Shown piece after piece: positions 1 through 64,000 of a stretch of 64,000 nt of DNA. This DNA comes from Alphaproteobacteria bacterium (lineage in GTDB: Bacteria; Pseudomonadota; Alphaproteobacteria; Sphingomonadales; Sphingomonadaceae). The stretch is taken from assembly GCA_005883305.1 (NCBI GenBank), contig VBAC01000001.1, positions 1,984,001-2,048,000 on the forward strand, written 5' to 3'. Under the pieces are notes generated by a model, which was given only the letters and a program-made list of their open reading frames with translations, had not been told where the DNA came from and did not search any database. Within the stretch, counting starts at the first letter, position 1. The number at the start of each line of letters is the position of its first letter. The translations under genes were made by a program, and so were the position numbers.

Positions 1-679
1 TCTTCTTGCCGCGGCGCTGGGCGACGCTCTTCGGCGAGGTCTGCTCGCCGAGCGCCTCGAAGGTCGCGCGGATCATGTTGTAGGGGTTCGACGTGCCGAT
101 CGACTTGGTCACCACGTCGGCGACGCCAAGGCTCTCGAACACGGCGCGCATCGGGCCGCCGGCGATGATTCCGGTGCCGGCCGGAGCCGAGCGGACGTAG
201 ACGCGGCCGGCGCCGAAATGGCCGAGGCCGTCATGGTGAAGCGTGCGGCCGTCGCGCAGCGGAACGCGGACCATCGCCTTCTTGGCCGCCGCGGTCGCCT
301 TGGAGATCGCCTCGGGCACCTCGCGGGCCTTGCCGTGGCCGAAGCCGACCCGGCCCTTGCCGTCGCCGACCACGACCAGGGCCGCGAAGCCGAAGCGCTT
401 GCCGCCCTTCACCGTCTTGGAGACTCGGTTGATGTGAACCAGCTTCTCGATCAGCTCCTCGCCGCCCTCGTCGTCGCCGCCACGGCCGCCACGGCGATTG
501 TCGTCGCGCCGGCCGCGATTGCCGCCGCCGCGATTGTCACGGCCACCGCCGCCGCCGCGCCCGCCACGGGCGCCGCGCTCGCGGCGCTGCTCGGGAGGAG
601 CGCCGGCGACATCGGTGGAAGCCGGCGCTTCGGCCTGGGCCTCGACCGGAGCCTCGGTCTGGTTGGTTTCGTCAGCCAT
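1..679 (-). CDS. rpsE: 30S ribosomal protein S5 (3' end beyond window)
   Basis: Small-subunit protein at the mRNA entry and decoding-accuracy region. The frame opens with ATG at 677-679 and is still open at base 1, where it reads AQRRGKK, so only the extreme C-terminus is missing. About 226 residues are visible. The first ~75 are an acidic, Ala-rich stretch followed by an Arg/Gly-rich segment with several RGG and RDDNRRGG motifs; the core S5 fold begins near [19 protein letters not shown]. The start codon lies 2 bases after the rplR stop, as expected in the spc operon. The RGG-rich N-terminal extension is absent from the E. coli protein (about 167 aa). Family call is certain; the function of the extension is unknown. 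Confidence 0.97.
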
Positions 680-681
680 CA

Positions 682-1035
682 TCAGAACTCCAATCCGCCT
701 TCGCGGGCGGCATCGGCCAGCGCCTTGACGCGGCCATGAAACAGGAAGCCTCCGCGGTCGAACACCACCTTGGTGACTCCCGCGGCCTTGGCGCGCTCGG
801 CGATCCGCTTGCCGACGTCCTGCGCCGAGGCGACGGTCGCGCCGGTCGAGGCGCGGGCGTCCTTCTCGAGCGTCGAAGCCGAAGCGACGGTCGCGCCGTT
901 CTTGTCGTCGATGACCTGCGCATAGATGTGGCGGCCCGAACGGTGGACCGACAGGCGGGCGCGGCCGCCGGCATTGCGCCGGATCGCCGTGCGAACGCGC
1001 TGGGCGCGTTTGATGAAGGGGTTGAATCTCGCCAT
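682..1035 (-). CDS. rplR: 50S ribosomal protein L18
   Basis: 5S rRNA-binding protein of the central protuberance, 117 aa, the usual length. It starts [20 protein letters not shown] and contains the conserved L18 segment [18 protein letters not shown]. It lies between rplF (3 bases upstream) and rpsE (2 bases downstream) in the spc order rplF-rplR-rpsE, so it is co-transcribed and probably translationally coupled. Confidence 0.98.
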
Positions 1036-1038
1036 GGC

Positions 1039-1572
1039 TTACTTCTTCTTGCCTTCTTTGCGGAAGATATACTCGCCGCGATACTTGATGCCCTTGCCCT
1101 TGTAGGGCTCGGGCTTGCGCCAGCGGCGGATCTCGGCGGCCAGCTGGCCGACCTTCTGGCGGTCGATGCCGCTGATCTCGACCGTGGTCGGATCCGGAGT
1201 CTTCACCTCCAGGCCCTCGGGCACCGCGATGTCGACGTCGTGCGAGTAGCCGAGCTTCATGCTCAGCTTCCGCCCTTGAGCCGCGGCGCGATAGCCGACG
1301 CCGGTGATCTCGAGGACCTTGGTGAAGCCCTCGGAGACTCCGGTGACCAGGTTCTGGACCAAGGTGCGCTGCATGCCCCAGAAGGCCCGCGCCTGCTTGG
1401 TATCGTTGCCCGGCTGGACGCTGATTCCGTCCTCGGAGATGTCGTAGCGGATCTCGTCGCGCATCTGCAGCGACAAGGTGCCCTTCGGACCCTTGACCGA
1501 GAGGATCTGGCCTTCGGTGGTCGCCGACACGCCCGAAGGCAGCGGAACCGGCCTCTTACCGATGCGAGACAT
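1039..1572 (-). CDS. rplF: 50S ribosomal protein L6
   Basis: Large-subunit protein near the sarcin-ricin loop and factor-binding site. The start is set at ATG 1570-1572 ([15 protein letters not shown]), giving 177 aa, the normal L6 length. An upstream in-frame Met would run into rpsH and add a non-homologous leader, so it was not used. The C-terminal signature [23 protein letters not shown] is present. The stop of rpsH and this start are separated by one base, typical of spc-operon coupling. Confidence 0.98.
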
Positions 1573-1573
1573 T

Positions 1574-1969
1574 CTAGAACACCTCCGCGAGCACTTCGCC
1601 GCCGACATTCTGCGTGCGCGCTTCCGCGTCCGACAGAACGCCCTTCGGCGTCGAAACGATGGTGATTCCCAGGCCGTTGCGGACCCGGGGCAGCTCCTGC
1701 GCGCCGGAATAGACCCGGCGGCCGGGGCGCGAAACGCGCGAAACGTGCTGGATCGCGGGCTGGCCCTCGAAATATTTCAGCTCGATTCGAAGGCCGGCAT
1801 GGTCGCCCAGCGCCTCTTCGCGGTAGCCGCGAATATAGCCTTCGCGCTGAAGCACATCGAGCACTCGGGCGCGAAGCTTCGAAGCCGGCGTGAGGACGGA
1901 GTCCTTCCTCGCCTGCTGGCCATTGCGGATACGGGTGAGCATATCACCCAGTGGATCGGTCATCGGCAT
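1574..1969 (-). CDS. rpsH: 30S ribosomal protein S8
   Basis: Binds the central domain of 16S rRNA and, in E. coli, represses the spc operon. 131 aa, beginning [20 protein letters not shown], with the conserved C-terminal block [19 protein letters not shown]. Length and ends match the family. It sits 10 bases after rpsN and 1 base before rplF. Confidence 0.98.
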
Positions 1970-1979
1970 CTTCTAGCCC

Positions 1980-2285
1980 TTACCAGCTCGACTTCGTGAG
2001 GCCCGGAATCAGGCCCTTGTTGCCCAATTCCCGCAGCATCACGCGCGAGAGACGGAACTTGCGATAGACGGCGCGCGAACGCCCGGTCAGCTCGCAACGG
2101 TTGCGGACGCGCGTCGGATTGCCGTTGCGCGGAATCTCGGCCATCTTCAGCCGCGCGATCAGGCGCTCCGTCTCGTCCTTGGACTCGTCGTTCGCGATCG
2201 CCTTCAGCTTCGCATATTGGCCGGCATATTTCTTCGCCAGCTTCTTGCGACGCTCGTTCTTGTTGATGGAACTCAGTTTCGCCAT
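1980..2285 (-). CDS. rpsN: 30S ribosomal protein S14, zinc-independent type
   Basis: Small-subunit head protein, 101 aa (MAKLSSINKNERRKKLAKK to KGLIPGLTKSSW). It has the long S14 form with no CxxC zinc motifs; the hallmark RNRCELTGRSRAVYRKFRLSR is intact. Located between rplE and rpsH as in most proteobacterial spc operons. Confidence 0.98.
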   Translation of the reverse strand: MAKLSSINKNERRKKLAKKYAGQYAKLKAIANDESKDETERLIARLKMAEIPRNGNPTRVRNRCELTGRSRAVYRKFRLSRVMLRELGNKGLIPGLTKSSW

Positions 2286-2322
2286 GACTTAAGTTCTCTT
2301 TCCTCTTGCTCGGCGGGCGCGC

Positions 2323-2904
2323 TTACGCGGCCTGCTTCTGATCCTGGTCCTGCGGGAACGGGAAGTTGAAGAGGCGCAGCAGCTCGCGCGCCTCGTCGTC
2401 CGTCTTCGCGGTGGTGGTGACGATGATGTCCATTCCGCGCACCTTCTCGATGCGGTCATAGTTGATCTCGGGGAACACGAGCTGCTCCTTGAGGCCCATC
2501 GCGTAATTGCCGCGGCCGTCGAACGACTTCGGGTTCAGCCCGCGAAAGTCGCGAACGCGCGGAAGAGCGATCGTGACCAGCCGGTCGAGGAACTCGTACA
2601 TCCGCTCGCGGCGAAGCGTGACCTTCACGCCGATCGGCATGCCTTCGCGCAGCTTGAACTGGGCGATCGACTTCTTGGCCTTGGTGACCACCGGCTTCTG
2701 GCCCGCGATCAGCTCCATTTCCTGGGCGGCCGTCTCGACCTTCTTCTTGTCCTGGGTCGCCTCGCCGACGCCCATGTTGATGACGATCTTGTCGAGGCGC
2801 GGGACCTCCATGCGGTTCTTGTAACCGAACTTCTCGATCATCGCGGGGACGATCCGCGAGTCATAGTCGGCGCGCAGGCGCGCCACATATTTGGCTTCAG
2901 CCAT
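2323..2904 (-). CDS. rplE: 50S ribosomal protein L5
   Basis: 5S rRNA-binding protein contacting P-site tRNA, 193 aa. Begins [20 protein letters not shown]; conserved segments are [16 protein letters not shown] and [20 protein letters not shown]. The C-terminus QDQDQKQAA is a little longer than in E. coli (179 aa). Its start overlaps the rplX stop by 8 bases. Confidence 0.98.
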
Positions 2905-3217
2905 TGATCAGCTCCCCGGACCGGACTGCAACCCGGACCTTCTTTCCATCGCGCTCCTCGAAGCGCACCCGGGTCGCCTTGCCCGTCTTGGGATCCTCGA
3001 GCGCGACCTTCGAAACGTGCAGCGGCGCCTCGGTGCGGACGATTCCGCCCTGCGGACGCGCCTGCGTCGGCTTGGTGTGCCGGGCGTGGACGTTAATGCC
3101 GGAAACCAGCACCTTGCCGTCCTTCGGCATCACCTGGGTGACCTCGCCGTGACGGCCCTTGTCCTTTCCGGACAGGATTACGACCTTGTCGCCCTTCTTG
3201 ATCTTCGCAGCGGACAT
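2897..3217 (-). CDS. rplX: 50S ribosomal protein L24
   Basis: Assembly-initiator protein of the large subunit, 106 aa. The KOW motif is in [20 protein letters not shown] near the N-terminus. It overlaps rplN by 1 base at its start and rplE by 8 bases at its end, a pattern that supports translational coupling along rplN-rplX-rplE. Confidence 0.98.
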
Positions 3218-3585
3218 TACAGCACCTCCGGCGCGAGGCTGATGATCTTCATATGCTTCTTCGCGCGCAGCTCGCGGACGACCGGGCCGAAGATACGGGT
3301 GCCGATCGGCTCCTGGTTGTTGTTGACGAGCACGGCCGCGTTCGAATCGAAGCGGATGGTCGAGCCGTCGGGACGGTGGATGTCCTTGGCGGTGCGCACG
3401 ATGACGGCCTTGTGGACGTCACCCTTCTTCACGCGGCCGCGCGGCGCCGCTTCCTTGACGGAGACGACGATGATGTCGCCGACTCCGGCGAAGCGCCGCT
3501 TGGAACCGCCCAGCACCTTGATGCACTGGACGCGCTTGGCGCCGCTATTGTCGGCGACCTCAAGGTTGGACTGCATCTGGATCAT
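3217..3585 (-). CDS. rplN: 50S ribosomal protein L14
   Basis: Subunit-interface protein, 122 aa, starting [18 protein letters not shown] and ending LAPEVL, the standard length. The motif [17 protein letters not shown] is intact. There are 63 bases between rpsQ and this gene, one of the wider gaps in this part of the operon. Confidence 0.98.
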
Positions 3586-3648
3586 CGATCCAATTCCTTC
3601 TCTTCACTTCAACCGGGACGCGAACGCCCGGCGATCAGTTAAAACGCT

Positions 3649-3981
3649 TTACGCTTCGGCCGTCTCGGCCTCGGGCGCTTCGTCCTTGGCCTTCTTGGCC
3701 TTGGCCGGCTTCTTGCCCTCGCCCGCCGTTTCCGGCGTGGCGTGGGTGTCGACCCGGCCGAGCACGGTCCAGGTCTTCAGCTTGGAGATCGGCGCGGTCT
3801 CTTCGATCCGGACGGTCTCGCCTTCCCTGAACTCGTTGCCCTCGTCGTGGGCGTGGTACTTCTTCGACCGCCTGATGATCTTGCCGTAGAGCGGGTGCTT
3901 CACCCGCCGTTCGACCTTTACGACCACGGTCTTGTCGGTCTTGTCGGACACCACGGTGCCGGTCATGACGCGCTTGGGCAT
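3649..3981 (-). CDS. rpsQ: 30S ribosomal protein S17 with C-terminal tail
   Basis: Primary 16S rRNA-binding protein. The core [20 protein letters not shown] to about residue 80 is normal S17. It is followed by a ~25-residue tail, first Lys/Ala-rich ([12 protein letters not shown]) then acidic (APEAETAEA), making 110 aa against 84 in E. coli. The tail has low complexity and is of unknown role. Followed by rplN and preceded by rpmC (11 bases). Confidence 0.97.
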
Positions 3982-3992
3982 CGATAAACTCC

Positions 3993-4199
3993 TTAAGCCT
4001 TCGTGGCGGCGCGCGAGCGCTCGCCCTGAAGCGTCTTGATCCGGGCGATGCCGCGACGGACCTCGCGAACCCGTGACGGCTTCTCGATCTGGTTGGTCGC
4101 GGCCTGGAAGCGAAGGTTGAAAGCCTCGCGCTTCAGCTCGCTAAGCTGCTCGACGAGCTGGTCGTCGGTCTTGGTCTTGAGATCGTCAATCTGCGGCAT
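3993..4199 (-). CDS. rpmC: 50S ribosomal protein L29
   Basis: Small helical protein at the peptide-exit tunnel rim, where trigger factor and SRP dock. 68 aa, with the signature [28 protein letters not shown]. One base separates it from the rplP stop. Confidence 0.97.
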
Positions 4200-4200
4200 C

Positions 4201-4632
4201 TTACGCGTCCTCGAGGAGCGATTCGCCCAGTCGGGCGATCACTTTGGTCTTGATCGGCAGCTTCTCCGCCGCGCGCTCGAAAGCGACCTTGGCGATGTGG
4301 CCGGGAACGCCGTCGAGCTCGAACAGGACCCGGCCGGGCTTCACCCGGGCGACCCAGAATTCGGGCGAGCCCTTGCCCGAGCCCATGCGGACCTCGGCGG
4401 GCTTCGACGAGACCGGCACGTCCGGGAAGATCCGGATCCACAAGCGCCCCTGGCGCTTGATGTGACGCGTGATCGCGCGGCGGGCCGCCTCGATCTGGCG
4501 CGCGGTGATCCGCTCCGGCTCCAGCGCCTTCAGGCCGTAGGCGCCGAAGTTCAGCTGCGTGCCGCCCTTGGCGTCGCCGTGAATTCGGCCCTTGTGGGCC
4601 TTGCGGAACTTGGTGCGCTTCGGTTGCAGCAT
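4201..4632 (-). CDS. rplP: 50S ribosomal protein L16
   Basis: Organises the A-site region of the large subunit. 143 aa, beginning [19 protein letters not shown], with the conserved [27 protein letters not shown] block. Lies between rpsC (22 bases) and rpmC (1 base). Confidence 0.98.
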
Positions 4633-4654
4633 GGTCTTTTCCTGGTTCCTGGCT

Positions 4655-5350
4655 TCAGCGGGCCGGGCGGACGCCGGAGGTTTGAGCCTCCATCATCAGC
4701 CGGTCCTGGCTCATCGGATCGTGGCCGAGAATCTCGCCCTTGAAGATCCACACCTTCACGCCGCAGGTGCCGTAAGTGGTCTGCGCGGTGGCTTCGGCAT
4801 AATCGATATGGGCGCGCAGCGTGTGCAGCGGCACCCGACCCTCGCGATAGCCCTCGGTCCGGGCGATCTCGGCGCCGCCCAGGCGGCCGCCGCAGACGAC
4901 TCGGATGCCCTCGGCGCCGAGGCGCATCGAGGACTGCACCGCGCGCTTCATCGCGCGGCGGAAGGCGATACGGCGCTCGAGCTGGTCGGCGATGCCCTGC
5001 GCCACGAGCCGGGCGTCGATCTCCGGCTTGCGGATCTCGACGATGTTCAAGGACACGTCCGACGAGGTCATCGCGCCGAGCTGCTTGCGCAGCTTCTCGA
5101 TGTCCGAGCCCTTCTTGCCGATGATCACGCCGGGGCGCGCGGCATAGATGCTGACTCGGCAGAGCTTCGCCGGACGCTCGATCACCACCTTGGAGATCGC
5201 CGCCTGCGGCAGCGACTTCATGATGAACTTGCGGATCTTCAGGTCCTCGAGGAGCAGGCGGCCGTAATCGGCGCCGTCCGCGTACCAGCGGCTGTCCCAG
5301 GTCCGGTTGATCTGCAGCCGGAGGCCGATCGGGGAGGTTTTCTGACCCAT
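4655..5350 (-). CDS. rpsC: 30S ribosomal protein S3
   Basis: mRNA-entry helicase-site protein of the small subunit. The start is set at ATG 5348-5350 ([20 protein letters not shown]), giving 231 aa; the frame extends further upstream but only as an rplV overlap. The KH-type segment [19 protein letters not shown] and the C-terminal domain [16 protein letters not shown] are present. Two bases separate it from rplV. Confidence 0.98.
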
Positions 5351-5352
5351 GT

Positions 5353-5730
5353 TTACGCTTCCTGCTGCTCGCGGACGACGATGCGCACGCGGCTGAACGG
5401 CTTGACGATGCGGCTGGCGCGGCCGCGGGCGCGCGGCGTGAACCGCTTCATCGAGATCGACTTGCCGACCGAGGCCTCGGCGACGACGAGCGCGTCGACA
5501 TCGAGATTGTGGTTGTTCTCGGCATTGGCGATCGCGCTTGCGAGGACCTTGCGGACGTCGCGCGCCATCGCCTTGGGCGAGAAGCTGAGGATGTTCAGCG
5601 CCTCGCCGGCCTTCTTGCCGCGGATCAGGCTCGCGACGAGGTTCAGCTTCTGCGCCGATCCGCGGATCTGCGTGCCGACCGACAGCGCCTCGTTCTCGGC
5701 GACTCGGCGGGGGGACTTTGCCTTGCCCAT
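5353..5730 (-). CDS. rplV: 50S ribosomal protein L22
   Basis: Lines the exit tunnel and binds all 23S domains. 125 aa, [18 protein letters not shown] to [10 protein letters not shown]. The characteristic beta-hairpin region [20 protein letters not shown] is present. Its ATG shares one base with the rpsS stop codon (5730). Confidence 0.98.
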
Positions 5731-6005
5731 TACCTCTTGCCCTTCTTGTCGGACGCATGGCCCGGGAAGTAGCGCGTGGGCGCGAACTCGCCGAGCTTCA
5801 TGCCGACCATGTCCTCGTTGACCGACACCGGCACGAACTTGCGGCCGTTGTAGACGTTGAACGTGAGCCCGACGAACTGCGGGAGGATGGTGGAGCGGCG
5901 CGACCAGGTCTTGATCGGAGCGCGGCCACCGGCCTCCTGCGCCGTCTCTGCCTTCTTCAGCAGCGACAACTCGACGAACGGACCTTTCCAGACGGAGCGG
6001 GCCAT
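5730..6005 (-). CDS. rpsS: 30S ribosomal protein S19
   Basis: Head protein touching tRNA and the intersubunit bridge. The start is ATG 6003-6005 ([20 protein letters not shown]), giving 91 aa, the usual size. Signature [21 protein letters not shown]. Two bases after rplB; its stop overlaps the rplV start by one base. Confidence 0.97.
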
Positions 6006-6007
6006 TG

Positions 6008-6844
6008 TTACCTCTTCTTCTTCGCGTGACGCGAGCGGATGATCATCTTGTCCGTCGCCTTGTTCGAACGGGTGCGGGCGCCCTTGGTCGGCTTGCCCCA
6101 GGGAGTGACCGGGTGACGGCCGCCCGAGGTGCGGCCTTCGCCGCCGCCGTGCGGGTGGTCGACCGGGTTCTTGGCGACTCCGCGGGTCAGCGGGCGCTTG
6201 CCCATCCAGCGGGTGCGGCCGGCCTTGGCGAAATTCTGGTTCTGGTTGTCGGGGTTCGAGACCGCTCCGACCGTCCCCATGCAATCGCTGCGGATGTAAC
6301 GCTGCTCGCCCGAATTGAGGCGGACGATCACCATCCCGCGGTCGCGGCCGACGACCTGGACGTAGGTGCCGGCGGCGCGGGCGATCTGGCCGCCCTTGCC
6401 CGGCTTCATCTCCACGTTGTGGACGATCGTTCCGACCGGCATCTGGCCGAGCTCCATCGCGTTGCCCGGCTTCACGTCGGTCTTCCTGCCCGCGACGACA
6501 CTGTCGCCCTGGGCGAGACGCTGCGGCGCCAGGATGTAGGCGAGCTCGCCGTCCTCATACTTCACCAGCGCGATGAACGCGGTGCGGTTGGGATCATATT
6601 CGAGCCGCTCGACGGTGGCCGGCTGGTCCCACTTGCGACGCTTGAAGTCGACATAGCGGTACTTCTGCTTGTGGCCGCCGGCGATTCCGCGCGACGTCAC
6701 ATGGCCCTTGTTGTTGCGGCCGCCGGTCTTGCGCTTGCCTTCGACGAGCGCCTTGACCGGCTTGCCCTTCCAGAGCGCCGATTTGTCGACGAGGATCAGG
6801 CCGCGCTGCGACGAGGTCGTCGGATTATATTGCTTGAGTGCCAT
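6008..6844 (-). CDS. rplB: 50S ribosomal protein L2
   Basis: Essential for subunit association and peptidyl-transferase function. 278 aa starting [20 protein letters not shown]. The C-terminal motif [20 protein letters not shown] carries the conserved histidine (HPHGGGEG) implicated in peptidyl-transferase activity. Placed between rplW and rpsS as in the canonical S10 operon. Confidence 0.98.
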
Positions 6845-6856
6845 CGTGCCCTAGCC

Positions 6857-7183
6857 TCAGATACCGGTGGTGACGTCGATCGACTGGCCGTCGGCCAGAG
6901 TCACGACCGCCTTCTTGACGTCCGAGCGCGTGTAGGGGCGACCCTTCCAGCGCTTGGTCTTGCCCTTGGCGTTCATCGTGTTGACGCCGATCACGCTGAC
7001 GTTGAACAGCGCCTCGACGGCCGCCTTGATCTGCGGCTTGGAGGCCGAGCCCGCGACTTTGAACACAACGGCGTTGTGCTCGGAAAGCAGGGTCGACTTC
7101 TCGGTGATGTGCGGGGCGAGGATGACGTCGTAATGATTGACGTCGACCTTCGCCGGGGCCGCCTTCTTCGCAGCCTTAGCCAT
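6857..7183 (-). CDS. rplW: 50S ribosomal protein L23
   Basis: Exit-tunnel rim protein that docks trigger factor and SRP. 108 aa. An Ala/Lys-rich N-terminus ([19 protein letters not shown]) precedes the core [21 protein letters not shown]. The start overlaps the rplD stop by 8 bases, indicating coupling. Confidence 0.97.
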
Positions 7184-7805
7184 TGAAGCGGCCCTCCAGC
7201 TTCTCGACCGCGGCGCGGGTCAGCACCAGGGTCTCGTGATTGAGAATGTCGTAGACGTTGGCGCCGACCGCCGGGAGCAGATCGATCTCGGAGAGGTTCG
7301 ACGAGGCGTGGGCGAAGCCGACGTTGAGCGCGTCGCCGTCGATCACCAGCGCCGACTTGCCGAAGCCGAGCTTGCCGAGCTGCGCCTTCAGGGCCGCCGT
7401 CTTGGCTTCCTTGAGGTCGAGGCTCTCGAGAACGATCAGATTGCCGTCCTTGGCCTTGGCCGAAAGCGCCATCCTGAGGCCCAGAGCGCGGACCTTCTTG
7501 TTCAGCGACGGATCGAAATCGCGGACCCGGGGGCCGTGCGCCTTGCCGCCGCCGACGAAGATCGGGGCGCGGCGATCGCCGTGACGGGCGGTGCCGCCGC
7601 CCTTCTGACGGCCGTATTTCTTGCCGGTGCGGGCGACATCCGAGCGCTCGCGGGCGCCGCGCGCGGTGGCGCGGCGCTTTTCGAGCTGCCAGGTGACGAC
7701 GCGGTGAAGGATGTCGGCGCGCGGCTCGACGCCGAACACGGCCTCGTCGAGATCGATGTCGCTGCCGGCCTTGCCGCCGTCGAGGGTCTGAACCTTGACC
7801 TTCAT
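7176..7805 (-). CDS. rplD: 50S ribosomal protein L4
   Basis: Assembly protein reaching into the exit tunnel; in E. coli it also represses the S10 operon. 209 aa. The tunnel loop [22 protein letters not shown] is intact. Two bases separate it from rplC. No S10-type L4 leader is expected in this group; the leader role could only be tested on the upstream spacer. Confidence 0.98.
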
Positions 7806-7807
7806 GA

Positions 7808-8710
7808 TTAGCCTTCCTTGCTCTCGTCGGCCGCGCCGGCGTCACCCTCGGGGGCGGCCTGATCGGCAGCGGGAGTCTCTTCGGCGGCAGCTGCATCGGC
7901 AGCGGCGGCGCCAGCTTCCTGCTCGGCGGCGATGGCGGCGACTTCCTCGTCGCTCGGCAACGCCGGAATCTCGTGGACCGCGGCCTCGTCGACCAGGCCC
8001 GCCATCGGCTGCTCCTCGAGGTCCGCCTTCTTCAGCAGCTCCTTGAGGCCCGCGGGGTAGGGCGCGTCGGCGTGACGGGCGACCTTCACGGCGTCCTTGA
8101 CGATCAGCCAGCCGCCCTTCGATCCGGGCACCGAGCCCTTGACGAAGATCAGGCCGCGCGGAATGTCGGTCAGGACGACTTCCAAATTCTGCTGGGTGCG
8201 GTTGCGGGCGCCCATGTGGCCGGCCATCTTCTTGTTCTTGAAGACGCGGCCCGGATCCTGGCGGTTTCCGGTTGAGCCGTGCGAACGGTGCGAGACGGAA
8301 ACGCCGTGGGTGGCGCGAAGGCCGGCGAAGCCCCAGCGCTTCATCGCTCCGGCGAAGCCCTTGCCCTGGGTCACGCCCTGGATGTCGACCAATTGGCCGG
8401 GAACGAAATGGTTGGCCGAAATCTCCGAGCCGACGTCGAGGAGGGCATCCTCGGCGACCCGGAACTCGACGACCCGCGCCTTCGGCTCCACCTCGGCCTT
8501 GCCGAAATGGCCGCGCTGCGGCTTGCTGAGGTTCTTCGCCTTGGCCGTGCCGGCGCCCAGCTGGACGGCGGTATAGCCGTCGCGGCTTTCCTCGCGGCGG
8601 GCGACGACCTGAAGATTCTCGAGCGCCAGGACGGTGACGGGCACGTGGCGCCCGTCGTCCTGGAACAAGCGGGTCATCCCGACTTTCTTAGCGATCACGC
8701 CGGTGCGCAT
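7808..8710 (-). CDS. rplC: 50S ribosomal protein L3 with long acidic tail
   Basis: Assembly-initiating protein reaching the peptidyl-transferase centre. The start is ATG 8708-8710 ([20 protein letters not shown]). The core ends near [20 protein letters not shown]. It is followed by ~75 extra residues, Ala/Glu/Asp-rich ([20 protein letters not shown] and similar), for a total of 300 aa against ~210 in E. coli. The tail is low complexity, probably disordered and surface exposed. The glutamine methylation loop [20 protein letters not shown] is present. Confidence 0.97.
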
Positions 8711-8964
8711 GACCAAACTCCTCATACAGAGGCCCCGCGGCACCATTGCCGGGGGCGTGTAGGGCACCCATCGAAGCATTTGCTTCGCTGGGACCCCGTT
8801 AGCCCAAAATCCATGCGTGCCCCGCCTGGGCTTGAGTTCCGCGAGAGCGGAACGGCGGGGACGCAGACCGGGAGCATGCTCCCGCGGTATCTCCCGTGTC
8901 CCCGTGCTCCTGCGAAAACAGGAGCCAAGAACTGGGTCCCTGCTTTCGCAGGGACGCTGGCGCC
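8711..8964 (-). repeat. Structured spacer with five hairpins between rpsJ and rplC
   Basis: This 254-base non-coding gap inside the S10 operon is far longer than its neighbours. It contains five stem-loops in a row: 8767-8792 (CGAAGCA/TGCTTCG core with a CCCA/TGGG base), 8820-8860 (nested GTTCCGC/GCGGAAC inside CCCCGCC/GGCGGGG), 8870-8883 (a perfect 14-base palindrome), 8906-8925 (GCTCCTG/CAGGAGC) and 8936-8955 (GTCCCTGC/GCAGGGAC, loop TTTC). The last resembles palindromes dispersed in sphingomonad genomes. Either an accreted repeat cluster or a regulatory leader for rplC. Confidence 0.7.
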
Positions 8965-9276
<312 letters not shown>

Positions 9277-9303
9277 GTCCGTCTTACCGATGCGAAAGAG
9301 CCA

Positions 9304-9317
9304 GCCCCTTGCGGGGC
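9304..9317. repeat. Small GC hairpin in the tuf-rpsJ gap
   Basis: GCCCC, loop TTGC, then GGGGC, lying 28 bases upstream of the rpsJ start. Could influence rpsJ translation or simply be intergenic palindrome material. No T-run follows. Confidence 0.4.
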
Positions 9318-9374
9318 AACACGGTTTCACCGGGGCTTGGGGCCCCGGATCGGCCAAAAACTGTCTAAAACCGA

Positions 9375-9406
9375 AGCCGCCCGAATCTCCAAAGAGCCGG
9401 GCGGCT
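9375..9406 (-). terminator. Possible attenuator/terminator after tuf
   Basis: Nine-base-pair GC-rich stem (minus-strand GCCGCCCG against CGGGCGGC plus an A:T closing pair, 14-base loop) begins 12 bases past the tuf stop and is followed on the minus strand by TTCGGTTTTAG. The short T-rich run makes it a weak intrinsic terminator or attenuator between tuf and rpsJ. Confidence 0.45.
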
Positions 9407-9417
9407 GCGGCCCTATA

Positions 9418-10608
9418 TTACTTCGTGATCGTTCCGACAACCCCTGCGCCGACGGTCCGGCCGCCTTCGCGGATCGCGAAGCGCAGGCCCATGTCCATGG
9501 CGATCGGGGCGATCAGCTTCACGCCGAGCGTGACGTTGTCGCCGGGCATGACCATCTCGGTGCCTTCCGGCAGGACCACTTCGCCCGTCACGTCGGTCGT
9601 GCGGAAGTAGAATTGCGGACGGTAGTTGGCGAAGAACGGCGTGTGACGGCCGCCCTCGTCCTTCGAGAGGACGTAAACCTCGGCCGAGAAATCGGTGTGC
9701 GGGGTGATCGAACCCGGCTTGGCCAGAACCTGGCCGCGCTCGACTTCCTCACGGCCGACGCCGCGGATCAGTGCGCCGATATTGTCGCCCGCCTGGCCCT
9801 GATCGAGCAGCTTGCGGAACATCTCGACGCCCGTGACCGTGGTCTTGCGTGTGTCCTTGATGCCGACGATCTCGACTTCCTCGCCGACCTTGACGATTCC
9901 GGTCTCGACGCGGCCGGTGACGACCGTGCCGCGGCCCGAGATCGAGAACACGTCCTCGATCGGCATCAGGAACGGCCGATCCAGCGGACGCTGCGGCATC
10001 GGGATCCACTCGTCGACGGCGGCCATCAGCTTCAGGATCGCCTGGCGGCCGGTCTCTTCGTTGGTGTCCTCGAGGGCGGCGAGCGCCGAGCCGGCGATGA
10101 TCGGAATGTTGTCGCCGTCGAAGTCGCGCTTGGAAAGCTCCTCGCGGATCTCCAGCTCGACCAGCTCGAGCAGCTCGGGATCGTCGACCTGGTCGACCTT
10201 GTTGAGGAAGACGACCATGGTCGGAACGCCGACCTGCTTGGCGAGCAGGATGTGCTCCTTGGTCTGCGGCATCGGGCCGTCGGCGGCCGACACGACCAGG
10301 ATCGCTCCGTCCATCTGGGCGGCGCCGGTGATCATGTTCTTCACATAATCGGCGTGGCCCGGGCAATCGACGTGCGCATAGTGGCGCGCTTCGGTCTCAT
10401 ACTCGACGTGAGCGGTCGAGATGGTGATTCCGCGCTCGCGCTCCTCGGGGGCCTTGTCGATATTGGCATAGTCGACATAGGTCGCGCCGCCGGTCTCGGC
10501 GAGCACCTTGGTGATCGCGGCCGTCAGAGACGTCTTGCCATGGTCGACGTGACCGATGGTGCCGATGTTCACGTGCGGCTTGTTGCGCTCGAACTTAGCT
10601 TTCGCCAT
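9418..10608 (-). CDS. tuf: Translation elongation factor Tu
   Basis: GTPase that delivers aminoacyl-tRNA to the ribosome. 396 aa, [19 protein letters not shown] to VGTITK. All G motifs are visible: GHVDHGKT (P-loop), [12 protein letters not shown]. Domain 2 and 3 signatures [13 protein letters not shown] and GMVMPGDNV-type segment are present. A strong ribosome-binding site (GGTAGGAAG) precedes the ATG. Second-from-last gene of the str group; the only tuf in the window. Confidence 0.99.
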
Positions 10609-10690
10609 TTTCTTCCTACCTTCTTATCAAACGAGATTTTCCGAGACGCTGCCGCCCGGTGCGGACGCGCCCATAACTGCAATTTCCGGC

Positions 10691-12766
<2,076 letters not shown>

Positions 12767-12808
12767 GACTTGTCTCCAGGGCCGAGCGTCCGGCCCGGCT
12801 TTAAATTG

Positions 12809-13279
12809 TTACCAGCGGTAGTGCGAGAAGGCGCGGTTGGCCTCGGCCATCCGGTGCGTGTCCTCGCGCTTCTTCACCGCGTTGCCGCGGTTCGAGGCGG
12901 CGTCCATCAGCTCGCCCGAGAGGCGGCCGGCCATGGTCTTCTCCGAGCGCGCGCGGGCGGCGGAGATGAGCCAGCGGATGGCGAGGGCCTGGGCGCGCTC
13001 GGTGCGCACCTCGACCGGGACCTGGTAGGTCGCGCCGCCGACTCGGCGGCTGCGGACCTCGATGCCCGGCTTGACGTTGTTCAGAGCGTCGTGGAAGATC
13101 CCGAGCGGGTCCTTCTTGGCGCGCTGCTCGATCGTCTCGAACGCGCCGTAGACGATTCCTTCGGCGGTGGATTTCTTGCCGTCGAGCATGATGTTGTTCA
13201 TGAACTTCGACAGGACGAGATCACCGAACTTCGGATCGGGGAGAATCTCGCGCTTCTCTGGGCGGCGGCGACGGGACAT
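12809..13279 (-). CDS. rpsG: 30S ribosomal protein S7
   Basis: Primary 16S 3'-domain binder at the E site; in E. coli it represses the str operon. 156 aa, [20 protein letters not shown] to FSHYRW. Conserved [15 protein letters not shown] block present. Preceded by a 94-base gap after rpsL containing a perfect hairpin. Confidence 0.98.
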
Positions 13280-13321
13280 TGAACGTTCCTTTCTCTTCAG
13301 CCTGGTCCGGGACCTGCGGAA

Positions 13322-13346
13322 CCCATCAAAATGCCATTTTGATGGG
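13322..13346. repeat. Perfect 12-bp hairpin between rpsL and rpsG
   Basis: CCCATCAAAATG and its exact complement CATTTTGATGGG with a single base between. It lies 43 bases upstream of the rpsG start in the transcript. Possible S7 autoregulatory structure by analogy with the E. coli rpsL-rpsG intergenic target, but the sequence itself only shows the hairpin. Confidence 0.55.
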
Positions 13347-13373
13347 AGCCCTGCCCGGGGCTTACTCGCTTGC

Positions 13374-13745
13374 TTATTTGGGGCGCTTGGCGCCGTATTT
13401 CGAACGGCTCTGGCGGCGGTCCTTCACACCCTGGGTGTCGAGCACGCCGCGAAGCACGTGATAGCGAACGCCCGGAAGGTCGCGCACACGGCCGCCGCGG
13501 ATCAGCACGACGCTGTGCTCCTGGAGGTTGTGGCCCTCGCCGGGAATGTAGCTGATCACCTCGCGCTGGTTGGTCAGGCGGACCTTGGCCACCTTGCGCA
13601 GAGCCGAGTTCGGCTTCTTCGGGGTCGTCGTATAGACTCGGGTGCAGACTCCGCGCTTTTGCGGGTTCTGCTCCATCGCAGGGACCTTGGACTTGGCCTT
13701 CTGCGGGTCGCGACCCTTGCGGATCAGCTGGTTGATCGTCGGCAT
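13374..13745 (-). CDS. rpsL: 30S ribosomal protein S12 (Arg at position 88)
   Basis: Decoding-centre protein, 123 aa, first gene of the str operon. [13 protein letters not shown] (Lys43 retained) and [17 protein letters not shown] are intact. The next motif reads [13 protein letters not shown]: residue 88 counting Met1 is Arg (CGC codon) where E. coli has Lys. Lys-to-Arg at this site is a known streptomycin-resistance substitution in E. coli and Mycobacterium. Here it looks native, perhaps lineage-wide in sphingomonads. Confidence 0.98.
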
Positions 13746-13919
13746 TGGAACCCTTCACCTAAGTTACTCTACTGCAATGCAAAATGCGCAAGATTGCCGT
13801 GGCGGGCTTCTAACGGCCCCCCAGGCCCTTGCTTCCACATGCAGCAGTGTTCAGCTCAATAAACGCCCTGTCAGGCAGCGTCTGGCTTGTCAGCCACCAC
13901 CAGCCTCGGGGCGCGGCGG

Positions 13920-13948
13920 CCTATAACCGCGAGGGGGATATGGGTCAA
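13920..13948 (-). promoter_or_regulatory. Promoter of the str-S10-spc superoperon
   Basis: On the minus strand TTGACC (13943-13948), a 17-base spacer, then TATAGG (13920-13925). This is a close match to the alphaproteobacterial housekeeping consensus and points at rpsL, leaving a 5' leader of about 165 bases. The remainder of the 403-base gap 13746-14148 shows no gene; a clear promoter for the plus-strand gene at 14149 was not found. Confidence 0.7.
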
Positions 13949-14148
13949 CAGGGCGCGTTTGTGAATACCCCGAGGGCCAGGTTCGCCGACTCTTGCTCGC
14001 ATCGACGTGCCCATCCCGCGCCTTAAATCGGGGAATCGGCGCACTGATCCCCGGCGATTGTTTGAAAGTCATCCCCAGGTGATTGAACTATCGCGTCCGC
14101 ACAATTCTAGTTACATTCGTTACGTCAAAGCAACAAACGGAGAGGGCC

Positions 14149-16653
14149 ATGGCCAATTGCAGCATGGCTATCCTGGCGGTCGGCGGCGTTGATCAGAGTG
14201 TTTCGCCCCATGAGTGCCGGATGATCGTCACGGTTTTCGGAACACTTTCCTTCGATGAAGTCTCCCCGTGTGGCGAAGTCGGGGTAACGGTCAGTTGCCC
14301 TTGCAACGGGGCGAACTGCCACAGCACCTGCACCGTAAACAAGAACGGCGTGCTGACCGGCAGCAATGTCGTTTCGGGTTATCTGATCAATCACGAATGG
14401 CAGATTTCCATGGAAATGGGCTGTTGCTGCAATGAGACCGTGGACGTCGTCGCGTCCTGCCCGTCATGCGGGTGCCAAGACCAGCGTTCGCTTCCGATTC
14501 AATGCAACGACCCTTGCTGCCCGCAGGTCGCGTGGAGCGTCAGCTATGGCCCGTGCGACCCGAACTTCATGGTGCCGACGACCTTCACGATCAACCTGGC
14601 GGCCGGTGCCTTTTCGGATTGCGTCGTGGTCGGGAGGATCGTCTACGGCAACGGCGCGCAAAGTGTGCCCCACACGTTCGTTGGGACGAGCTCCTTCACA
14701 TTCCCGGCGCACAATTACACGCCGGGAACGCATATCGCCCACTTCGTGATCGACGAACCCAGGTGCATGTTCGTCAGCCTGCCTATCACCGCGCCGTGCA
14801 ACAAGCAGAATTGCTGCCCCGCAATCACGACCAGCGCTGAATATGGGGACTGCGACAGCGACGGCAGGGCCACTGTCATCCTGACCACGACGGTCAGCCT
14901 TGCGGCGGTCTGTCAGCCCGTTCGGGTACGGATGGATTTCAACGACAGCGGTCCGCTCGGCGGCTTCCAGACCTTCGCCGCGCCCGGCGGGGCCTTCATC
15001 GAACACCGGACCTACGCCGCCGGCCAGCACACCGTCTATGTCCTCGTCGACAGCCCCCAGGGTTGCGTGGCGACGCCCTTCAATTTTGAGGTGATCTGCC
15101 CCGACCCTGACTGCTGCCCGATCCTCGAGCCGAGCGTGACCCTTGGCGCGTGCGACAGTGACGGCCTGGTGCCCGCGACGCTCAAGGTCGATTATGTCGT
15201 TCCCGACGGATGCGCGCCCGCCGATGTGGTGGTGATCTATGGCAATGGCGGCCAGGGCGCGGTGCACACGCTGAGCGGGAACGGCACCTTCACCGAACCG
15301 CCGCACCTCTATGCGCCCGGCAATCATACCGCCGAAGTCAAGGTGATCACGCCGCCGGGGTGCGAGTCCGAGGAGCTCGCAATTCACGCGCAATGCCCGC
15401 CCCCGCCCTGCTGCCCGAAGATCAGCACCGCGGTGAGCTATGGCCCGTGCGACGCCTCCGGGATCGCGGACGTCACGATCACCACCACCGTCACGCCCGC
15501 CGCCGATCCGAACTGCCCGGTCCCCGAGGTCCAATATGATTTCGGCGGCGGCCATCTGGGGCAGCTCCACACCGGCGCCGGAACCTTCCAGGAGACGTTG
15601 CCCTACGCCGGCGGCCCGCATGTCGCGATGCTCAACATCCTCTCGCCACCCGGGTGCGGAAAGATGCCCGTCAACATCAAGGTGAAATGCCCCGATTGCT
15701 GTCCCGACGTGACGATCACGCCGTGCATCCGGGACTGCGTGGACGGGCCCGAGCGCACGGTCGAATTCGAGATCAGCGTCACGCCCAAGCCCGCGCCCTG
15801 CCCGGCCAAGCCGATCACCTTCCGGATGGATTTCGGCGACGGCAACACGGGCCAGCAGGTCACCATCCCCATGGGCGGAGGATCCTACAGCTACAAGGAA
15901 TCCAACACCTACACCGGCCAGCACGCGAAGCAGGGCACCACCGCCACGCTCAACGTCCTGGCGCCGTCCGAATGCGCGGGCAGCTATGGCGAGGCGGAAA
16001 TTCCGTCCTGCTGCAAGAAGACGCGGGCGCGCTGGTGCAAGAACCTCTTCACCGCCATGTCATGGACGCTGACGATGGCGGTGCTGTTCCTGCTCTTCTA
16101 CCTCGGCAGCAGCACGCCGCCGGGATGCACAGTCGCCTGCCTGCCCTTCATCATACCGGTGTTCGTCCAATACTCCTTCTACGTCTTCGGGATCGCCGGG
16201 CTGGCGATGTTAAGCCTCTACCTCATCTTTTGCACCAAATGCGCGTGCGGCTGGCTCTTGCGGCTCGGATGGCGCGTGCTGTCCGGTGCGGGGCTGCTCT
16301 ATGCCATCTGGGCCAAATGCGCTTATCAGTGGGTGAGCGTGCTGATCGGTGCACTGCTCGTCATTCTCGCCTATCTCCTGCTCAGGGCATGGAAGAAGAA
16401 ATGCTGCGTGTCGGACTGCCGCTTCAGGGGCGAGATCGTGCTCTGGATCGACGTGACCGTGCTGGTCTTCGTCGGCCTGTTGCTCGGCATCAACATCAAC
16501 TCGAGTGGCATCGGCGCGACCTCGGGTTGTCTGTTCTCCCTGTTCAGTTTCGTGATCTTCGGCATCACGATCGATATCAGCCTTTACACGGTCGTGCTCG
16601 CGGTGATGGCGGTATATACGGCGAACTTCTTCAAGGACTGCCTGAAGCTATGA
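14149..16653 (+). CDS. Six-cysteine PKD-like repeat protein with polytopic membrane C-terminus, function unknown
   Basis: 834 aa from ATG 14149, chosen because GGAGAGG precedes it; earlier in-frame codons lack a site. Residues 1-122 are Cys-rich (14 Cys). Five modules follow, each opening with CCP, at residues 123, 222, 322, 421 and 517, ending at CC 621 (periods 99, 100, 99, 96, 104). Each module has exactly six cysteines: CC, a GxCD-type Cys, a central Cys, a PxGC-type Cys and a last Cys before the next CC. The interior resembles a PKD/Ig fold (RMDFGDGNTG, YAPGNHTAEV). From ~630 on there are about six hydrophobic membrane segments with further Cys (TKCACG, KKKCCVSDCRF). No N-terminal signal peptide is seen. 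I do not recognise the family. It overlaps the next gene by ATGA. Confidence 0.85.
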   Translation: MANCSMAILAVGGVDQSVSPHECRMIVTVFGTLSFDEVSPCGEVGVTVSCPCNGANCHSTCTVNKNGVLTGSNVVSGYLINHEWQISMEMGCCCNETVDVVASCPSCGCQDQRSLPIQCNDPCCPQVAWSVSYGPCDPNFMVPTTFTINLAAGAFSDCVVVGRIVYGNGAQSVPHTFVGTSSFTFPAHNYTPGTHIAHFVIDEPRCMFVSLPITAPCNKQNCCPAITTSAEYGDCDSDGRATVILTTTVSLAAVCQPVRVRMDFNDSGPLGGFQTFAAPGGAFIEHRTYAAGQHTVYVLVDSPQGCVATPFNFEVICPDPDCCPILEPSVTLGACDSDGLVPATLKVDYVVPDGCAPADVVVIYGNGGQGAVHTLSGNGTFTEPPHLYAPGNHTAEVKVITPPGCESEELAIHAQCPPPPCCPKISTAVSYGPCDASGIADVTITTTVTPAADPNCPVPEVQYDFGGGHLGQLHTGAGTFQETLPYAGGPHVAMLNILSPPGCGKMPVNIKVKCPDCCPDVTITPCIRDCVDGPERTVEFEISVTPKPAPCPAKPITFRMDFGDGNTGQQVTIPMGGGSYSYKESNTYTGQHAKQGTTATLNVLAPSECAGSYGEAEIPSCCKKTRARWCKNLFTAMSWTLTMAVLFLLFYLGSSTPPGCTVACLPFIIPVFVQYSFYVFGIAGLAMLSLYLIFCTKCACGWLLRLGWRVLSGAGLLYAIWAKCAYQWVSVLIGALLVILAYLLLRAWKKKCCVSDCRFRGEIVLWIDVTVLVFVGLLLGININSSGIGATSGCLFSLFSFVIFGITIDISLYTVVLAVMAVYTANFFKDCLKL

Positions 16654-16937
16654 GGCCGGGCTTCGACAGGGTCGGAACCTGTCCGATCTGCTTCGGCCTG
16701 TGCGCCACTTGGTTCGTGCTCGGCCTGCTCGTCTATGGGCTGGGTACGACAATCCCCCTGTTCCCGCTCGCCATGGCGGGACTGGCGGGGACAGTCATGT
16801 TCGGCGTCCTCGTCCTTGTTCACGGCGTCTTCTATCTGATCCGACGAAAGCCGACCCCGGGGCCTCCCGGACCGCGGCTGAGCGCTGGGGGCGTGCAGCC
16901 TGCCCCGCCCGCCCGTCGGCGCTGCTGCGGGCAATAG
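16650..16937 (+). CDS. Small Cys-containing membrane protein coupled to the repeat protein
   Basis: 95 aa; its ATG (16650) overlaps the upstream stop as ATGA, strong evidence of translational coupling. It starts MRPGFDRVGTCPICFGLCAT, a CxxCxxxC cluster, then two membrane segments (WFVLGLLVYGLGTTIPLF and MAGLAGTVMFGVLVLVHGVF). The short cytosolic-looking Pro-rich tail ends RRRCCGQ. Probable partner of the preceding membrane protein. No family recognised. Confidence 0.75.
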   Translation: MRPGFDRVGTCPICFGLCATWFVLGLLVYGLGTTIPLFPLAMAGLAGTVMFGVLVLVHGVFYLIRRKPTPGPPGPRLSAGGVQPAPPARRRCCGQ

Positions 16938-17145
16938 GGGTCCATCTGCGCGAGGGGAGGATTGCTAATCGAGCGGGGCTTCGGTTCTGCTTTCGAGGCA
17001 AACGGGCCTGGGGCCGGGATCGGCGGGGATGGCGGCGGCGCTTGCGGTCGTCCGCCATTCGCTTTCCCCTCCGGCCGCAAAGTTGGGACGTGGGCGCGCC
17101 GGGGCAAGGGCGGGACGGCCCGCTTGAGGCTGCCCCGCCCCTCGT

Positions 17146-17907
17146 TCAACCGGCCCGCGCCTTCCCCGCCTCCTGGATGAAGCGCCACACGTCCGTCGAG
17201 AAAGGCGGCTTCTGCTCGCCCTTCCATTCGTCCATGCGGTCGTAGAGCTTGGTCGCTCCGGCCATCATCTCCGGCGTGGCCACCGACGTGAACGGGGCGA
17301 GCAACGCCTGCCATTCGCCGAGCAGCGCCTGCGCCTCGTCGCTCGCCGGATCGAGTGGAAGCGCCGCCTCGATTCGCGCCGAAAGCTCGGCCCATTGGCG
17401 GCTATAGGCTTCCTGGTCGAAGTCGCCGGGCACGGCGCTCATCCGCTCGGACCAGCGCGCTTTCTCCTCGGGCGTGAAGTAGCGGTCGGTGACCGCCTTC
17501 CAGTTTTCGGGCTCCATGATCGATTCTCCTTGGCGTATCAGCGAGCAGAAGGTCGCGACATCGACGGGCTCGCCGCGGCCGATGCGTGACTTGACGGAAA
17601 CGAGCAGCGCCCTGGCCTCGGCGATCTCCGCGCGGCGCGCCTCGAGCGCTTCGAGCTGGGCGTCGATGAGGCGGGCGAGGTCCAGCGGGCCGCGCGCGGT
17701 CAGGCGCTCGATCTGGGCCAGCGTCAGCCCGGCCCGCTTCAGGGCGACGATCTGGTTGATCCGCTCCAGCGAAGCGGCGCCGTAGAGCCGCTGGCCGCTG
17801 TTGGTGCGGAGCGGCGCGACCAGCCCCCGCGCCTCGTAGAAGCGCAATGCGCGCGAGGTCAGCCCGGTCAGCCGCACCACCTGCCTGATGTCGATCGCAT
17901 CGTCCAT
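17146..17907 (-). CDS. MerR-family regulator, TipA-like
   Basis: 253 aa from ATG 17905-17907 (MDDAIDIRQVVRLTGLTSRA). Residues ~5-75 form the MerR winged helix (LTSRALRFYEARGLVAPLRT) followed by a coiled coil (LARLIDAQLEALEARRAEIA). The C-terminal half (EPENWKAVTDRYFTPEEKARW onward) resembles the TipAS drug-binding domain. Such regulators activate efflux or resistance genes on ligand binding. Upstream in-frame residues were left out because they cross the operator. No target gene is obvious nearby, so autoregulation is the safest inference. Confidence 0.85.
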   Translation of the reverse strand: MDDAIDIRQVVRLTGLTSRALRFYEARGLVAPLRTNSGQRLYGAASLERINQIVALKRAGLTLAQIERLTARGPLDLARLIDAQLEALEARRAEIAEARALLVSVKSRIGRGEPVDVATFCSLIRQGESIMEPENWKAVTDRYFTPEEKARWSERMSAVPGDFDQEAYSRQWAELSARIEAALPLDPASDEAQALLGEWQALLAPFTSVATPEMMAGATKLYDRMDEWKGEQKPPFSTDVWRFIQEAGKARAG

Positions 17908-17924
17908 GACGCGCGTCGTAGCAC

Positions 17925-17939
17925 TTGACGTTGCGTCAA
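17925..17939 (-). promoter_or_regulatory. MerR-type operator/promoter of the regulator gene
   Basis: Perfect dyad TTGACG-TTG-CGTCAA lies 18 bases upstream of the regulator ATG. On the minus strand TTGAAG precedes it and TACGAC follows, with a 19-base spacer containing the whole dyad. A long spacer filled by a palindrome is the MerR-family arrangement, so autoregulation is likely. Confidence 0.6.
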
Positions 17940-18034
17940 CTTCAAGCGGGAAATTGGCGAGCCTGACAAGCGCGATCATGTTCGAGCGTGCCGCCGGCAT
18001 TGTCCGCCGCCGCCCGCAATGTCATGCTCCGCCA

Positions 18035-18982
18035 ATGATGCCCAAGACCGGTTTCGAACCCCTGATGCGGTTGGTGTGCGAGCAGTGGTGCCTCGGCCAG
18101 TCCATCGATAGCGGCGGCAACGCATCGGACGTGAGGCGCTTCATTCCCAAGAGCGGCCAGGTCACCGCCGATCAGTTCGTGGAATGGGTCTTCCGCGCAT
18201 CGGGAAACGACGCCCGGGAGGATTCGGCGATGTGGCAGCGGGCCAAAGCGGAGATTCGGGCGGCCTTCGTTCGCTGCATGGGCGGCGAGACCGTCGATGC
18301 CGGCGCCCTTCGCTGGCCCGGCGGCCCCGATCGTCGCTTTCTGCCGCTTCCCGACCCGGAGGCTTTCGCGCGCAAGCTGACGCAGGACGAGCTGAAAGCC
18401 CATGGAGAGCGATATGGCGAAGGGTCTCGTGAACGGATCCTCGTCCGGCGCGAGCTCGACCGACGCAGGAGGCGGCTACCGTGGGCCGGTCTGGTCGGGA
18501 TCGTTGCGCCTTTGGTTTTGGTCTCCGCCTATCTGGTCTTCGTGCGCGGTCCGTTGCCGGGGCCAGCCGGGCTGCCCGACCAACCGACCCTTTGCCAACT
18601 CGCGGAGCACCGCTCGGACTATGCCGGCCGAACGCTCATGATCGAAGGCTATTTTCTGGCCAGCCAGCATGGCAGCAGCGTCGGTGATCCGCGCTGCGGC
18701 TACGGCATAGGGGTGACATGGCGCGGGGGCCGGACCCCCGGCCTGCGCCGGCTCGGGGATCTGGGCGAGCGGTTTCGGAGCGAGGGCATGATGATCCTGG
18801 TCCGCGTCACGGGCGAAGCGAAGCAGGACCGATCCGCCAGCCTGGGCGGAGAGCAACCCTGGCTTCTCGACCTTTCCGATGCCCCGATATTGCGCGCGCA
18901 ACCGATCGCCGAGGCCGACGAGGAGCGCTATTTGTCCTGGCTTGAGGGACCGAGCCCATCACCGTTCCAACCAAGCCGGTAA
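18035..18982 (+). CDS. Single-pass membrane protein of unknown function
   Basis: 315 aa if ATG 18035 is used (MMPKTGFEPLMRLVCEQWCL); the frame is open further upstream but that part crosses the MerR gene start, so the start is uncertain. An N-terminal soluble region (~150 residues) ends in an Arg-rich stop (RRELDRRRRRLPW), then one membrane helix (AGLVGIVAPLVLVSAYLVFV). The C-terminal part starts PTLCQLAEHRSDYAGRTLMI and could be a small beta-barrel domain in the periplasm. No family recognised. Converges on the sulfotransferase gene. Confidence 0.6.
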   Translation: MMPKTGFEPLMRLVCEQWCLGQSIDSGGNASDVRRFIPKSGQVTADQFVEWVFRASGNDAREDSAMWQRAKAEIRAAFVRCMGGETVDAGALRWPGGPDRRFLPLPDPEAFARKLTQDELKAHGERYGEGSRERILVRRELDRRRRRLPWAGLVGIVAPLVLVSAYLVFVRGPLPGPAGLPDQPTLCQLAEHRSDYAGRTLMIEGYFLASQHGSSVGDPRCGYGIGVTWRGGRTPGLRRLGDLGERFRSEGMMILVRVTGEAKQDRSASLGGEQPWLLDLSDAPILRAQPIAEADEERYLSWLEGPSPSPFQPSR

Positions 18983-19000
18983 GCGGCCCATTTGGGCCTC

Positions 19001-19741
19001 TCAATCGAGGGCGGCCGGCTCAAGACGGTGACGCACCAGCCGCTCGTAATAGGGTCGGCAGCGGTCGGCGAGCCGCGCCGCCTCGCTCTCCAGCACCGGC
19101 AAGGGCTCGGGCGGGCCGAAGCCGGTCGAAGCCTCGACCGCCTGGTACCAGTGCGGCGCCCACACGCCGTCGCTGGCGCGGCGGCCGGCGGGCCAGCGGA
19201 GCATTGCCGAGTCCCATGGGATGCCGAGCGCGGCGCAGAGGGCGGTGAGCGTGCCTTGCGGGTCGGCCAGCACGTCGTTGGCGTCCACCACCGGCGGCGG
19301 CTTCCCCAGCCGGTCCGCCTCGCGCTCGAAGAACTCCGCCTGGCGGGCGAGGCCGAAATCCTCGAACCGCGCCGCCTCGCGCTTGCGCAGGTAGGAGGCG
19401 ATCATCAGCTCCGGCGCGCGGATGAGGAAGGCGTGGGTGAAGCCGGCCGCGAAATCCTCATAACCCACGGGACCGACCATGTGGTGCCACATATGCTTCT
19501 GGTACCAGACCCGGCGGCCGTCCGGCACGGGCCCCGCTAAGGAGCGCGCGACGCTCGCCCAGTCGCAGTCCATCGCGGCGATCACCTCGGCCGCCATCGG
19601 ATGCGGCGCGCCGCTGGCCTTGAGGAAGGCGCCGTAATAGGGCTCGTCGGAGACGAACGTGTCGGCGCGGTTGCCGAAGCTTCGCATCATCGCCGTCGAA
19701 AGGTTGCGCGGCCCGGACCACATGGCGATGCGCACGGTCAT
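19001..19741 (-). CDS. Sulfotransferase-like protein paired with an aminotransferase
   Basis: 246 aa from ATG 19739-19741 (MTVRIAMWSGPRNLSTAMMR). The N-terminal WSGPRNLSTAMMRSFG is the expected PAPS 5'-phosphosulfate loop of the sulfotransferase fold; a second conserved region is HAFLIRAPELMIASYL. It lies directly downstream of a class IV aminotransferase, an arrangement I recall in several alphaproteobacteria. The substrate is unknown. The start lies 15 bases beyond a 42-base palindrome that could attenuate its expression. Confidence 0.75.
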   Translation of the reverse strand: MTVRIAMWSGPRNLSTAMMRSFGNRADTFVSDEPYYGAFLKASGAPHPMAAEVIAAMDCDWASVARSLAGPVPDGRRVWYQKHMWHHMVGPVGYEDFAAGFTHAFLIRAPELMIASYLRKREAARFEDFGLARQAEFFEREADRLGKPPPVVDANDVLADPQGTLTALCAALGIPWDSAMLRWPAGRRASDGVWAPHWYQAVEASTGFGPPEPLPVLESEAARLADRCRPYYERLVRHRLEPAALD

Positions 19742-19755
19742 GACCGGCACGGCCA

Positions 19756-19797
19756 GGATAGATGGGGACAGTTACTAGTAACTGTCCCCATCTATCC
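19756..19797. repeat. 42-base perfect palindrome containing a REP core
   Basis: Symmetrical about 19776/19777: arm GGATAGATGGGGACAGTTAC and its complement with no mismatch across 42 bases. The inner 26 bases (19764-19789) are the same REP found at 35362, 35411, 36043 and 37994. It supplies the last codons and the TAG stop (19775-19777) of the aminotransferase gene and lies just upstream of the sulfotransferase start. Confidence 0.95.
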
Positions 19798-20710
19798 CCC
19801 CCGCCACCTCCGCCTCGATGAGAGCGCGGTAGAGGCGCTGGAGCCGCTCGACCATCGGCCCGCGCCCGCCCGAGATGTGCCGCCCGTCGATCGTCCGCAC
19901 CGGCACGACCCCGGCGAAGGTGCCGGTGACGAACGCCTCCTCGGCGCCATAGGCGTCCGTCAGGGAGAAGTTTTTTTCGAACACCGGAATCCCGTTGTCT
20001 CGGCAAAGGCGGATGACGTTGGCCCGGGTGATCCCGCCGAGGCAATAATCGCCGGTCGAGGTCCACACCTCGCCTTTGCGCACGATGAAGAAATGGGTCG
20101 AGTTGCAGGTCGCGACGAAGCCGTGCGGATCGAGCATCAGCGCCTCGTCCGCGCCCGCCTCGATCGCCTGGATGCAGGCGGTGATGCAGTTGAGCTTGGA
20201 ATGCGAATTGAGCTTGGGATCCTGAACGTCGGGAAAGCCGCGGCGGACGTGGACGGTGAACAGGGTGATCCCGCGCTCCGCCGTCTCCGGAGCGGCTTCC
20301 TTATATTCGGCGACGACGACGATCGTCGCGCCCGAGACGACCACGCGCGGGTCTTGGTACGGCGTCGAGCGAAGCCCGCGGGTGACCATCAGCCGGATAT
20401 GGACTCCATCGCCGTCCATCCCGTTGGCGGCCAGCGTCTCGAAGAGCCGCTTCGTCAGCGCCTCGCGGCTGAGCCCGATGTCCAGCGCGATCGCCTTGGC
20501 GCCCTCGTAGAGCCGGTCGAGATGCGCATCGAGGAAGGCGATCCGCCCCTTGTGGACCCGAAGCCCCTCCCACACCCCGTCGCCGAGCACGAAGCCCGAA
20601 TCGAACACCGAGACCATCGCTTCGGCCCGCGGCTTCAGCACGCCGTTGACGCTGATCAGGATCTGCGCGTTGCGCGGATCGGAGGCGCTGTCGTGGATCG
20701 GCTGGGCCAT
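19775..20710 (-). CDS. Class IV (fold IV) PLP aminotransferase, BCAT-like
   Basis: 311 aa, MAQPIHDSASDPRNAQILIS. Fold-IV hallmarks: VFDSGFVLGDGVWEGLRV near the N-terminus and the presumptive PLP lysine in PKLNSHSKLNCITA. Where branched-chain and D-amino-acid aminotransferases have a Glu that holds the PLP pyridine nitrogen (V-x-E-G-x-x-x-N-x-F), this protein reads VATCNSTHFFIV, so the Glu appears replaced by Thr. The last residues GGIDGDSY are encoded by a REP palindrome. Substrate uncertain; do not assume ilvE. Confidence 0.8.
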   Translation of the reverse strand: MAQPIHDSASDPRNAQILISVNGVLKPRAEAMVSVFDSGFVLGDGVWEGLRVHKGRIAFLDAHLDRLYEGAKAIALDIGLSREALTKRLFETLAANGMDGDGVHIRLMVTRGLRSTPYQDPRVVVSGATIVVVAEYKEAAPETAERGITLFTVHVRRGFPDVQDPKLNSHSKLNCITACIQAIEAGADEALMLDPHGFVATCNSTHFFIVRKGEVWTSTGDYCLGGITRANVIRLCRDNGIPVFEKNFSLTDAYGAEEAFVTGTFAGVVPVRTIDGRHISGGRGPMVERLQRLYRALIEAEVAGGIDGDSY

Positions 20711-20749
20711 GAACGGAGGGTGCAGCGCGCCCTCGCGCTTGGCAAGGCC

Positions 20750-21007
20750 TCAGGCCTCCGCGTCGCCGGCCACCTCGATGAAGCGCCGCGCCGCCGCGCG
20801 CTCGTCCGCCGACTTGAACGCCACGTCCACGTCGGGCGCGACATCGATCATGTGCATCAGCGCCCACAGGGCGAAGCGGCGGGCGGGGTCGCGGGCGAGG
20901 CCGAGGTCGACGCCCATCCGCTCGATCCCCGCCTCGAACGCGGCAGGCGGCACCTTTTCGAGGTCCGCCGTGCCGAAATATTGGCGCAGCTGGTCGTCGA
21001 GGTTCAC
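20750..21007 (-). CDS. Small conserved protein coupled to the CDF transporter
   Basis: 85 aa starting at GTG 21005-21007 (reads MNLDDQLRQYFGTADLEKVP); the GTGA overlap with the upstream stop indicates coupling. Soluble, helical-looking, with no recognised domain. Context (CDF exporter upstream, aminotransferase downstream) gives no clear job. Confidence 0.65.
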   Translation of the reverse strand: MNLDDQLRQYFGTADLEKVPPAAFEAGIERMGVDLGLARDPARRFALWALMHMIDVAPDVDVAFKSADERAAARRFIEVAGDAEA

Positions 21008-21936
21008 GCGAACGGCTTCTCGTTGCCCGCGCCCTGCTGGGGCCGGATGTAGAGCCGCTTGATGTGCGGCCAGTGGGTCTCGACCTCGGCCTCGATCGCG
21101 GCGACGATCCGCTCGACGTCGCCGGCGCTGATCGAATCGTCGAAGTCTGCGCTCATCGCCACCGTCACCTGGTCGGGCGCGCTGTGGACGGTGAGGATGT
21201 GGCCGACGCCGACCACGCCCGGCTGGCGCTCGGCCGAGGCGCGGATCGAGCGGATCAGCTCGGGATCGGCCGCCTCGCCGATCAGCAGGGCCTTGGATTC
21301 GACCGCCAGGACGAACGCCGTGAGGCCGAGGATGAGGCCGATGACGACCGAAGCGGCGCCGTCCCAGAAAGGATCGCCGCTCGCCTGGGCAAGCGCCACG
21401 CCCGCAGCGGCGACGAGGATTCCGGCCATCGCCGCGCCGTTCTCCAAGAGGACGATGAAGGCCGGCGGGTCCTTCGATTGCCGCACCGCCTGGATCCAGC
21501 CGAGCGGCCCCTTGGCGGCCCGGAATTCCTTGAACGCCGCCAGAGTCGATCCGCCTTCGAGCAGGAAGGCGACGAGCAAAACGCCATAGGCCACCAGCGG
21601 CGACACCGCATGCTCCGGCTCGAGGATGTGGATCACGCCCTCATAGATCGAAACGCCCGCGCCGAGCGCGAACACCAGGACGGCGACGACGAAGCTCCAG
21701 AAATAGAGCTCGCGCCCGTAGCCGAAGGGATGGTTCTCGTCCGGCGCCTTGCGCGACTGCCGCCGCCCCCAGATCAGCAGGATCTGGTTCAGCGAATCGA
21801 CCACCGAGTGGATCCCCTCGGTGAGCATCGCCGACGAGCCGGTCAGGCCCGCCGCGACGAACTTCGACACCGCGATGCCGAGGTTCGCGGCGAAGGCGAT
21901 CAGCAGGGTGCGGTTGTTATGGGCCTCGGCGCTCAT
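21004..21936 (-). CDS. Cation diffusion facilitator (zinc/divalent metal exporter)
   Basis: 310 aa inner-membrane protein. The N-terminal helices include ANLGIAVSKFVAAGLTGSSAMLTEGIHSVVDSLNQ, whose E...H...D pattern provides transport-site ligands, and HPFGYGRELYFWSFVVAVLVF, the HPFGYGRE motif of the SLC30A9-like CDF branch. A cytoplasmic C-terminal domain (VGVGHILTVHSAPDQVTVAM) completes the family layout. Predicted to use the proton gradient for export of Zn2+ or similar ions. Confidence 0.88.
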   Translation of the reverse strand: MSAEAHNNRTLLIAFAANLGIAVSKFVAAGLTGSSAMLTEGIHSVVDSLNQILLIWGRRQSRKAPDENHPFGYGRELYFWSFVVAVLVFALGAGVSIYEGVIHILEPEHAVSPLVAYGVLLVAFLLEGGSTLAAFKEFRAAKGPLGWIQAVRQSKDPPAFIVLLENGAAMAGILVAAAGVALAQASGDPFWDGAASVVIGLILGLTAFVLAVESKALLIGEAADPELIRSIRASAERQPGVVGVGHILTVHSAPDQVTVAMSADFDDSISAGDVERIVAAIEAEVETHWPHIKRLYIRPQQGAGNEKPFA

Positions 21937-22069
21937 GCGGGGGATTAGCTGGTTGCGGGGGGTTTTGTTCCGAGAGCGGTCGTGCCGTGCATCTAAGCCC
22001 AGTCAGGTGATTGGATATCGTGTCCCCGGAATCGTCGCCGGAATCGTCGAGAGCTCGATCACGGGCGCG

Positions 22070-22100
22070 TTAGTGCATTTAGTAAACTGTCACCGTAATT
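22070..22100. repeat. Boundary repeat, left of the orphan Rhs block
   Basis: TTAGTGCA, nine bases, then CTGTCACCGTAATT. The same two blocks lie in the same orientation at 24023-24044 without the nine-base insert. They bracket the displaced Rhs tip and its candidate immunity gene. A second partial AACCGTAATT follows at 22101-22112. Confidence 0.7.
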
Positions 22101-22133
22101 TAACCGTAATTAGGAAAATTAATTCAGCGCCTG

Positions 22134-22685
22134 TCATCTGCAGCGGAGAAATGCCTGATTTGCCGGCATCTGATAGGTGTAGCGCTCTACCTCGCTGGAA
22201 GGCATGGAAGTCCCGTTTGATCTCGGTCCAAACTGCCATTGACCGGCCGGGTCGTACCGTATCTCGAAGATACCCCGATCGAGGAAATAGCTGAAAGCGA
22301 AAGCGTCACCCAAGGTGCTGACATAGCGGCCTTGCCGGGGATCCCCGTGCTCTACCATCGAAATCTCATAAAAACGGTGTCCTCCGGCCATGAGGCCCTC
22401 GACATTGTGGGGAGTGCGACACAGGCGCGGAACTGCGATATGGAATCCCAATTCCTCGTTCTTGAAGCAATACACGATAGACGTCGAACAATCTTCCAAC
22501 GGTCGCACTTGAGACGCGATCGTAATGGTCAGGTCGGTCAAGTTTATCTCAATGCTCCCGCGTTCATTTACGAATACCGCAACTGACGCATCGCCCAGAT
22601 GAGGCACTTTAGCAACCGTCGACGCACAATTGCAGGCAAAGAATATAAATGGCGCGATAATGGCTCTGAAACCCATGTTTAACAT
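22134..22685 (-). CDS. Candidate immunity lipoprotein for the orphan Rhs toxin
   Basis: 183 aa; MLNMGFRAIIAPFIFFACNC is a lipoprotein-like signal with a Cys at the end of the hydrophobic stretch, and start could also be Met4 (22676). The mature part is polar and has no recognised domain. It is the first gene after the orphan toxin stop (79 bases), the position of immunity genes in Rhs/CDI loci. Composition is AT-richer than the flanking chromosome, as expected for an exchanged toxin-immunity cassette. Function is inferred from position only. Confidence 0.55.
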   Translation of the reverse strand: MLNMGFRAIIAPFIFFACNCASTVAKVPHLGDASVAVFVNERGSIEINLTDLTITIASQVRPLEDCSTSIVYCFKNEELGFHIAVPRLCRTPHNVEGLMAGGHRFYEISMVEHGDPRQGRYVSTLGDAFAFSYFLDRGIFEIRYDPAGQWQFGPRSNGTSMPSSEVERYTYQMPANQAFLRCR

Positions 22686-22763
22686 CCGTTATAAAAAACG
22701 CTGCATACAAAAGGAAGCTGAAGACTACGAGCAATTGCTTGGCCGATTCGGCTTGTTCCTCTC

Positions 22764-23951
22764 TCACGAATATCGTAGCCCGTACTGCCCCAGTCGATTT
22801 GTTCGTGTTGAATACTGATTGAACAATTGACGCCCCATGGAGGTGTTGTGCGAAACCTCGTGCAAAGCCAACGTGGTTACTCCGGCCGCCGCAGAATGCA
22901 GGTTGCTACTCATACCCGACTGGCCGGCCTGCATGACTCTGCTGACGGTTATTGAGATATTGCCCATCGATGACGTCTTTCCGCCCTCGCCGCTGGGGCC
23001 AGGTCCAGGCTGGCCGGGCGCGGGATCCGAGATCACGGCCCAGCTTGTTCGTGCCCATTCCCTCTGTATATTTGCCCCACTAACAGTCCCTTGGGCATTG
23101 CCTTCTGCATCTCGGACGGGGATAGCCTCATTTGGGTCCAGTCCCTGAATTTTGTGGTCGATAACCCTGACCGAATCCTGAAGCATCTGAGTCGCCTCAT
23201 TTCCGCTTTCACCAGCGCGATTGCGAACGATGCACTCTCCATCGATGCGATCACGGCATAGGCCAGTCGGATCGAGGCCGTTCACCGGATCATTGCCCAC
23301 ATAGCCGTACAGGTTCATCTGATCCTGATACCCCACCGGATCGACCTGCAGGAACCGCCCCAGCGTCGGCGAGTAGATGCGGGCCTTGTAATAATACATG
23401 CCAAGCTCGCCCATCCACGCCTGGCCGGTATATTGGAACCGGCCCTGGTTGTTCGCGCCGGGGATGCCCCATTCGTCATAGGCGTTGATCGCGAGCGGGT
23501 TGCCGCTCGCGTCGGTGACCGTGACGATCGTGCCCTGGTGGTCGCGGCGCAGGTAGCGCGCGTTGGACTGGGCGACGCTGCTCCCGCCGTACAGACCAGC
23601 GGATCGTCGGCGCCGCCGTCCGCGCGGTGCACGTAGCGGGCGAGCTGGTTGCCCGAAGCGTCATATTCGCCGACCAGGGCGTCGCCGTCGTAGAGATAGC
23701 GGATCGTCTCGAAGCCCGGGGCCGAGTTCGTCCACAGGCGGCCCAGCGGATCGTAGCGCAAGGTCGCGCCGGTCGAGGTGGTGACGAGGCGGTTCTCGAC
23801 GTCGTAGGTGAAAGTCCGGGTCCCGTCTGAGGTCAGATTGCCGTTGCCGTCATAGGTGAAGCTCGCGCCGCCGGCGGCGGTGTACTGGTTGAGCCCGTTG
23901 ACGCTGTAAGTGCGGTTGACGTTGTAGGTGCCGCCCCAGGAAAAGGCATTA
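22764..23951 (-). pseudogene. Orphan (displaced) Rhs C-terminal module with a HExxH toxin tip, frameshifted
   Basis: From about 23951 down the sequence copies the end of the main rhs gene ([39 protein letters not shown]). A one-base deletion near 23592 (relative to the intact copy at 25378-25388) shifts frame at the GADDPLV position. The second part is open from 23414 ([20 protein letters not shown]) through the Rhs cleavage-type motif NGLDPTG into a unique tip of ~165 residues. The tip holds [12 protein letters not shown], a zinc-peptidase HExxH motif, and stops soon after. There is no start codon with secretion signal, so it can be expressed only after recombination with a full rhs core, as known for rhs orphans. 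Confidence 0.8.
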
Positions 23952-24022
23952 GCCTGTCCCGGGCTCGATCCGGGGGTCGATGCGGAAAAGAACTCAAAAC
24001 CGCAGCGTCTGCGCGGATGCAA

Positions 24023-24044
24023 TTAGTGCACTGTCACCGTAATT
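24023..24044. repeat. Boundary repeat, right of the orphan Rhs block
   Basis: TTAGTGCA directly joined to CTGTCACCGTAATT, matching the left copy at 22070-22100 except for the missing nine bases. It lies just after the end of the immunity gene of the main rhs (stop at 24052) and just upstream of the truncated Rhs homology. Marks the likely edge of a duplicated or inserted segment. Confidence 0.65.
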
Positions 24045-24051
24045 CCCCGGC

Positions 24052-24453
24052 CTATGGAGCCGCAACCTCGGTAAATTGCCCGGCTCTCATGTCGGGGCAC
24101 AGCGTGGACCTATAAAAGCACGCGGAGGAATATCGCGCGGTTATCACGACAGGCCGATCGCCTCGATAGCCTCTGAATCTGTTCTCGCGGGTATAGACTA
24201 TGAACGGACTGCTGTCCGCGTACTCGCGATCGCACGCTTCGAAGCAAACCAGATAGGACGCTGCGAATCCGTTATCGTAAGGCCATATCCTCACGGTAAC
24301 CGTCCGCCCATCCCAGTCCCGGGGGTGCGCCATCAGATGCAGCACCTCGTCCTCGGAAAGATAATTTCCACTCGTTTGGGCCGCGGTTGTGGCGCATCCC
24401 GGCGACAGGAATGCCAGGGCCAATGCTGTCAGGTTGAACATGATGCGTCTCAT
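24052..24453 (-). CDS. Candidate immunity lipoprotein for the main Rhs toxin
   Basis: 133 aa, MRRIMFNLTALALAFLSPGC: a short hydrophobic signal ending in Cys, consistent with a lipoprotein though the lipobox (LSPGC) is not ideal. It contains LSEDEVLHLMAHPRDWDGRT and four other cysteines in the mature part. Starts 3 bases after the rhs stop, so it is in the same transcript and in the immunity position. No domain recognised; its likely periplasmic location suggests the cognate toxin acts there. Confidence 0.6.
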   Translation of the reverse strand: MRRIMFNLTALALAFLSPGCATTAAQTSGNYLSEDEVLHLMAHPRDWDGRTVTVRIWPYDNGFAASYLVCFEACDREYADSSPFIVYTRENRFRGYRGDRPVVITARYSSACFYRSTLCPDMRAGQFTEVAAP

Positions 24454-24456
24454 AAA

Positions 24457-27400
24457 TCACCAAGGAGCGAAGGTATCACGAATCCACTGGGGGGCCGAGG
24501 CGTAAGGGGGCGTGCTGCCTGCGACATTCGTCATTGTGAATCTCGAGCCATTCCAGCCGATCGCATTACTATTGCCTCCTTGCGCATAAATGCTCGGAAC
24601 TCGCTGCAACAGCACGTTCCCCGGATCGCCCACGCCCGGATATTCGCGGCCGGCGCCCGCGCCATGTTCGTGGCCGATGGCCAACAGGCCTCTCGGTGCA
24701 ACTGCCCGGCCCGAATCATCCGTTTGCGAAGACTGGTCCGCCCTCCCGATCGCGACGCCACCACTCGAAGTCGTGGCGGTAAAGACCTGTTCCACTGTCC
24801 CGCTCATAGCATTCGTGAGGCCGGTGCCAATTGCCCCACTGGGGGCATTCACCCTCATGTCAGCGACAACCGCAGGGTCCAGCCGACCCAATGAATTGAG
24901 CTGGGTTCTGAGAGTAGCGATACGGGCGTTATCAGAACCAGCTCGCAACCTGCTTCCCTCAGCGGGCTGATCGGCCGCTCGTATGTCGCGTCGGATAGCC
25001 CCCATCAAAGATCTTATTGTCTGTCGCGCTCTGCGGATTTCATCATCCGTCGCCATCCCGGTCGGATCGACTCCGTTCACCGGATCATTGCCCACATAGG
25101 CGTAGAGATTGATCTGATCGTCATACCCGATCGGATCGACCTGCAAAAACCGTCCCAGCGTCGGCGAGTAGATGCGGGCCTTGTAATAATACATGCCGAG
25201 CTCGCCCATCCACGCCTGGCCGGTATATTGGAATCTCCCCTGGTTGTTCGCGCCGGGGATGCCCCATTCGTCGTAGGCGTTGATCGCCAGCGGGTTGCCG
25301 CTCGCGTCGGTGACCGTGACGATCGTGCCCTGGTGGTCGCGGCGCAGGTAGCGGGCGTTGGACTGGGCGACGCTGCTGCCGCCATACCAGACCAGCGGAT
25401 CGTCGGCCCCTGAATCGGCGCCGTGGACGTAGCGGGCGAGCTGGTTGCCGGAGCCGTCATATTCGCCGACCAAAGCGTCGCCGTCGTAGAGATAGCGGAT
25501 CGTCTCGAAGCCCGGGGCCGAGCTCGTCCACAGGCGGCCCAGCGGATCGTAGCGCAAGGTCGCGCCGGTCGAGGTGGTGACGAGGCGGTTCTCGACGTCG
25601 TAGGTGAAAGTCCGGGTCCCGTCCGAGGTCAGATTGCCGTTGCCGTCATAGGTGAAGCTCGCGCCGCCGGCGGCGGTGTACTGGTTGAGCCCGTTGACGC
25701 TGTAAGTGCGGTTGACGTTGTAGGCGCCGCCCCAGGCATAGGCATTGTTGTTGCGGTAGCGAGACGTGATCTGGCTCGCCGCATTGTAGCCGAAGCTGTA
25801 GCCGACGCTCCCCGCGCCGCCCATATTGTGGCCGACATAGTTCAGCCGGTCGAGCGCGTCGTAACCATAGCCCGAATTGCCCGCGAGGGCGCCGGCATAG
25901 GATTGCTCGGTCACCGGACCGCGATCGCTGTAGGAGAAGCCCGAGAGCCAGCCCGTCCCCTGGTCCCGCACGATGTTCAGCCTGGAACGCGCGTCGTAGT
26001 CGTAGGTGAAAAAGACCCCATCGGGATGGGTGATCCTGCCCCGCCGGCTGGCGGCATCGTAAGCGTAGGTTAGCGACCGCGAGGTGCCGCCCATGTTGGT
26101 TGTCGTCGAGGCGAGCCGGCCGAAGCCGTCATAGGCGTTGGTGACGCCCTCGCCCGCCGTGCTGTCGAACCGGGCGTAGGTCTGCGCGTTGCGCAGATCG
26201 TAGCCGTAATAGACGTCGCGAGTGAAGCTCGGGTCGAGCCCGGAGCGCTCCGGCACGAGCTTCAGGATCATCCGGTTGAGATTGTCGTACTGATAGCTGA
26301 TGTATGAGCCGTCGCGCTTGCGCAGGCTCGTGCGGTTGCCGACCGCGTCGTAGCCATATTGTTCGTAATCGGACCAATTGACGCCGCCCGGGGACGTCGG
26401 GCTCGGCATCACCATATATTGCAGACGATCGAAGCCGTCGTAGAGGAATGTCGTGACGTTGGTGTTGGCGTCGTAGAGATGATCGCGCTGCCCGTTGGCG
26501 GTGTAGGTATAGGTGGCGTAATTCTGCTGCTGCGGCGTCAGATAGGCGCGGATCTCCTGGAGCAGCTGTCCGGCGGCATCGTAGCTGTTGACCGTGATCC
26601 GGTCCGGGCCCTGACTGCCGGCGGTGGTATGGGCGCAGGCGCCCGGCATCTGGCCGAAGGCGGCGGGATTCATCCGAACCGCGGTGCAGGTCAGCCGGCC
26701 CCGGTCGTCATAAGCCTTGTCGGTGACCGCGTAGGTGGTCCCGCCCGACGACACCGCCGCGCGGATCGGGTTTCGGTGGCTGTCATAGCTGACGTCGGTG
26801 CGGTTGAGCACGGTGAGGCTCGCGCTGTCGAAGGTTGGGATGGTGCCGATCTCGGAATAAAGCGGCTTGTCGTCCGCATCGCGATAGGTGATGCGCGTCG
26901 CCACCCTGACGCCGTTCGGCGCCGCTGCGCTGATCTCCCAGGTCTTGCGGCCCAGGACGTCGTAGCGGGCATAGGTGGCGTCCGCGGTTCCATCGAGTGG
27001 TCCGTCGGTCATCGTCAGCCGCCCGGCCGCGTCGTAGGCGTAGGCCGTGGTCAAGGTTAGCCCGGTCGCGGCATCGGTCTGGCGCATCGCGCTCGGAAGC
27101 GGGGCCGCGGCCGGAAGGTTGGGCGCGAGATAATCGTAAGCGGTGCGGATCGGGGCGTTGGCCGCACAGGTCGCGCCCGTGTCGCTGCAGACGCGAACCT
27201 CGCTTCTCCGGCCGAAGCCGTCGTAGATCGTCGACGTCCGGCGCCGGACGCCGGTGGCGTCGGCGGGGTCGATCCGCTCGGTCAGCTGGCCGCCGCTGTT
27301 ATAGGCATAATCGGTCTGCCGGTTCAGCGCATCGCGTGACGATGTGGGGCGGAAGCAGGACACGTCGGGGGCGATGATCGTGTCGCAAGAGGGGAAAGAC

Positions 27401-28650
27401 GCGGTCTCGGTGGCCGCGGCCTGGCCCGAGCCAGGCTTCGGCGTCGTCGTCCGTGAAACGACATTGCCGTGCTCGTCGTACAGGACGTTCGCGTAATTGC
27501 CCTCGGGCGAGGTGATCCGGACCGGGCGGTAGGCCTCATCGAACTGATAGGCCGTGGTCCGGCCGATCGAATCGGTCATGCCGGTCAGAACGACGCGCTG
27601 GTTGGAGATCGCGAAGGTGTAGACCTGGTTGAACCCGTTCGGGCCGGTGACGGCAAGGCGGGTATACCAATAGCTGCCCGTCTGCGCGTGGAAATAGGGC
27701 GCGCCGCCATTGTAGGTGTAGCTGTAATTGTACGTGACGCCGTCGCGGACGACCGAGGCGACGAGTGGCTGCGTCGCGGCCGTCACCTGCCGGGCCGGCG
27801 CGCTCTCGCCGGGCAAGGTGAGGCTTCCGGCCGTCGTCTCGATATCGGCTCCAAGACCGTTGTTGCAGCCGCTGCAGGTGTAGACCCGGCCGGCAAGGTC
27901 GGTGATCGTGCTGCCGGAATAGGTCAGCCGGCCGAGCGGGATGGTCGGCGCCGACAGCGAATAGAGCGTGACCACCGAGGGGGTGCCCCATGCACCGGGA
28001 TCGCCGTTGAAGTCGTTGCCCTGATAGGTGATCGATATCTCGTAGCCGTAGCTGCTCGTCACCCGGATCGGCCGGTAGAAGCGACGGTTGGGGATGAAGT
28101 CGCCGGCGAGCATGGCGGTGTCGTAGCTGTAGCTGATCGATTCGCCGTTCGGGTGGGTGACGCTCGACGCATAGGCCTGGAACACGCCGGGATTGCCGGT
28201 CGTGTTCACATGCACATTGGTGAAATTCCAGTTGGCTGCGGTGCCGGCTTGGCGGAACGTGGCGTTCGGGCGGAAATAGGATCCCGTTCCCGTGACGCTG
28301 GTGCAGTCCGCGACGTCGATGCAGCGGAAGGATTCGGAACCGCCGGTGCCGGTGTGCACCGTATAGTTGCCGGTCGGATATTCGCCGGGACCGCCATATT
28401 TGCGGCCGATGACATAGGGGGCTGCGTTCTGGACCCGGTCGAACCGGAGGTTGGGCGCGCCCGGCACCGACAGCACCGGCGGCTCGATCGTGGTTTTGCC
28501 GGTGGTCAGGTTCACCCCGTTGAGGTCGCTCTCGACGCGGAGCGGCGACACCGTCGGCGGAATGTCCTGCGCCTGTGCGGCGGCGCCCATCCCGATCGCC
28601 GCGGCGAATGCGAGTAGAGTGCGACCGCACCACCTCTTCGCCCGATCCAT
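24457..28650 (-). CDS. Secreted Rhs/YD-repeat protein with JAB-like C-terminal tip
   Basis: 1397 aa from ATG 28648-28650. A Sec signal ([20 protein letters not shown], ending AQAQD) leads a long series of YD repeats (for example [28 protein letters not shown]). Near residue 1190 the conserved Rhs core end [20 protein letters not shown] and GVDPTG appear, followed by a unique ~180-residue tip. In the tip, [20 protein letters not shown] followed by DPGNVL looks like the HxH...D metal site of JAB/DUF4329-type Rhs tips. The immunity candidate follows after 3 bases and the companion gene at 28686 precedes. Polymorphic toxin, possibly antibacterial. Confidence 0.85.
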
Positions 28651-28685
28651 TCTGCCCCCTTCGAACATGTCGAACTCCGCCCGCG

Positions 28686-29297
28686 TTAGTTGTTGCCGCA
28701 TGTGCCGCTGGTGATGGTGATGGTGAGCGATCCCGTCGCCTGGGCGCCGAGTGAATCCTGGACGACGTAGCTGACGTTGGCCGTGCCGGTGATCTCGTTC
28801 GGCGTGAACAGCACGCTCGTGCCCGAAATGGACGGCGTGCCCCGGGTCCCGCCGCCGGAAACGCCGACCAGCGAAAGCGGTGTGTTGCCGTCGGGATCGT
28901 AATCGTTGGCCAGCACCGCGAACGTCGTCGCCACGCATTTGGTCATTCCGCCGCTGTCGGCGACCGCGACCGGCGGCTGGTTTCCCGACGGCGGCGGAGG
29001 TGGCGGCGGCGGTGGCGGTGGCGAGCCCGAGCAGGATGTCGGGGGCGGCGAAGGAGCGGTGCCGCCCACGCCGGACACGGCATAGATGCAGCGATTTCCC
29101 GCCGGATCGTAGGCAAGTCCGGTCGACTGTCCGTTGCTGGTTCCGCCGGTGACTGTCGACTCGACGAGCCGGCCCAGCGGGTCATATTTGTAGACGACCG
29201 TTTCCTGGGCGAGGAGACTGGCCGGGATGATGACGGCGCCGATCGTCGTCCCCAGCAGCAAAGCCGGCTTCATTTTCACGCGCAGCTCCCCCTTCAT
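28686..29297 (-). CDS. Secreted companion of Rhs: YD motif, polyproline linker, Ig-like domain
   Basis: 203 aa. Probable signal peptide ([20 protein letters not shown], ending LLAQE; the start may be Met9). Residues ~30-70 carry one Rhs-like unit ([20 protein letters not shown]). A run of 11-12 prolines follows, then a cadherin/VCBS-like Ig domain ([30 protein letters not shown]). It ends 35 bases before the rhs start and is almost certainly in the same operon. It could be a surface partner or a recombination-derived piece of a longer ancestor. Confidence 0.75.
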
Positions 29298-29532
29298 CAG
29301 ACAAGCCCCCGCGCCCGGCAGTCAACCGGCTGGCGCTCGACTTGGCGATGTCACGCTTTTGACAGAACCCCTATTGTCCGAGCCAATATCTTTTGACGCG
29401 ATATCGGGCTCGCGACTCGCCGATGAGTCGGCCGCATCAGATGACGATTTGGTGGCGGAATCAATGGCCGGGAATTACGGTATTTTTTGGCTGTCGACCC
29501 AAGAGGACCGGATGACGAGCGCTGGGCCGACT

Positions 29533-30396
29533 TCAATAGATCTGCGGCACCAGGCTCAGCTGCGTGAAATCGAGCCGGTCGTCGTAGCGCTCCTTCTCCG
29601 AACGCTTCGGCAGCTTGTGCCTGGCGCGCTTGATCTTCTTGTAGGGGATTAGCGAGAGGATGTGGGCGATGCCGTTCAAACGCGCGCGCTTCTTGTCGTC
29701 GCTGGGCAGGATGTGCCAGCGCGCATGCTCATGGTCGGTGCCCTTCAGCATGTCGTCGCGGGCGCGCGAATAATCGTACCAGCGCGAATAGGATTTGAGG
29801 TCCATCGGGCTCAGCTTCCACTGGCGCAGCGGATCCTCGATCCGGGCGCGGAAGCGGCGCTCCTGCTCGTCCTTGCCGACCTCCAGCCACAGCTTGACGA
29901 GGATGATGCCGTTCTCGACCATCCAGCGCTCGAAGCGCGGCGCGGCGTCGAGGAAGGTCTTCACCTTCTTCCTGTCGGCATAGCCCATCACCCGCTCGAC
30001 TCCGGCGCGGTTGTACCAGCTGCGGTCGAAGATCACGACCTCGCCGGCCAGCGGGAAATGTTCGATGTAGCGCTGCATGAAGAGCTTGCGCCCCTCCTCG
30101 CCGACGGGGGCGGAGAGCGCCGCGATCCGGAAGGTGCGCGGGGAGACGCGCTCGGTGATGGCGCGGATCGTTCCGCCCTTGCCGGCCGTGTCGCGCCCCT
30201 CGAACAGGATCACCACTCGCGCCTGCTTCTCGCGCACCCAGTCCTGCAAATGGCAGAGCTCGATCTGGAGCTTCTCCAGCTTCTTCTCGTAATCCTTGCG
30301 CGACAGCTTGTCCGCCTTGGCGCCGGCGCCGGGCTTGAGCCTCGCGGGCGGGTGCGACTTGCCGTTGCCCGAGCGGGCGTGCTTTTCGACGTTCAT
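29533..30396 (-). CDS. ppk2: Polyphosphate kinase 2
   Basis: 287 aa from ATG 30394-30396 (MNVEKHARSGNGKSHPPARL); the longer open frame upstream was rejected because it lacks homology. Walker A-like FEGRDTAGKGGTIRAITERV, Walker B/lid VIFDRSWYNRAGVERVMGYA and the C-terminal ARWHILPSDDKKRARLN are PPK2 class I signatures. It transfers phosphate between polyphosphate and nucleoside diphosphates, making GTP/ATP under stress. Single gene, 235 bases from the rhs companion; the gap 29298-29532 shows no gene. Confidence 0.93.
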   Translation of the reverse strand: MNVEKHARSGNGKSHPPARLKPGAGAKADKLSRKDYEKKLEKLQIELCHLQDWVREKQARVVILFEGRDTAGKGGTIRAITERVSPRTFRIAALSAPVGEEGRKLFMQRYIEHFPLAGEVVIFDRSWYNRAGVERVMGYADRKKVKTFLDAAPRFERWMVENGIILVKLWLEVGKDEQERRFRARIEDPLRQWKLSPMDLKSYSRWYDYSRARDDMLKGTDHEHARWHILPSDDKKRARLNGIAHILSLIPYKKIKRARHKLPKRSEKERYDDRLDFTQLSLVPQIY

Positions 30397-30540
30397 GGCG
30401 GACAGGCAAGCACGCCGGGCCGCCCGGCGTAATCGGGGGATGCCCCTAGGGCCTTTGGGCCGCCGCTCCCAGGGATTCGCCCGACTGCCCGGCCCGAAGC
30501 CGGCTACTAGCAATGGTTCGGTAGAAAGAGCGGGTATCGC

Positions 30541-30849
30541 GTGTCTTATTCGAAAAGCCTCACCGCGGAGCTGACGGCAGCCCGCCTGCCTTCCGATATC
30601 GCGCCGCGCCTGGGGGCGATCGCCGCGGCCTGCCAGGACCATGAGCCGTTCGTGGTTCACCTGCTCAGCGACAGCGAGCTCGCGGCCCTCGAGGGATGCC
30701 GCCTGATCGAGCGAGGTCCGAGCGGGGCTTCGGCGGTCGGCGACAGCGGCTACCGGCTGACCCGGCGCGGCTGGGAAGTCGTCGCCCTGCTCTGGTACGA
30801 CCGCGGCCCGCAGGCTCGCGAGCCGGGGCCGGTCATCCCGGCAGGCTGA
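30541..30849 (+). CDS. Small hypothetical protein
   Basis: 102 aa from GTG 30541. The stretch LLSDSELAALEGCRLIERGP with GYRLTRRGWEVVALLWY resembles a winged-helix turn, but no family is assigned. It converges with and overlaps the DUF4010 gene by 17 bases. Start codon uncertain. Confidence 0.5.
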   Translation: MSYSKSLTAELTAARLPSDIAPRLGAIAAACQDHEPFVVHLLSDSELAALEGCRLIERGPSGASAVGDSGYRLTRRGWEVVALLWYDRGPQAREPGPVIPAG

Positions 30850-32101
30850 ACCACAGACCCGCGCCGAGCGCCGCCGCCGCCAGCACCGACGCCAGCCACA
30901 TATGGGCGAAGAAGCCGCGCGCGCCGAGCGCGGTGGCGTAGCTCGCCTTGGCCACCGCGTTGACCAGCACGGCGAGCGCGATGGCCGCCGCGCCGACCTG
31001 GACCGTGATGCTCCCCATCATGCTGGTCACCGCCACGACCGCGGCGTCGACGTCGGCGAGCCCCGAAAGTCCCGACACGACGAGCACGCCGCTGCTTCCG
31101 AACATCTGCCCCGCCGCCCGGGCGAGGAAGGAGATGACCACCAGCATCGCCGCCATCTTGAGCACCGAGCCGAGATCGAACGGATTCTTCTGCGCCTGCT
31201 CGGCATGCTCCGCCCCGCCGCTCCTTGCCAGCAGCACGGCGTAGACGAGCAGTACCGCCGCGCCGCCTCCCAACGCCGGCAGCAGCACCGGCGCGAGCGG
31301 TGGGGCGAGGGTCGCAGAGAGCAAAGCGGTGCGAACGAACGAGATCGCCCCGGCGGCGATCGCGCCCGAGGCCAGCGCCCGGTGCGCCGCCTCGTCCTTC
31401 GATCGCCGGGCGTTGGTCACCGTCACCGCGGTCGACGAGACCAGCCCGCCGACCGCCCCGGCGACGATCTCGCCCTTGGTCGAGCCGAGCAACTTGACCG
31501 CGATGTAGCCGGCGTAGGAGATCGTCGCGAGCACGATCACCAGCGTCACCGTCCGCGCCGGCGAAATGCCGCCATAGGGCCCGTAGGGCTGGTCCGGGAT
31601 CACCGGCAGAAGCACGAAGGCGAGCGCCAGCAGGATCACCGCGGAGCGCAGTTCGGCCCAGCTCATCCGCCGCATGAAGGCGTGGAGCATCTCGCGGCTG
31701 GCGAGAATGGCGAGCAGAACGACGGCGCCGGCCGAGGCGATCGCCCTGTCCCCCGCCACCGCCAGAGCGCCGAGCGCGAAGGTCAGCAGAGCGGCGATCA
31801 GGGTCGTCGCTCCGAACGATTCGCGGGCGACCGCCTGGCGATATTCGAATGCGGTCAGGGCCAGGCCGAGGATCGCGAACAGGGTGGCGAAGACCGCCCC
31901 GTTCGGCTGAGCGCCTCCGGCGAGGTCGATCTCGATCAAGGCCGCGAGGCCGCCGAACATGCCGATCAGGGTGAAGGTCCTGAGCCCCGCGGTGCGAGTC
32001 CCGTCCTCCGCCTCGCGCGCGCGCCAGTGCCGCTCGACCCCGATCATCGCCCCGATGGCGATCGCCAGGCCCACGCGGCGGAACAGCTCGAATTCGTCCA
32101 T
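30833..32101 (-). CDS. MgtC/SapB-DUF4010 family membrane protein
   Basis: 422 aa from ATG 32099-32101 (MDEFELFRRVGLAIAIGAMI). The N-terminal third has the MgtC-like VGLAIAIGAMIGVERHWRAR and GLRTFTLIGMFGGLAALIE; the rest is the multi-helix DUF4010 region with GYIAVKLLGSTKGEIVAGAV and GLVSSTAVTVTNARRSKDEA. About 12 membrane helices. Role unknown; MgtC proteins relate to Mg2+ and phosphate homeostasis. An upstream in-frame Met at 32122 is possible but lacks a clear ribosome site. Confidence 0.8.
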   Translation of the reverse strand: MDEFELFRRVGLAIAIGAMIGVERHWRAREAEDGTRTAGLRTFTLIGMFGGLAALIEIDLAGGAQPNGAVFATLFAILGLALTAFEYRQAVARESFGATTLIAALLTFALGALAVAGDRAIASAGAVVLLAILASREMLHAFMRRMSWAELRSAVILLALAFVLLPVIPDQPYGPYGGISPARTVTLVIVLATISYAGYIAVKLLGSTKGEIVAGAVGGLVSSTAVTVTNARRSKDEAAHRALASGAIAAGAISFVRTALLSATLAPPLAPVLLPALGGGAAVLLVYAVLLARSGGAEHAEQAQKNPFDLGSVLKMAAMLVVISFLARAAGQMFGSSGVLVVSGLSGLADVDAAVVAVTSMMGSITVQVGAAAIALAVLVNAVAKASYATALGARGFFAHMWLASVLAAAALGAGLWFSLPG

Positions 32102-32177
32102 GCTTGGGGTTTGTCCTAACACCGGGCCGCGTCAATCAGGGTTAGCCCGCAGCGGGGGATAGACCCCGGCCAGAGTC

Positions 32178-32196
32178 GTCCCGGCGAAGCCGGGAC
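32178..32196. repeat. Dispersed hairpin, GTCCCGGC/GCCGGGAC
   Basis: Perfect 8-bp stem with GAA loop in the gap 32102-32364. It resembles the stem at 8936-8955 (GTCCCTGC/GCAGGGAC) and is of the dispersed sphingomonad palindrome type. The rest of the gap shows no gene. Confidence 0.6.
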
Positions 32197-32364
32197 CCAT
32201 GAACACCGATCCTGCGAGAGGTGACGCCGCAGAACCCGGATCCCAAATCTGAGCATATGGGTCCGGCCTCCGCCGGGATGGCTCCCTTTGGCCAAGCCAT
32301 CGCTCCGGGAAACCGGCAGCCCGCTCGTCACCGCCGCCCCGGCGGCCGCCGCCGCGGCCGGCGG

Positions 32365-33249
32365 TCAATCCTGCGCATCGCCCGATCCGCCCTCGCCCGC
32401 CGCCGGCGCGGCCCGCACCCAGCCGGGCGGGATCATTCGGCCCTCCTCGTCCCTGGTCCAGCCCTCGGCGAGCTGCTCCTTCTCCCGGTGCCGCCTGATC
32501 GCCGCCACCCGCCTCACGATCTCGTCCCCCGCCTCCTCGATCGAGGGTCCCGCGGCCACACGGCCTCTCGGCGGCGCCGTTCCGCGCCTCTTCTGCTCGC
32601 GCCATTTGAGGAATCGAAACGCTAGATCGGGGTCGAACCTTTGCGGCGGTGCGGGCGGTTCGCCGCCGGTTTCGAATCCGGCCCCGCGGGGATCGGGTTC
32701 ACCCTTGTCCGCGCTCCCGGCGGCCTCTCTCGCCAGCCGAAACTCGAGCGCGATCTCGGCGTCGTCGAGCGCCTGCTCCAGCTTCTCGGCAAAGGCCGGC
32801 CATTCGCTCCGCCTTCGATAGATCAGCCTGGGTGACACGCCCGCGGCCCGCGCCGCCGCCGAGATATTGCCGCACTGGCGCAACGCGTCGAGGAAGACGG
32901 TTTCGACGCTCTTGCTCCATTTGCCCTGACGCGTGGCGACGATCATCGTCCGCCCGTTCGGCCCGCGCTTGATGATCTGCCGGGCGGGGTCGTCGACCCC
33001 GTCGAAGCAATCCCGCGCCCCAGCCAGCGTCCGCGCCGCCTCCGCCTCGGCCGCCGCGCAATCGCGGGCGAACGCGGGATCGCGCCGGCGCCTTTTCTCG
33101 GTGCAGTCCCGATGCATCCCGATCGCCGCGGCCGCCGCCGATCCGTTCCCGGTCCGCCGCAAATGCTCCAGATAATCCGCCCGCCGCTCCGCCGTGAAAC
33201 GCTTCACCTTGCGGCGGCGCGGCTTCTTGCCTCCGCCCCTCTCGTTCAT
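32365..33249 (-). CDS. Double-HTH protein, phage terminase small-subunit-like
   Basis: 294 aa, strongly basic start (MNERGGGKKPRRRKVKRFTA). Two helix-turn-helix units are visible: residues ~25-60 (HLRRTGNGSAAAAAIGMHRD) and ~120-150 (LRQCGNISAAARAAGVSPRL), as in small terminase-like DNA-binding proteins of prophages. Pro/Arg-rich C-terminus. No other phage genes lie nearby, so this may be a domesticated or stranded phage gene. Confidence 0.6.
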   Translation of the reverse strand: MNERGGGKKPRRRKVKRFTAERRADYLEHLRRTGNGSAAAAAIGMHRDCTEKRRRRDPAFARDCAAAEAEAARTLAGARDCFDGVDDPARQIIKRGPNGRTMIVATRQGKWSKSVETVFLDALRQCGNISAAARAAGVSPRLIYRRRSEWPAFAEKLEQALDDAEIALEFRLAREAAGSADKGEPDPRGAGFETGGEPPAPPQRFDPDLAFRFLKWREQKRRGTAPPRGRVAAGPSIEEAGDEIVRRVAAIRRHREKEQLAEGWTRDEEGRMIPPGWVRAAPAAGEGGSGDAQD

Positions 33250-33356
33250 CCTCGTCCTCCGACTCGCCCCGAGAATAAGGCCAGATCATTTCCTATTTGT
33301 CAAATCGATAAACCAAATAGGATGGCTCTCGTGCCGGTGGGGCGCCGCTCGCCGCC

Positions 33357-33929
33357 CTAGAATTCCTGGAGGATACACAGCGAAACCGGCCGTTCGTTGG
33401 CGAAGGCCATGAGGGCGTTGAACTGGTTCGGATTGTTGAGGACGATGCAGGCGACAGACCAATTGTAGATCACGCTCGAAACGCGCGCCGGGCTGGCGCG
33501 GTGAATGTTGGCGAGGATGACGCCGCTCTTCTCGGGCCCGAGCTGCTCGGCTCGGTCGTCCTTGTCGCTGTCGCGGAAATAGGGGAAGGACTTGACCTGC
33601 CGATAGGCCTTGTAGCCCTTGTGCGTCAGCCGGTGGTGGCTGTCGTAGACGATCGTATCCGCCTTCAGGACGGCGCAGCCCGGCAGGCCGTCCTTGTCGA
33701 ACTTCTTCAGCCCGTAGGAACCGGCATTGGTGGTGCATGTCGCGACCATGGCGAAGTCGGGTCGCTGGCCATCGGCTTTGCATTCGAACACATAGGCTTT
33801 GTCGTCGAACGCATCCATCTTGTCGGCATTGGATCGGACCGCGACCAGATAGACCCCGCGTTTCCAGCCTTCGAAGCCTCCGGCCTTGGATTCGACCCGC
33901 TCGATCAGTTGCTGATCGGTATATTGCAT
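33357..33929 (-). CDS. Hypothetical protein with a possible L,D-transpeptidase-like core
   Basis: 190 aa. No signal peptide. Residues ~135-165 read GVILANIHRASPARVSSVIY followed by NWSVACIVLN. The spacing of His to Ser-x-x-Cys resembles the HG...SxGC catalytic pattern of YkuD or related peptidoglycan-directed proteins, though Gly is replaced by Ala. This is a weak resemblance; function unknown. Lies between the terminase-like gene and HicAB in an accessory stretch. Confidence 0.5.
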   Translation of the reverse strand: MQYTDQQLIERVESKAGGFEGWKRGVYLVAVRSNADKMDAFDDKAYVFECKADGQRPDFAMVATCTTNAGSYGLKKFDKDGLPGCAVLKADTIVYDSHHRLTHKGYKAYRQVKSFPYFRDSDKDDRAEQLGPEKSGVILANIHRASPARVSSVIYNWSVACIVLNNPNQFNALMAFANERPVSLCILQEF

Positions 33930-34051
33930 CGCCGCCCTCCCTTCTATCTGCGCACGCTATCCCGGGCTTACACCAATTCGGGCGACAAGGCATGGAGCCG
34001 CGGCACACCAAGGTTGCTCGATGATGCAGCGCCCCCGCTGGTTCGGAGCGG

Positions 34052-34399
34052 TCAGGGAGCAATCTGCTCCTTGGTGGCTTTCCTGAGCGCCTCCTCGCCG
34101 AACTGATTGAGGCTCATGCCGGCCAGCTGCGCGGCGATAGCGGCTTCCGCGTGCGTGCCGGGGTCGACGCGCAGATAGACCACGCCCGAATAGGGCTTGT
34201 CGGGCTGCTTGCCGGCACGTGCGCACGTCTCGAGATAGTCCTCGACGGCCTCCTCGAACGCCGCGACCAAACCGTCGACCGTGTCCGAATGGAAGCCGAC
34301 GCCGTCCTCGATCCCCGCGATGTGGCCGAAAAAGATCCGGTCGTCCGCGTCGAACTCCACCCGGGCCGCGTAGCCCTTGTGCTTCAGAATGCTCGTCAT
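34052..34399 (-). CDS. hicB: HicB-type antitoxin
   Basis: 115 aa from ATG 34397-34399 (MTSILKHKGYAARVEFDADD). The partial RNase-H-like fold is seen in FFGHIAGIEDGVGFHSDTVD and AFEEAVEDYLETCARAGKQP; the C-terminal HAEAAIAAQLAGMSLNQFGE is a ribbon-helix-helix DNA-binding domain. Overlaps the toxin stop by ATGA, so toxin and antitoxin are coupled. Neutralises HicA and probably represses the operon. Confidence 0.85.
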   Translation of the reverse strand: MTSILKHKGYAARVEFDADDRIFFGHIAGIEDGVGFHSDTVDGLVAAFEEAVEDYLETCARAGKQPDKPYSGVVYLRVDPGTHAEAAIAAQLAGMSLNQFGEEALRKATKEQIAP

Positions 34400-34650
34400 G
34401 GCCTTGCTCCCAGCCTGATCAGGAACTCGCGCGCCTCGCGCACCTGATAGCGTTTCGCCGCGGGTTCCGGATGCGGCCTGTGAAACGTCTGAACCATCCC
34501 GTCCTTCTCGAACCTGACCCGCGATCCCCTGCCCTCGATCGTCCGGCAACCGGCAGATGCCAGCAGGCTTTCGATGTCGGACCAGGGAATGGAAGGCGAC
34601 ACCGGATCGGTGAAGACGGCGCGCAGGGTCTTTTTCTGCTTGCTGTTCAC
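34396..34650 (-). CDS. hicA: HicA-type mRNA interferase toxin
   Basis: 84 aa, dsRBD-like fold. Starts MNSKQKKTLRAVFTDPVSPS and contains IEGRGSRVRFEKDGMVQTFH then RPHPEPAAKRYQVREAREFL. It lacks the GSH form of the catalytic His; the candidate His is in TFHRPHP, a recognised variant of the family. First gene of the pair; ATGA overlap with hicB. Confidence 0.85.
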   Translation of the reverse strand: MNSKQKKTLRAVFTDPVSPSIPWSDIESLLASAGCRTIEGRGSRVRFEKDGMVQTFHRPHPEPAAKRYQVREAREFLIRLGARP

Positions 34651-34710
34651 GCTAGCATATAAAGCTTGCAGAACCCCTGATGCAAGCGATCATGCTGGCA
34701 TGGAGCGGAC

Positions 34711-35328
34711 TCAGCGAAGATAGCGCTGCGCCCGCTCGACGATCGTATCGAACCGGCTCGTCGCCTCGTCGCCGAAGTCGCGTTCGGAATAGCGCCAGGC
34801 GCGGCCGTCCTTGCGCCCGATCAGCAGGCGCAGGTGCGTGCCGGGCTGGTAGCCCGTCGAGACCGCCGGATCGGTTGCGACATAGTCGACGTCCTTCCAG
34901 GGCACCAACGTCTCGCCGCGCCAGGAATCGAGGAGGATCCCGTGCCCATAGACCGCGACTGCCGGCCGGGCGCGAAGCCGCCGGCGCTCGATCAGGAGCA
35001 TGCCGACGAGGCTCGGCAGGCCGAGCAAGGCCAGCTTTTCCAGATCGAACCTGCCCCGCTCCATGTCCCACAGGTCCATCAGCCAAAAGGCGGCCGCGAC
35101 GAACGCCGGCAGCAATTTGCGCCCCTTGCCCAGATGGGGATAGTCGTAATGGATCGCGGCTGCCGGCAAGGGCCCCGGCGCCTCGAACATTCTCGACCCG
35201 CTGCGGCCCTGCACCGAAGCGAACAGGATATAGGCGAGCGCGGCGAGACCCGCGGACGCGCCGATCAGCAGATTGACCGGGTCCCATGCGATCCGGACGA
35301 TGATCGGACTCAAAATGCTGTGGATCAA
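34711..35328 (-). CDS. Membrane protein with PH-like C-terminal domain
   Basis: 205 aa. Two or three hydrophobic helices (VNLLIGASAGLAALAYILFA and KLALLGLPSLVGMLLIER) with a C-terminal segment AVAVYGHGILLDSWRGETLV that resembles bacterial PH-like domains. No further function inferred. Located between HicA and the RAYT REP cluster. Confidence 0.55.
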   Translation of the reverse strand: MIHSILSPIIVRIAWDPVNLLIGASAGLAALAYILFASVQGRSGSRMFEAPGPLPAAAIHYDYPHLGKGRKLLPAFVAAAFWLMDLWDMERGRFDLEKLALLGLPSLVGMLLIERRRLRARPAVAVYGHGILLDSWRGETLVPWKDVDYVATDPAVSTGYQPGTHLRLLIGRKDGRAWRYSERDFGDEATSRFDTIVERAQRYLR

Positions 35329-35361
35329 AGCCTTCCGCGCCCTTCGTCTTAGGGCGTCTTA

Positions 35362-35387
35362 GGGGACAGTTACTAGTAACTGTCCCC
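35362..35387. repeat. REP palindrome copy 1 near RAYT
   Basis: 26-base perfect palindrome with arm GGGGACAGTTACT. Lies 50 bases beyond the RAYT stop on its 3' side. Preceded by a repeated CCTTCGTCTTAGGG that also precedes the copy at 35411. Confidence 0.95.
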
Positions 35388-35410
35388 CTCTTCCCGCGCC
35401 CTTCGTCTTA

Positions 35411-35436
35411 GGGGACAGTTACTGGTAACCGTCCCC
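35411..35436. repeat. REP palindrome copy 2 near RAYT
   Basis: 26 bases, imperfect centre (ACTGGTAACC), immediately abutting the RAYT stop codon (35437-35439). Together with copy 1 forms a direct tandem pair separated by 23 bases. Confidence 0.95.
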
Positions 35437-36021
35437 CTACTTCCCCAACTTCAGTCGCCCTTTCACCTCCGCGGCACGGATCGCATCGCGATCCTCGTCG
35501 TCGAGCCCTGCGTCCAGAAAGGCACGCCAGTCGTCGACGCGCTCGCGGGCGGCCGCCATGTCGGTGAGTTCGTCAAAGCCGAGCCCAAGATGTGTCCGTG
35601 CGCTCGACCAGCGCCATTCCTCGGGGCGCTCGACAAGCCTTGCCCGAACCGGGTTGAGCTCGACGTAGCGTAAGCAGGCGTGAACATGTCCTTCATCCAT
35701 CGGGAAAGAGGCGAAGCGGCTCTGCCAGAGGTGTCCGCGCCATCCCTCGCGCTGATTGATTTCCCAAGTATAGCGCCGGTGGGCTGGCGCCAGCGCCGCG
35801 CGCAGCCCGTCCTCATGCGAAGGCACCAGCACCAGATGGACATGGTTTGGCATCAGGCACCAGGCCCATATGGCCGTGTTCGCTCTCACGCACCAGTAAT
35901 GCAGGAGCCCGGCATAGAGGGCGTAGTCGGCCTCTGAAAAGAAGGTCGGCTGCCGTCGGTTCCCGCGCTGGGTCACATGGTGCGGGACGCCCGCCAATAC
36001 CGTTCGTCCAACCCGCGGCAT
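35437..36021 (-). CDS. REP-associated tyrosine transposase (RAYT)
   Basis: 194 aa from ATG 36019-36021 (MPRVGRTVLAGVPHHVTQRG). The HUH-type core is WAWCLMPNHVHLVLVPSHED; the catalytic Tyr is probably that in ACLRYVELNPVRARLVERPE. This domesticated Y1 transposase acts on single-stranded REP DNA. REP palindromes lie on both sides (35362, 35411, 36043) and further away at 19764 and 37994, so this gene is probably the one that mobilises or once mobilised them. Confidence 0.93.
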   Translation of the reverse strand: MPRVGRTVLAGVPHHVTQRGNRRQPTFFSEADYALYAGLLHYWCVRANTAIWAWCLMPNHVHLVLVPSHEDGLRAALAPAHRRYTWEINQREGWRGHLWQSRFASFPMDEGHVHACLRYVELNPVRARLVERPEEWRWSSARTHLGLGFDELTDMAAARERVDDWRAFLDAGLDDEDRDAIRAAEVKGRLKLGK

Positions 36022-36042
36022 CACGCGAGGCTAAATGAAAAT

Positions 36043-36068
36043 GGGGACAGTTACCAGTAACTGTCCCC
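36043..36068. repeat. REP palindrome copy 3, upstream of RAYT
   Basis: 26 bases, GGGGACAGTTACC arm with imperfect centre, 22 bases upstream of the RAYT start codon. It completes the flanking of the gene. Confidence 0.95.
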
Positions 36069-36079
36069 AAAAATTTCGA

Positions 36080-36682
36080 CTATGGGCGCACCGGGGCGGC
36101 AGGCTCATCTGCATCGCCCCAAATCTCATCGTATATGTCACGCTCCTTGGGCCTTTTCTCCCATTCTTCCGCCCGCCGGCGCAAAGCTTCGGCGAAACGG
36201 CGTAGGGCCAGGAGACCTCCAAGGACCTGTCGGGGGGCAAGGCAGATCGCCCGTGGGTTCTCCCCGCCTACAGCGATGTGGAGCCAGTACGGGGGCTCAA
36301 AACCAAACGCGCTGTCGCCCGTCGCGCGCGAAAAGCTCTGTTCGATCGACACGGACAGGATGTCCGACAATTTCACTGGCAAGCCGCCAATGCTCCAGTG
36401 GCCCGTCAGCTTCCCGCCCTGCACGGCGAGCACCGGCGCGTCGGCAAAGAATCGGCTCGCAGCGCGATACGACCATGAGAGAGGGACGAATATGGTCATC
36501 AGGCCAACGCCGACATGAAGAGAAAGTTGGTCGAGGCCGAGCCTCACGCGAAACGCATGCGAAAAGACAAGGGCGAAGCAAAAGCCAAGCAAGGCCAGCG
36601 GTGCGACCATGCCAATGAAATCACGATAGAGCGGGCGGTATAGGCGGTCGCGCCGACGCCCCCGTCGCGCCACTTGCCTCAT
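36080..36682 (-). CDS. Membrane protein, former lpdA-operon partner
   Basis: 200 aa from ATG 36680-36682. Two membrane segments near the N-terminus (FIGMVAPLALLGFCFALVFS and HVGVGLMTIFVPLSWSYRAA), then a soluble ~120-residue part (VKLSDILSVSIEQSFSRATG). No family recognised. Its ATG overlaps (TGATG) the stop of the lpdA remnant at 36682-36684, so before the toxin-antitoxin insertion it was coupled to lpdA. A GTG one codon upstream is also possible. Confidence 0.65.
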   Translation of the reverse strand: MRQVARRGRRRDRLYRPLYRDFIGMVAPLALLGFCFALVFSHAFRVRLGLDQLSLHVGVGLMTIFVPLSWSYRAASRFFADAPVLAVQGGKLTGHWSIGGLPVKLSDILSVSIEQSFSRATGDSAFGFEPPYWLHIAVGGENPRAICLAPRQVLGGLLALRRFAEALRRRAEEWEKRPKERDIYDEIWGDADEPAAPVRP

Positions 36683-36850
36683 CACATATGGATCACCCGC
36701 CCATAAGCGTCGAGCACGCTCTCGTGCATCATCTCGCTCAGCGTCGGATGCGGGAACACCGTTTCATCAGCTCGGCCTCGGTCGTCTCGAGCTGGCGCGC
36801 GACGACATAGCCCTGGATCAGCTCGGTGACCTCGGCGCCGACCATGTGCG
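36682..36850 (-). pseudogene. Displaced 3' end of lpdA
   Basis: 155 bases (36696-36850) match the present lpdA end (37619-37774) with five substitutions and one missing base, about 96% identity. It encodes HMVGAEVTELIQGYVVARQL, then a frameshift at 36773, then HPTLSEMMHESVLDAYGRVI and a stop. Its last residues (GRVIHM) differ from the working copy (GRALHY). It is cut at 36850, where toxin-antitoxin DNA begins. The best reading is that this is the old gene end left behind by insertion. Confidence 0.88.
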
Positions 36851-36864
36851 ATCTCTTGTTGATG

Positions 36865-37215
36865 CTAGCCGGCCGCCGCCACCTTTTCGCGCTTCTCGAC
36901 TCTTGCTCCCGCCGCGGCTGCCGCTCCTTCCGCCTGCAGCACGATGCCGAGCGCCTGAAGCACGGAAAAGAAGGTTCCCAGAGTTGGATTCCCTTCCTCG
37001 TCGAGCGCTGCATAGAGTGACTGGCGCTTGATCCCCGTCCTGCGGGCGATCTCGGACATGCCGATGGCCTTGGCGATTACGCCGAGCGCATGCGCGACAT
37101 AAGCGGGATTGCCGGACTCGAGCGCGTCGTTGAGCAACTCGGCCTGCGCTTCGCTGCCGCCGAGAAACTCGGACGCGTCATAGGGGGTGGTAGCCCGGCT
37201 AGGGGTCGTTTCCAT
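36865..37215 (-). CDS. HigA-like antitoxin of an addiction module (COG3636-type)
   Basis: 116 aa from ATG 37213-37215 (METTPSRATTPYDASEFLGG), chosen because AAGGAAGG precedes it; Met at 37251 is an alternative. The helix-turn-helix is SEIARRTGIKRQSLYAALDE followed by GNPTLGTFFSVLQALGIVL, the typical end of this antidote family. Downstream of the toxin gene, as in HigBA order. Would bind and repress the palindromic promoter at 37550-37595. Confidence 0.88.
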   Translation of the reverse strand: METTPSRATTPYDASEFLGGSEAQAELLNDALESGNPAYVAHALGVIAKAIGMSEIARRTGIKRQSLYAALDEEGNPTLGTFFSVLQALGIVLQAEGAAAAAGARVEKREKVAAAG

Positions 37216-37260
37216 GATTAGATTGCCTTCCTTGGCATTACATTTGTCCATGCCGCAATT

Positions 37261-37548
37261 TCATAGGGCGGCGGCCATCTCCTTCGCCTTCCTGATGTCT
37301 CGATCCTGCGACGACTTGTCGCCGCCGCAGAGCAAGATGATCAACTCGTCGCCGCGCCGCGTAAAGTAGAGACGATAGCCCGGGCCATAGTCGATCCGAA
37401 CTTCGCTGACCTTGTCTCCCACGCTGCCGACGTCGCCGAGGCCGAAACTGAGGCGGGTGATCGCGATAGCGATCTTAGCCGCCGGCCTTTCATCCCGCAG
37501 CTTGCGCTGCCAAGCGATGAAAATTCGGGTCTTTTCGATCCGCGACAT
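37261..37548 (-). CDS. HigB/RelE-family toxin of the addiction module (COG3657-type)
   Basis: 95 aa, MSRIEKTRIFIAWQRKLRDE. Conserved features RIDYGPGYRLYFTRRGDELI and LCGGDKSSQDRDIRKAKEMA define the HigB-like addiction-module killer family. Ribosome-dependent mRNA cleavage is the expected activity. Only one base separates its ATG (37546-37548) from the operator, so its transcript is predicted to be leaderless or nearly so. Confidence 0.88.
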   Translation of the reverse strand: MSRIEKTRIFIAWQRKLRDERPAAKIAIAITRLSFGLGDVGSVGDKVSEVRIDYGPGYRLYFTRRGDELIILLCGGDKSSQDRDIRKAKEMAAAL

Positions 37549-37549
37549 G

Positions 37550-37595
37550 TGTCAGTTGTATTTGACATGCCCTCCAGTGTCAAATAAAAATGACA
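37550..37595 (-). promoter_or_regulatory. Nested promoter and operator of the toxin-antitoxin operon
   Basis: Two 18-base arms (37550-37567 and 37578-37595) pair as an inverted repeat with two mismatches. Each arm carries inner TGTCA/TGACA ends. Read on the minus strand TTGACA (37578-37583), 17 bases, TACAAC (37555-37560) forms a good promoter within the palindrome, so repressor binding would block it. Confidence 0.75.
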
Positions 37596-37604
37596 GGCCC
37601 TCGC

Positions 37605-39029
37605 TCAATAATGCAGCGCCCGCCCATAAGCGTCGAGCACGCTCTCGTGCATCATCTCGGAGAGCGTCGGATGCGGGAACACCGTTTCCATCAGCTCGGC
37701 CTCGGTGGTCTCGAGCTGGCGCGCGACGACATAGCCCTGGATCAGCTCGGTGACCTCGGCCCCGACCATGTGCGCGCCCAAGAGCTCGCCTGTCTTGGCG
37801 TCGAACACGGTCTTGACGAAGCCTTCCGCCTCGCCGAGCGCGATCGCCTTGCCGTTGCCGATGAAGGGGAACTTGCCGACCTTGACCTCGCGGCCGGCTT
37901 CCTTCGCCTTCGCCTCGGTCAGGCCGACGCTCGCCACCTGCGGGCGCGAATAGGTGCAGCCGGGGATGTTCCAGGTCTCGAACGGGTGCGGCAGGGGACA
38001 GTTACTAGTAACTGTCCCCACTTTCGCCTTCGCCATCTCGTGAGCGATCGCCTCGACGCAGACCACGCCCTCGTGGCTCGCCTTGTGCGCCAGCCAGGGC
38101 GGGCCGGTGACGTCGCCGATCGCGTAGATGCCCTCGACATTGGTGCGCCCGTAGCCGTCGGTGACGATATGGCCGCGCTCGGTCTTCACGCCGAGCGCCT
38201 CGAGCCCGATCTCCTCGCTGTTGGGGACGATGCCGATGGCGACGATGACGTGGCTGAAGTCCTGGACGCCCGCGCCCTTTATGGTCGCCTTGACGCCGGT
38301 CTTGCCGACCTCCAGCTTGTCGACGCCGGAGCCGACATGGAGCTTCATTCCCTGCTTGGTGAGCGCCTTGTGGACGAACGCGCTGACGTCTTCGTCCTCG
38401 ACGGGGAGGATCCGCGGCAGCATCTCGACGATGGTCACCTCGGCGCCCATGTCCGAATAGAAGCTGGCGAACTCGACCCCGATCGCGCCCGATCCGATGA
38501 CCAGCAATTTGCCCGGCATCTCCTTGGGCACCATCGCATGGCGATAGGTCCAGACGCGCTCCCCGTCGGCCTTGGCGAACGGCAAATCTCGCGCCCGCGC
38601 GCCGGTGGCGATCATGATGTGCCTGGCTGCGAGCTCGGTCGTCTTGCCATCCTTGGTGACCGTCAGCTTGCCCTTGCCCGAGATGATTCCGTCCCCCTCG
38701 ACGACCGTCACCTTGTTCTTCTTCATCAGCCCCTTGACGCCCATGTTGAGCTGCCCGGCGACCTTGCGGCTGCGCTCGACGATCTTGGCGAGGTCGAACG
38801 ACACCTTCTCGGCGCTGAGGCCATAAGCGGAGGCATGCGTCAGATAATGGTTGATCTCGCTCGTGCGCAGCAGCGCCTTGGTCGGAATGCACCCCCAGTT
38901 GAGGCAGATCCCGCCGAGTTTCTCCCGCTCGACGATCGCCACCTTGAGCCCAAGCTGCGAGGCGCGGATCGCCGCGACATAGCCGCCGGGCCCGGAGCCG
39001 AGGACGATGAGATCGTAGGTGTCAGGCAT
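37605..39029 (-). CDS. lpdA: Dihydrolipoamide dehydrogenase (E3) with REP-encoded insertion
   Basis: 474 aa flavoenzyme that reoxidises lipoyl groups of 2-oxoacid dehydrogenase complexes. FAD motif GSGPGGYVAAIRASQLG, redox disulfide C42/C47 in GICLNWGCIPTK, NAD motif VIGSGAIGVEFASFYSDMGA, active-site HPTLSE near the end. After HEGVVCVEAIAHEM, residues AKVGTVTSNCP are encoded by a REP palindrome (37994-38019), in frame, before HPFETWNIPGCTYSRPQ. The 3' end was replaced by the inserted toxin-antitoxin islet, giving GRALHY. Operon: pdhC-DUF559-lpdA. Confidence 0.95.
   Translation of the reverse strand: MPDTYDLIVLGSGPGGYVAAIRASQLGLKVAIVEREKLGGICLNWGCIPTKALLRTSEINHYLTHASAYGLSAEKVSFDLAKIVERSRKVAGQLNMGVKGLMKKNKVTVVEGDGIISGKGKLTVTKDGKTTELAARHIMIATGARARDLPFAKADGERVWTYRHAMVPKEMPGKLLVIGSGAIGVEFASFYSDMGAEVTIVEMLPRILPVEDEDVSAFVHKALTKQGMKLHVGSGVDKLEVGKTGVKATIKGAGVQDFSHVIVAIGIVPNSEEIGLEALGVKTERGHIVTDGYGRTNVEGIYAIGDVTGPPWLAHKASHEGVVCVEAIAHEMAKAKVGTVTSNCPLPHPFETWNIPGCTYSRPQVASVGLTEAKAKEAGREVKVGKFPFIGNGKAIALGEAEGFVKTVFDAKTGELLGAHMVGAEVTELIQGYVVARQLETTEAELMETVFPHPTLSEMMHESVLDAYGRALHY
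37994..38019. repeat. REP palindrome inside lpdA
   Basis: Exact 26-base copy of the REP at 35362 (arm GGGGACAGTTACT). It sits within an intact reading frame, encoding roughly GTVTSNCP. Insertion of a 26-base unit keeps frame only with extra flanking bases. Confidence 0.95.
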
Positions 39030-39040
39030 TGGGGGCTCCG

Positions 39041-39550
39041 TCAGCTAAGCCCCTCTCCCCTTGCGGGAGAGGGGTCGGGGGAGAGGGGTTGCGCCGCGTC
39101 CGCGGCGCTGGAAGACTCAAGCACCGCCATGATCGCTGCGGCCACGCCGTCGCTGTTCGCCAGGATATCGTTGTTCCAGAAGCGTAAGACGCGAAAGCCC
39201 TGCTCCATGAACCAGGCGTCGCGTTCGAGGTCGCGATCGCTCTCCGAGTGTTGGCCGCCATCTGCCTCCACGATCAAGCGATGTTCGAAGCAAACGAAAT
39301 CGGCAATGTAACGGTCGTCAAACACCGTTTGGTGCCGCCACTTGAACGCGCCCAGGCGCTTCGCGCGGAGTATAGTCCAAAGCCGCGCTTCGGCATCGGT
39401 TGGGTTAGTCCGCATGTGCTTCGCGCGTTGAAGCATCAGCGCGTGACGCGCCCTGAGCCGGGCGAGACTTTTCTGGCGGCTATCGCCACCGCCCCCTCTC
39501 CCCAACCCCTCTCCCGCGAGGGGAGAGGGGCTAGAGTGGGTGTCCCCCAT
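39041..39550 (-). CDS. DUF559 (Vsr-like) endonuclease-domain protein
   Basis: 169 aa. Core ~residues 45-150: NPTDAEARLWTILRAKRLGA, FKWRHQTVFDDRYIADFVCF, LIVEADGGQHSESDRDLERD. This is the DUF559 PD-(D/E)xK fold (D in IADFVC, E-x-D in VEADGGQH). The start [15 protein letters not shown] overlaps the pdhC stop (TAATG). N- and C-terminal sequences (SPSPLAGEG, LSPDPSPARGEG) are translations of the flanking repeats at 39493-39530 and 39050-39088. An internal start at 39436 is possible. Function unknown. Confidence 0.85.
   Translation of the reverse strand: MGDTHSSPSPLAGEGLGRGGGGDSRQKSLARLRARHALMLQRAKHMRTNPTDAEARLWTILRAKRLGAFKWRHQTVFDDRYIADFVCFEHRLIVEADGGQHSESDRDLERDAWFMEQGFRVLRFWNNDILANSDGVAAAIMAVLESSSAADAAQPLSPDPSPARGEGLS
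39050..39088. repeat. Inverted repeat, 3' side of DUF559 gene
   Basis: 39 bases built on CCCCTCTCCCC and its complement. Its reverse complement nearly equals the repeat at 39493-39530, so the DUF559 gene is framed by inverted copies. Confidence 0.9.
39493..39530. repeat. Inverted repeat, 5' side of DUF559 gene
   Basis: 38 bases, CCCCTCTCCCCAACCCC followed by a TCTCCC/GGGAGA stem. Read in the DUF559 frame as SPLAGEGLGRGGG. Related but divergent copies occur at 41461-41570. Confidence 0.9.
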
Positions 39551-40839
39551 TACGCCAGCATCCCCAGCGGCGCCTCGACCAGCCGCTTGAACGCCTGCAT
39601 CAGCCGCGCCCCGTCGGCGCCGTCGATGGCGCGGTGGTCGAAGCTGCCGGTGGCGCTCATCACGGTGGCGATCTGCAAACTATCGTCGATCACATAGGGC
39701 CTTTTCTCGCCTGCGCCGATCGCCATGATCATCCCCTGCGGCGGGTTGATCACCGCCTCGAACTGCTTGATCCCGTACATCCCCATGTTCGAGAGCGACG
39801 CGGTCCCCCCCTGATATTCGTGCGGCTGGAGCTTGCCTTCCTTGGCGCGGCCGGCGAGCTCCTTGATCTCGGTGGCGATGGCGGAGATCGACTTCGCCTC
39901 GGCGCCGGCGACGATCGGCGTGATCAGGCCGCCGGGGATCGACACCGCGACCGAGATGTCGGCGCGGCTGTATTTGAGCAGCTGGTCGCCGGAGATCGAG
40001 ACGTTGCATTCCGGCACCTCGATCAACGCCGCGGCGAGCGCCTTGATCAGCATGTCGTTGACGCTGAGCTTGATGTCACGGCTCTCGAGGCCCTTGTTGA
40101 GCTCGCCGCGCAGCTTGAGCAGGGCGTCGAGGCGGATGTCGACCGTGAGGTAGATGTGCGGGATCGTCTGCTTCGCCTCGGTCAGGCGGCGAGCGATCGT
40201 CTTGCGCATGTTGGACAGCTTGACCGCCTCGTGCGGTATGTCGGTGTCGACGACCGCCGGCGGCGCCGCGCTCGGGGCGGACGGGGCGGCGGCTGCCCTC
40301 GGGGTCTTGCCCGCGGCGCCGTCCACGTCGGCCTTGACGATCCGCCCGCCCGGGCCCGAGCCCGTTAGCGAGGCCAGGTCGATGCCCTGCGCCTCGGCCA
40401 GCCGGCGCGCGAGCGGGCTTGCCTTCACCCTATCGCCGCCCGACTTCGCGGCGGGCTGCGCGGGCGCCGGCGCGGGCGGGGGTGGTGCAGGCGCCGGCGT
40501 TTCCTTGGCCGGTTGGCCGGCGCCCGTCTCGCCGCCGTCCTTGGCTACCGGTTCCTTGGCTGGAGGGGGAGCGGCCTTGGCGGAGGAGGCGTCCTCTCCT
40601 TCGCCTGCGATCATCGCGATCACGGTGCCGACCTTCACGCCGTCCGAGCCCTCGGGAACCAGTATCTGCGCGATCGTGCCTTCGTCGACGGCCTCGAACT
40701 CCATCGTCGCCTTGTCGGTCTCGATCTCGGCGAGGATATCGCCCGATTTGACGCTGTCGCCCTCCTTCACCAGCCATTTGGCGAGCGTCCCCTCCTCCAT
40801 GGTCGGGGACAAAGCGGGCATCTTGAGCTCGATCGGCAT
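39550..40839 (-). CDS. pdhC: Pyruvate dehydrogenase complex E2, dihydrolipoamide acetyltransferase
   Basis: 429 aa from ATG 40837-40839 ([20 protein letters not shown]). Lipoyl domain residues 1-80 with lipoyl Lys43 in [11 protein letters not shown]; Ala/Pro-rich linker; peripheral-subunit-binding domain ([20 protein letters not shown]); catalytic domain with [14 protein letters not shown] (His, Asp) and SLSNMGMYG. Transfers acetyl groups to CoA. No E1 genes lie beside it. Followed by DUF559 and lpdA in the same transcript. Confidence 0.96.
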
Positions 40840-40971
40840 CGAAACGGGTTTCCTCTTGCGAAGGGCCGGAGCGTCCAAACAGCAAAGGCGGCCTTATGGT
40901 CAAGCCTATAGCGGCGCCCGCTTGCGCGAATGATCGATCTGGCGCAACCGTTCCACCGAAGGGGGAGTGCG

Positions 40972-41433
40972 ATGCGCGCCTATCTGGTGGTCATGGACGA
41001 AACCGCGGAGGCGCTCTCCGCGCTTCGCTTCGCCGCGCGCCGAGCGGCGCTGTCCGGCGGCGGAGTCGAGATCCTGGCCCTCATCCCGCAACAGGAATTC
41101 GTCCAGTGGGGCGCGGTCCAGGAGGCGATGGAGGAGGAGGCGCGGCTTCGCGCCGAGGCGATGCTCGTCCAGGCGACCGGCGCGATCATGGAGGAGGCCG
41201 GGATCAAGCCCTCGATCACGGTGAGGCAGGGCGATCCGGTCAAGGCCGCCGCCGAGCTGCTCGCCGAGCGTGCCGATTATGCGGCCTTGGTCCTGGGCGC
41301 GGCGGCGGAGAACGGGCCCGGCCCGCTCGTAAGCCATTTCTCCGGCGCGGCGGCGGGATCGCTGCCCTGTCCCCTGATCATCGTCCCCGGCGGCCTCGAC
41401 GACGAGGCCCTGATCCGGCTGGCAGCCGTCTAG
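40972..41433 (+). CDS. Universal stress protein family
   Basis: 153 aa from ATG 40972, preceded by GGGGGAG. MRAYLVVMDETAEALSALRF with C-terminal VLGAAAENGPGPLVSHFSGA and AGSLPCPLIIVPGG. The G-x2-G...G-S pattern is of the ATP-binding UspA type, somewhat degenerate. Divergently transcribed from pdhC (132-base gap). Confidence 0.8.
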   Translation: MRAYLVVMDETAEALSALRFAARRAALSGGGVEILALIPQQEFVQWGAVQEAMEEEARLRAEAMLVQATGAIMEEAGIKPSITVRQGDPVKAAAELLAERADYAALVLGAAAENGPGPLVSHFSGAAAGSLPCPLIIVPGGLDDEALIRLAAV

Positions 41434-41460
41434 GGCCTCGGGTGAAGCAATACTCAGCTT

Positions 41461-41570
41461 TCTAATCCCTCCCCCTGAGGGGGGAGGGGAGGGTGGGGGT
41501 TTACGGAGTTCGCGGTTTTCCGCCTACGCCGGAACCCCTCACCCCAACCCTCTCCCCATGGGAGAGGGAG
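41461..41570. repeat. Pyrimidine-rich intergenic repeats
   Basis: Two palindromic patches, near 41467-41490 (CCCTCCCCCTGAGGGGGGA type) and 41536-41570 (ACCCTCTCCCCATGGGAGAG type), akin to the repeats beside the DUF559 gene. They fill the convergent gap between the stress protein and the RcnB-like gene and may act as a bidirectional terminator. Confidence 0.6.
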
Positions 41571-41599
41571 TCTTCAGGCTTGCTGAATCTTGATACAGC

Positions 41600-42367
41600 C
41601 TAGCCGCGCTCTCCCGGCGGCGGACGGCGCGGCGGGGCCGGGCGACGGCAGACGCAGCGGGGGCGGCGATGCGCGCGGCGGTGGACCGTCTGATATTCCT
41701 CGGTGATGACTTCCGTGTAGCCGGCCGAGGCGGCGCTCATCGACACCGTCTCGATCACGATGGGGTAGGCGTAGGCGCCGTAACCGTAGCCGCCGCCATA
41801 GACCTGGGTATAGCCATATCCCTGGCCGTAGCCGTAGCCGGCGGGCATCGCCGCGCCGTAGCCATAGGGCATGGCCGCGGAGCCGTGGGCGGCGTAATAG
41901 GCATAATCCTGGGCGCCGGGCTGGAAGGCGCGCGAGCCGCGATAGGCGGGAATGCCGTTCACCATGTCCCACTGCTCGCCATATTGATCCCAATCGAGCC
42001 CGCCCCTCGTATCGACCACCCGGCCGCTGCCGTCGATCAGGTAGGCGTCGTCATAATAGCGGATCCAGCGGCGGCCGGGGCCGGGATCGGCGAAGCCGTA
42101 GGCCTGCCAGTTGGAAATGCCGAACTGGGGGCCCATCCAATAGGGATTGACCATTCCGCCGCGCTCGAGGCGGTGGGGAACGCCCTGCGGGACCGGCATC
42201 TGCGCCATCTGCGGCGCCATTTGCTGGGCCATCATCTGCGGCGGCATCATCTGCATCTGCGGCGCCATTTGCGGGCCGTAGCCGGGCGCCGGCATCGCCT
42301 GGGCAAAAGCGCCCGACGGGGTGAGCGCGATGCTCGCGGCCAGAACGGAAAGGCTCAACTTGCGCAT
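41600..42367 (-). CDS. RcnB-like periplasmic protein
   Basis: 255 aa from ATG 42365-42367. Signal peptide MRKLSLSVLAASIALTPSGA ending FAQA. A Met/Pro/Gln-rich stretch (PQMAPQMQMMPPQMMAQQMA) follows. The RcnB-type core is RWIRYYDDAYLIDGSGRVVD near residue 100. A Gly/Tyr-rich region (YGYGQGYGYTQVYGGGYGYG) and basic Pro/Arg tail complete it. The E. coli family member modulates Ni/Co homeostasis; the Met-rich part could bind metal. Function inferred. Confidence 0.75.
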   Translation of the reverse strand: MRKLSLSVLAASIALTPSGAFAQAMPAPGYGPQMAPQMQMMPPQMMAQQMAPQMAQMPVPQGVPHRLERGGMVNPYWMGPQFGISNWQAYGFADPGPGRRWIRYYDDAYLIDGSGRVVDTRGGLDWDQYGEQWDMVNGIPAYRGSRAFQPGAQDYAYYAAHGSAAMPYGYGAAMPAGYGYGQGYGYTQVYGGGYGYGAYAYPIVIETVSMSAASAGYTEVITEEYQTVHRRAHRRPRCVCRRPAPPRRPPPGERG

Positions 42368-42438
42368 AACGTGTCCCCTGTTCGCAATGGCCGGTAAGTG
42401 GCCGGGCAGGACGGTGAACGCATCTTTTACGCTTTGGA

Positions 42439-42936
42439 TCAGGCCTTTTCCATGCCGCTGAGCCGCCTCCCGACGCGCTGTATCAATTCGACACACCCCG
42501 CCTCGTCTTCCTTGTCGAAGCGCGCTGGGCTCGGGCTGTCGAGATCGAGCACTCCGACCAGAGCGCCATCGATGACGATCGGCACGACCAGCTCCGAGCG
42601 CGAGGCGGCGTCGCAGGCGATGTGACCCGGAAAGGCGTGAACGTCCTCGACCAGCTGGGGCAGGCGAGTCTCCGCCGCGGCGCCGCACACGCCCCTGCCG
42701 AAGGGAATGCGGATGCAGGCCGCCCGCCCCTGGAACGGGCCGAGTACGAGCTCGCCGCCGACATTGCGGTAGAAGCCGGCCCAGTTGAGGTCGGGCAGGC
42801 TCTCCCAGAGCAAGGCGGCGAGGTTGGCCATGTTGGCGATCCCGTCCGGCTCGCCGGCGGTCAGCGAGTCCGCCGCTTCGATCAGCTCGCGATAGAGAGA
42901 CGGCTTGTCGCCCGCCTCGATCCTGAAGTCGTACAT
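42439..42936 (-). CDS. msrC: Free methionine-(R)-sulfoxide reductase (GAF domain)
   Basis: 165 aa. GAF fold with LNWAGFYRNVGGELVLGPFQ and the catalytic Cys set GRAACIRIPFGRGVCGAAAE ... HIACDAASRSELVVPI; the three Cys correspond to the fRMsr family (Cys84/94/118 in E. coli). Reduces free Met-R-sulfoxide, thioredoxin-linked, oxidative-stress defence. Close to a convergent repeat at 42953. Confidence 0.9.
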   Translation of the reverse strand: MYDFRIEAGDKPSLYRELIEAADSLTAGEPDGIANMANLAALLWESLPDLNWAGFYRNVGGELVLGPFQGRAACIRIPFGRGVCGAAAETRLPQLVEDVHAFPGHIACDAASRSELVVPIVIDGALVGVLDLDSPSPARFDKEDEAGCVELIQRVGRRLSGMEKA

Positions 42937-42952
42937 CTCGTTCTCCCAAGCC

Positions 42953-43030
42953 CGTCATTGCGAGGAGCGAAGCGACGAAGCAATCCAGTCCGGCGCGGCT
43001 CTGGATTGCTTCGCGCCGCTCGCAATGACG
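42953..43030. repeat. 78-base dispersed inverted repeat
   Basis: Ends CGTCATTGCGAG / CTCGCAATGACG, inner CAATCCAG/CTGGATTG. This is a widespread alphaproteobacterial intergenic palindrome. It fills the gap between arfB and the fRMsr gene. Confidence 0.85.
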
Positions 43031-43034
43031 GCGG

Positions 43035-43436
43035 TCAGTCCAGCCGCACCTTGCCCCGCTTTTCCTTCACCGAGCCGCGCTGCTTCTTCGAATCCACCCT
43101 TTTCGCCTTGGCCGCCCGGCTCGGCCTGGTCGGCTTGCGCTTGGCCTGGCGGACATGGGCCTTGGCGATGAGCTCCGCCAGCCGGGCGCGGGCATCCTCG
43201 CGATTGGCTTCCTGCGTGCGGTAGGATCGGGCGGTGATGACGATCTCGCCCGCCGCAGTCATCCGGCTGCCGGCGAGCGACCTGAGACGCTGGTAGACGT
43301 CGGGCGCGAGACCGAGCCTGAACACGTCGCAACGCAGCTGGCAGGCGCTCGCCACCTTGTTGACGTTCTGGCCGCCTGGCCCGGTGGAAGCCAGAAAGGT
43401 CTCCGACAGCGCCTCTTCCGGAAGCTCAAAGGACAT
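43035..43436 (-). CDS. arfB: Alternative ribosome-rescue factor / peptidyl-tRNA hydrolase ArfB
   Basis: 133 aa from ATG 43434-43436. N-terminal catalytic domain with the release-factor motif STGPGGQNVNKVASACQLRC (GGQ at ~21-23). The basic C-terminal tail (RQAKRKPTRPSRAAKAKRVD) inserts into the mRNA channel of stalled ribosomes. Start overlaps the pseudouridine synthase stop by 11 bases, so the two are coupled. Confidence 0.92.
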   Translation of the reverse strand: MSFELPEEALSETFLASTGPGGQNVNKVASACQLRCDVFRLGLAPDVYQRLRSLAGSRMTAAGEIVITARSYRTQEANREDARARLAELIAKAHVRQAKRKPTRPSRAAKAKRVDSKKQRGSVKEKRGKVRLD

Positions 43437-44100
43437 CGCCGTAGCCCGCATTGACGAAGGTGGGCGGCAGCGGCGCCGTCGCTTCGACGGGCGGCTTGGC
43501 GCCGCGATCGACCTTGAGCGACAGGGCATGGAGCAGCATCGGCCCCTTTCCCGCGCCGTAAACGGGATCGCCGACGATGGGGATCCCGATTCCCGAGGCG
43601 GCGTGGACCCGGATCTGGTGGGTACGCCCGGTTTCAGGCGAGAAAACGAGGATGGCGCGGCCATCGCGTATTGCGGCGACGCGCCAGTGAGTCACCGAAG
43701 GCCGCCCGGCCTCGTCCGCGACCATCCGCCAGCCCTCCTCGGCGGTCGAAATCTTGCCCAGCGCCATGTCGACCGTGCCTTCCTCGGCCTCCGGCACGCC
43801 GTCGAGCACCGCGACATAGGTTTTCGCCACCCTTTTGTCCTCGAAGGCGCGCTGGAACGCCTTGTGCGCCTTGGGATTGCGCGCGAGCAGGAGGCAGCCG
43901 GACGTGTCGCGGTCGAGCCGGTGGACCGGCAGCGGCCTGCGCTTGAATCCGAAACGAAGATGGTGAAGATAATCTTCCAGGCTCTCGGGGGTCCTGCCGC
44001 CCGGGTGGACGGCGAGGCCCGCAGGCTTGTCGATCACCATCGCCTCGCCGTCGATGAAGAGAACCCGGCTTTCCCAATAGCTCATGGCCCGCCCTGCCAT
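43426..44100 (-). CDS. RluA-family RNA pseudouridine synthase
   Basis: 224 aa from ATG 44098-44100 (an internal start at Met6 is possible). Active-site motif VHRLDRDTSGCLLLARN, with the catalytic Asp after R-L; VIDKPAGLAVHPGG and TGRTHQIRVHAASGIGIPIV also fit. Specific target (rRNA or tRNA site) cannot be told. Operon with arfB. Confidence 0.9.
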   Translation of the reverse strand: MAGRAMSYWESRVLFIDGEAMVIDKPAGLAVHPGGRTPESLEDYLHHLRFGFKRRPLPVHRLDRDTSGCLLLARNPKAHKAFQRAFEDKRVAKTYVAVLDGVPEAEEGTVDMALGKISTAEEGWRMVADEAGRPSVTHWRVAAIRDGRAILVFSPETGRTHQIRVHAASGIGIPIVGDPVYGAGKGPMLLHALSLKVDRGAKPPVEATAPLPPTFVNAGYGDVL

Positions 44101-44150
44101 GCGCGTGGCACGCGCGCAACGCCCGCAAAAAAGCGTGCTGCATCACCGTA

Positions 44151-44165
44151 TTAATACGAAATTAA
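44151..44165. promoter_or_regulatory. CtrA-binding site upstream of ctrA
   Basis: TTAA (44151-44154), TACGAAA, TTAA (44162-44165): an exact TTAA-N7-TTAA box. Another TTAA lies at 44191. About 76 bases before the ctrA start, so autoregulation is likely. Confidence 0.7.
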
Positions 44166-44240
44166 CCTTTTGCCTTCACATCTCTAAAGGTTAATGAAGG
44201 TCGAGGGGCGAGGGTCGCCACGCGACAGGAGGGCTTCCCA

Positions 44241-44942
<702 letters not shown>

Positions 44943-45012
44943 TCCGAATTCCCGATTGGTGCCACGGCCGGCGTCCGCGAGCCTCGCGGGCGCCGGCTTC
45001 ATTTGTGGCCTA

Positions 45013-48000
45013 TCAGATCACCGTGAAATCGCTCGCGGTGAGCACCGTTCCGGCTTGCACGGTCGCGAACAGGATCGCTGCACCTGCGCCATTGCCGTCG
45101 GCGTCGAACAGGATCTGCCCGTTGGCGCTGTTGTAGATGATCCGGTCGTCGGCGTCGCCGGCGGCGGCGCCCGTGACGAACGCGCCCGCGGGCAGGGCCC
45201 CGGGGGTCAGCCCCGTGAACACTGCGTCGTCGAGGGCGATCGTATCGTCGGCGGCGTTGAAGTCGGCGATCGCGTCGACATTGCCGCCACCGAGCGCGGT
45301 GGTGAAGGCGAAGGTATCCGCCCCGCCATAGCCGGCCAGATAGTCCGCTCCCGCGCCACCGTTCAGCACGTTGGCGCCGGCATTGCCGTACAGCTCGTTG
45401 GCAAGTCCGTTGCCGGTGAGGTCGATCGCAGCGACACCCGATTGGCTGTCGGTTGACAGGACTTCGATCTCCTGGCCCGCACCGAGGGCATAGCTTACCT
45501 TCGCATAGACGACGTCTCGGCCGCCGCCTGCAGCTTCCGCCACATAATCGTCGGCGCTGTCCACTACGTAGACGTCGTTGCCCCCGAAGCCGGCCATATA
45601 GTCGGCCCCACCGCCGCCCTCGATAAAGTTGGCGCCGGAATTGCCGTAGATTTCCTGCGCCAGCGCGTTGCCGATCAAGGTCTGCGCGCCGGTGCCGGCC
45701 TGGTTCGACGAGGACAGGACCTCGATGTCGAGGCCCGCGGCCATCGTATAATCGCCGGGCGTGTAGATGACGTCGCGGGCGCCGCCGCCGGCATTCTCGA
45801 TCACGTGATCGCCGGGTCCGGCGACGAAATAGCGGTCGTTGCCGCCAAGCCCGATCAAATAGTCGGTGCCGCCGCCGCCTTCGAGGAAGTTATCGCCGGC
45901 ATTGCCGTAAATTTCCTGGCCGACCTCGTTGCCGACCAGCTCGAGCGGCGCCGTGTCCGCCTGGTTGGCCGCCGAAAGCACTTCGACGAAGACGTTCGGA
46001 TCCAGCTTGTAGTTGGTCTGGGCGTAGATGACGTCGCGCAGACCGCCGGCGGCCAACTCGACGACATCGTCGTCGGGATGGTCGAGGAGGTAGATATCGT
46101 TGAAGTTACCCCCGGCCATTCCGCTCGGGCCGGCCGGGCCGATCAGGAAATCTTCGCTGTCGACGCCGTTGATGGTCATCGTCACGGTCGCCGTGCTGCC
46201 GCCGTTCAGGGTGTAGGTGAAGGAGTCCTGCGCGGGCTGGTTGGTGGCGCCGGAACCCGGCGCCGGCGTCGCGTCGAAGGCGTGATTGGGCTCGTAGACG
46301 AAGCTGCCATTGGCCTGGAGGGTGAGGATCGCGCCCGAAGGGAGAATGATCTGCGTGCCGACGTTGGCCGGCGATCCGTTGACTGCGGTTACCGTCTTCG
46401 GGCCTCCGTCGGGATCGACATCGGCGCCCTGGCCATTGTTGGAGAAGACGTTTCCGGTCCTGCTGACGGCATTCTCCTGGAGGCCGAAAGAGTCGTTCAC
46501 CGCCACCGGGGCGTCGTCGACGCCGGTAAGCGCGAGGGTGGTGACTCCGATCAGCTGCGCGCCGATTCCGGTATCGACCGTGATCGTGACGCCGGAGCTG
46601 GTGCCCGTCGTGATATTATCGCCGCCCACGGAGACGCGCACCATCGACAGCGCTGTGGCATAATCGGCCGCGGAGGCGCTGCCGCTGAGGATGAGGGTTG
46701 GGGTACCCGCGCCGCTCGCGACGATCCCCGCCGGTATCGGCCCGGCCAGCGTCAAGGCGCTGCCGCCGGCGATCGTCATCGATCCGATGGGCACGCTCGA
46801 CGTCAGGGTGAAGCCGCCGGCGACGATGGGAACGGGAGGATCGCCCTCGGTGTAGCTGGTGGTGAAGCGCGCGTCGGTCGCGCCGTTGTCGAGGGTGGGA
46901 ATGCCGGCCGTCGAGCGGCCGAAGATGACATAGCCCGCGCCCTCGTCGGAGCCGAGCGCCCCCGGCGCGCCGACGATGATGTCGTCATAGCCGTCATTGT
47001 TGAGGTCGCCGCCGGCCGAGACGCTGATGCCGGCGAGGTCGCCGCCATTGTCGCCGATGATCCTGAACCCCTCGCTCGCGGTCATCGAGGCGAGGTCGAC
47101 GGTGCCGAAGCCGCTCGCTTTGCCGAACACGACGAAGGCGCCGCCGGCATCGTTGCCCGAGCCGTCGGTGCCGTTGGCGCCGATGATGACGTCGTCATAG
47201 CCGTCGCCGTTGACGTCGCCGGCGCCGAGCGCCGAGCCGGCGAAGTCGAACTGGTGGTTGTTGGCCAGCTTGAAACCGTCCGCGGGCGCCAGCGTGGCGA
47301 GATCGATCGAACCGAATCCGCTCGCCTTGCCGAAGATCAGATAGGTGTCGCCGGCCGAGGTGGCGCCCGGCTCGGTCTGACGCGGCGCGCCGACGAGCAG
47401 GTCGTCGAAGCCGTCGCCGTTGAAGTCGCCCGCGCTCGAGACCGCCGTGCCGGCCTCGGCGCCGTTGGCGGCGCCCTGGATGCGGAAGCCGTCGGCCGGC
47501 GCGAGCGCGGCGAGGTTGACGTTGCCGAAGCCCGCGGCCTTGCCGAACAGGACGTAGGCGGCGCCCCGGTTGGTCCCGCCGACGTCGGCGGCATAGGCGC
47601 CGACGATGATGTCGGCATAACCGTCATTGTTGATGTCTCCTGCCGAAGAGACGCTGATGCCGGCCCGCTCGGCGGTGGCGGCGCCGACGATGGAAAAGCC
47701 GTCCACGGGGGTGAGGGTCGTGACGTTGAGCGGTCCGAAGCCGGTGGCCTTGCCGAAGATGACGTAGGCGGTGCCGGTGTTGTTCGTGTTGCCGTCCGGC
47801 GCGCCGACGATGATGTCGTCAAAGCCGTCATTGTTGATGTCGCCCGCCGAGGACACGCTGTGCCCGAGCCGGCCGATCTGTCCGGTTCCGCCGATTTCGA
47901 ATCCGTCGGCCGGGGTGAGGGTGGCGAGCGAGACGTTGCCGAAGCCCGAGGCCTTGCCGAACACGACATAGGCCGCGCCGATGGAGTTCGTTCCGACGTC

Positions 48001-48375
48001 CTCCGCGCCGATGATGATGTCGTCATAGCCGTCGCCGTTGACGTCGCCGGCCGAAGCGACGCTGTAGCCGGCGGCGTCACCCTGCGCTTCGCCGTCGATG
48101 CGGAAGCCGTCCGCGGGCGTCAGCGAGCCGAGGAAGACCGTGCCGAACCCGCTCGCCTTGCCGAACACGACCCAGGTCGATCCGGCGCCCGAGACGCCGG
48201 CCGTCGAGGATGGCGAGCCGAACAGGAAATCGTCATAGCCGTCGCCGTTGACGTCGCCGGCAGAGGCCACCGAGAAGCCGACATTGTCGGTGATGACCGC
48301 GCCACGGACGACGAAGCCGTTGCTGCCAAGGAGGCCGAGATCGATCAGACTGGGAAAGCCGGGCATAGTCTTCAC
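45013..48375 (-). CDS. RTX-type secreted protein A: seven FG-GAP repeats, VCBS-like, RTX, type I signal
   Basis: 1120 aa from GTG 48373-48375 (MKTMPGFPSLIDLGLLGSNG; ATG 48366 is an alternative). Seven FG-GAP repeats (such as SVASAGDVNGDGYDDIIIG) probably form a seven-bladed beta-propeller. Then a cadherin/VCBS-like domain (DAPVAVNDSFGLQENAVSRT), then RTX units (YGNAGDNFLEGGGGTDYLIG). C-terminal type I secretion region ends LTASDFTVI. Calcium-binding and presumably exported by a Tol-type ABC system not in this window. Part of a tandem RTX cluster. Confidence 0.85.
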   Translation of the reverse strand: MKTMPGFPSLIDLGLLGSNGFVVRGAVITDNVGFSVASAGDVNGDGYDDFLFGSPSSTAGVSGAGSTWVVFGKASGFGTVFLGSLTPADGFRIDGEAQGDAAGYSVASAGDVNGDGYDDIIIGAEDVGTNSIGAAYVVFGKASGFGNVSLATLTPADGFEIGGTGQIGRLGHSVSSAGDINNDGFDDIIVGAPDGNTNNTGTAYVIFGKATGFGPLNVTTLTPVDGFSIVGAATAERAGISVSSAGDINNDGYADIIVGAYAADVGGTNRGAAYVLFGKAAGFGNVNLAALAPADGFRIQGAANGAEAGTAVSSAGDFNGDGFDDLLVGAPRQTEPGATSAGDTYLIFGKASGFGSIDLATLAPADGFKLANNHQFDFAGSALGAGDVNGDGYDDVIIGANGTDGSGNDAGGAFVVFGKASGFGTVDLASMTASEGFRIIGDNGGDLAGISVSAGGDLNNDGYDDIIVGAPGALGSDEGAGYVIFGRSTAGIPTLDNGATDARFTTSYTEGDPPVPIVAGGFTLTSSVPIGSMTIAGGSALTLAGPIPAGIVASGAGTPTLILSGSASAADYATALSMVRVSVGGDNITTGTSSGVTITVDTGIGAQLIGVTTLALTGVDDAPVAVNDSFGLQENAVSRTGNVFSNNGQGADVDPDGGPKTVTAVNGSPANVGTQIILPSGAILTLQANGSFVYEPNHAFDATPAPGSGATNQPAQDSFTYTLNGGSTATVTMTINGVDSEDFLIGPAGPSGMAGGNFNDIYLLDHPDDDVVELAAGGLRDVIYAQTNYKLDPNVFVEVLSAANQADTAPLELVGNEVGQEIYGNAGDNFLEGGGGTDYLIGLGGNDRYFVAGPGDHVIENAGGGARDVIYTPGDYTMAAGLDIEVLSSSNQAGTGAQTLIGNALAQEIYGNSGANFIEGGGGADYMAGFGGNDVYVVDSADDYVAEAAGGGRDVVYAKVSYALGAGQEIEVLSTDSQSGVAAIDLTGNGLANELYGNAGANVLNGGAGADYLAGYGGADTFAFTTALGGGNVDAIADFNAADDTIALDDAVFTGLTPGALPAGAFVTGAAAGDADDRIIYNSANGQILFDADGNGAGAAILFATVQAGTVLTASDFTVI

Positions 48376-48392
48376 TCACATTCGAGAAGGGG

Positions 48393-51247
48393 TCAGATCA
48401 CCGTGAAATCGCTCGCGGCGAGCACCGTTCCAGCCTGCACGGTGGCGAACAGCACGGCCGCCCCCGCGCCGGTGCCGTCCGCATCGAACAGGATCTGGCC
48501 GGTGGCGCTGTTGTAAATGATCCGGTCGTCCGCGTCACCCCCGGCGGTGCCGGCGACGAAAGCCGTGGCGGGGAGCGCGCCCGGCGTCAATCCCGTGAAC
48601 ACCGCATCGTCCAGCGCGATCTTGTCGGTGCCGGAGACGAAGTCGGCGATCTGGTCGACATTGCCGCCGCCGAGCGCGGTGGTGAAGGCGAACGTATCCG
48701 CGCCCCCGAAGCCCATCAGATAGTCCGCTCCCGCGCCGCCGTTCAGCACGTTGGCGCCGGCATTGCCGTAGATTTCCTGCGCCAGCGCGTTGCCGGTCAA
48801 GTTCTGCGCGGCGGTCCCGGCCTGGCTCAGGGAGGAAAGAATCTCGATCTCATTGCCTGCAGCCAGCACATAGTCGCCCAACGCATAGAGGACGTCTCGC
48901 CCGCCGCCTGCAGCTTCCGCCACATAATCGTCGGCGCTGTCCACTACGTAGACGTCGTTGCCCCCGAAGCCGGCCATATAGTCGGCCCCACCGCCGCCCT
49001 CGATAAAGTTGGCGCCGGCATTGCCGTAAATTTCCTGCGCCAGCGCGTTGCCGATCAAGGTCTGCGCGCCGGTGCCGGCCTGGTTCGACGAGGACAGGAC
49101 CTCGATGTCGAGGCCCGCGGCCATCGTATAATCGCCGGGCGTGTAGATGACGTCGCGGGCGCCGCCGCCGGCATTCTCGATCACGTGATCGCCCGGGCCG
49201 GCGACGAAATAGCGGTCGTTGCCGCCAAGCCCGATCAAATAGTCGGTGCCGCCGCCGCCTTCGAGGAAATTGTCGCCGGCATTGCCGTAGATGGCCTGGT
49301 CGAAGCCGTTCCCGACCAGCACCGAATCGGTGGCCGCATCCTGGCTGATGGCGGACAGGACTTCGATCTCTGCCTTGTCGCCCAAGTGGAAGTCGGAGCG
49401 GCTATAGACCACGTCGAAGCCTTCCCCGCGCGTTCAAGGACCGTGTCGGTTACACCATCCACGATGTAGACGTCGTCGCCCGCGCCCCCCTTCATGGTGT
49501 CCGCGCCGCCACCGCCCTCGAGCAAATCATTGCCGTCGTTACCGAACAATCGATCGTCACCGCCCTGGCCGTCGAGTTGGTCGTCGCCGCCGCCGCCTGC
49601 GAGCGTTTGGCCGGCGATCGTGCCCCTGCGGACGACTCCGGTGGCGGGCGCAATGCCGTACAGGACATAGGCCTCGCCGGCATCGGTGCCGCCGTCGTCA
49701 CCCCGATATGCCCCGACGATGATCTCGGAAAAGCCATCGCCATTGATATCGGCGGAAGAGACGTTGCCGGCGAGATCGCCCGCTTCATCGCCCTGGATAA
49801 TGAAGCCGTCGGTCGGATCGAGCGAAGTCAGGTCGATGATCCGGCGGCCGGTTCCGTCGATCGTTCCGAAGGCATCGCCGCGGCCGAACACGACATAGGC
49901 CTCACCGGCATCGACTCCGCCATCGTCGCCGAAATGGGCACCGACGATGATGTCGTCGAAGCCATCGCCGTCGACATCCCCGGCCGGCGAAACGCTGCGG
50001 CCAGCGAGATCACCGGCTTCGTCGCCCTGTATGACGAAGCCATCGACAGGCGCGAGCGAGGCAAGGTCAATCACCCGCCGGCCGGTGCCGTCGATCGTGC
50101 CAAAAGCGCCGGCGTGGCCGAACAGGACATAGGCTTCCCCGGCGTCGAGGCCGCCATCGTCCCCGAAATGGCCGCTGATGATGAAATCATCGAAGCCGTC
50201 GCCGTTGATGTCGCCGGCCGAAGCTACGCTGCGGCTGGCGAGGTCGGTCATCGCGTCGCCCTGAACTATGAATCCATCGCTCGGGGCGAACGTAGCCAAG
50301 TCCACGACGAGGCGGCCGGTGCCATCGACCGCACCGAAGGTGCCCGCGCGGCCCAAAAAGACATAGGCCTCGCCCGCTTCAGGGGCACCATCGTCGCCGC
50401 CATCCGCACCGACGATGAAATCGGCGAATCCGTCGCCATTGATGTCTCCGGCCGAAGCGACCGAAAAACCGGCGAAATCCAGCGCTTGGTCGCCTTGCAC
50501 GACGAAACCGTCGGAAGGCGCGAGGGAGGCGAGGTCAATCGTCGCGCGGCCGCTGCCGTCGATCGTGCCGACGGGCCCGGCGTGGCCGTAGAGGACATAG
50601 GCCTTGCCGGTCCCGGTGCCATAGAGACCGCCATAAGCGCCGATGACGAGGTCGGCGAAGCCATCATTGTTTATGTCGCCGGCCGAAGCGACGCTGTCGC
50701 CCGTTTCGTCATTCGCGGCGTCGCCCTGAATAACGAATCCCTCACTGGGAGCCAGCGAAGTCATGTCCAGAACCCGGCGGCCTGCGCCATCGATTGTGCC
50801 GAAGTCGCCTGCGTGGCCGAAGAGGACATAGGCTTCGCCGGCATCGAGGCCGCCGTCGTCGCCGAGCGAAGCACCGACGATGATGTCACCGAAGCCATCG
50901 CCGTTGAAGTCGCCGGCCGAGGCGACCCAGCGGCCGAAGAAGTCCCCTGCCGCGTCGCCTTGGAGCACGAAGCCGTCGGATGGGGCGAGCGAAGTCAGGT
51001 CGATCACTCGTCGGCCGGTGACGTCGACCGTGCCGTAGGCGCCGGCGTGGCCGAACAGGACATAAGCTTCGCCGGCATCGACTCCGCCCTGGTCTCCGGA
51101 AAAGGCGCCGACGATGAAATCCTCAAAACCATCGCCGTTGACGTCACCCGCTGAAGAAACGCAGAAACCCGCGGAATCGCCCGCTTCGTCGCCTTGGACG
51201 ACGAAACCGGTATCCGGCCCAAGGGTTGAGAGGTCGATTACGGTCAA
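48393..51247 (-). CDS. RTX-type secreted protein B: seven FG-GAP repeats plus RTX, internal frameshift
   Basis: About 951 aa if the frameshift is bridged. TTG start 51245-51247 (TTGACCGTAATCGAC), with GGGAG about 10 bases upstream. Seven FG-GAP repeats, then RTX units. In a C4 run at 49424-49427 (G4 on the coding strand) one base is missing relative to the expected AGEGFDVVYSRS, so the reading frame splits into 51247-49235 and 49412-48393. The second part carries the RTX end and the terminal LAASDFTVI. Could be a true mutation, phase variation or a sequencing error. Its RTX stretch is near-identical to that of protein A. Confidence 0.75.
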
Positions 51248-51357
51248 CTTTGTTTTGCTCCCTCGCGACTCCGCGTTCTCGCGTCATCTTCGGGGGGCGT
51301 TGGCCGGGACCCGCATCGGGGTCAATCCAGTGAATACCATGGGTCGAGGCGGGCGCC

Positions 51358-53505
51358 TCAAATCACCGTGAAGTCGCTGGCCGTGAGGGTAGGATGGCCC
51401 TGCAGCGTGGCGAACTGCACGGCCGCGCCGGCGCCGTTTCCATCGGCGTCGAAGAACAGGTTGCCAGTGGCATTGTCATATAAGATCCGGTCGTCGGCAT
51501 CGGCCGCAACGGTGCCCGTGACGAAGGCACCGGCCGGCAGAGCGCCGAAGCCGAGCCCCGTGAACACCGCATCGTCCAGCGCGATCTTGTCGGTGCCGGA
51601 GACGAAGTCGGCGATCTGGTCGACATTGCCGCCGCCGAGCGCGGTGGTGAAGGCGAACGTATCCGCGCCCCCGAAGCCCATCAGATAGTCCGCTCCCGCG
51701 CCGCCGTTCAGCACGTTGGCGCCGGCATTGCCGTAGATTTCCTGCGCCAGCGCGTTGCCGGTCAAGTTCTGTGCGGCGGTCCCCGCCTGGCTCAGGGAGG
51801 AAAGAATCTCGATCTCGACGCCCGCGGCCAGCGCATAATCGCCAACCGCATAGACGACGTCGCGCGTTCCGCCGCCCGCGCTCTCGATCACGGTGTCGCC
51901 TGTGCCGGAAACCAGATAGCGGTCGTTGCCGCCGAGCCCGATCAGATAATCGGCGCCGCCGCCGCCCGCCAGGAAGTTATCCCCCGCATTGCCGTAAATC
52001 TCCTGGCCGAACTCGTTGCCGATCAGCGCCAGCGGGGTCGTCCCGTCCTGGCTCGCCGCGGAGAGGATTTCGATCTCGACGCCCGCTCCGAGCACGTAGC
52101 TGTCGAGCGCGTAGACGGCGTCGCGGCCGCCTCCCACACCCTCGATGATGTGATCGCCCTGCCCGGAAACGCCGTAGCGGTCGTCGCCGCCCAACCCGAC
52201 GAGATAATCATTGCCTCCCCCACCGAACAGGAAGTTGGCACCGGCATTGCCGTAAATCTCCTGGTCGAGGTCGTTGCCGACCAACACCATCTCGGTGGTG
52301 GCCGCTTGACTCACCGCCGAGATCACTTCGACCGACACCCCCGCGCGCAACACGTAGCTTGCCCGCGCATAGATGAGGTCCCGGCCCTCGCCGGCGCTTT
52401 CGAGGATCTCGTCGCTGAGATCGTCGACGACGTAGACGTCGTCGCCCGTCCCTCCGATCATCAAATCCGTGCCCGAGCCGCCGTGGAGGAAATCGTTGCC
52501 GCTGCCGCCGCGGAGCACATCGTTGCCGGAATCGCCGTCGATCACGTCGTTGCCGCCCGCGCCGGACAGAAAGTCGTTGCCGCCGAGGCCGTCCAGCCGG
52601 TCGTCGCCGTCGGCGGACACATATTCGTCCTGGCCCGGAGTGCCGACGAAGGTCCGACCCGCCGGGTTGAAGAGGCCGCTGGGAGCGCCGAGATTGTAGG
52701 TCGAAAGATCGCTCGCGGCGACGTTCTTGAGCAGGATGTCGACGAGCCCCGAGCTGCTTCGGATGCGGGTGTCGGCGCCGACCTGGGCGATGGTCAGGCC
52801 GCCGCCGGGTCCGAACGGATTGGCGCCGAAGACGGCGAGGTCGAGCCGGTCGCCGTCCTCGCCGGCCTGGAAATCCTGCACGGTCAATGTCGTCGCGACG
52901 TGCTGGACCTGGACCACGTCACGGCCGCCGCCCAGGCCGAGCGTCTGGGTCCCTCCCCGCGAGCGGATGATGTCGTTGCCGGTGCCGCCGACGACCGTCG
53001 CGGTGTCGGTGATCGTGATGTCGTCGTCCCCGCTGCCGCCGTCGACGACCATCGAGGAAGCGGTGTCGATCACCATGATGTCGTTGCCGTCGCCGCCGGC
53101 GGCGACGCCGTTGACGCCCTCGAGCGTGATGAAGTCGTTGCCGGCGCCGCCGTCGACCACCAGGTTCGCGCTGCTCGCGCGGCGGGCCGTGATCGTGTCG
53201 TTGCCCGCGCCCCCACCCAAAATGTCGTTGCCGCCCGCCGAATCGGTGAGCACGTCGTTGCCGTCGCCGCCGGCCAGGACGTCGTTGCCGCCGCCGGTGT
53301 CGCTGATCGTGTCGTTGCCGGCGCCGCCTTCCAGCGTGTCGTGGCCGGCTTGACCGTCGAGCGTGTCGTTCCCGTCGCCGCCGTTCAGATTGTCGTTGCC
53401 GGCGCCGCCGGTCAGATTGTCGTCTCCGGCGAGGCCCGAAATGGTGTCGTCGCCTGTGGTGCCGGCGATCGTGTCGTTGCCTGGCGTCCCGGTGAAGGTC
53501 GGCAT
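51358..53505 (-). CDS. RTX-type secreted protein C (RTX repeats only)
   Basis: 715 aa, MPTFTGTPGNDTIAGTTGDD. Dense Gly-Asp calcium-binding nonapeptides through residues 1-150 and 300-400, then longer units with IYGNAGANFLFGGGGNDYLV. End LTASDFTVI. The region 51550-51810 is almost identical to 48590-48850 in protein B. Exported type I protein, function unknown. Confidence 0.85.
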   Translation of the reverse strand: MPTFTGTPGNDTIAGTTGDDTISGLAGDDNLTGGAGNDNLNGGDGNDTLDGQAGHDTLEGGAGNDTISDTGGGNDVLAGGDGNDVLTDSAGGNDILGGGAGNDTITARRASSANLVVDGGAGNDFITLEGVNGVAAGGDGNDIMVIDTASSMVVDGGSGDDDITITDTATVVGGTGNDIIRSRGGTQTLGLGGGRDVVQVQHVATTLTVQDFQAGEDGDRLDLAVFGANPFGPGGGLTIAQVGADTRIRSSSGLVDILLKNVAASDLSTYNLGAPSGLFNPAGRTFVGTPGQDEYVSADGDDRLDGLGGNDFLSGAGGNDVIDGDSGNDVLRGGSGNDFLHGGSGTDLMIGGTGDDVYVVDDLSDEILESAGEGRDLIYARASYVLRAGVSVEVISAVSQAATTEMVLVGNDLDQEIYGNAGANFLFGGGGNDYLVGLGGDDRYGVSGQGDHIIEGVGGGRDAVYALDSYVLGAGVEIEILSAASQDGTTPLALIGNEFGQEIYGNAGDNFLAGGGGADYLIGLGGNDRYLVSGTGDTVIESAGGGTRDVVYAVGDYALAAGVEIEILSSLSQAGTAAQNLTGNALAQEIYGNAGANVLNGGAGADYLMGFGGADTFAFTTALGGGNVDQIADFVSGTDKIALDDAVFTGLGFGALPAGAFVTGTVAADADDRILYDNATGNLFFDADGNGAGAAVQFATLQGHPTLTASDFTVI

Positions 53506-53600
53506 GTTCTGCGCTCCGGCATCGTGGCTGTCGCTTCAGCCATGACGGATTTCGCGAATCGGATCAACGCGATGGCTGAGGCGCCCCGTCCGGATTCGGG

Positions 53601-53645
53601 TCATATTACCGTGAAGTCGCCGGCGGCGGGCGCCGGAAGGCCTGG
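53601..53645 (-). pseudogene. Remnant end of another RTX protein
   Basis: The minus strand reads GLPAPAAGDFTVI and a stop, matching the last residues of the neighbouring RTX proteins. No open frame with RTX repeats continues upstream. It lies just upstream of protein C, so a former fifth copy may have been deleted. The rest of 53506-53755 holds no gene. Confidence 0.6.
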
Positions 53646-53755
53646 GCGGGGGCCGCGCAGGGCTCATCGCGCCTCGGTTATCAACATTTTCATAGGCTTA
53701 GTCTTGCACAATCGGCCCCCGCAGACGAAAGCCGGTCGGGAAGCGACGTTGGCCC

Positions 53756-54157
53756 TTAGACCGCGGCGCCGAGCGCGGGCCAGATGACCATGAACATCCC
53801 GGCGGCCGCCGCGGCCCAGGCCAGCGAGCGCAGATAAGGGATGCCGAGCGCGTAAAGCGGCAGATAGGCGATCCGGCCGCCGAGCCAGATCCAGGCCCCG
53901 AGCGCGGTCGTCTCGTTGCGCAGCGCGGCGACGCTGACGATCAGCACCGCGGCGACCATCAGCGGAAACGTCTCGAAGAAATTGGCCTGCGCCCGCGAAA
54001 GCCGGCCGACGAGGGGATTTGGCGGCGGCAATTCCTCGTCGCGCGGCCCGACATTCCATTTCGAGCCGTATTGCCGGGTCTTCACCTGCGCGGCGGCCAG
54101 GATGTGGACCAGGGCCAGCACGCAGCCCCAGGCGAGGACGATGAGTTCCGTTGTCAT
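53756..54157 (-). CDS. MAPEG-family membrane protein
   Basis: 133 aa from ATG 54155-54157 (MTTELIVLAWGCVLALVHIL). Four helices; signature RAQANFFETFPLMVAAVLIV is the MAPEG (glutathione-related) motif. Divergent from the Anbu cluster with a 71-base gap. Function not assigned. Confidence 0.8.
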   Translation of the reverse strand: MTTELIVLAWGCVLALVHILAAAQVKTRQYGSKWNVGPRDEELPPPNPLVGRLSRAQANFFETFPLMVAAVLIVSVAALRNETTALGAWIWLGGRIAYLPLYALGIPYLRSLAWAAAAAGMFMVIWPALGAAV

Positions 54158-54228
54158 GGCGAAACGATAACTTCCCCGAGCCGCCGCGTCCATTGGCGCT
54201 TTTTGCGCTTTCGTGCATTGTGGGCGCG

Positions 54229-55674
54229 ATGGCGGAGCCTAGGGCGTTCGACGAGCTTCGGGGAAACAGGAGCGGCCGCGCGGCGCGCGGCGGCTTCGAG
54301 CCGCTCGCGCGGTGGCTGGAGACCACTCCGCAGGCCGAGCTCGTCAAGCGCCAGCACGCGGCCGAAGCCGCCTTCCGAAGCCTCGGAATCACCTTCTCGG
54401 TCTATGGCGAGGAGGCCTCGGCCGAGCGGATCATCCCGTTCGACATCGTCCCGCGAATCTTCTCGGCTGCCGAATGGGCGCGGCTGTCGGCGGGGCTCGA
54501 GCAGCGCGTCCGCGCGATCAACGCCTTCATCGACGACGTCTACGGCGCCCGCAAGATCCTGAAGGACGGCGTGATCCCGTCCGACATCGTGCTGACCAAC
54601 CCGCAATTCTGCGTCGCCGTCGCGGGGGCACGGCCGCCCCACGGTGTCTACGCCCACATCTGCGGAATCGACCTGGTCCGCACCGGCGCGGACGATTTCT
54701 TCGTGCTCGAGGACAATGCCCGAACGCCCTCGGGCGTCTCCTACATGATCGAGAATCGCGACGCGATGCTTCGCCTCTGCCCCGAATTGTTCGATCTCTT
54801 CCCGGTGCGCCCGGTCGATTCCTACCCGGAGCTTCTTCGCGAGACGCTCTATTCGGTGGCGCCGGAGGGCGCGCGCGAGCCGCGCTGCGTGCTGCTCACC
54901 CCCGGTCACCACAACAGCGCCTTCTACGAGCACAGCTTCCTCGCCGACAATATGGGCATCGAGCTGGTCGAGGGGCGCGACCTGGTGGTCGACGACGACA
55001 TCGTCTGGATGCGGACGATCGACGGGCGGATTCGGGTCGATGTGATCTACCGCCGGGTCGACGACGCCTTCCTCGATCCGCTCGTCTTCCGCCCCGACAG
55101 CCTGCTCGGCGTGCCGGGGCTGATGGCCGCCTATCTCGCCGGCAACGTGACCCTGGTGAACGCGCCGGGCACGGGCATCGCCGACGACAAGGCGATCTAT
55201 TCCTACATGCCGGAGATCGTGCGCTATTATACCGGCGAGGAAGCGAAGCTGCCCAATGTGGAGACCTGGCGCTGCCGCGAGCCCAAGGCCTGCCGCCACG
55301 TGCTCGAGAATCTCGACAAGATGGTGGTCAAGCTGGTCGACGGATCGGGCGGCTACGGAATGCTGGTCGGCCCGACCGCGTCGAAGAAGGAGATCGAGGC
55401 CTTTCGCTCGGCGATCAAGGCGACGCCCGAGCGCTACATCGCCCAGCCGACTCTCGCACTCTCGACCGTTCCGACGCTGGACGAGGAGGGCATGGCGCCC
55501 CGCCACGTCGATTTCCGCCCCTTCGTCCTGACCGGCGCTTCGGGCGTGACCATCGTTCCCGGCGGACTCACCCGGGTCGCGCTTCGCGAGGGATCGCTGG
55601 TTGTCAATTCCAGCCAGGGCGGCGGCACCAAGGACAGTTTCGTGCTCGCTCCGCCCGCGGCCGGCGAAGGCTGA
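54229..55674 (+). CDS. Circularly permuted ATP-grasp protein (DUF404/DUF407)
   Basis: 481 aa from ATG 54229 (MAEPRAFDELRGNRSGRAAR); the frame is open further upstream but without homology. Motifs: GITFSVYGEEASAERIIPFD, FVLEDNARTPSGVSYMIENR, LLTPGHHNSAFYEHSFLADN, VVKLVDGSGGYGMLVGPTAS, RHVDFRPFVL. The ATP-grasp fold forms peptide bonds (amidoligase). First gene of a four-gene cluster with alpha-E, transglutaminase and Anbu; overlaps the next gene by one base (TGATG). Confidence 0.9.
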   Translation: MAEPRAFDELRGNRSGRAARGGFEPLARWLETTPQAELVKRQHAAEAAFRSLGITFSVYGEEASAERIIPFDIVPRIFSAAEWARLSAGLEQRVRAINAFIDDVYGARKILKDGVIPSDIVLTNPQFCVAVAGARPPHGVYAHICGIDLVRTGADDFFVLEDNARTPSGVSYMIENRDAMLRLCPELFDLFPVRPVDSYPELLRETLYSVAPEGAREPRCVLLTPGHHNSAFYEHSFLADNMGIELVEGRDLVVDDDIVWMRTIDGRIRVDVIYRRVDDAFLDPLVFRPDSLLGVPGLMAAYLAGNVTLVNAPGTGIADDKAIYSYMPEIVRYYTGEEAKLPNVETWRCREPKACRHVLENLDKMVVKLVDGSGGYGMLVGPTASKKEIEAFRSAIKATPERYIAQPTLALSTVPTLDEEGMAPRHVDFRPFVLTGASGVTIVPGGLTRVALREGSLVVNSSQGGGTKDSFVLAPPAAGEG

Positions 55675-56597
55675 TGCTCTCGCGCACCGCCTCCAGCCTC
55701 TACTGGATCGGCCGCTACATGGAGCGGGCCGAGTTCACCACCCGGCTGGTCGAGGCGACCATCCGGCTCGCCGCTCTGGGCGGTCACGACCATGTCTCCA
55801 AGGCCTGGATGAGCGCGCTTTCGGTGGTCGGCGGACCGCCGCTCGACGTCAGCCGCGAGGGCAGCATGGCGCGGCGCTATCTCACCTTGAGCGAGGACAA
55901 TCCGAGCTCGATCCGCTCGTGCATCGTCAGCGCGCGCGACAACGCCCGCGCCGGCCGAACGGCGCTGACCCGGGAGGTGTGGGAGGCGATCAACCGCGCC
56001 TGGCTGATGATCCAGGCCAGAACCAGCCCGGGCGGAGTTCAGGCGACCCTCAACCTGGTCGAGGAGCTGAAGGCCGAGCTTCGCGGCTTCGAAGGCGCGA
56101 TGGCGCGGATGATGCGCAACGAGGGCTATTGGTTCGTCCGCCTCGGCTCGATGATCGAGCGCGGCGACGCGAGCGCGCGCCTGCTCGACGTCAAATATTT
56201 CCTGCTGTTGCCCGAAGGCCAGAAGGTCGGCGGCAAGCTCGACCGCGACCAGTGGACGACGATCCTCCAGATCGTCTCCGCCAAGACCGCCTACCGCCAC
56301 CTCTACCGCGAGGCGCTGAAGCCCTGGCTGGTCGCCGACATGCTGATCTTCCGCCGCGAGCTGCCGCGCTCGCTGGCCTGGACCGCCGAGGAGACGGTCG
56401 AGCTGCTCGGCGAGTTCGGCGCGCGCTCGGGCCGGCAGGGACCGGCCGACAGGCTCGCCCGCCAACGCCTGTCGAAGCTCCAGGCGCTCGACATCGACAC
56501 CGTATTCCAGCGCGGCCTGCACCAGTGGCTGCAGGCCTATGTGCGCGAGAACAACGCCATCGGCGTCGCCATCGCCGACCAGTTCAGGTTCACCTGA
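55674..56597 (+). CDS. Alpha-E domain protein (DUF403)
   Basis: 307 aa, all-helical, MLSRTASSLYWIGRYMERAE. Signatures WFVRLGSMIERGDASARLLD and the C-terminal FQRGLHQWLQAYVRENNAIG. In known clusters alpha-E accompanies the cp-ATP-grasp ligase. Starts in a TGATG overlap with the ligase; ends overlapping the transglutaminase likewise. Confidence 0.9.
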   Translation: MLSRTASSLYWIGRYMERAEFTTRLVEATIRLAALGGHDHVSKAWMSALSVVGGPPLDVSREGSMARRYLTLSEDNPSSIRSCIVSARDNARAGRTALTREVWEAINRAWLMIQARTSPGGVQATLNLVEELKAELRGFEGAMARMMRNEGYWFVRLGSMIERGDASARLLDVKYFLLLPEGQKVGGKLDRDQWTTILQIVSAKTAYRHLYREALKPWLVADMLIFRRELPRSLAWTAEETVELLGEFGARSGRQGPADRLARQRLSKLQALDIDTVFQRGLHQWLQAYVRENNAIGVAIADQFRFT

Positions 56598-57433
56598 TGC
56601 AGCTCTCGGTACGCCACGTCACGACCTACAGCTATGCGGCCCCGGCGCGCGGGCTGATCCAGCTGCTCCGCGCGACTCCGGTCAGCTTTGCCGGGCTGAA
56701 CGTGCTCGATTGGCGGATCGACGTCGATTGCGACGCTCGCCTTCGCGAGGGGCGCGACGGCTACGGCAACGTCACCCACATGCTCTACGTCGACAAGCCG
56801 GTCGGCCGGCTTTCGGTCTCGGTCTCGGGCCGGGTGCTCACGGAGGACAGGGCGGGAATCGTCCAGGGCCTGCCCTACGACCTTCCGCCGCAGGTCTTCC
56901 TTCGCGCCACGCCGCTGACCGAGGCCGGGCCGGCGATCGCCGGGCTTGCCCGGATGCTGGCCGCCGGGCCCGATCCCGCGCTCGGCCGGCTCCACGCGCT
57001 CAACGCCCGGCTCTACGAGACGATGCGATTCGACACCGAGGCGACCGCTCCCGACACCACCGCCGAGCAGGCCTGCGCGGCCGGGCACGGGGTCTGCCAG
57101 GATTTCGCGCATATGTTCGTCGCCGCGGCGCGGCTGCTGCGAATCCCCGCCCGTTACATTTCCGGCCACCTGTTCCGCCGCGACGGCGCACACGTCCAAG
57201 AGGCGTCGCACGCCTGGGCCGAGGCGTGGGTCGGCGATCTCGGCTGGGTGGCGTTCGATCCGGCCAACGGAATCTCCGCCGACGACGCCTATGTCCGGAT
57301 CGCCTGCGGCCTCGACTATCGCGACGCGGCGCCGGTCGCCGGCACACGTTCGGGTGGCGGCAAGGAGCATCTGGCGGTAGAGGTCGCGGTCAGCCAGACC
57401 CAGCAGCAGGCGCAATTCCAGTCGCAGAGTTGA
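56597..57433 (+). CDS. Transglutaminase-like peptidase of the Anbu cluster
   Basis: 278 aa. Catalytic triad visible: Cys167 (HGVCQDFAHM), His205 (ASHAWAEAWVG), Asp221 (VAFDPANGISADD). N-terminal beta domain (MQLSVRHVTTYSYAAPARGL). Probably an amidase/peptidase working with the ligase and Anbu. TGATG overlap with alpha-E. Confidence 0.92.
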   Translation: MQLSVRHVTTYSYAAPARGLIQLLRATPVSFAGLNVLDWRIDVDCDARLREGRDGYGNVTHMLYVDKPVGRLSVSVSGRVLTEDRAGIVQGLPYDLPPQVFLRATPLTEAGPAIAGLARMLAAGPDPALGRLHALNARLYETMRFDTEATAPDTTAEQACAAGHGVCQDFAHMFVAAARLLRIPARYISGHLFRRDGAHVQEASHAWAEAWVGDLGWVAFDPANGISADDAYVRIACGLDYRDAAPVAGTRSGGGKEHLAVEVAVSQTQQQAQFQSQS

Positions 57434-57460
57434 GGCAGCGTTGATGGAGACCAAGGCCCC

Positions 57461-58213
57461 ATGACTTACTGTTTGGGCATGCTGCTCGACGCCGGCCTGA
57501 TCATGATCGCCGACACGCGCACCAATGCCGGAGTCGACGACATCTCCTCGTTCCGCAAGCTTCACTGCCTCGCCGACGGCCCCGACCGCTGCATCTACGC
57601 AGCGACGGCCGGCAATCTTTCGACCAGCCAGACGGTGATCAGCCTGCTGCGCCAGGGCATTCCGGCGGGCGAAGGCGAGGAGCTGGTGCGGACGATCGCC
57701 GAGCCCTCCAGCATGTTCCGCGCCGCGCAGCTGGTCGGCGAGGCGATGCAGCTCGCCAACCAGACGGTGGGCAAGGCGCTTTCCACGCTCAAGATCAGCG
57801 GCGCCGCCTCGCTCCTCCTGGGCGGCCGGATCGGCGATTCGCCGCCCTCGCTCTACCTGATCTACTCGGCCGGCAATTTCATCGAATGCAAGCCGGACAT
57901 GCCCTTCTTCCAGATCGGCGAGACCAAATACGGTCGGCCGATCCTCGACCGGATCATGCACCCCAACACATCGCTCGCCGAGGCGATGAAGATCGGCTTC
58001 CTCTCGTTCGACGCGGCGATCCGGTCCAACCTCGCCGTCGGCCGCCCGCTCGACGTGATGGTCATGCCCACCGCGCCCGAGGCGAAGGTGCTGACCCGGC
58101 GGATCGGCGACGAAGACGCCTATTTCGACCACCTTTCGGCAAGCTGGGGCGATCTGCTGTCCGACGCCGCGGCGATCATCCCCGATCCCCCCTTCATGGC
58201 CGACCTCGGCTAG
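57461..58213 (+). CDS. Anbu, proteasome-type ancestral beta subunit
   Basis: 250 aa. N-terminal MTYCLGMLLDAGLIMIADTR: Thr2 would be N-terminal after Met removal, with Asp18 (ADTRTNAG) and Lys33 (FRKLHC) as the catalytic set of proteasome subunits. Later LLLGGRIGDSPPSLYLIYSA is typical. GGAG precedes the start. Peptidase activity of the family is debated; genome context links it to the ligase/alpha-E/transglutaminase group. Confidence 0.94.
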   Translation: MTYCLGMLLDAGLIMIADTRTNAGVDDISSFRKLHCLADGPDRCIYAATAGNLSTSQTVISLLRQGIPAGEGEELVRTIAEPSSMFRAAQLVGEAMQLANQTVGKALSTLKISGAASLLLGGRIGDSPPSLYLIYSAGNFIECKPDMPFFQIGETKYGRPILDRIMHPNTSLAEAMKIGFLSFDAAIRSNLAVGRPLDVMVMPTAPEAKVLTRRIGDEDAYFDHLSASWGDLLSDAAAIIPDPPFMADLG

Positions 58214-58262
58214 GATCCGTACCCAATTGGAATCCGGCATCATCTTCTTCCACGTCATGCTG

Positions 58263-58326
58263 AACTTGTTTCAGGATCCAGCATCGAACCACTGGGCGGG
58301 TGGAGAGCTGGACCCTGAAACAAGTT
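58263..58326. repeat. Dispersed inverted repeat
   Basis: AACTTGTTTCAGG near 58263 and CCTGAAACAAGTT near 58314 form the arms, each followed or preceded by GGATCCAGC/GCTGGACC-type sequence. Sphingomonad-style intergenic palindrome. It fills most of the gap after Anbu. Confidence 0.8.
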
Positions 58327-58419
58327 GGCGTTTATCCCGCTTAGACATTTACGTCTAAATCTTGTATCAGAGTCCGGACGGGCAGGTGCGCTAAGTCAAA
58401 CTCAGTCTCCCCCATGTTT

Positions 58420-59334
58420 CTATTGGGGAGTGGGCGGATGAACGCCTTCCTTCTCATGTGTGCATTGCAGGGCGAAACTCCCGGGCTTCTTGGTGGAGTA
58501 GTCCAACCGGTGTCCATAGCCGACTCCGTAAATGTCGGTGTAAAAGATACGGAGGATCACAAAAAAGAGACGATCCTCCCCTTCGATCTCCTTGACCGGA
58601 AACGATCTGAAAATCGAACGACCCGGTTGCAGAATTTGCGGAGCGCCTCCGGGCTTGGGAAGGGACTTGGGGCGCGGCGGTTTCCCGCCATGTTGGGCGG
58701 CAGCGTGGAACGTGAGCACAGCCGGGGTCTTTCCATAGTTTTTCAGAGTTACGTTGAGGAACTCCCCTCCTCGCCTCGCCAGGATTTGTGGGCGGATTGG
58801 CGATTGCACGGGCTGGGAGAGTTCGATCTCCTTCACCCCCACATAGGCCCGCAATTCGTGCTTGGCCGTCTCCTGAGCGACAATGACGCCCTTCGCCGCC
58901 GCGTTCGCGTTGCGCTCGGCGATTTCCAAGGCCGTGTCGGCGTCCCTCGTCGCTTCCTGCGCCACCCGTACCGCAGCGCGAGTGTAATACAGGGTGGCAA
59001 ACAGGCCGAACGTTCCGATCATTCCCAGGACGAACGACCATTTCGCCCAAAAGGCGGCATCGAAAGCGGAGTCCGCAGCCTTCCATTGGGCGCAAAGATC
59101 GGACTTGCGATTATCCTCAGTGCGCTGGCAGTCTTGGGTTATTTCCGGGGGGTGGATCGGCTCGACGGATTCAACTCTACGGGGGACCTGCGGAGCGTCG
59201 CTCCGCACCGCCTCAGCGCGGTCTCCGACTTCGCTGGCAGCGTTGCCCTGCTGGTTCTGTCCTTCCTGCTTTGGAGCTGGACTGACCCCTAAGAGCGCCA
59301 GCGCGAGACTCGCTAGGATCAAGGCCCTGACCAT
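58420..59334 (-). CDS. Exported/membrane protein of unknown function
   Basis: 304 aa. Signal-like start (MVRALILASLALALLGVSPA), a polar linker, one more membrane segment (WAKWSFVLGMIGTFGLFATL), an Ala-rich coiled region (ARDADTALEIAERNANAAAK) and a beta-rich end (HELRAYVGVKEIELSQPVQS; NYGKTPAVLTFH). No family recognised. AT-richer than the flanks and next to an IS remnant, so probably acquired. Confidence 0.65.
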   Translation of the reverse strand: MVRALILASLALALLGVSPAPKQEGQNQQGNAASEVGDRAEAVRSDAPQVPRRVESVEPIHPPEITQDCQRTEDNRKSDLCAQWKAADSAFDAAFWAKWSFVLGMIGTFGLFATLYYTRAAVRVAQEATRDADTALEIAERNANAAAKGVIVAQETAKHELRAYVGVKEIELSQPVQSPIRPQILARRGGEFLNVTLKNYGKTPAVLTFHAAAQHGGKPPRPKSLPKPGGAPQILQPGRSIFRSFPVKEIEGEDRLFFVILRIFYTDIYGVGYGHRLDYSTKKPGSFALQCTHEKEGVHPPTPQ

Positions 59335-59450
59335 TAGGGCAGAGTGGTGTATAAGAGAGGGATGAGCAAGTTAGGTGAACGCTTCGACCGCCTTCTGGAA
59401 GCAATGGCGCATGGGGAAGCCCCTAGCGCACGAAAGAGTGCATGAGCCGA

Positions 59451-59626
59451 TCAAGCATCAGGTGAGGCTTGACGCATGTTCCAGCGATACTCGAACTCCA
59501 CGAGATACTTCGGAAGATGCTTCGCGCGCTGACGTGGATATGCGTTCCGTTGATCCCGCGCTTTAGCTGCGCCCAGAAGCCTTCAATCGCGTTGACGCCC
59601 GCCCCGCTTTGCTTGCTCTTCGGATC
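59451..59626 (-). pseudogene. IS1595/ISXO2-type transposase remnant
   Basis: The minus strand encodes SGAGVNAIEGFWAQLKRGIN, the DDE-N-terminal-end WALLKRG-type motif, then after a frameshift (two extra bases near 59530) AKHLPKYLVEFEYRWNMR and a stop. It is the C-terminal end only, cut at 59626 by a stop codon in frame. Not functional. Confidence 0.75.
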
Positions 59627-59634
59627 TTAAGCCG

Positions 59635-59991
59635 GTGACGGCGTTTGAGACGCTCCGGGAATATGGTCTCGGCTTTCCCGAGGCCGAGGAGGACTTCCCC
59701 TGGGGCCACACCGCGCTCAAGCTGCGCGGAAAGACCTTCGCCTGGCTCGACGAAAGCGACGGCACGTTCAGCCTGACGGTCAAGCTGCCGGTCAGCCGCG
59801 ACTTCGCCGAGACGTTCGATTTCGCGTCCCCCGCCGGCTACGGCCTCGGCCGCTCGGGCTGGATCAGCTGCCGCTTCGCCGCCGGCGAGGCGGTCGATCT
59901 CGACCTGATGAAACGCTGGTTCGCCGAGAGCTATCGCGCCGTCGCGCCGAAGAAGCTCGCCGCGCTGGTGCCGGATCAGGACGCTCCCTGA
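59635..59991 (+). CDS. MmcQ/YjbR-family protein
   Basis: 118 aa from GTG 59635 (MTAFETLREYGLGFPEAEED). Conserved FPWGHTALKLRGKTFAWLDE and the C-terminal SYRAVAPKKLAAL fit the CyaY-like YjbR family. DNA-binding or chaperone-like role unknown. Starts right after the IS remnant, so its promoter region may be partly IS-derived. Confidence 0.85.
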   Translation: MTAFETLREYGLGFPEAEEDFPWGHTALKLRGKTFAWLDESDGTFSLTVKLPVSRDFAETFDFASPAGYGLGRSGWISCRFAAGEAVDLDLMKRWFAESYRAVAPKKLAALVPDQDAP

Positions 59992-60052
59992 TTTGCGATT
60001 TTGGGCTTTTGCTCCTATGCCTAGGGGAATCCCCTAGGAATCAGGAATCTCC

Positions 60053-60259
60053 ATGTCCACCCATCACGAATTCTACCTGGAGCGCGCCGCCGAGGCGCGC
60101 CGCGACGCCGACGCAACCCAGCTCCAGAACGTTCGCGACCGCTGCCTGCGCGCGGCCGAGGCCTGGGAGCAGATGGCCGCGCGGGTCGAGCGGACCGGGC
60201 GGATGCGCGCCGAGACCGAGGCCAAGAAAGCCGCCGCCCTCGTCGCCGAGGCGCACTAA
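60053..60259 (+). CDS. Small helical hypothetical protein
   Basis: 68 aa (MSTHHEFYLERAAEARRDAD), a charged helix, no membrane part or known domain. Frequently seen type of small Ala/Arg-rich protein in sphingomonads. The region 60260-60499 following it holds no convincing gene. Confidence 0.6.
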   Translation: MSTHHEFYLERAAEARRDADATQLQNVRDRCLRAAEAWEQMAARVERTGRMRAETEAKKAAALVAEAH

Positions 60260-60499
60260 CGGCAGTTCCCGCTCAGCTTGAGCGCCACCCTTCCTGTGCC
60301 CCATCCACTCGAAGCCGCGGCGTACGCGGCGGCGGCTGAAACCCGGTAAGTAAGCTCCGCCTGGCGCGGCAAGGCTCTGCAAGACGCGCGCCGCGCGGGC
60401 GGCATCGCGAGCGCGTGAGCGGTCACCGCATTGGCCGGCCTGAAATTTCCGACACCCCGCGGTGACCCCGGGCAGCACTGAAATCGCCCTCGACGGGCC

Positions 60500-60531
60500 G
60501 GGAGCGGTTCCACAAATGTGGAACCGCTCCC
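60500..60531. terminator. Perfect 15-bp hairpin after the RTX gene
   Basis: Arm GGGAGCGGTTCCACA, two-base AA, then the exact complement. It lies 12 bases beyond the stop of the RTX gene at 60544 (minus strand). No T-run, so it may slow or protect the transcript end rather than end it alone. Could also serve the small gene on the other strand. Confidence 0.6.
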
Positions 60532-60543
60532 GCCGCCCTCCCG

Positions 60544-63500
60544 CTAGATTACGGTGAAGTCGCTGGCGATGATCGGCGGGTGGTTGACCACGTTGGCGAA
60601 CAGCACCGCCGCGCCTGCGCCGTTGCCGTCGGCATCGTAGAAGAGGTTGCCGGTCGTCGCATCGTAGATGATCCGATCGTCGGCGTCGTGCGCCGCGGCG
60701 CCAGCGAAGAATGCGTTGGCGTTGAGAGCGCCCATGCCGCCGATCGCGCTGAAGACGGCATCGTCCAGTGCGATCTTGTCGGTGCCGGAGAGGAAATCGC
60801 CGATCTGGTCGACATTGCCTCCGCCGAGAGCCGTTGTGAACGCGAAGGTATCTGCCCCGCCAAAGCCCTGGAGGAAGTCGGCTCCGCCGCCACCGTTCAG
60901 GATGTTGGCCCCGGCATTGCCATAGATGGTGTTGGCAAATTCGTTGCCTGTCAGATCGATCGCCGTCGTGCTTCCTTGAGAGGAGGTCGACAGAACTTCG
61001 ATCTCCTGGCTGGCGGCGAGAGTGTAGCTCGCCTTGGCGTAAACGACATCGGTCCCGCCGCCCGCGCTTTCCGCGACATAGTCCTCGGCGCCGTCGACGA
61101 CGTAGGTGTCGTTGCCGCCGAGGCCGATCAGGACGTCGGCCCCGCCATTGCCGTCGATGAAATTGGCCCCGGCACTACCGTAGATCGTCTGGCCGAATAT
61201 GTTGCCGACCAGAGACTGCGCCGCGGTCGATCCCTGGCTGTAGGCCGTGATGAGCTCGATCTCGGCCTGAATGTTCAGCTCGTAATCACCCTGGACAAAG
61301 AGAATGTCGGTGCCCTCGCCAACGAAGTCGTAGATCACATCGCTGGCATCATCGACGACATAGGTGTCGTTGCCGCCAAAGCCGACCAGGAGATCGCCGC
61401 CCCCGGCACCATCGAGATAATTGAGGCCGGCATTGCCGTAGAGTTCGTTGACGAACCCGTTGCCAGTGAGGTTGATTGCGTTGGTCGCCGATTGCGAGAT
61501 GGTCGAGAGTACTTCCACCTCCTGCCCGGCCCCCAGGGTGTAGCTGGACCTCGCCAGGACCACGTCGCGACCGCCGCCGCCGACGGCCTCCAAAACGATG
61601 TCGTCATTGCCATCGACGACAAAGGTATCGCTGCCGTTGAGCCCGATCAGCACATCAGCGCCGCCGCCGCCTTCGAGGAAATTCGCGCCGGCATTGCCGT
61701 AGATCGATTGATTGAGCGTATTTCCGACCAGGACCAGGGGCGTCGTGGCGGCCTGATCGGCGGCCGAGAGGATCTCGATCTCCGAGCCGCCCGCCAGCTC
61801 GTAGGACGATGTCGCGTAGACGATGTCCAGGCCACCGCCGGCAGCCTCGAGAGCGAGGTCGCCGGCATTGTCGACGAAGTAGCGGTCGTTGCCGCCGAAG
61901 CCGCGCATGACGTCGGCCCCGACACCACCGTCCAGCGTGTTAACGCCAGCATTTCCGTTGATCGTGTTCGCGAACTCATTGCCGGTCAAGTCGATCGCGG
62001 CCGTTCCGGCCTGGGGGTCGGCCGAAAGCTCTTCGATCGACGAGCCGGCTTCGAGCGCGAAGCTGACGCTCGCGTAGACCGTATCGTAGCCTTCGCCCGA
62101 ATTCTCCAAGGCCCGATCGCCCAACGTGTCGACGTAGAACGCATCGTCGCCAAGCCCGCCGGTCAGGACATCGGAGCCCGCGCCGCCGTCGAGCCTGTCG
62201 TTGCCGCCCGCGCCGTTCAGATGGTCGACGCCGCCCGTGGTGGTGATCACGTCGTTATTGTCGCCGGCGTTGAGCGTGATCCCTTGATTGCCGGTCGCGT
62301 TCAAAGTGACGTTGAGCGTGGCGCCCTCGCCGAAGACCACCAGCCCCGAATGGTTATAGCTGAAGGTGCCGCTGTGGAGGACGGGAGTCAGGCGGATGTA
62401 ATCGAAGTCATGCGCCGAGACCGAGCTGCCCGCATCCTGGAGCGTGACGAAGGTGTTCGGGCTGATCAGCAGGTAGCGCTGGCTGGTCGTGTCGATGACG
62501 ATCTCCACGCCGGTCAAGGTTTGGGTTCCGCTGGTGGTCGCGACGGTCCACGTCCCCGCGGCGTAGCTGAAGCCGGTGATGGTCGAGACGAGCGCGATAT
62601 CGATGCCCGCGCCTCCGTCGAGCAAATCGTCGCCCGTGCCGCCATCGAGGAAGTCCGCGCCCGCATTGCCGTGGAGCTGATCGTTCCCGGTGCCGCCGGT
62701 GAGGCTGTCGCCTTGTGCGCTGCCCCAGGCGCGGTCGTCGCCGCCCTGGCCGTCGAAGCTCAAGGGCCCGACAACGCCCCAATCGCCGACGAACGCCTCG
62801 TTCTCGTCGGTGCCGACGAAATTGTGGCTGCCATCGGTCGGGTAGATCTGGATCGGCCGCTCGGCGGCGTTGTTGGTGAACGTATTGCCGCTGACATAAT
62901 CGTCGAGGTCGATCGAATCGGGGCCCGACGGGAACAGGTTCAGAACGCCCGCATAGAGCCCGTCAAACGTGTTGTCGGTGATGTCGACGTGCGAGGTCTC
63001 GCTGTTGACCCCGTTGCCGAGGCCTGTGGCGGGGCCGCCGTCGCCCTGGAAGAGGTTGTCGTGGATCGAGCCGGTGGAGCCCGGGCCGGAGACGTAGGCG
63101 CCGATGACGAAGCCGGTGATGAGGTTGTGGCCGACGTCGAGGCCGGTCGTGGTCTGGGTCAGGATCGCCGAATTGTTGCCGTCGCCATTGGTTCCCACGC
63201 CCGAGCCGTCGAGGATCGAGTTGACCAGGCTGAGGCCGTTGCCGGCCACGTAGACGCCCGCGGGCCAGATCGAGCCGGGAACGTCGGCATCGCCGGTGAT
63301 CTTGACGCCGTCGATGGTCACGCCGTTGACGACGATGTTGACGCCCCCCGCGATGATCGTCTCCGCCCCGCGCGCGCCGTCGCCGGCCACGCCCGCATTG
63401 GCGCCCGAGATCGTCACGTCCTTGTTGACGAGGAGATCCTCGGCATAGGTGCCGGCCGTGACCAGGATCGTGTCGCCGTCCGAGGCCGCGTCGATCGCCG

Positions 63501-64000
63501 CCTGGATCGTGGTGAAGCCGCCCGAGCCCACGAGCAAAGTGTGGTTCGCGCCGCTCTGGACGATCTCGATCCCGGTGAGGGTGTCGACGCCGTCGCTCGA
63601 GGTGACGGTCCAGGTCGTGCCGTTCGCGACATAGGTCGCGCCGGCGCCGACGATCGCCGTGTCGATGCCCGAGCCGCCGTCGAGCTGGTCGTCGTCGCCG
63701 CCGCCCGTCAGAGTGTCGTCGCCGCCGCGGCCGAAGAGCAGATCGGCCCCGGCGCCGCCGTCGATCGAGTCGCTGTCGGTCGCGTTGGGGGCGGTCGGGC
63801 TGTTGTTGCCGTCGATATAGTCGGCCCCATCGGTGCCGGTGAACGTGTCGTTGCCCGATCCGCCGAGGATCACCGCGAAGTCGTTGGAATTGCCGGCCGG
63901 ATTGAGCGTGTCGATGGCCGCGCCCGCGTCGAAGGTGACGTCGGTGGTGAGGTTGCGGAAGCTGAATTCGTCGCCGACGTTGAAGAAGTCGTTGTCGGTG
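60544..64000 (-). CDS. RTX-type secreted protein D with beta-helix domain (5' end outside window)
   Basis: Frame is open from the right edge (64000) to the stop at 60544; the window shows about 1150 residues and lacks the N-terminus. Order: RTX-like GGSGNDTFTGTDGADYIDGN; a parallel beta-helix domain (TIQAAIDAASDGDTILVTAG, then NNSAILTQTTTGLDVGHNLI); RTX units; long YGNAGANFLEGGGGADVLIG units; end IIASDFTVI. The last five residues are shared with the RTX cluster at 45-53 kb. Beta-helix domains occur in polysaccharide lyases and adhesins. Exported type I protein. Confidence 0.85.
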   Translation of the reverse strand, partial: TDNDFFNVGDEFSFRNLTTDVTFDAGAAIDTLNPAGNSNDFAVILGGSGNDTFTGTDGADYIDGNNSPTAPNATDSDSIDGGAGADLLFGRGGDDTLTGGGDDDQLDGGSGIDTAIVGAGATYVANGTTWTVTSSDGVDTLTGIEIVQSGANHTLLVGSGGFTTIQAAIDAASDGDTILVTAGTYAEDLLVNKDVTISGANAGVAGDGARGAETIIAGGVNIVVNGVTIDGVKITGDADVPGSIWPAGVYVAGNGLSLVNSILDGSGVGTNGDGNNSAILTQTTTGLDVGHNLITGFVIGAYVSGPGSTGSIHDNLFQGDGGPATGLGNGVNSETSHVDITDNTFDGLYAGVLNLFPSGPDSIDLDDYVSGNTFTNNAAERPIQIYPTDGSHNFVGTDENEAFVGDWGVVGPLSFDGQGGDDRAWGSAQGDSLTGGTGNDQLHGNAGADFLDGGTGDDLLDGGAGIDIALVSTITGFSYAAGTWTVATTSGTQTLTGVEIVIDTTSQRYLLISPNTFVTLQDAGSSVSAHDFDYIRLTPVLHSGTFSYNHSGLVVFGEGATLNVTLNATGNQGITLNAGDNNDVITTTGGVDHLNGAGGNDRLDGGAGSDVLTGGLGDDAFYVDTLGDRALENSGEGYDTVYASVSFALEAGSSIEELSADPQAGTAAIDLTGNEFANTINGNAGVNTLDGGVGADVMRGFGGNDRYFVDNAGDLALEAAGGGLDIVYATSSYELAGGSEIEILSAADQAATTPLVLVGNTLNQSIYGNAGANFLEGGGGADVLIGLNGSDTFVVDGNDDIVLEAVGGGGRDVVLARSSYTLGAGQEVEVLSTISQSATNAINLTGNGFVNELYGNAGLNYLDGAGGGDLLVGFGGNDTYVVDDASDVIYDFVGEGTDILFVQGDYELNIQAEIELITAYSQGSTAAQSLVGNIFGQTIYGSAGANFIDGNGGADVLIGLGGNDTYVVDGAEDYVAESAGGGTDVVYAKASYTLAASQEIEVLSTSSQGSTTAIDLTGNEFANTIYGNAGANILNGGGGADFLQGFGGADTFAFTTALGGGNVDQIGDFLSGTDKIALDDAVFSAIGGMGALNANAFFAGAAAHDADDRIIYDATTGNLFYDADGNGAGAAVLFANVVNHPPIIASDFTVI

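Follow-up and report, generated by a model that had tools for sequence, protein, structure and literature searches.

How did a small addiction operon come to lie at the end of lpdA, which encodes an essential enzyme, without breaking that gene? In the window, the 64,000-nucleotide stretch of Sphingomonadaceae DNA analysed here, a toxin-antitoxin islet separates the working 3′ end of lpdA from a displaced copy of the same end, an arrangement that the earlier note had described and that both the alignment of the repeats and the family models bear out (Table 1). To our knowledge, the movement of integrase-free toxin-antitoxin pairs between chromosomal sites is largely an open subject, and the locus bears on it directly.

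The islet and its flanking repeat

The two lpdA ends (36688-36850 and 37611-37774) form a direct repeat with 94.5% identity over 164 alignment columns (E = 6e-67, search within the window); near-identity is thus upheld, although the value is lower than the approximately 96% first given. The displaced copy departs from the working end by eight substitutions and one 1-nt deletion, and is frameshifted. Between the copies lie 760 bp, with bounds taken from the alignment, so that the start previously assigned to the islet stands while its end moves from 37618 to 37610 and its length from 768 to 760 bases. A match to lpdA is present in all 41 genomes compared, with best matches of 85–91% at the amino acid level in the 14 nearest. 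When the last 196 bp of lpdA are searched against the whole genome (3.03 Mb, E ≤ 0.001), only two places are found, both of them members of the repeat, and the next best lpd in the genome is only 40% identical; a second full lpd as the source of the copy by simple duplication, which had been named as a possible objection, is therefore discarded. A role for REP elements in the islet was also rejected, since the REP copies sit outside the duplicated stretch.

Both proteins of the operon exceed the curated cut-offs of the HI1419/HI1420 family (TIGR02683/TIGR02684), and the genes are adjacent with the toxin gene first, as in that family; the pair is predicted to be functional. Sequence comparison with the PDB (E ≤ 0.01) finds no relative for the toxin, and HipB chains only for the antitoxin. 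The inverted repeat upstream of the toxin gene is likely to be an operator for autoregulation of the operon, and Pfam and NCBIfam models detect no gene family in the islet beyond the toxin-antitoxin pair.

Table 1. Features at the 3′ end of lpdA, with positions numbered from the first letter of the window.
Feature	Position	Strand	Evidence or remark
Orphan ORF, 201 aa, overlapping the old lpdA stop (TGATG)	36080..36685	-	Two hydrophobic stretches, judged by eye
Displaced, frameshifted lpdA 3′ end copy, GRVIHM type	36688..36850	-	Alignment; groups with HM-type ends
Islet: toxin-antitoxin operon and its upstream region	36851..37610	-	Alignment boundaries
Antitoxin gene, HTH, HI1420 family, 128 aa	36865..37251	-	TIGR02684 95.7 bits (cut-off 53.7); PF21716 79.3 bits (cut-off 27)
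Toxin gene, RelE/ParE-type, HI1419 family, 95 aa	37261..37548	-	TIGR02683 113 bits (cut-off 62.85); PF05973 24.9 bits (cut-off 23.9)
Putative operator ahead of the toxin gene: inverted repeat whose 18-nt arms are 89% complementary	37550..37595		Folding as DNA, z = -3.1 relative to shuffled sequences
lpdA, dihydrolipoyl dehydrogenase, 474 aa, intact, ends GRALHY	37605..39029	-	Pfam PF07992, PF02852
Working lpdA 3′ end, repeat member	37611..37774	-	94.5% identity to 36688-36850

Two lpdA end types and the direction of insertion

The working lpdA ends in GRALHY and a stop, while the end of the displaced copy would read GRVIHM and overlaps the start of the 36080 ORF as ATGTGATG. The two copies are mosaic in their relationship, agreeing at 147 of 153 nucleotides and then at only 8 of the last 14; over these 14 the working end follows the HY-type alleles, and the displaced copy those of HM type. 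In a tree of the tails, which is short at 168 nt, the displaced end clusters with those of G024, G004 and G114, all of HM type; a tree of the gene body places the present genome (G000) with low support (44 or less). G024, the nearest relative sampled, carries an HM-type end, and its lpdA has no module next to it. Ahead of the tail, all four codon differences between the lpdA copies of G000 are synonymous, as are three of four in the G292 repeat pair and six of nine in that of G005 pdhC. The pooled count (13/17) departs from what is expected if the copies were identical at birth and one of them dead (P = 0.003); it weakens to 13/20 (P = 0.027) when three tail codons are counted, and omits G011 and G008, their copies being rich in indels. 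These synonymous differences, the change of type over the last 14 nt and the resemblance of the displaced end to that of the nearest relative give the two ends the look of distinct natural alleles.

Among the congener matches listed, 5 of 21 end exactly in GRALHY, 12 have an HY end and 5 an HM end, and the working end is identical to that of G003 over 19 nt, four of which lie past the stop; this match marks it as a true lpdA end rather than a product of chance. In 20 long congener stretches the search matched no module next to lpdA, to be read with the caution that the region downstream of lpdA is not conserved. The earlier note held that the new end had come with the inserted DNA: the end types do differ, but GRALHY does not require a source outside the genus, because it is the ending of those five congeners and no module was matched next to lpdA in the 20 stretches. 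It had also stated that module-free relatives already ending in GRALHY would speak against its reading, and to the letter such relatives exist (5 of the 21 listed congeners, with no module matched in the 20 stretches), so that the direction of the insertion, with the GRVIHM end older and the GRALHY end newer, is probable but not proven. HY ends also outnumber HM ends (12 versus 5 of the 21 listed congeners), so that the working end could be the older of the two. G018 has an lpdA end copy of its own.

The order of events could also be reversed, with lpdA (GRALHY) and higBA resident and the GRVIHM end arriving later from a relative together with the 36080 ORF. HY being the commonest end type (12/21), the 19-nt match to G003 and the lack of the 36080 ORF in any other congener would all suit such a history; we consider it improbable in that the nearest relative is of the HM type, the copy groups with HM types, and none of the 20 congener stretches has a module matched beside lpdA.

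The 36080 ORF itself matches no Pfam or NCBIfam family, and the 25 other congeners searched contain no homologue; there is one weak match (E = 6.5e-4) among 396 other genomes of the family, and no relative was found on plasmids or in viral contigs. The overlap of the old lpdA stop with the next start (TGATG) is as reported, but the argument that this was the original junction leans on an unproven gene, because the ORF lacks both a family match and a congener homologue. The predicted module-free strain, in which lpdA with a GRVIHM ending is coupled to this ORF, was not found, the ORF being absent from 25/25 congeners.

Related modules at other targets

We collected 71 distinct modules of the HI1419/HI1420 family, four of them in this genome; some were matched by toxin or antitoxin alone, and the two weakest candidate places were omitted from the count. 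Four of the 71, including the lpdA case, have repeats on both sides within 200 bp (E ≤ 1e-5), and these repeats are 55–164 bp long and belong to four different targets. The three sister targets are the gltX/comEC start region and the 3′ ends of a PF00144 gene and of an AMP-ligase gene. When the discovery case is left aside, 3/70 modules have flanking duplicates (55–146 bp) versus 0/1149 pseudo-modules (Fisher P = 2e-4), the latter being drawn from 97 lpdA-neighbourhood loci and thus overlapping rather than independent; with none among 1149, a chance origin of the abutting repeats is rejected.

More distant flanking repeats are not rare, as 24 of the 1149 pseudo-modules carry such repeats at up to 1200 bp, including the cases of G018 and G005, and many share one position that we infer to be the lipoyl domains of neighbouring E1/E2 genes. 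Direct repeats of at least 45 bp (E ≤ 1e-6) are present at 25/80 named lpdA loci, 0/29 family lpdA loci, 3/20 long congener loci, 1/26 comEC loci and 4/62 module loci; because repeats in general thus occur at other loci too, only the abutting position is telling. The second nearest sister, in G012 (antitoxin 80% identical over 102 aa), has no flanking repeat, although an N run breaks its locus. No repeat was found at 30 further loci (E ≤ 1e-6; outside the 71-module count except for overlaps), in a less sensitive screen that misses the G008 pair present among them.

The gltX/comEC site provides the comparison of occupied and empty targets. In G011 the two starts are 1073 bp apart, which corresponds to the module plus a 146-bp duplicate, and in every one of the 24 other genomes of the genus that could be assessed (the present genome among them) they are 102–246 bp apart and uninterrupted. 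The duplicate-flanked modules suggest that toxin-antitoxin pairs can enter chromosomes without gene breakage.

A second type of module, HicAB, has flanking repeats at 3 of 28 loci (E ≤ 1e-3, screened around the HicA match only). The repeat is clear at L316, that at L334 (108 bp, 71%) is doubtful, and L328 was set aside as apparent GC-rich low complexity. At one HicAB module the flanking repeat is a perfect 37-bp duplicate of the last bases of a gene, stop included.

Integrative elements whose attB lies at the 3′ end of a gene restore that gene and displace its old end, and the earlier note compared the lpdA locus to integration of this kind. The islet would then be a remnant or passenger of a tyrosine-recombinase element with the lpdA 3′ end as attB, as would suit its location at a gene 3′ end with the reading frame restored, the two further family modules at gene 3′ ends and the 37-bp HicAB gene-end copy. 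We nonetheless regard site-specific integration as quite improbable, and the comparison as unsupported: no recombinase or integrase was found in the islet or in the scanned neighbouring ORFs, save for a Y1-type REP-associated transposase, the modules of this one family lie at unrelated sequences with unrelated duplicates (one target being a divergent start region), repeat length varies from 55 to 164 bp, and by eye the four islets have no common end sequence. An att site specific to lpdA was rejected, given sister modules at targets unrelated to lpdA with duplicates of differing length.

Alternatively, staggered breaks or replication could duplicate 50–160 bp of any target, giving copies identical at birth with no need for a donor lpdA. 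Duplicates of variable length at unrelated targets are in line with descriptions of restriction-modification genes (PMC3874152, PMC1643837), and the perfect HicAB repeat requires no allelic donor. This reading appears rather unlikely for lpdA in view of the excess of synonymous differences (13/17) and the presence of two natural, different lpdA end types within one repeat pair.

A proposed route of entry

Our preferred reading, to which we assign a probability of roughly 0.55, is that a selfish HI1419/HI1420-type islet came from a close relative, anchored by homology within lpdA at one junction and joined illegitimately at the second, with displacement of the resident end. Entry would be a form of insertion with long target duplication, reportedly the subject of Nobusato et al. 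(2000, Gene 259:99). Most likely, the cell would have taken up DNA of a close relative whose lpdA was immediately followed by the module. Homologous recombination would have fixed one end within the 3′ region of lpdA, and the working gene would thus pass from resident to donor sequence and end in GRALHY. The other end would have joined illegitimately some 164 bp short of the resident gene's terminus, and the resident GRVIHM end would have been retained but shifted downstream, losing its function and gaining a frameshift. With the gene whole, the insertion may have been near neutral, and the addiction pair would then resist its loss. The genome does encode ComEC, as do 10 of 14 control genomes, which says little about competence.

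Insertion with long target duplication has been described for restriction-modification genes, first in Helicobacter pylori (PMC1643837, PMC3874152, PMC3031569). The likeness lies in a small addiction module flanked by direct target duplicates of variable length on the order of 100 bp, here 55–164 bp at four targets; the difference is that the present cases are type II toxin-antitoxin modules of Sphingomonadales and that the copies resemble diverged alleles rather than a fresh duplicate. The literature on this mode, in our partial view of it, concerns restriction-modification genes and not toxin-antitoxin pairs, which is no proof that the latter are unreported. Homology-facilitated illegitimate recombination and the sequential displacement of effector genes, described for type VI effector-immunity modules and small variable segments (PMC5361080, PMC2884548), offer a second parallel: the proposed homology anchor at one junction, an illegitimate join at the second, and an old part conserved and pushed downstream, but at lpdA a housekeeping gene would serve as anchor and a toxin-antitoxin pair as cargo.

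The recurrent footprint, a minimal toxin-antitoxin operon between copies of a gene edge, at unrelated genes, with the site intact in relatives, offers a means to recognise, count and date insertions, and links toxin-antitoxin pairs to the way in which restriction-modification genes are reported to insert. A broader proposal, which is speculative and in our estimation unlikely to hold, is that type II families such as HI1419/HI1420 and HicAB spread in Sphingomonadales as minimal, transposase-free mobile units whose recurrent mode of insertion duplicates the edge of the adjacent gene and so keeps it whole; if true, orphan gene ends would be fossils from which past insertions could be counted and dated. 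Restriction-modification units are said to act as mobile units in their own right (PMC3874152).

Searches for a source recovered neither a donor with lpdA and higBA adjacent nor a pair of strains with and without the islet. A phage source was rejected, as the antitoxin searched alone matched three records at about 41% identity. A plasmid source was likewise set aside, the islet alone matching 39 plasmid records, all at 60–80% identity and none over 80% of the islet length; the annotated matches among those listed are toxin-antitoxin genes, and when parts of lpdA were included in the plasmid search the matches listed were lpdA.

Toxin-antitoxin islet at the lpdA 3′ end

The genome under study (3.03 Mb in three contigs; the nearest named matches of its group are Sphingomonadales) carries two copies of the lpdA end, which are 94.5% identical over 164 aligned columns and differ by 8 substitutions and one base deleted in the displaced copy; no third match is present in the genome at E ≤ 0.001. 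Repeat alignment and family profiles confirm the earlier note's toxin-antitoxin islet between the two ends; islet and displaced end are both real. The toxin gene matches TIGR02683 (upstrm_HI1419) and the antitoxin gene TIGR02684 (dnstrm_HI1420) and PF21716, all above curated cut-offs, and an inverted repeat precedes the toxin start; the label 'HigBA-type' is fair as a loose name, the exact family being HI1419/HI1420. A second pair, HicA (PF07927) and HicB (PF05534), follows some 2 kb further downstream.

Coordinates of the lpdA locus and of other features in the window
Feature	Position	Strand	Order along the minus strand
lpdA	37605-39029	minus	first
Stretch between repeat copies (760 bp)	36851-37610	minus	second, after lpdA
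Second copy of the 164-bp lpdA end repeat	36688-36850	minus	third
201-aa ORF	36080-36685	minus	last
REP-like palindrome within lpdA	37994-38019		
REP-associated tyrosine transposase gene	35437-36024		
Region of transposase gene and palindromes	35362-36068		
HicA and HicB pair	34052-34650		
DUF559 ORF	39041-39550		
Rhs gene	24457-29181		
Repeat of Rhs gene 3′ part	23263-23950 and 25058-25746		
Large repetitive ORFs	45013-53535 and 60544-63999		

Two probable lpdA alleles

Before the last 14 nt the working end and the copy share 147 of 153 positions, and none of 35 compared sequences comes as close (next best 142/153); over the final 14 nt only 8 are shared. In this tail the working end has the form ending in HY, matching the congener G003 at 13/14 positions and two genomes of another genus at 14/14, while the copy is of the HM type, matching three comparison genomes (G024, G004 and G114) at 11/14. 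A tree of this lpdA end, albeit built on little data (168 nt), puts the copy among the HM types (ultrafast bootstrap 92) and apart from the working end. The four codon differences that precede the tail are all synonymous, a TCC/AGC serine switch among them. Pooling with two other repeat pairs of at least 90% identity (from genomes G292 and G005) gives 17 codon differences, 13 of them synonymous (P = 0.003, tested against initially identical copies of which one decays), or 13 of 20 (P = 0.027) when the three tail codons of this genome are added. Taken together, the pattern of agreement, the tree and the synonymous excess suggest that both ends are pieces of lpdA genes once in use, and the repeat looks like two alleles rather than a fresh duplicate.

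Matches to pdhC, lpdA and further upstream genes are present in congeners, and none of the searched window ORFs downstream of lpdA, including both toxin-antitoxin genes, is matched in 20 long congener stretches. A DUF559 ORF (PF04480) lies between lpdA and pdhC. Among the 21 congeners with a listed lpdA end, the product ends in HY in 12, in HM in five and in HI in four. Five end exactly in GRALHY, and module-free relatives with that ending are what the earlier note had named as evidence against its reading; this holds to the letter without settling the matter, since G024, the closest of the relatives sampled (a draft genome of 86% completeness), ends in GRVLHM and has no module beside lpdA. 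G024 lpdA is 91% identical in amino acids, and G024 also ranks highest for the gene at 40912-41433 (81% versus at most 78%) and, where the alignment spans 429 aa or more, for pdhC (81% versus at most 78%). Two other congeners reach 84% in pdhC, over partial alignments of 230 and 301 aa.

Related modules and mode of insertion

We gathered 71 distinct modules of the family, four of them in this genome and some matched by toxin alone or antitoxin alone, and scored direct repeats at E ≤ 1e-5 whose two copies lie no more than 200 bp from the module, one on each side. Four of the 71 carry such hugging repeats, against 0 of 1149 pseudo-modules from control loci, 24 of which have flanking repeats further out. 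Besides lpdA, the targets are the divergent gltX/comEC start region in G011 (146 bp, 75%), the 3′ end of a PF00144 gene in G008 (139 bp, 67%) and the 3′ end of an AMP-binding ligase gene in G292 (55 bp, 93%). The gltX and comEC starts are 1073 bp apart in G011 and 102-246 bp apart in all 24 other genus genomes with both genes matched, this one included (one further genome has no gltX match and its comEC match is near a contig end); module and duplicate were therefore added in G011. The best-scoring genus relative of the islet antitoxin is that of G011 (75% over 114 aa), and close relatives therefore occupy unrelated targets, leaving the proposed att-site integration unsupported. No repeat flanks the next one, from G012 (80% over 102 aa), but its locus is broken by N.

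The footprint is not confined to toxin-antitoxin genes. In G018 the gene lying between lpdA and a 65-bp repeat of the lpdA end (85%) encodes an alpha/beta hydrolase; in G005 the small ORFs found between pdhC and lpdA are set apart by two copies of the pdhC end (93% and 80%). The footprint may thus mark islets generally in this group. For the HicAB toxin-antitoxin family, 28 loci from relatives include one, L316, where the final 37 bases of the preceding gene recur without mismatch right beside the module, and another, L334, with a doubtful 108-bp repeat pair. The G005 lpdA locus (L140) also has a 350-bp piece from the 5′ part of lpdA duplicated (79%; 10948-11297 and 13377-13723) between pdhC and lpdA, beside a pdhC-end copy.

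For restriction-modification genes, passages in PMC1643837, PMC3874152 and PMC3031569 report 'insertion with long target duplication'. Others describe, for type VI effector modules (PMC5361080) and for small variable segments (PMC2884548), homology on one side together with displaced parts. The mosaic of the copies supports probable homologous joining on one side; illegitimate joining on the other, the donor and the direction of change we infer. Insertion would be tolerated since lpdA is restored, and addiction would then retain the islet. The genome encodes ComEC, which permits natural transformation without demonstrating it.

Palindromes and repeats in the window

Within lpdA, and in frame, sits a REP-like palindrome, GGGGACAGTTACTAGTAACTGTCCCC; it adds 13-14 residues and is missing from 20 aligned relatives. 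Nine further genome sites match it with at most two mismatches, two of them (loci L180 and L186) apparently inside long open frames. The palindrome resembles palindromic elements known to enter genes in frame. Three such palindromes surround the REP-associated tyrosine transposase gene, which scores above cut-off for PF01797 and 71 bits against a cut-off of 80 for NF047646. A second displaced gene end is a 689-bp direct repeat (94%) of the 3′ part of an Rhs gene (PF05593), with an apparent orphan tip downstream and small ORFs in between. The large repetitive ORFs contain many internal and mutual repeats and, judging by their translated starts, may encode FG-GAP and calcium-binding repeat proteins.
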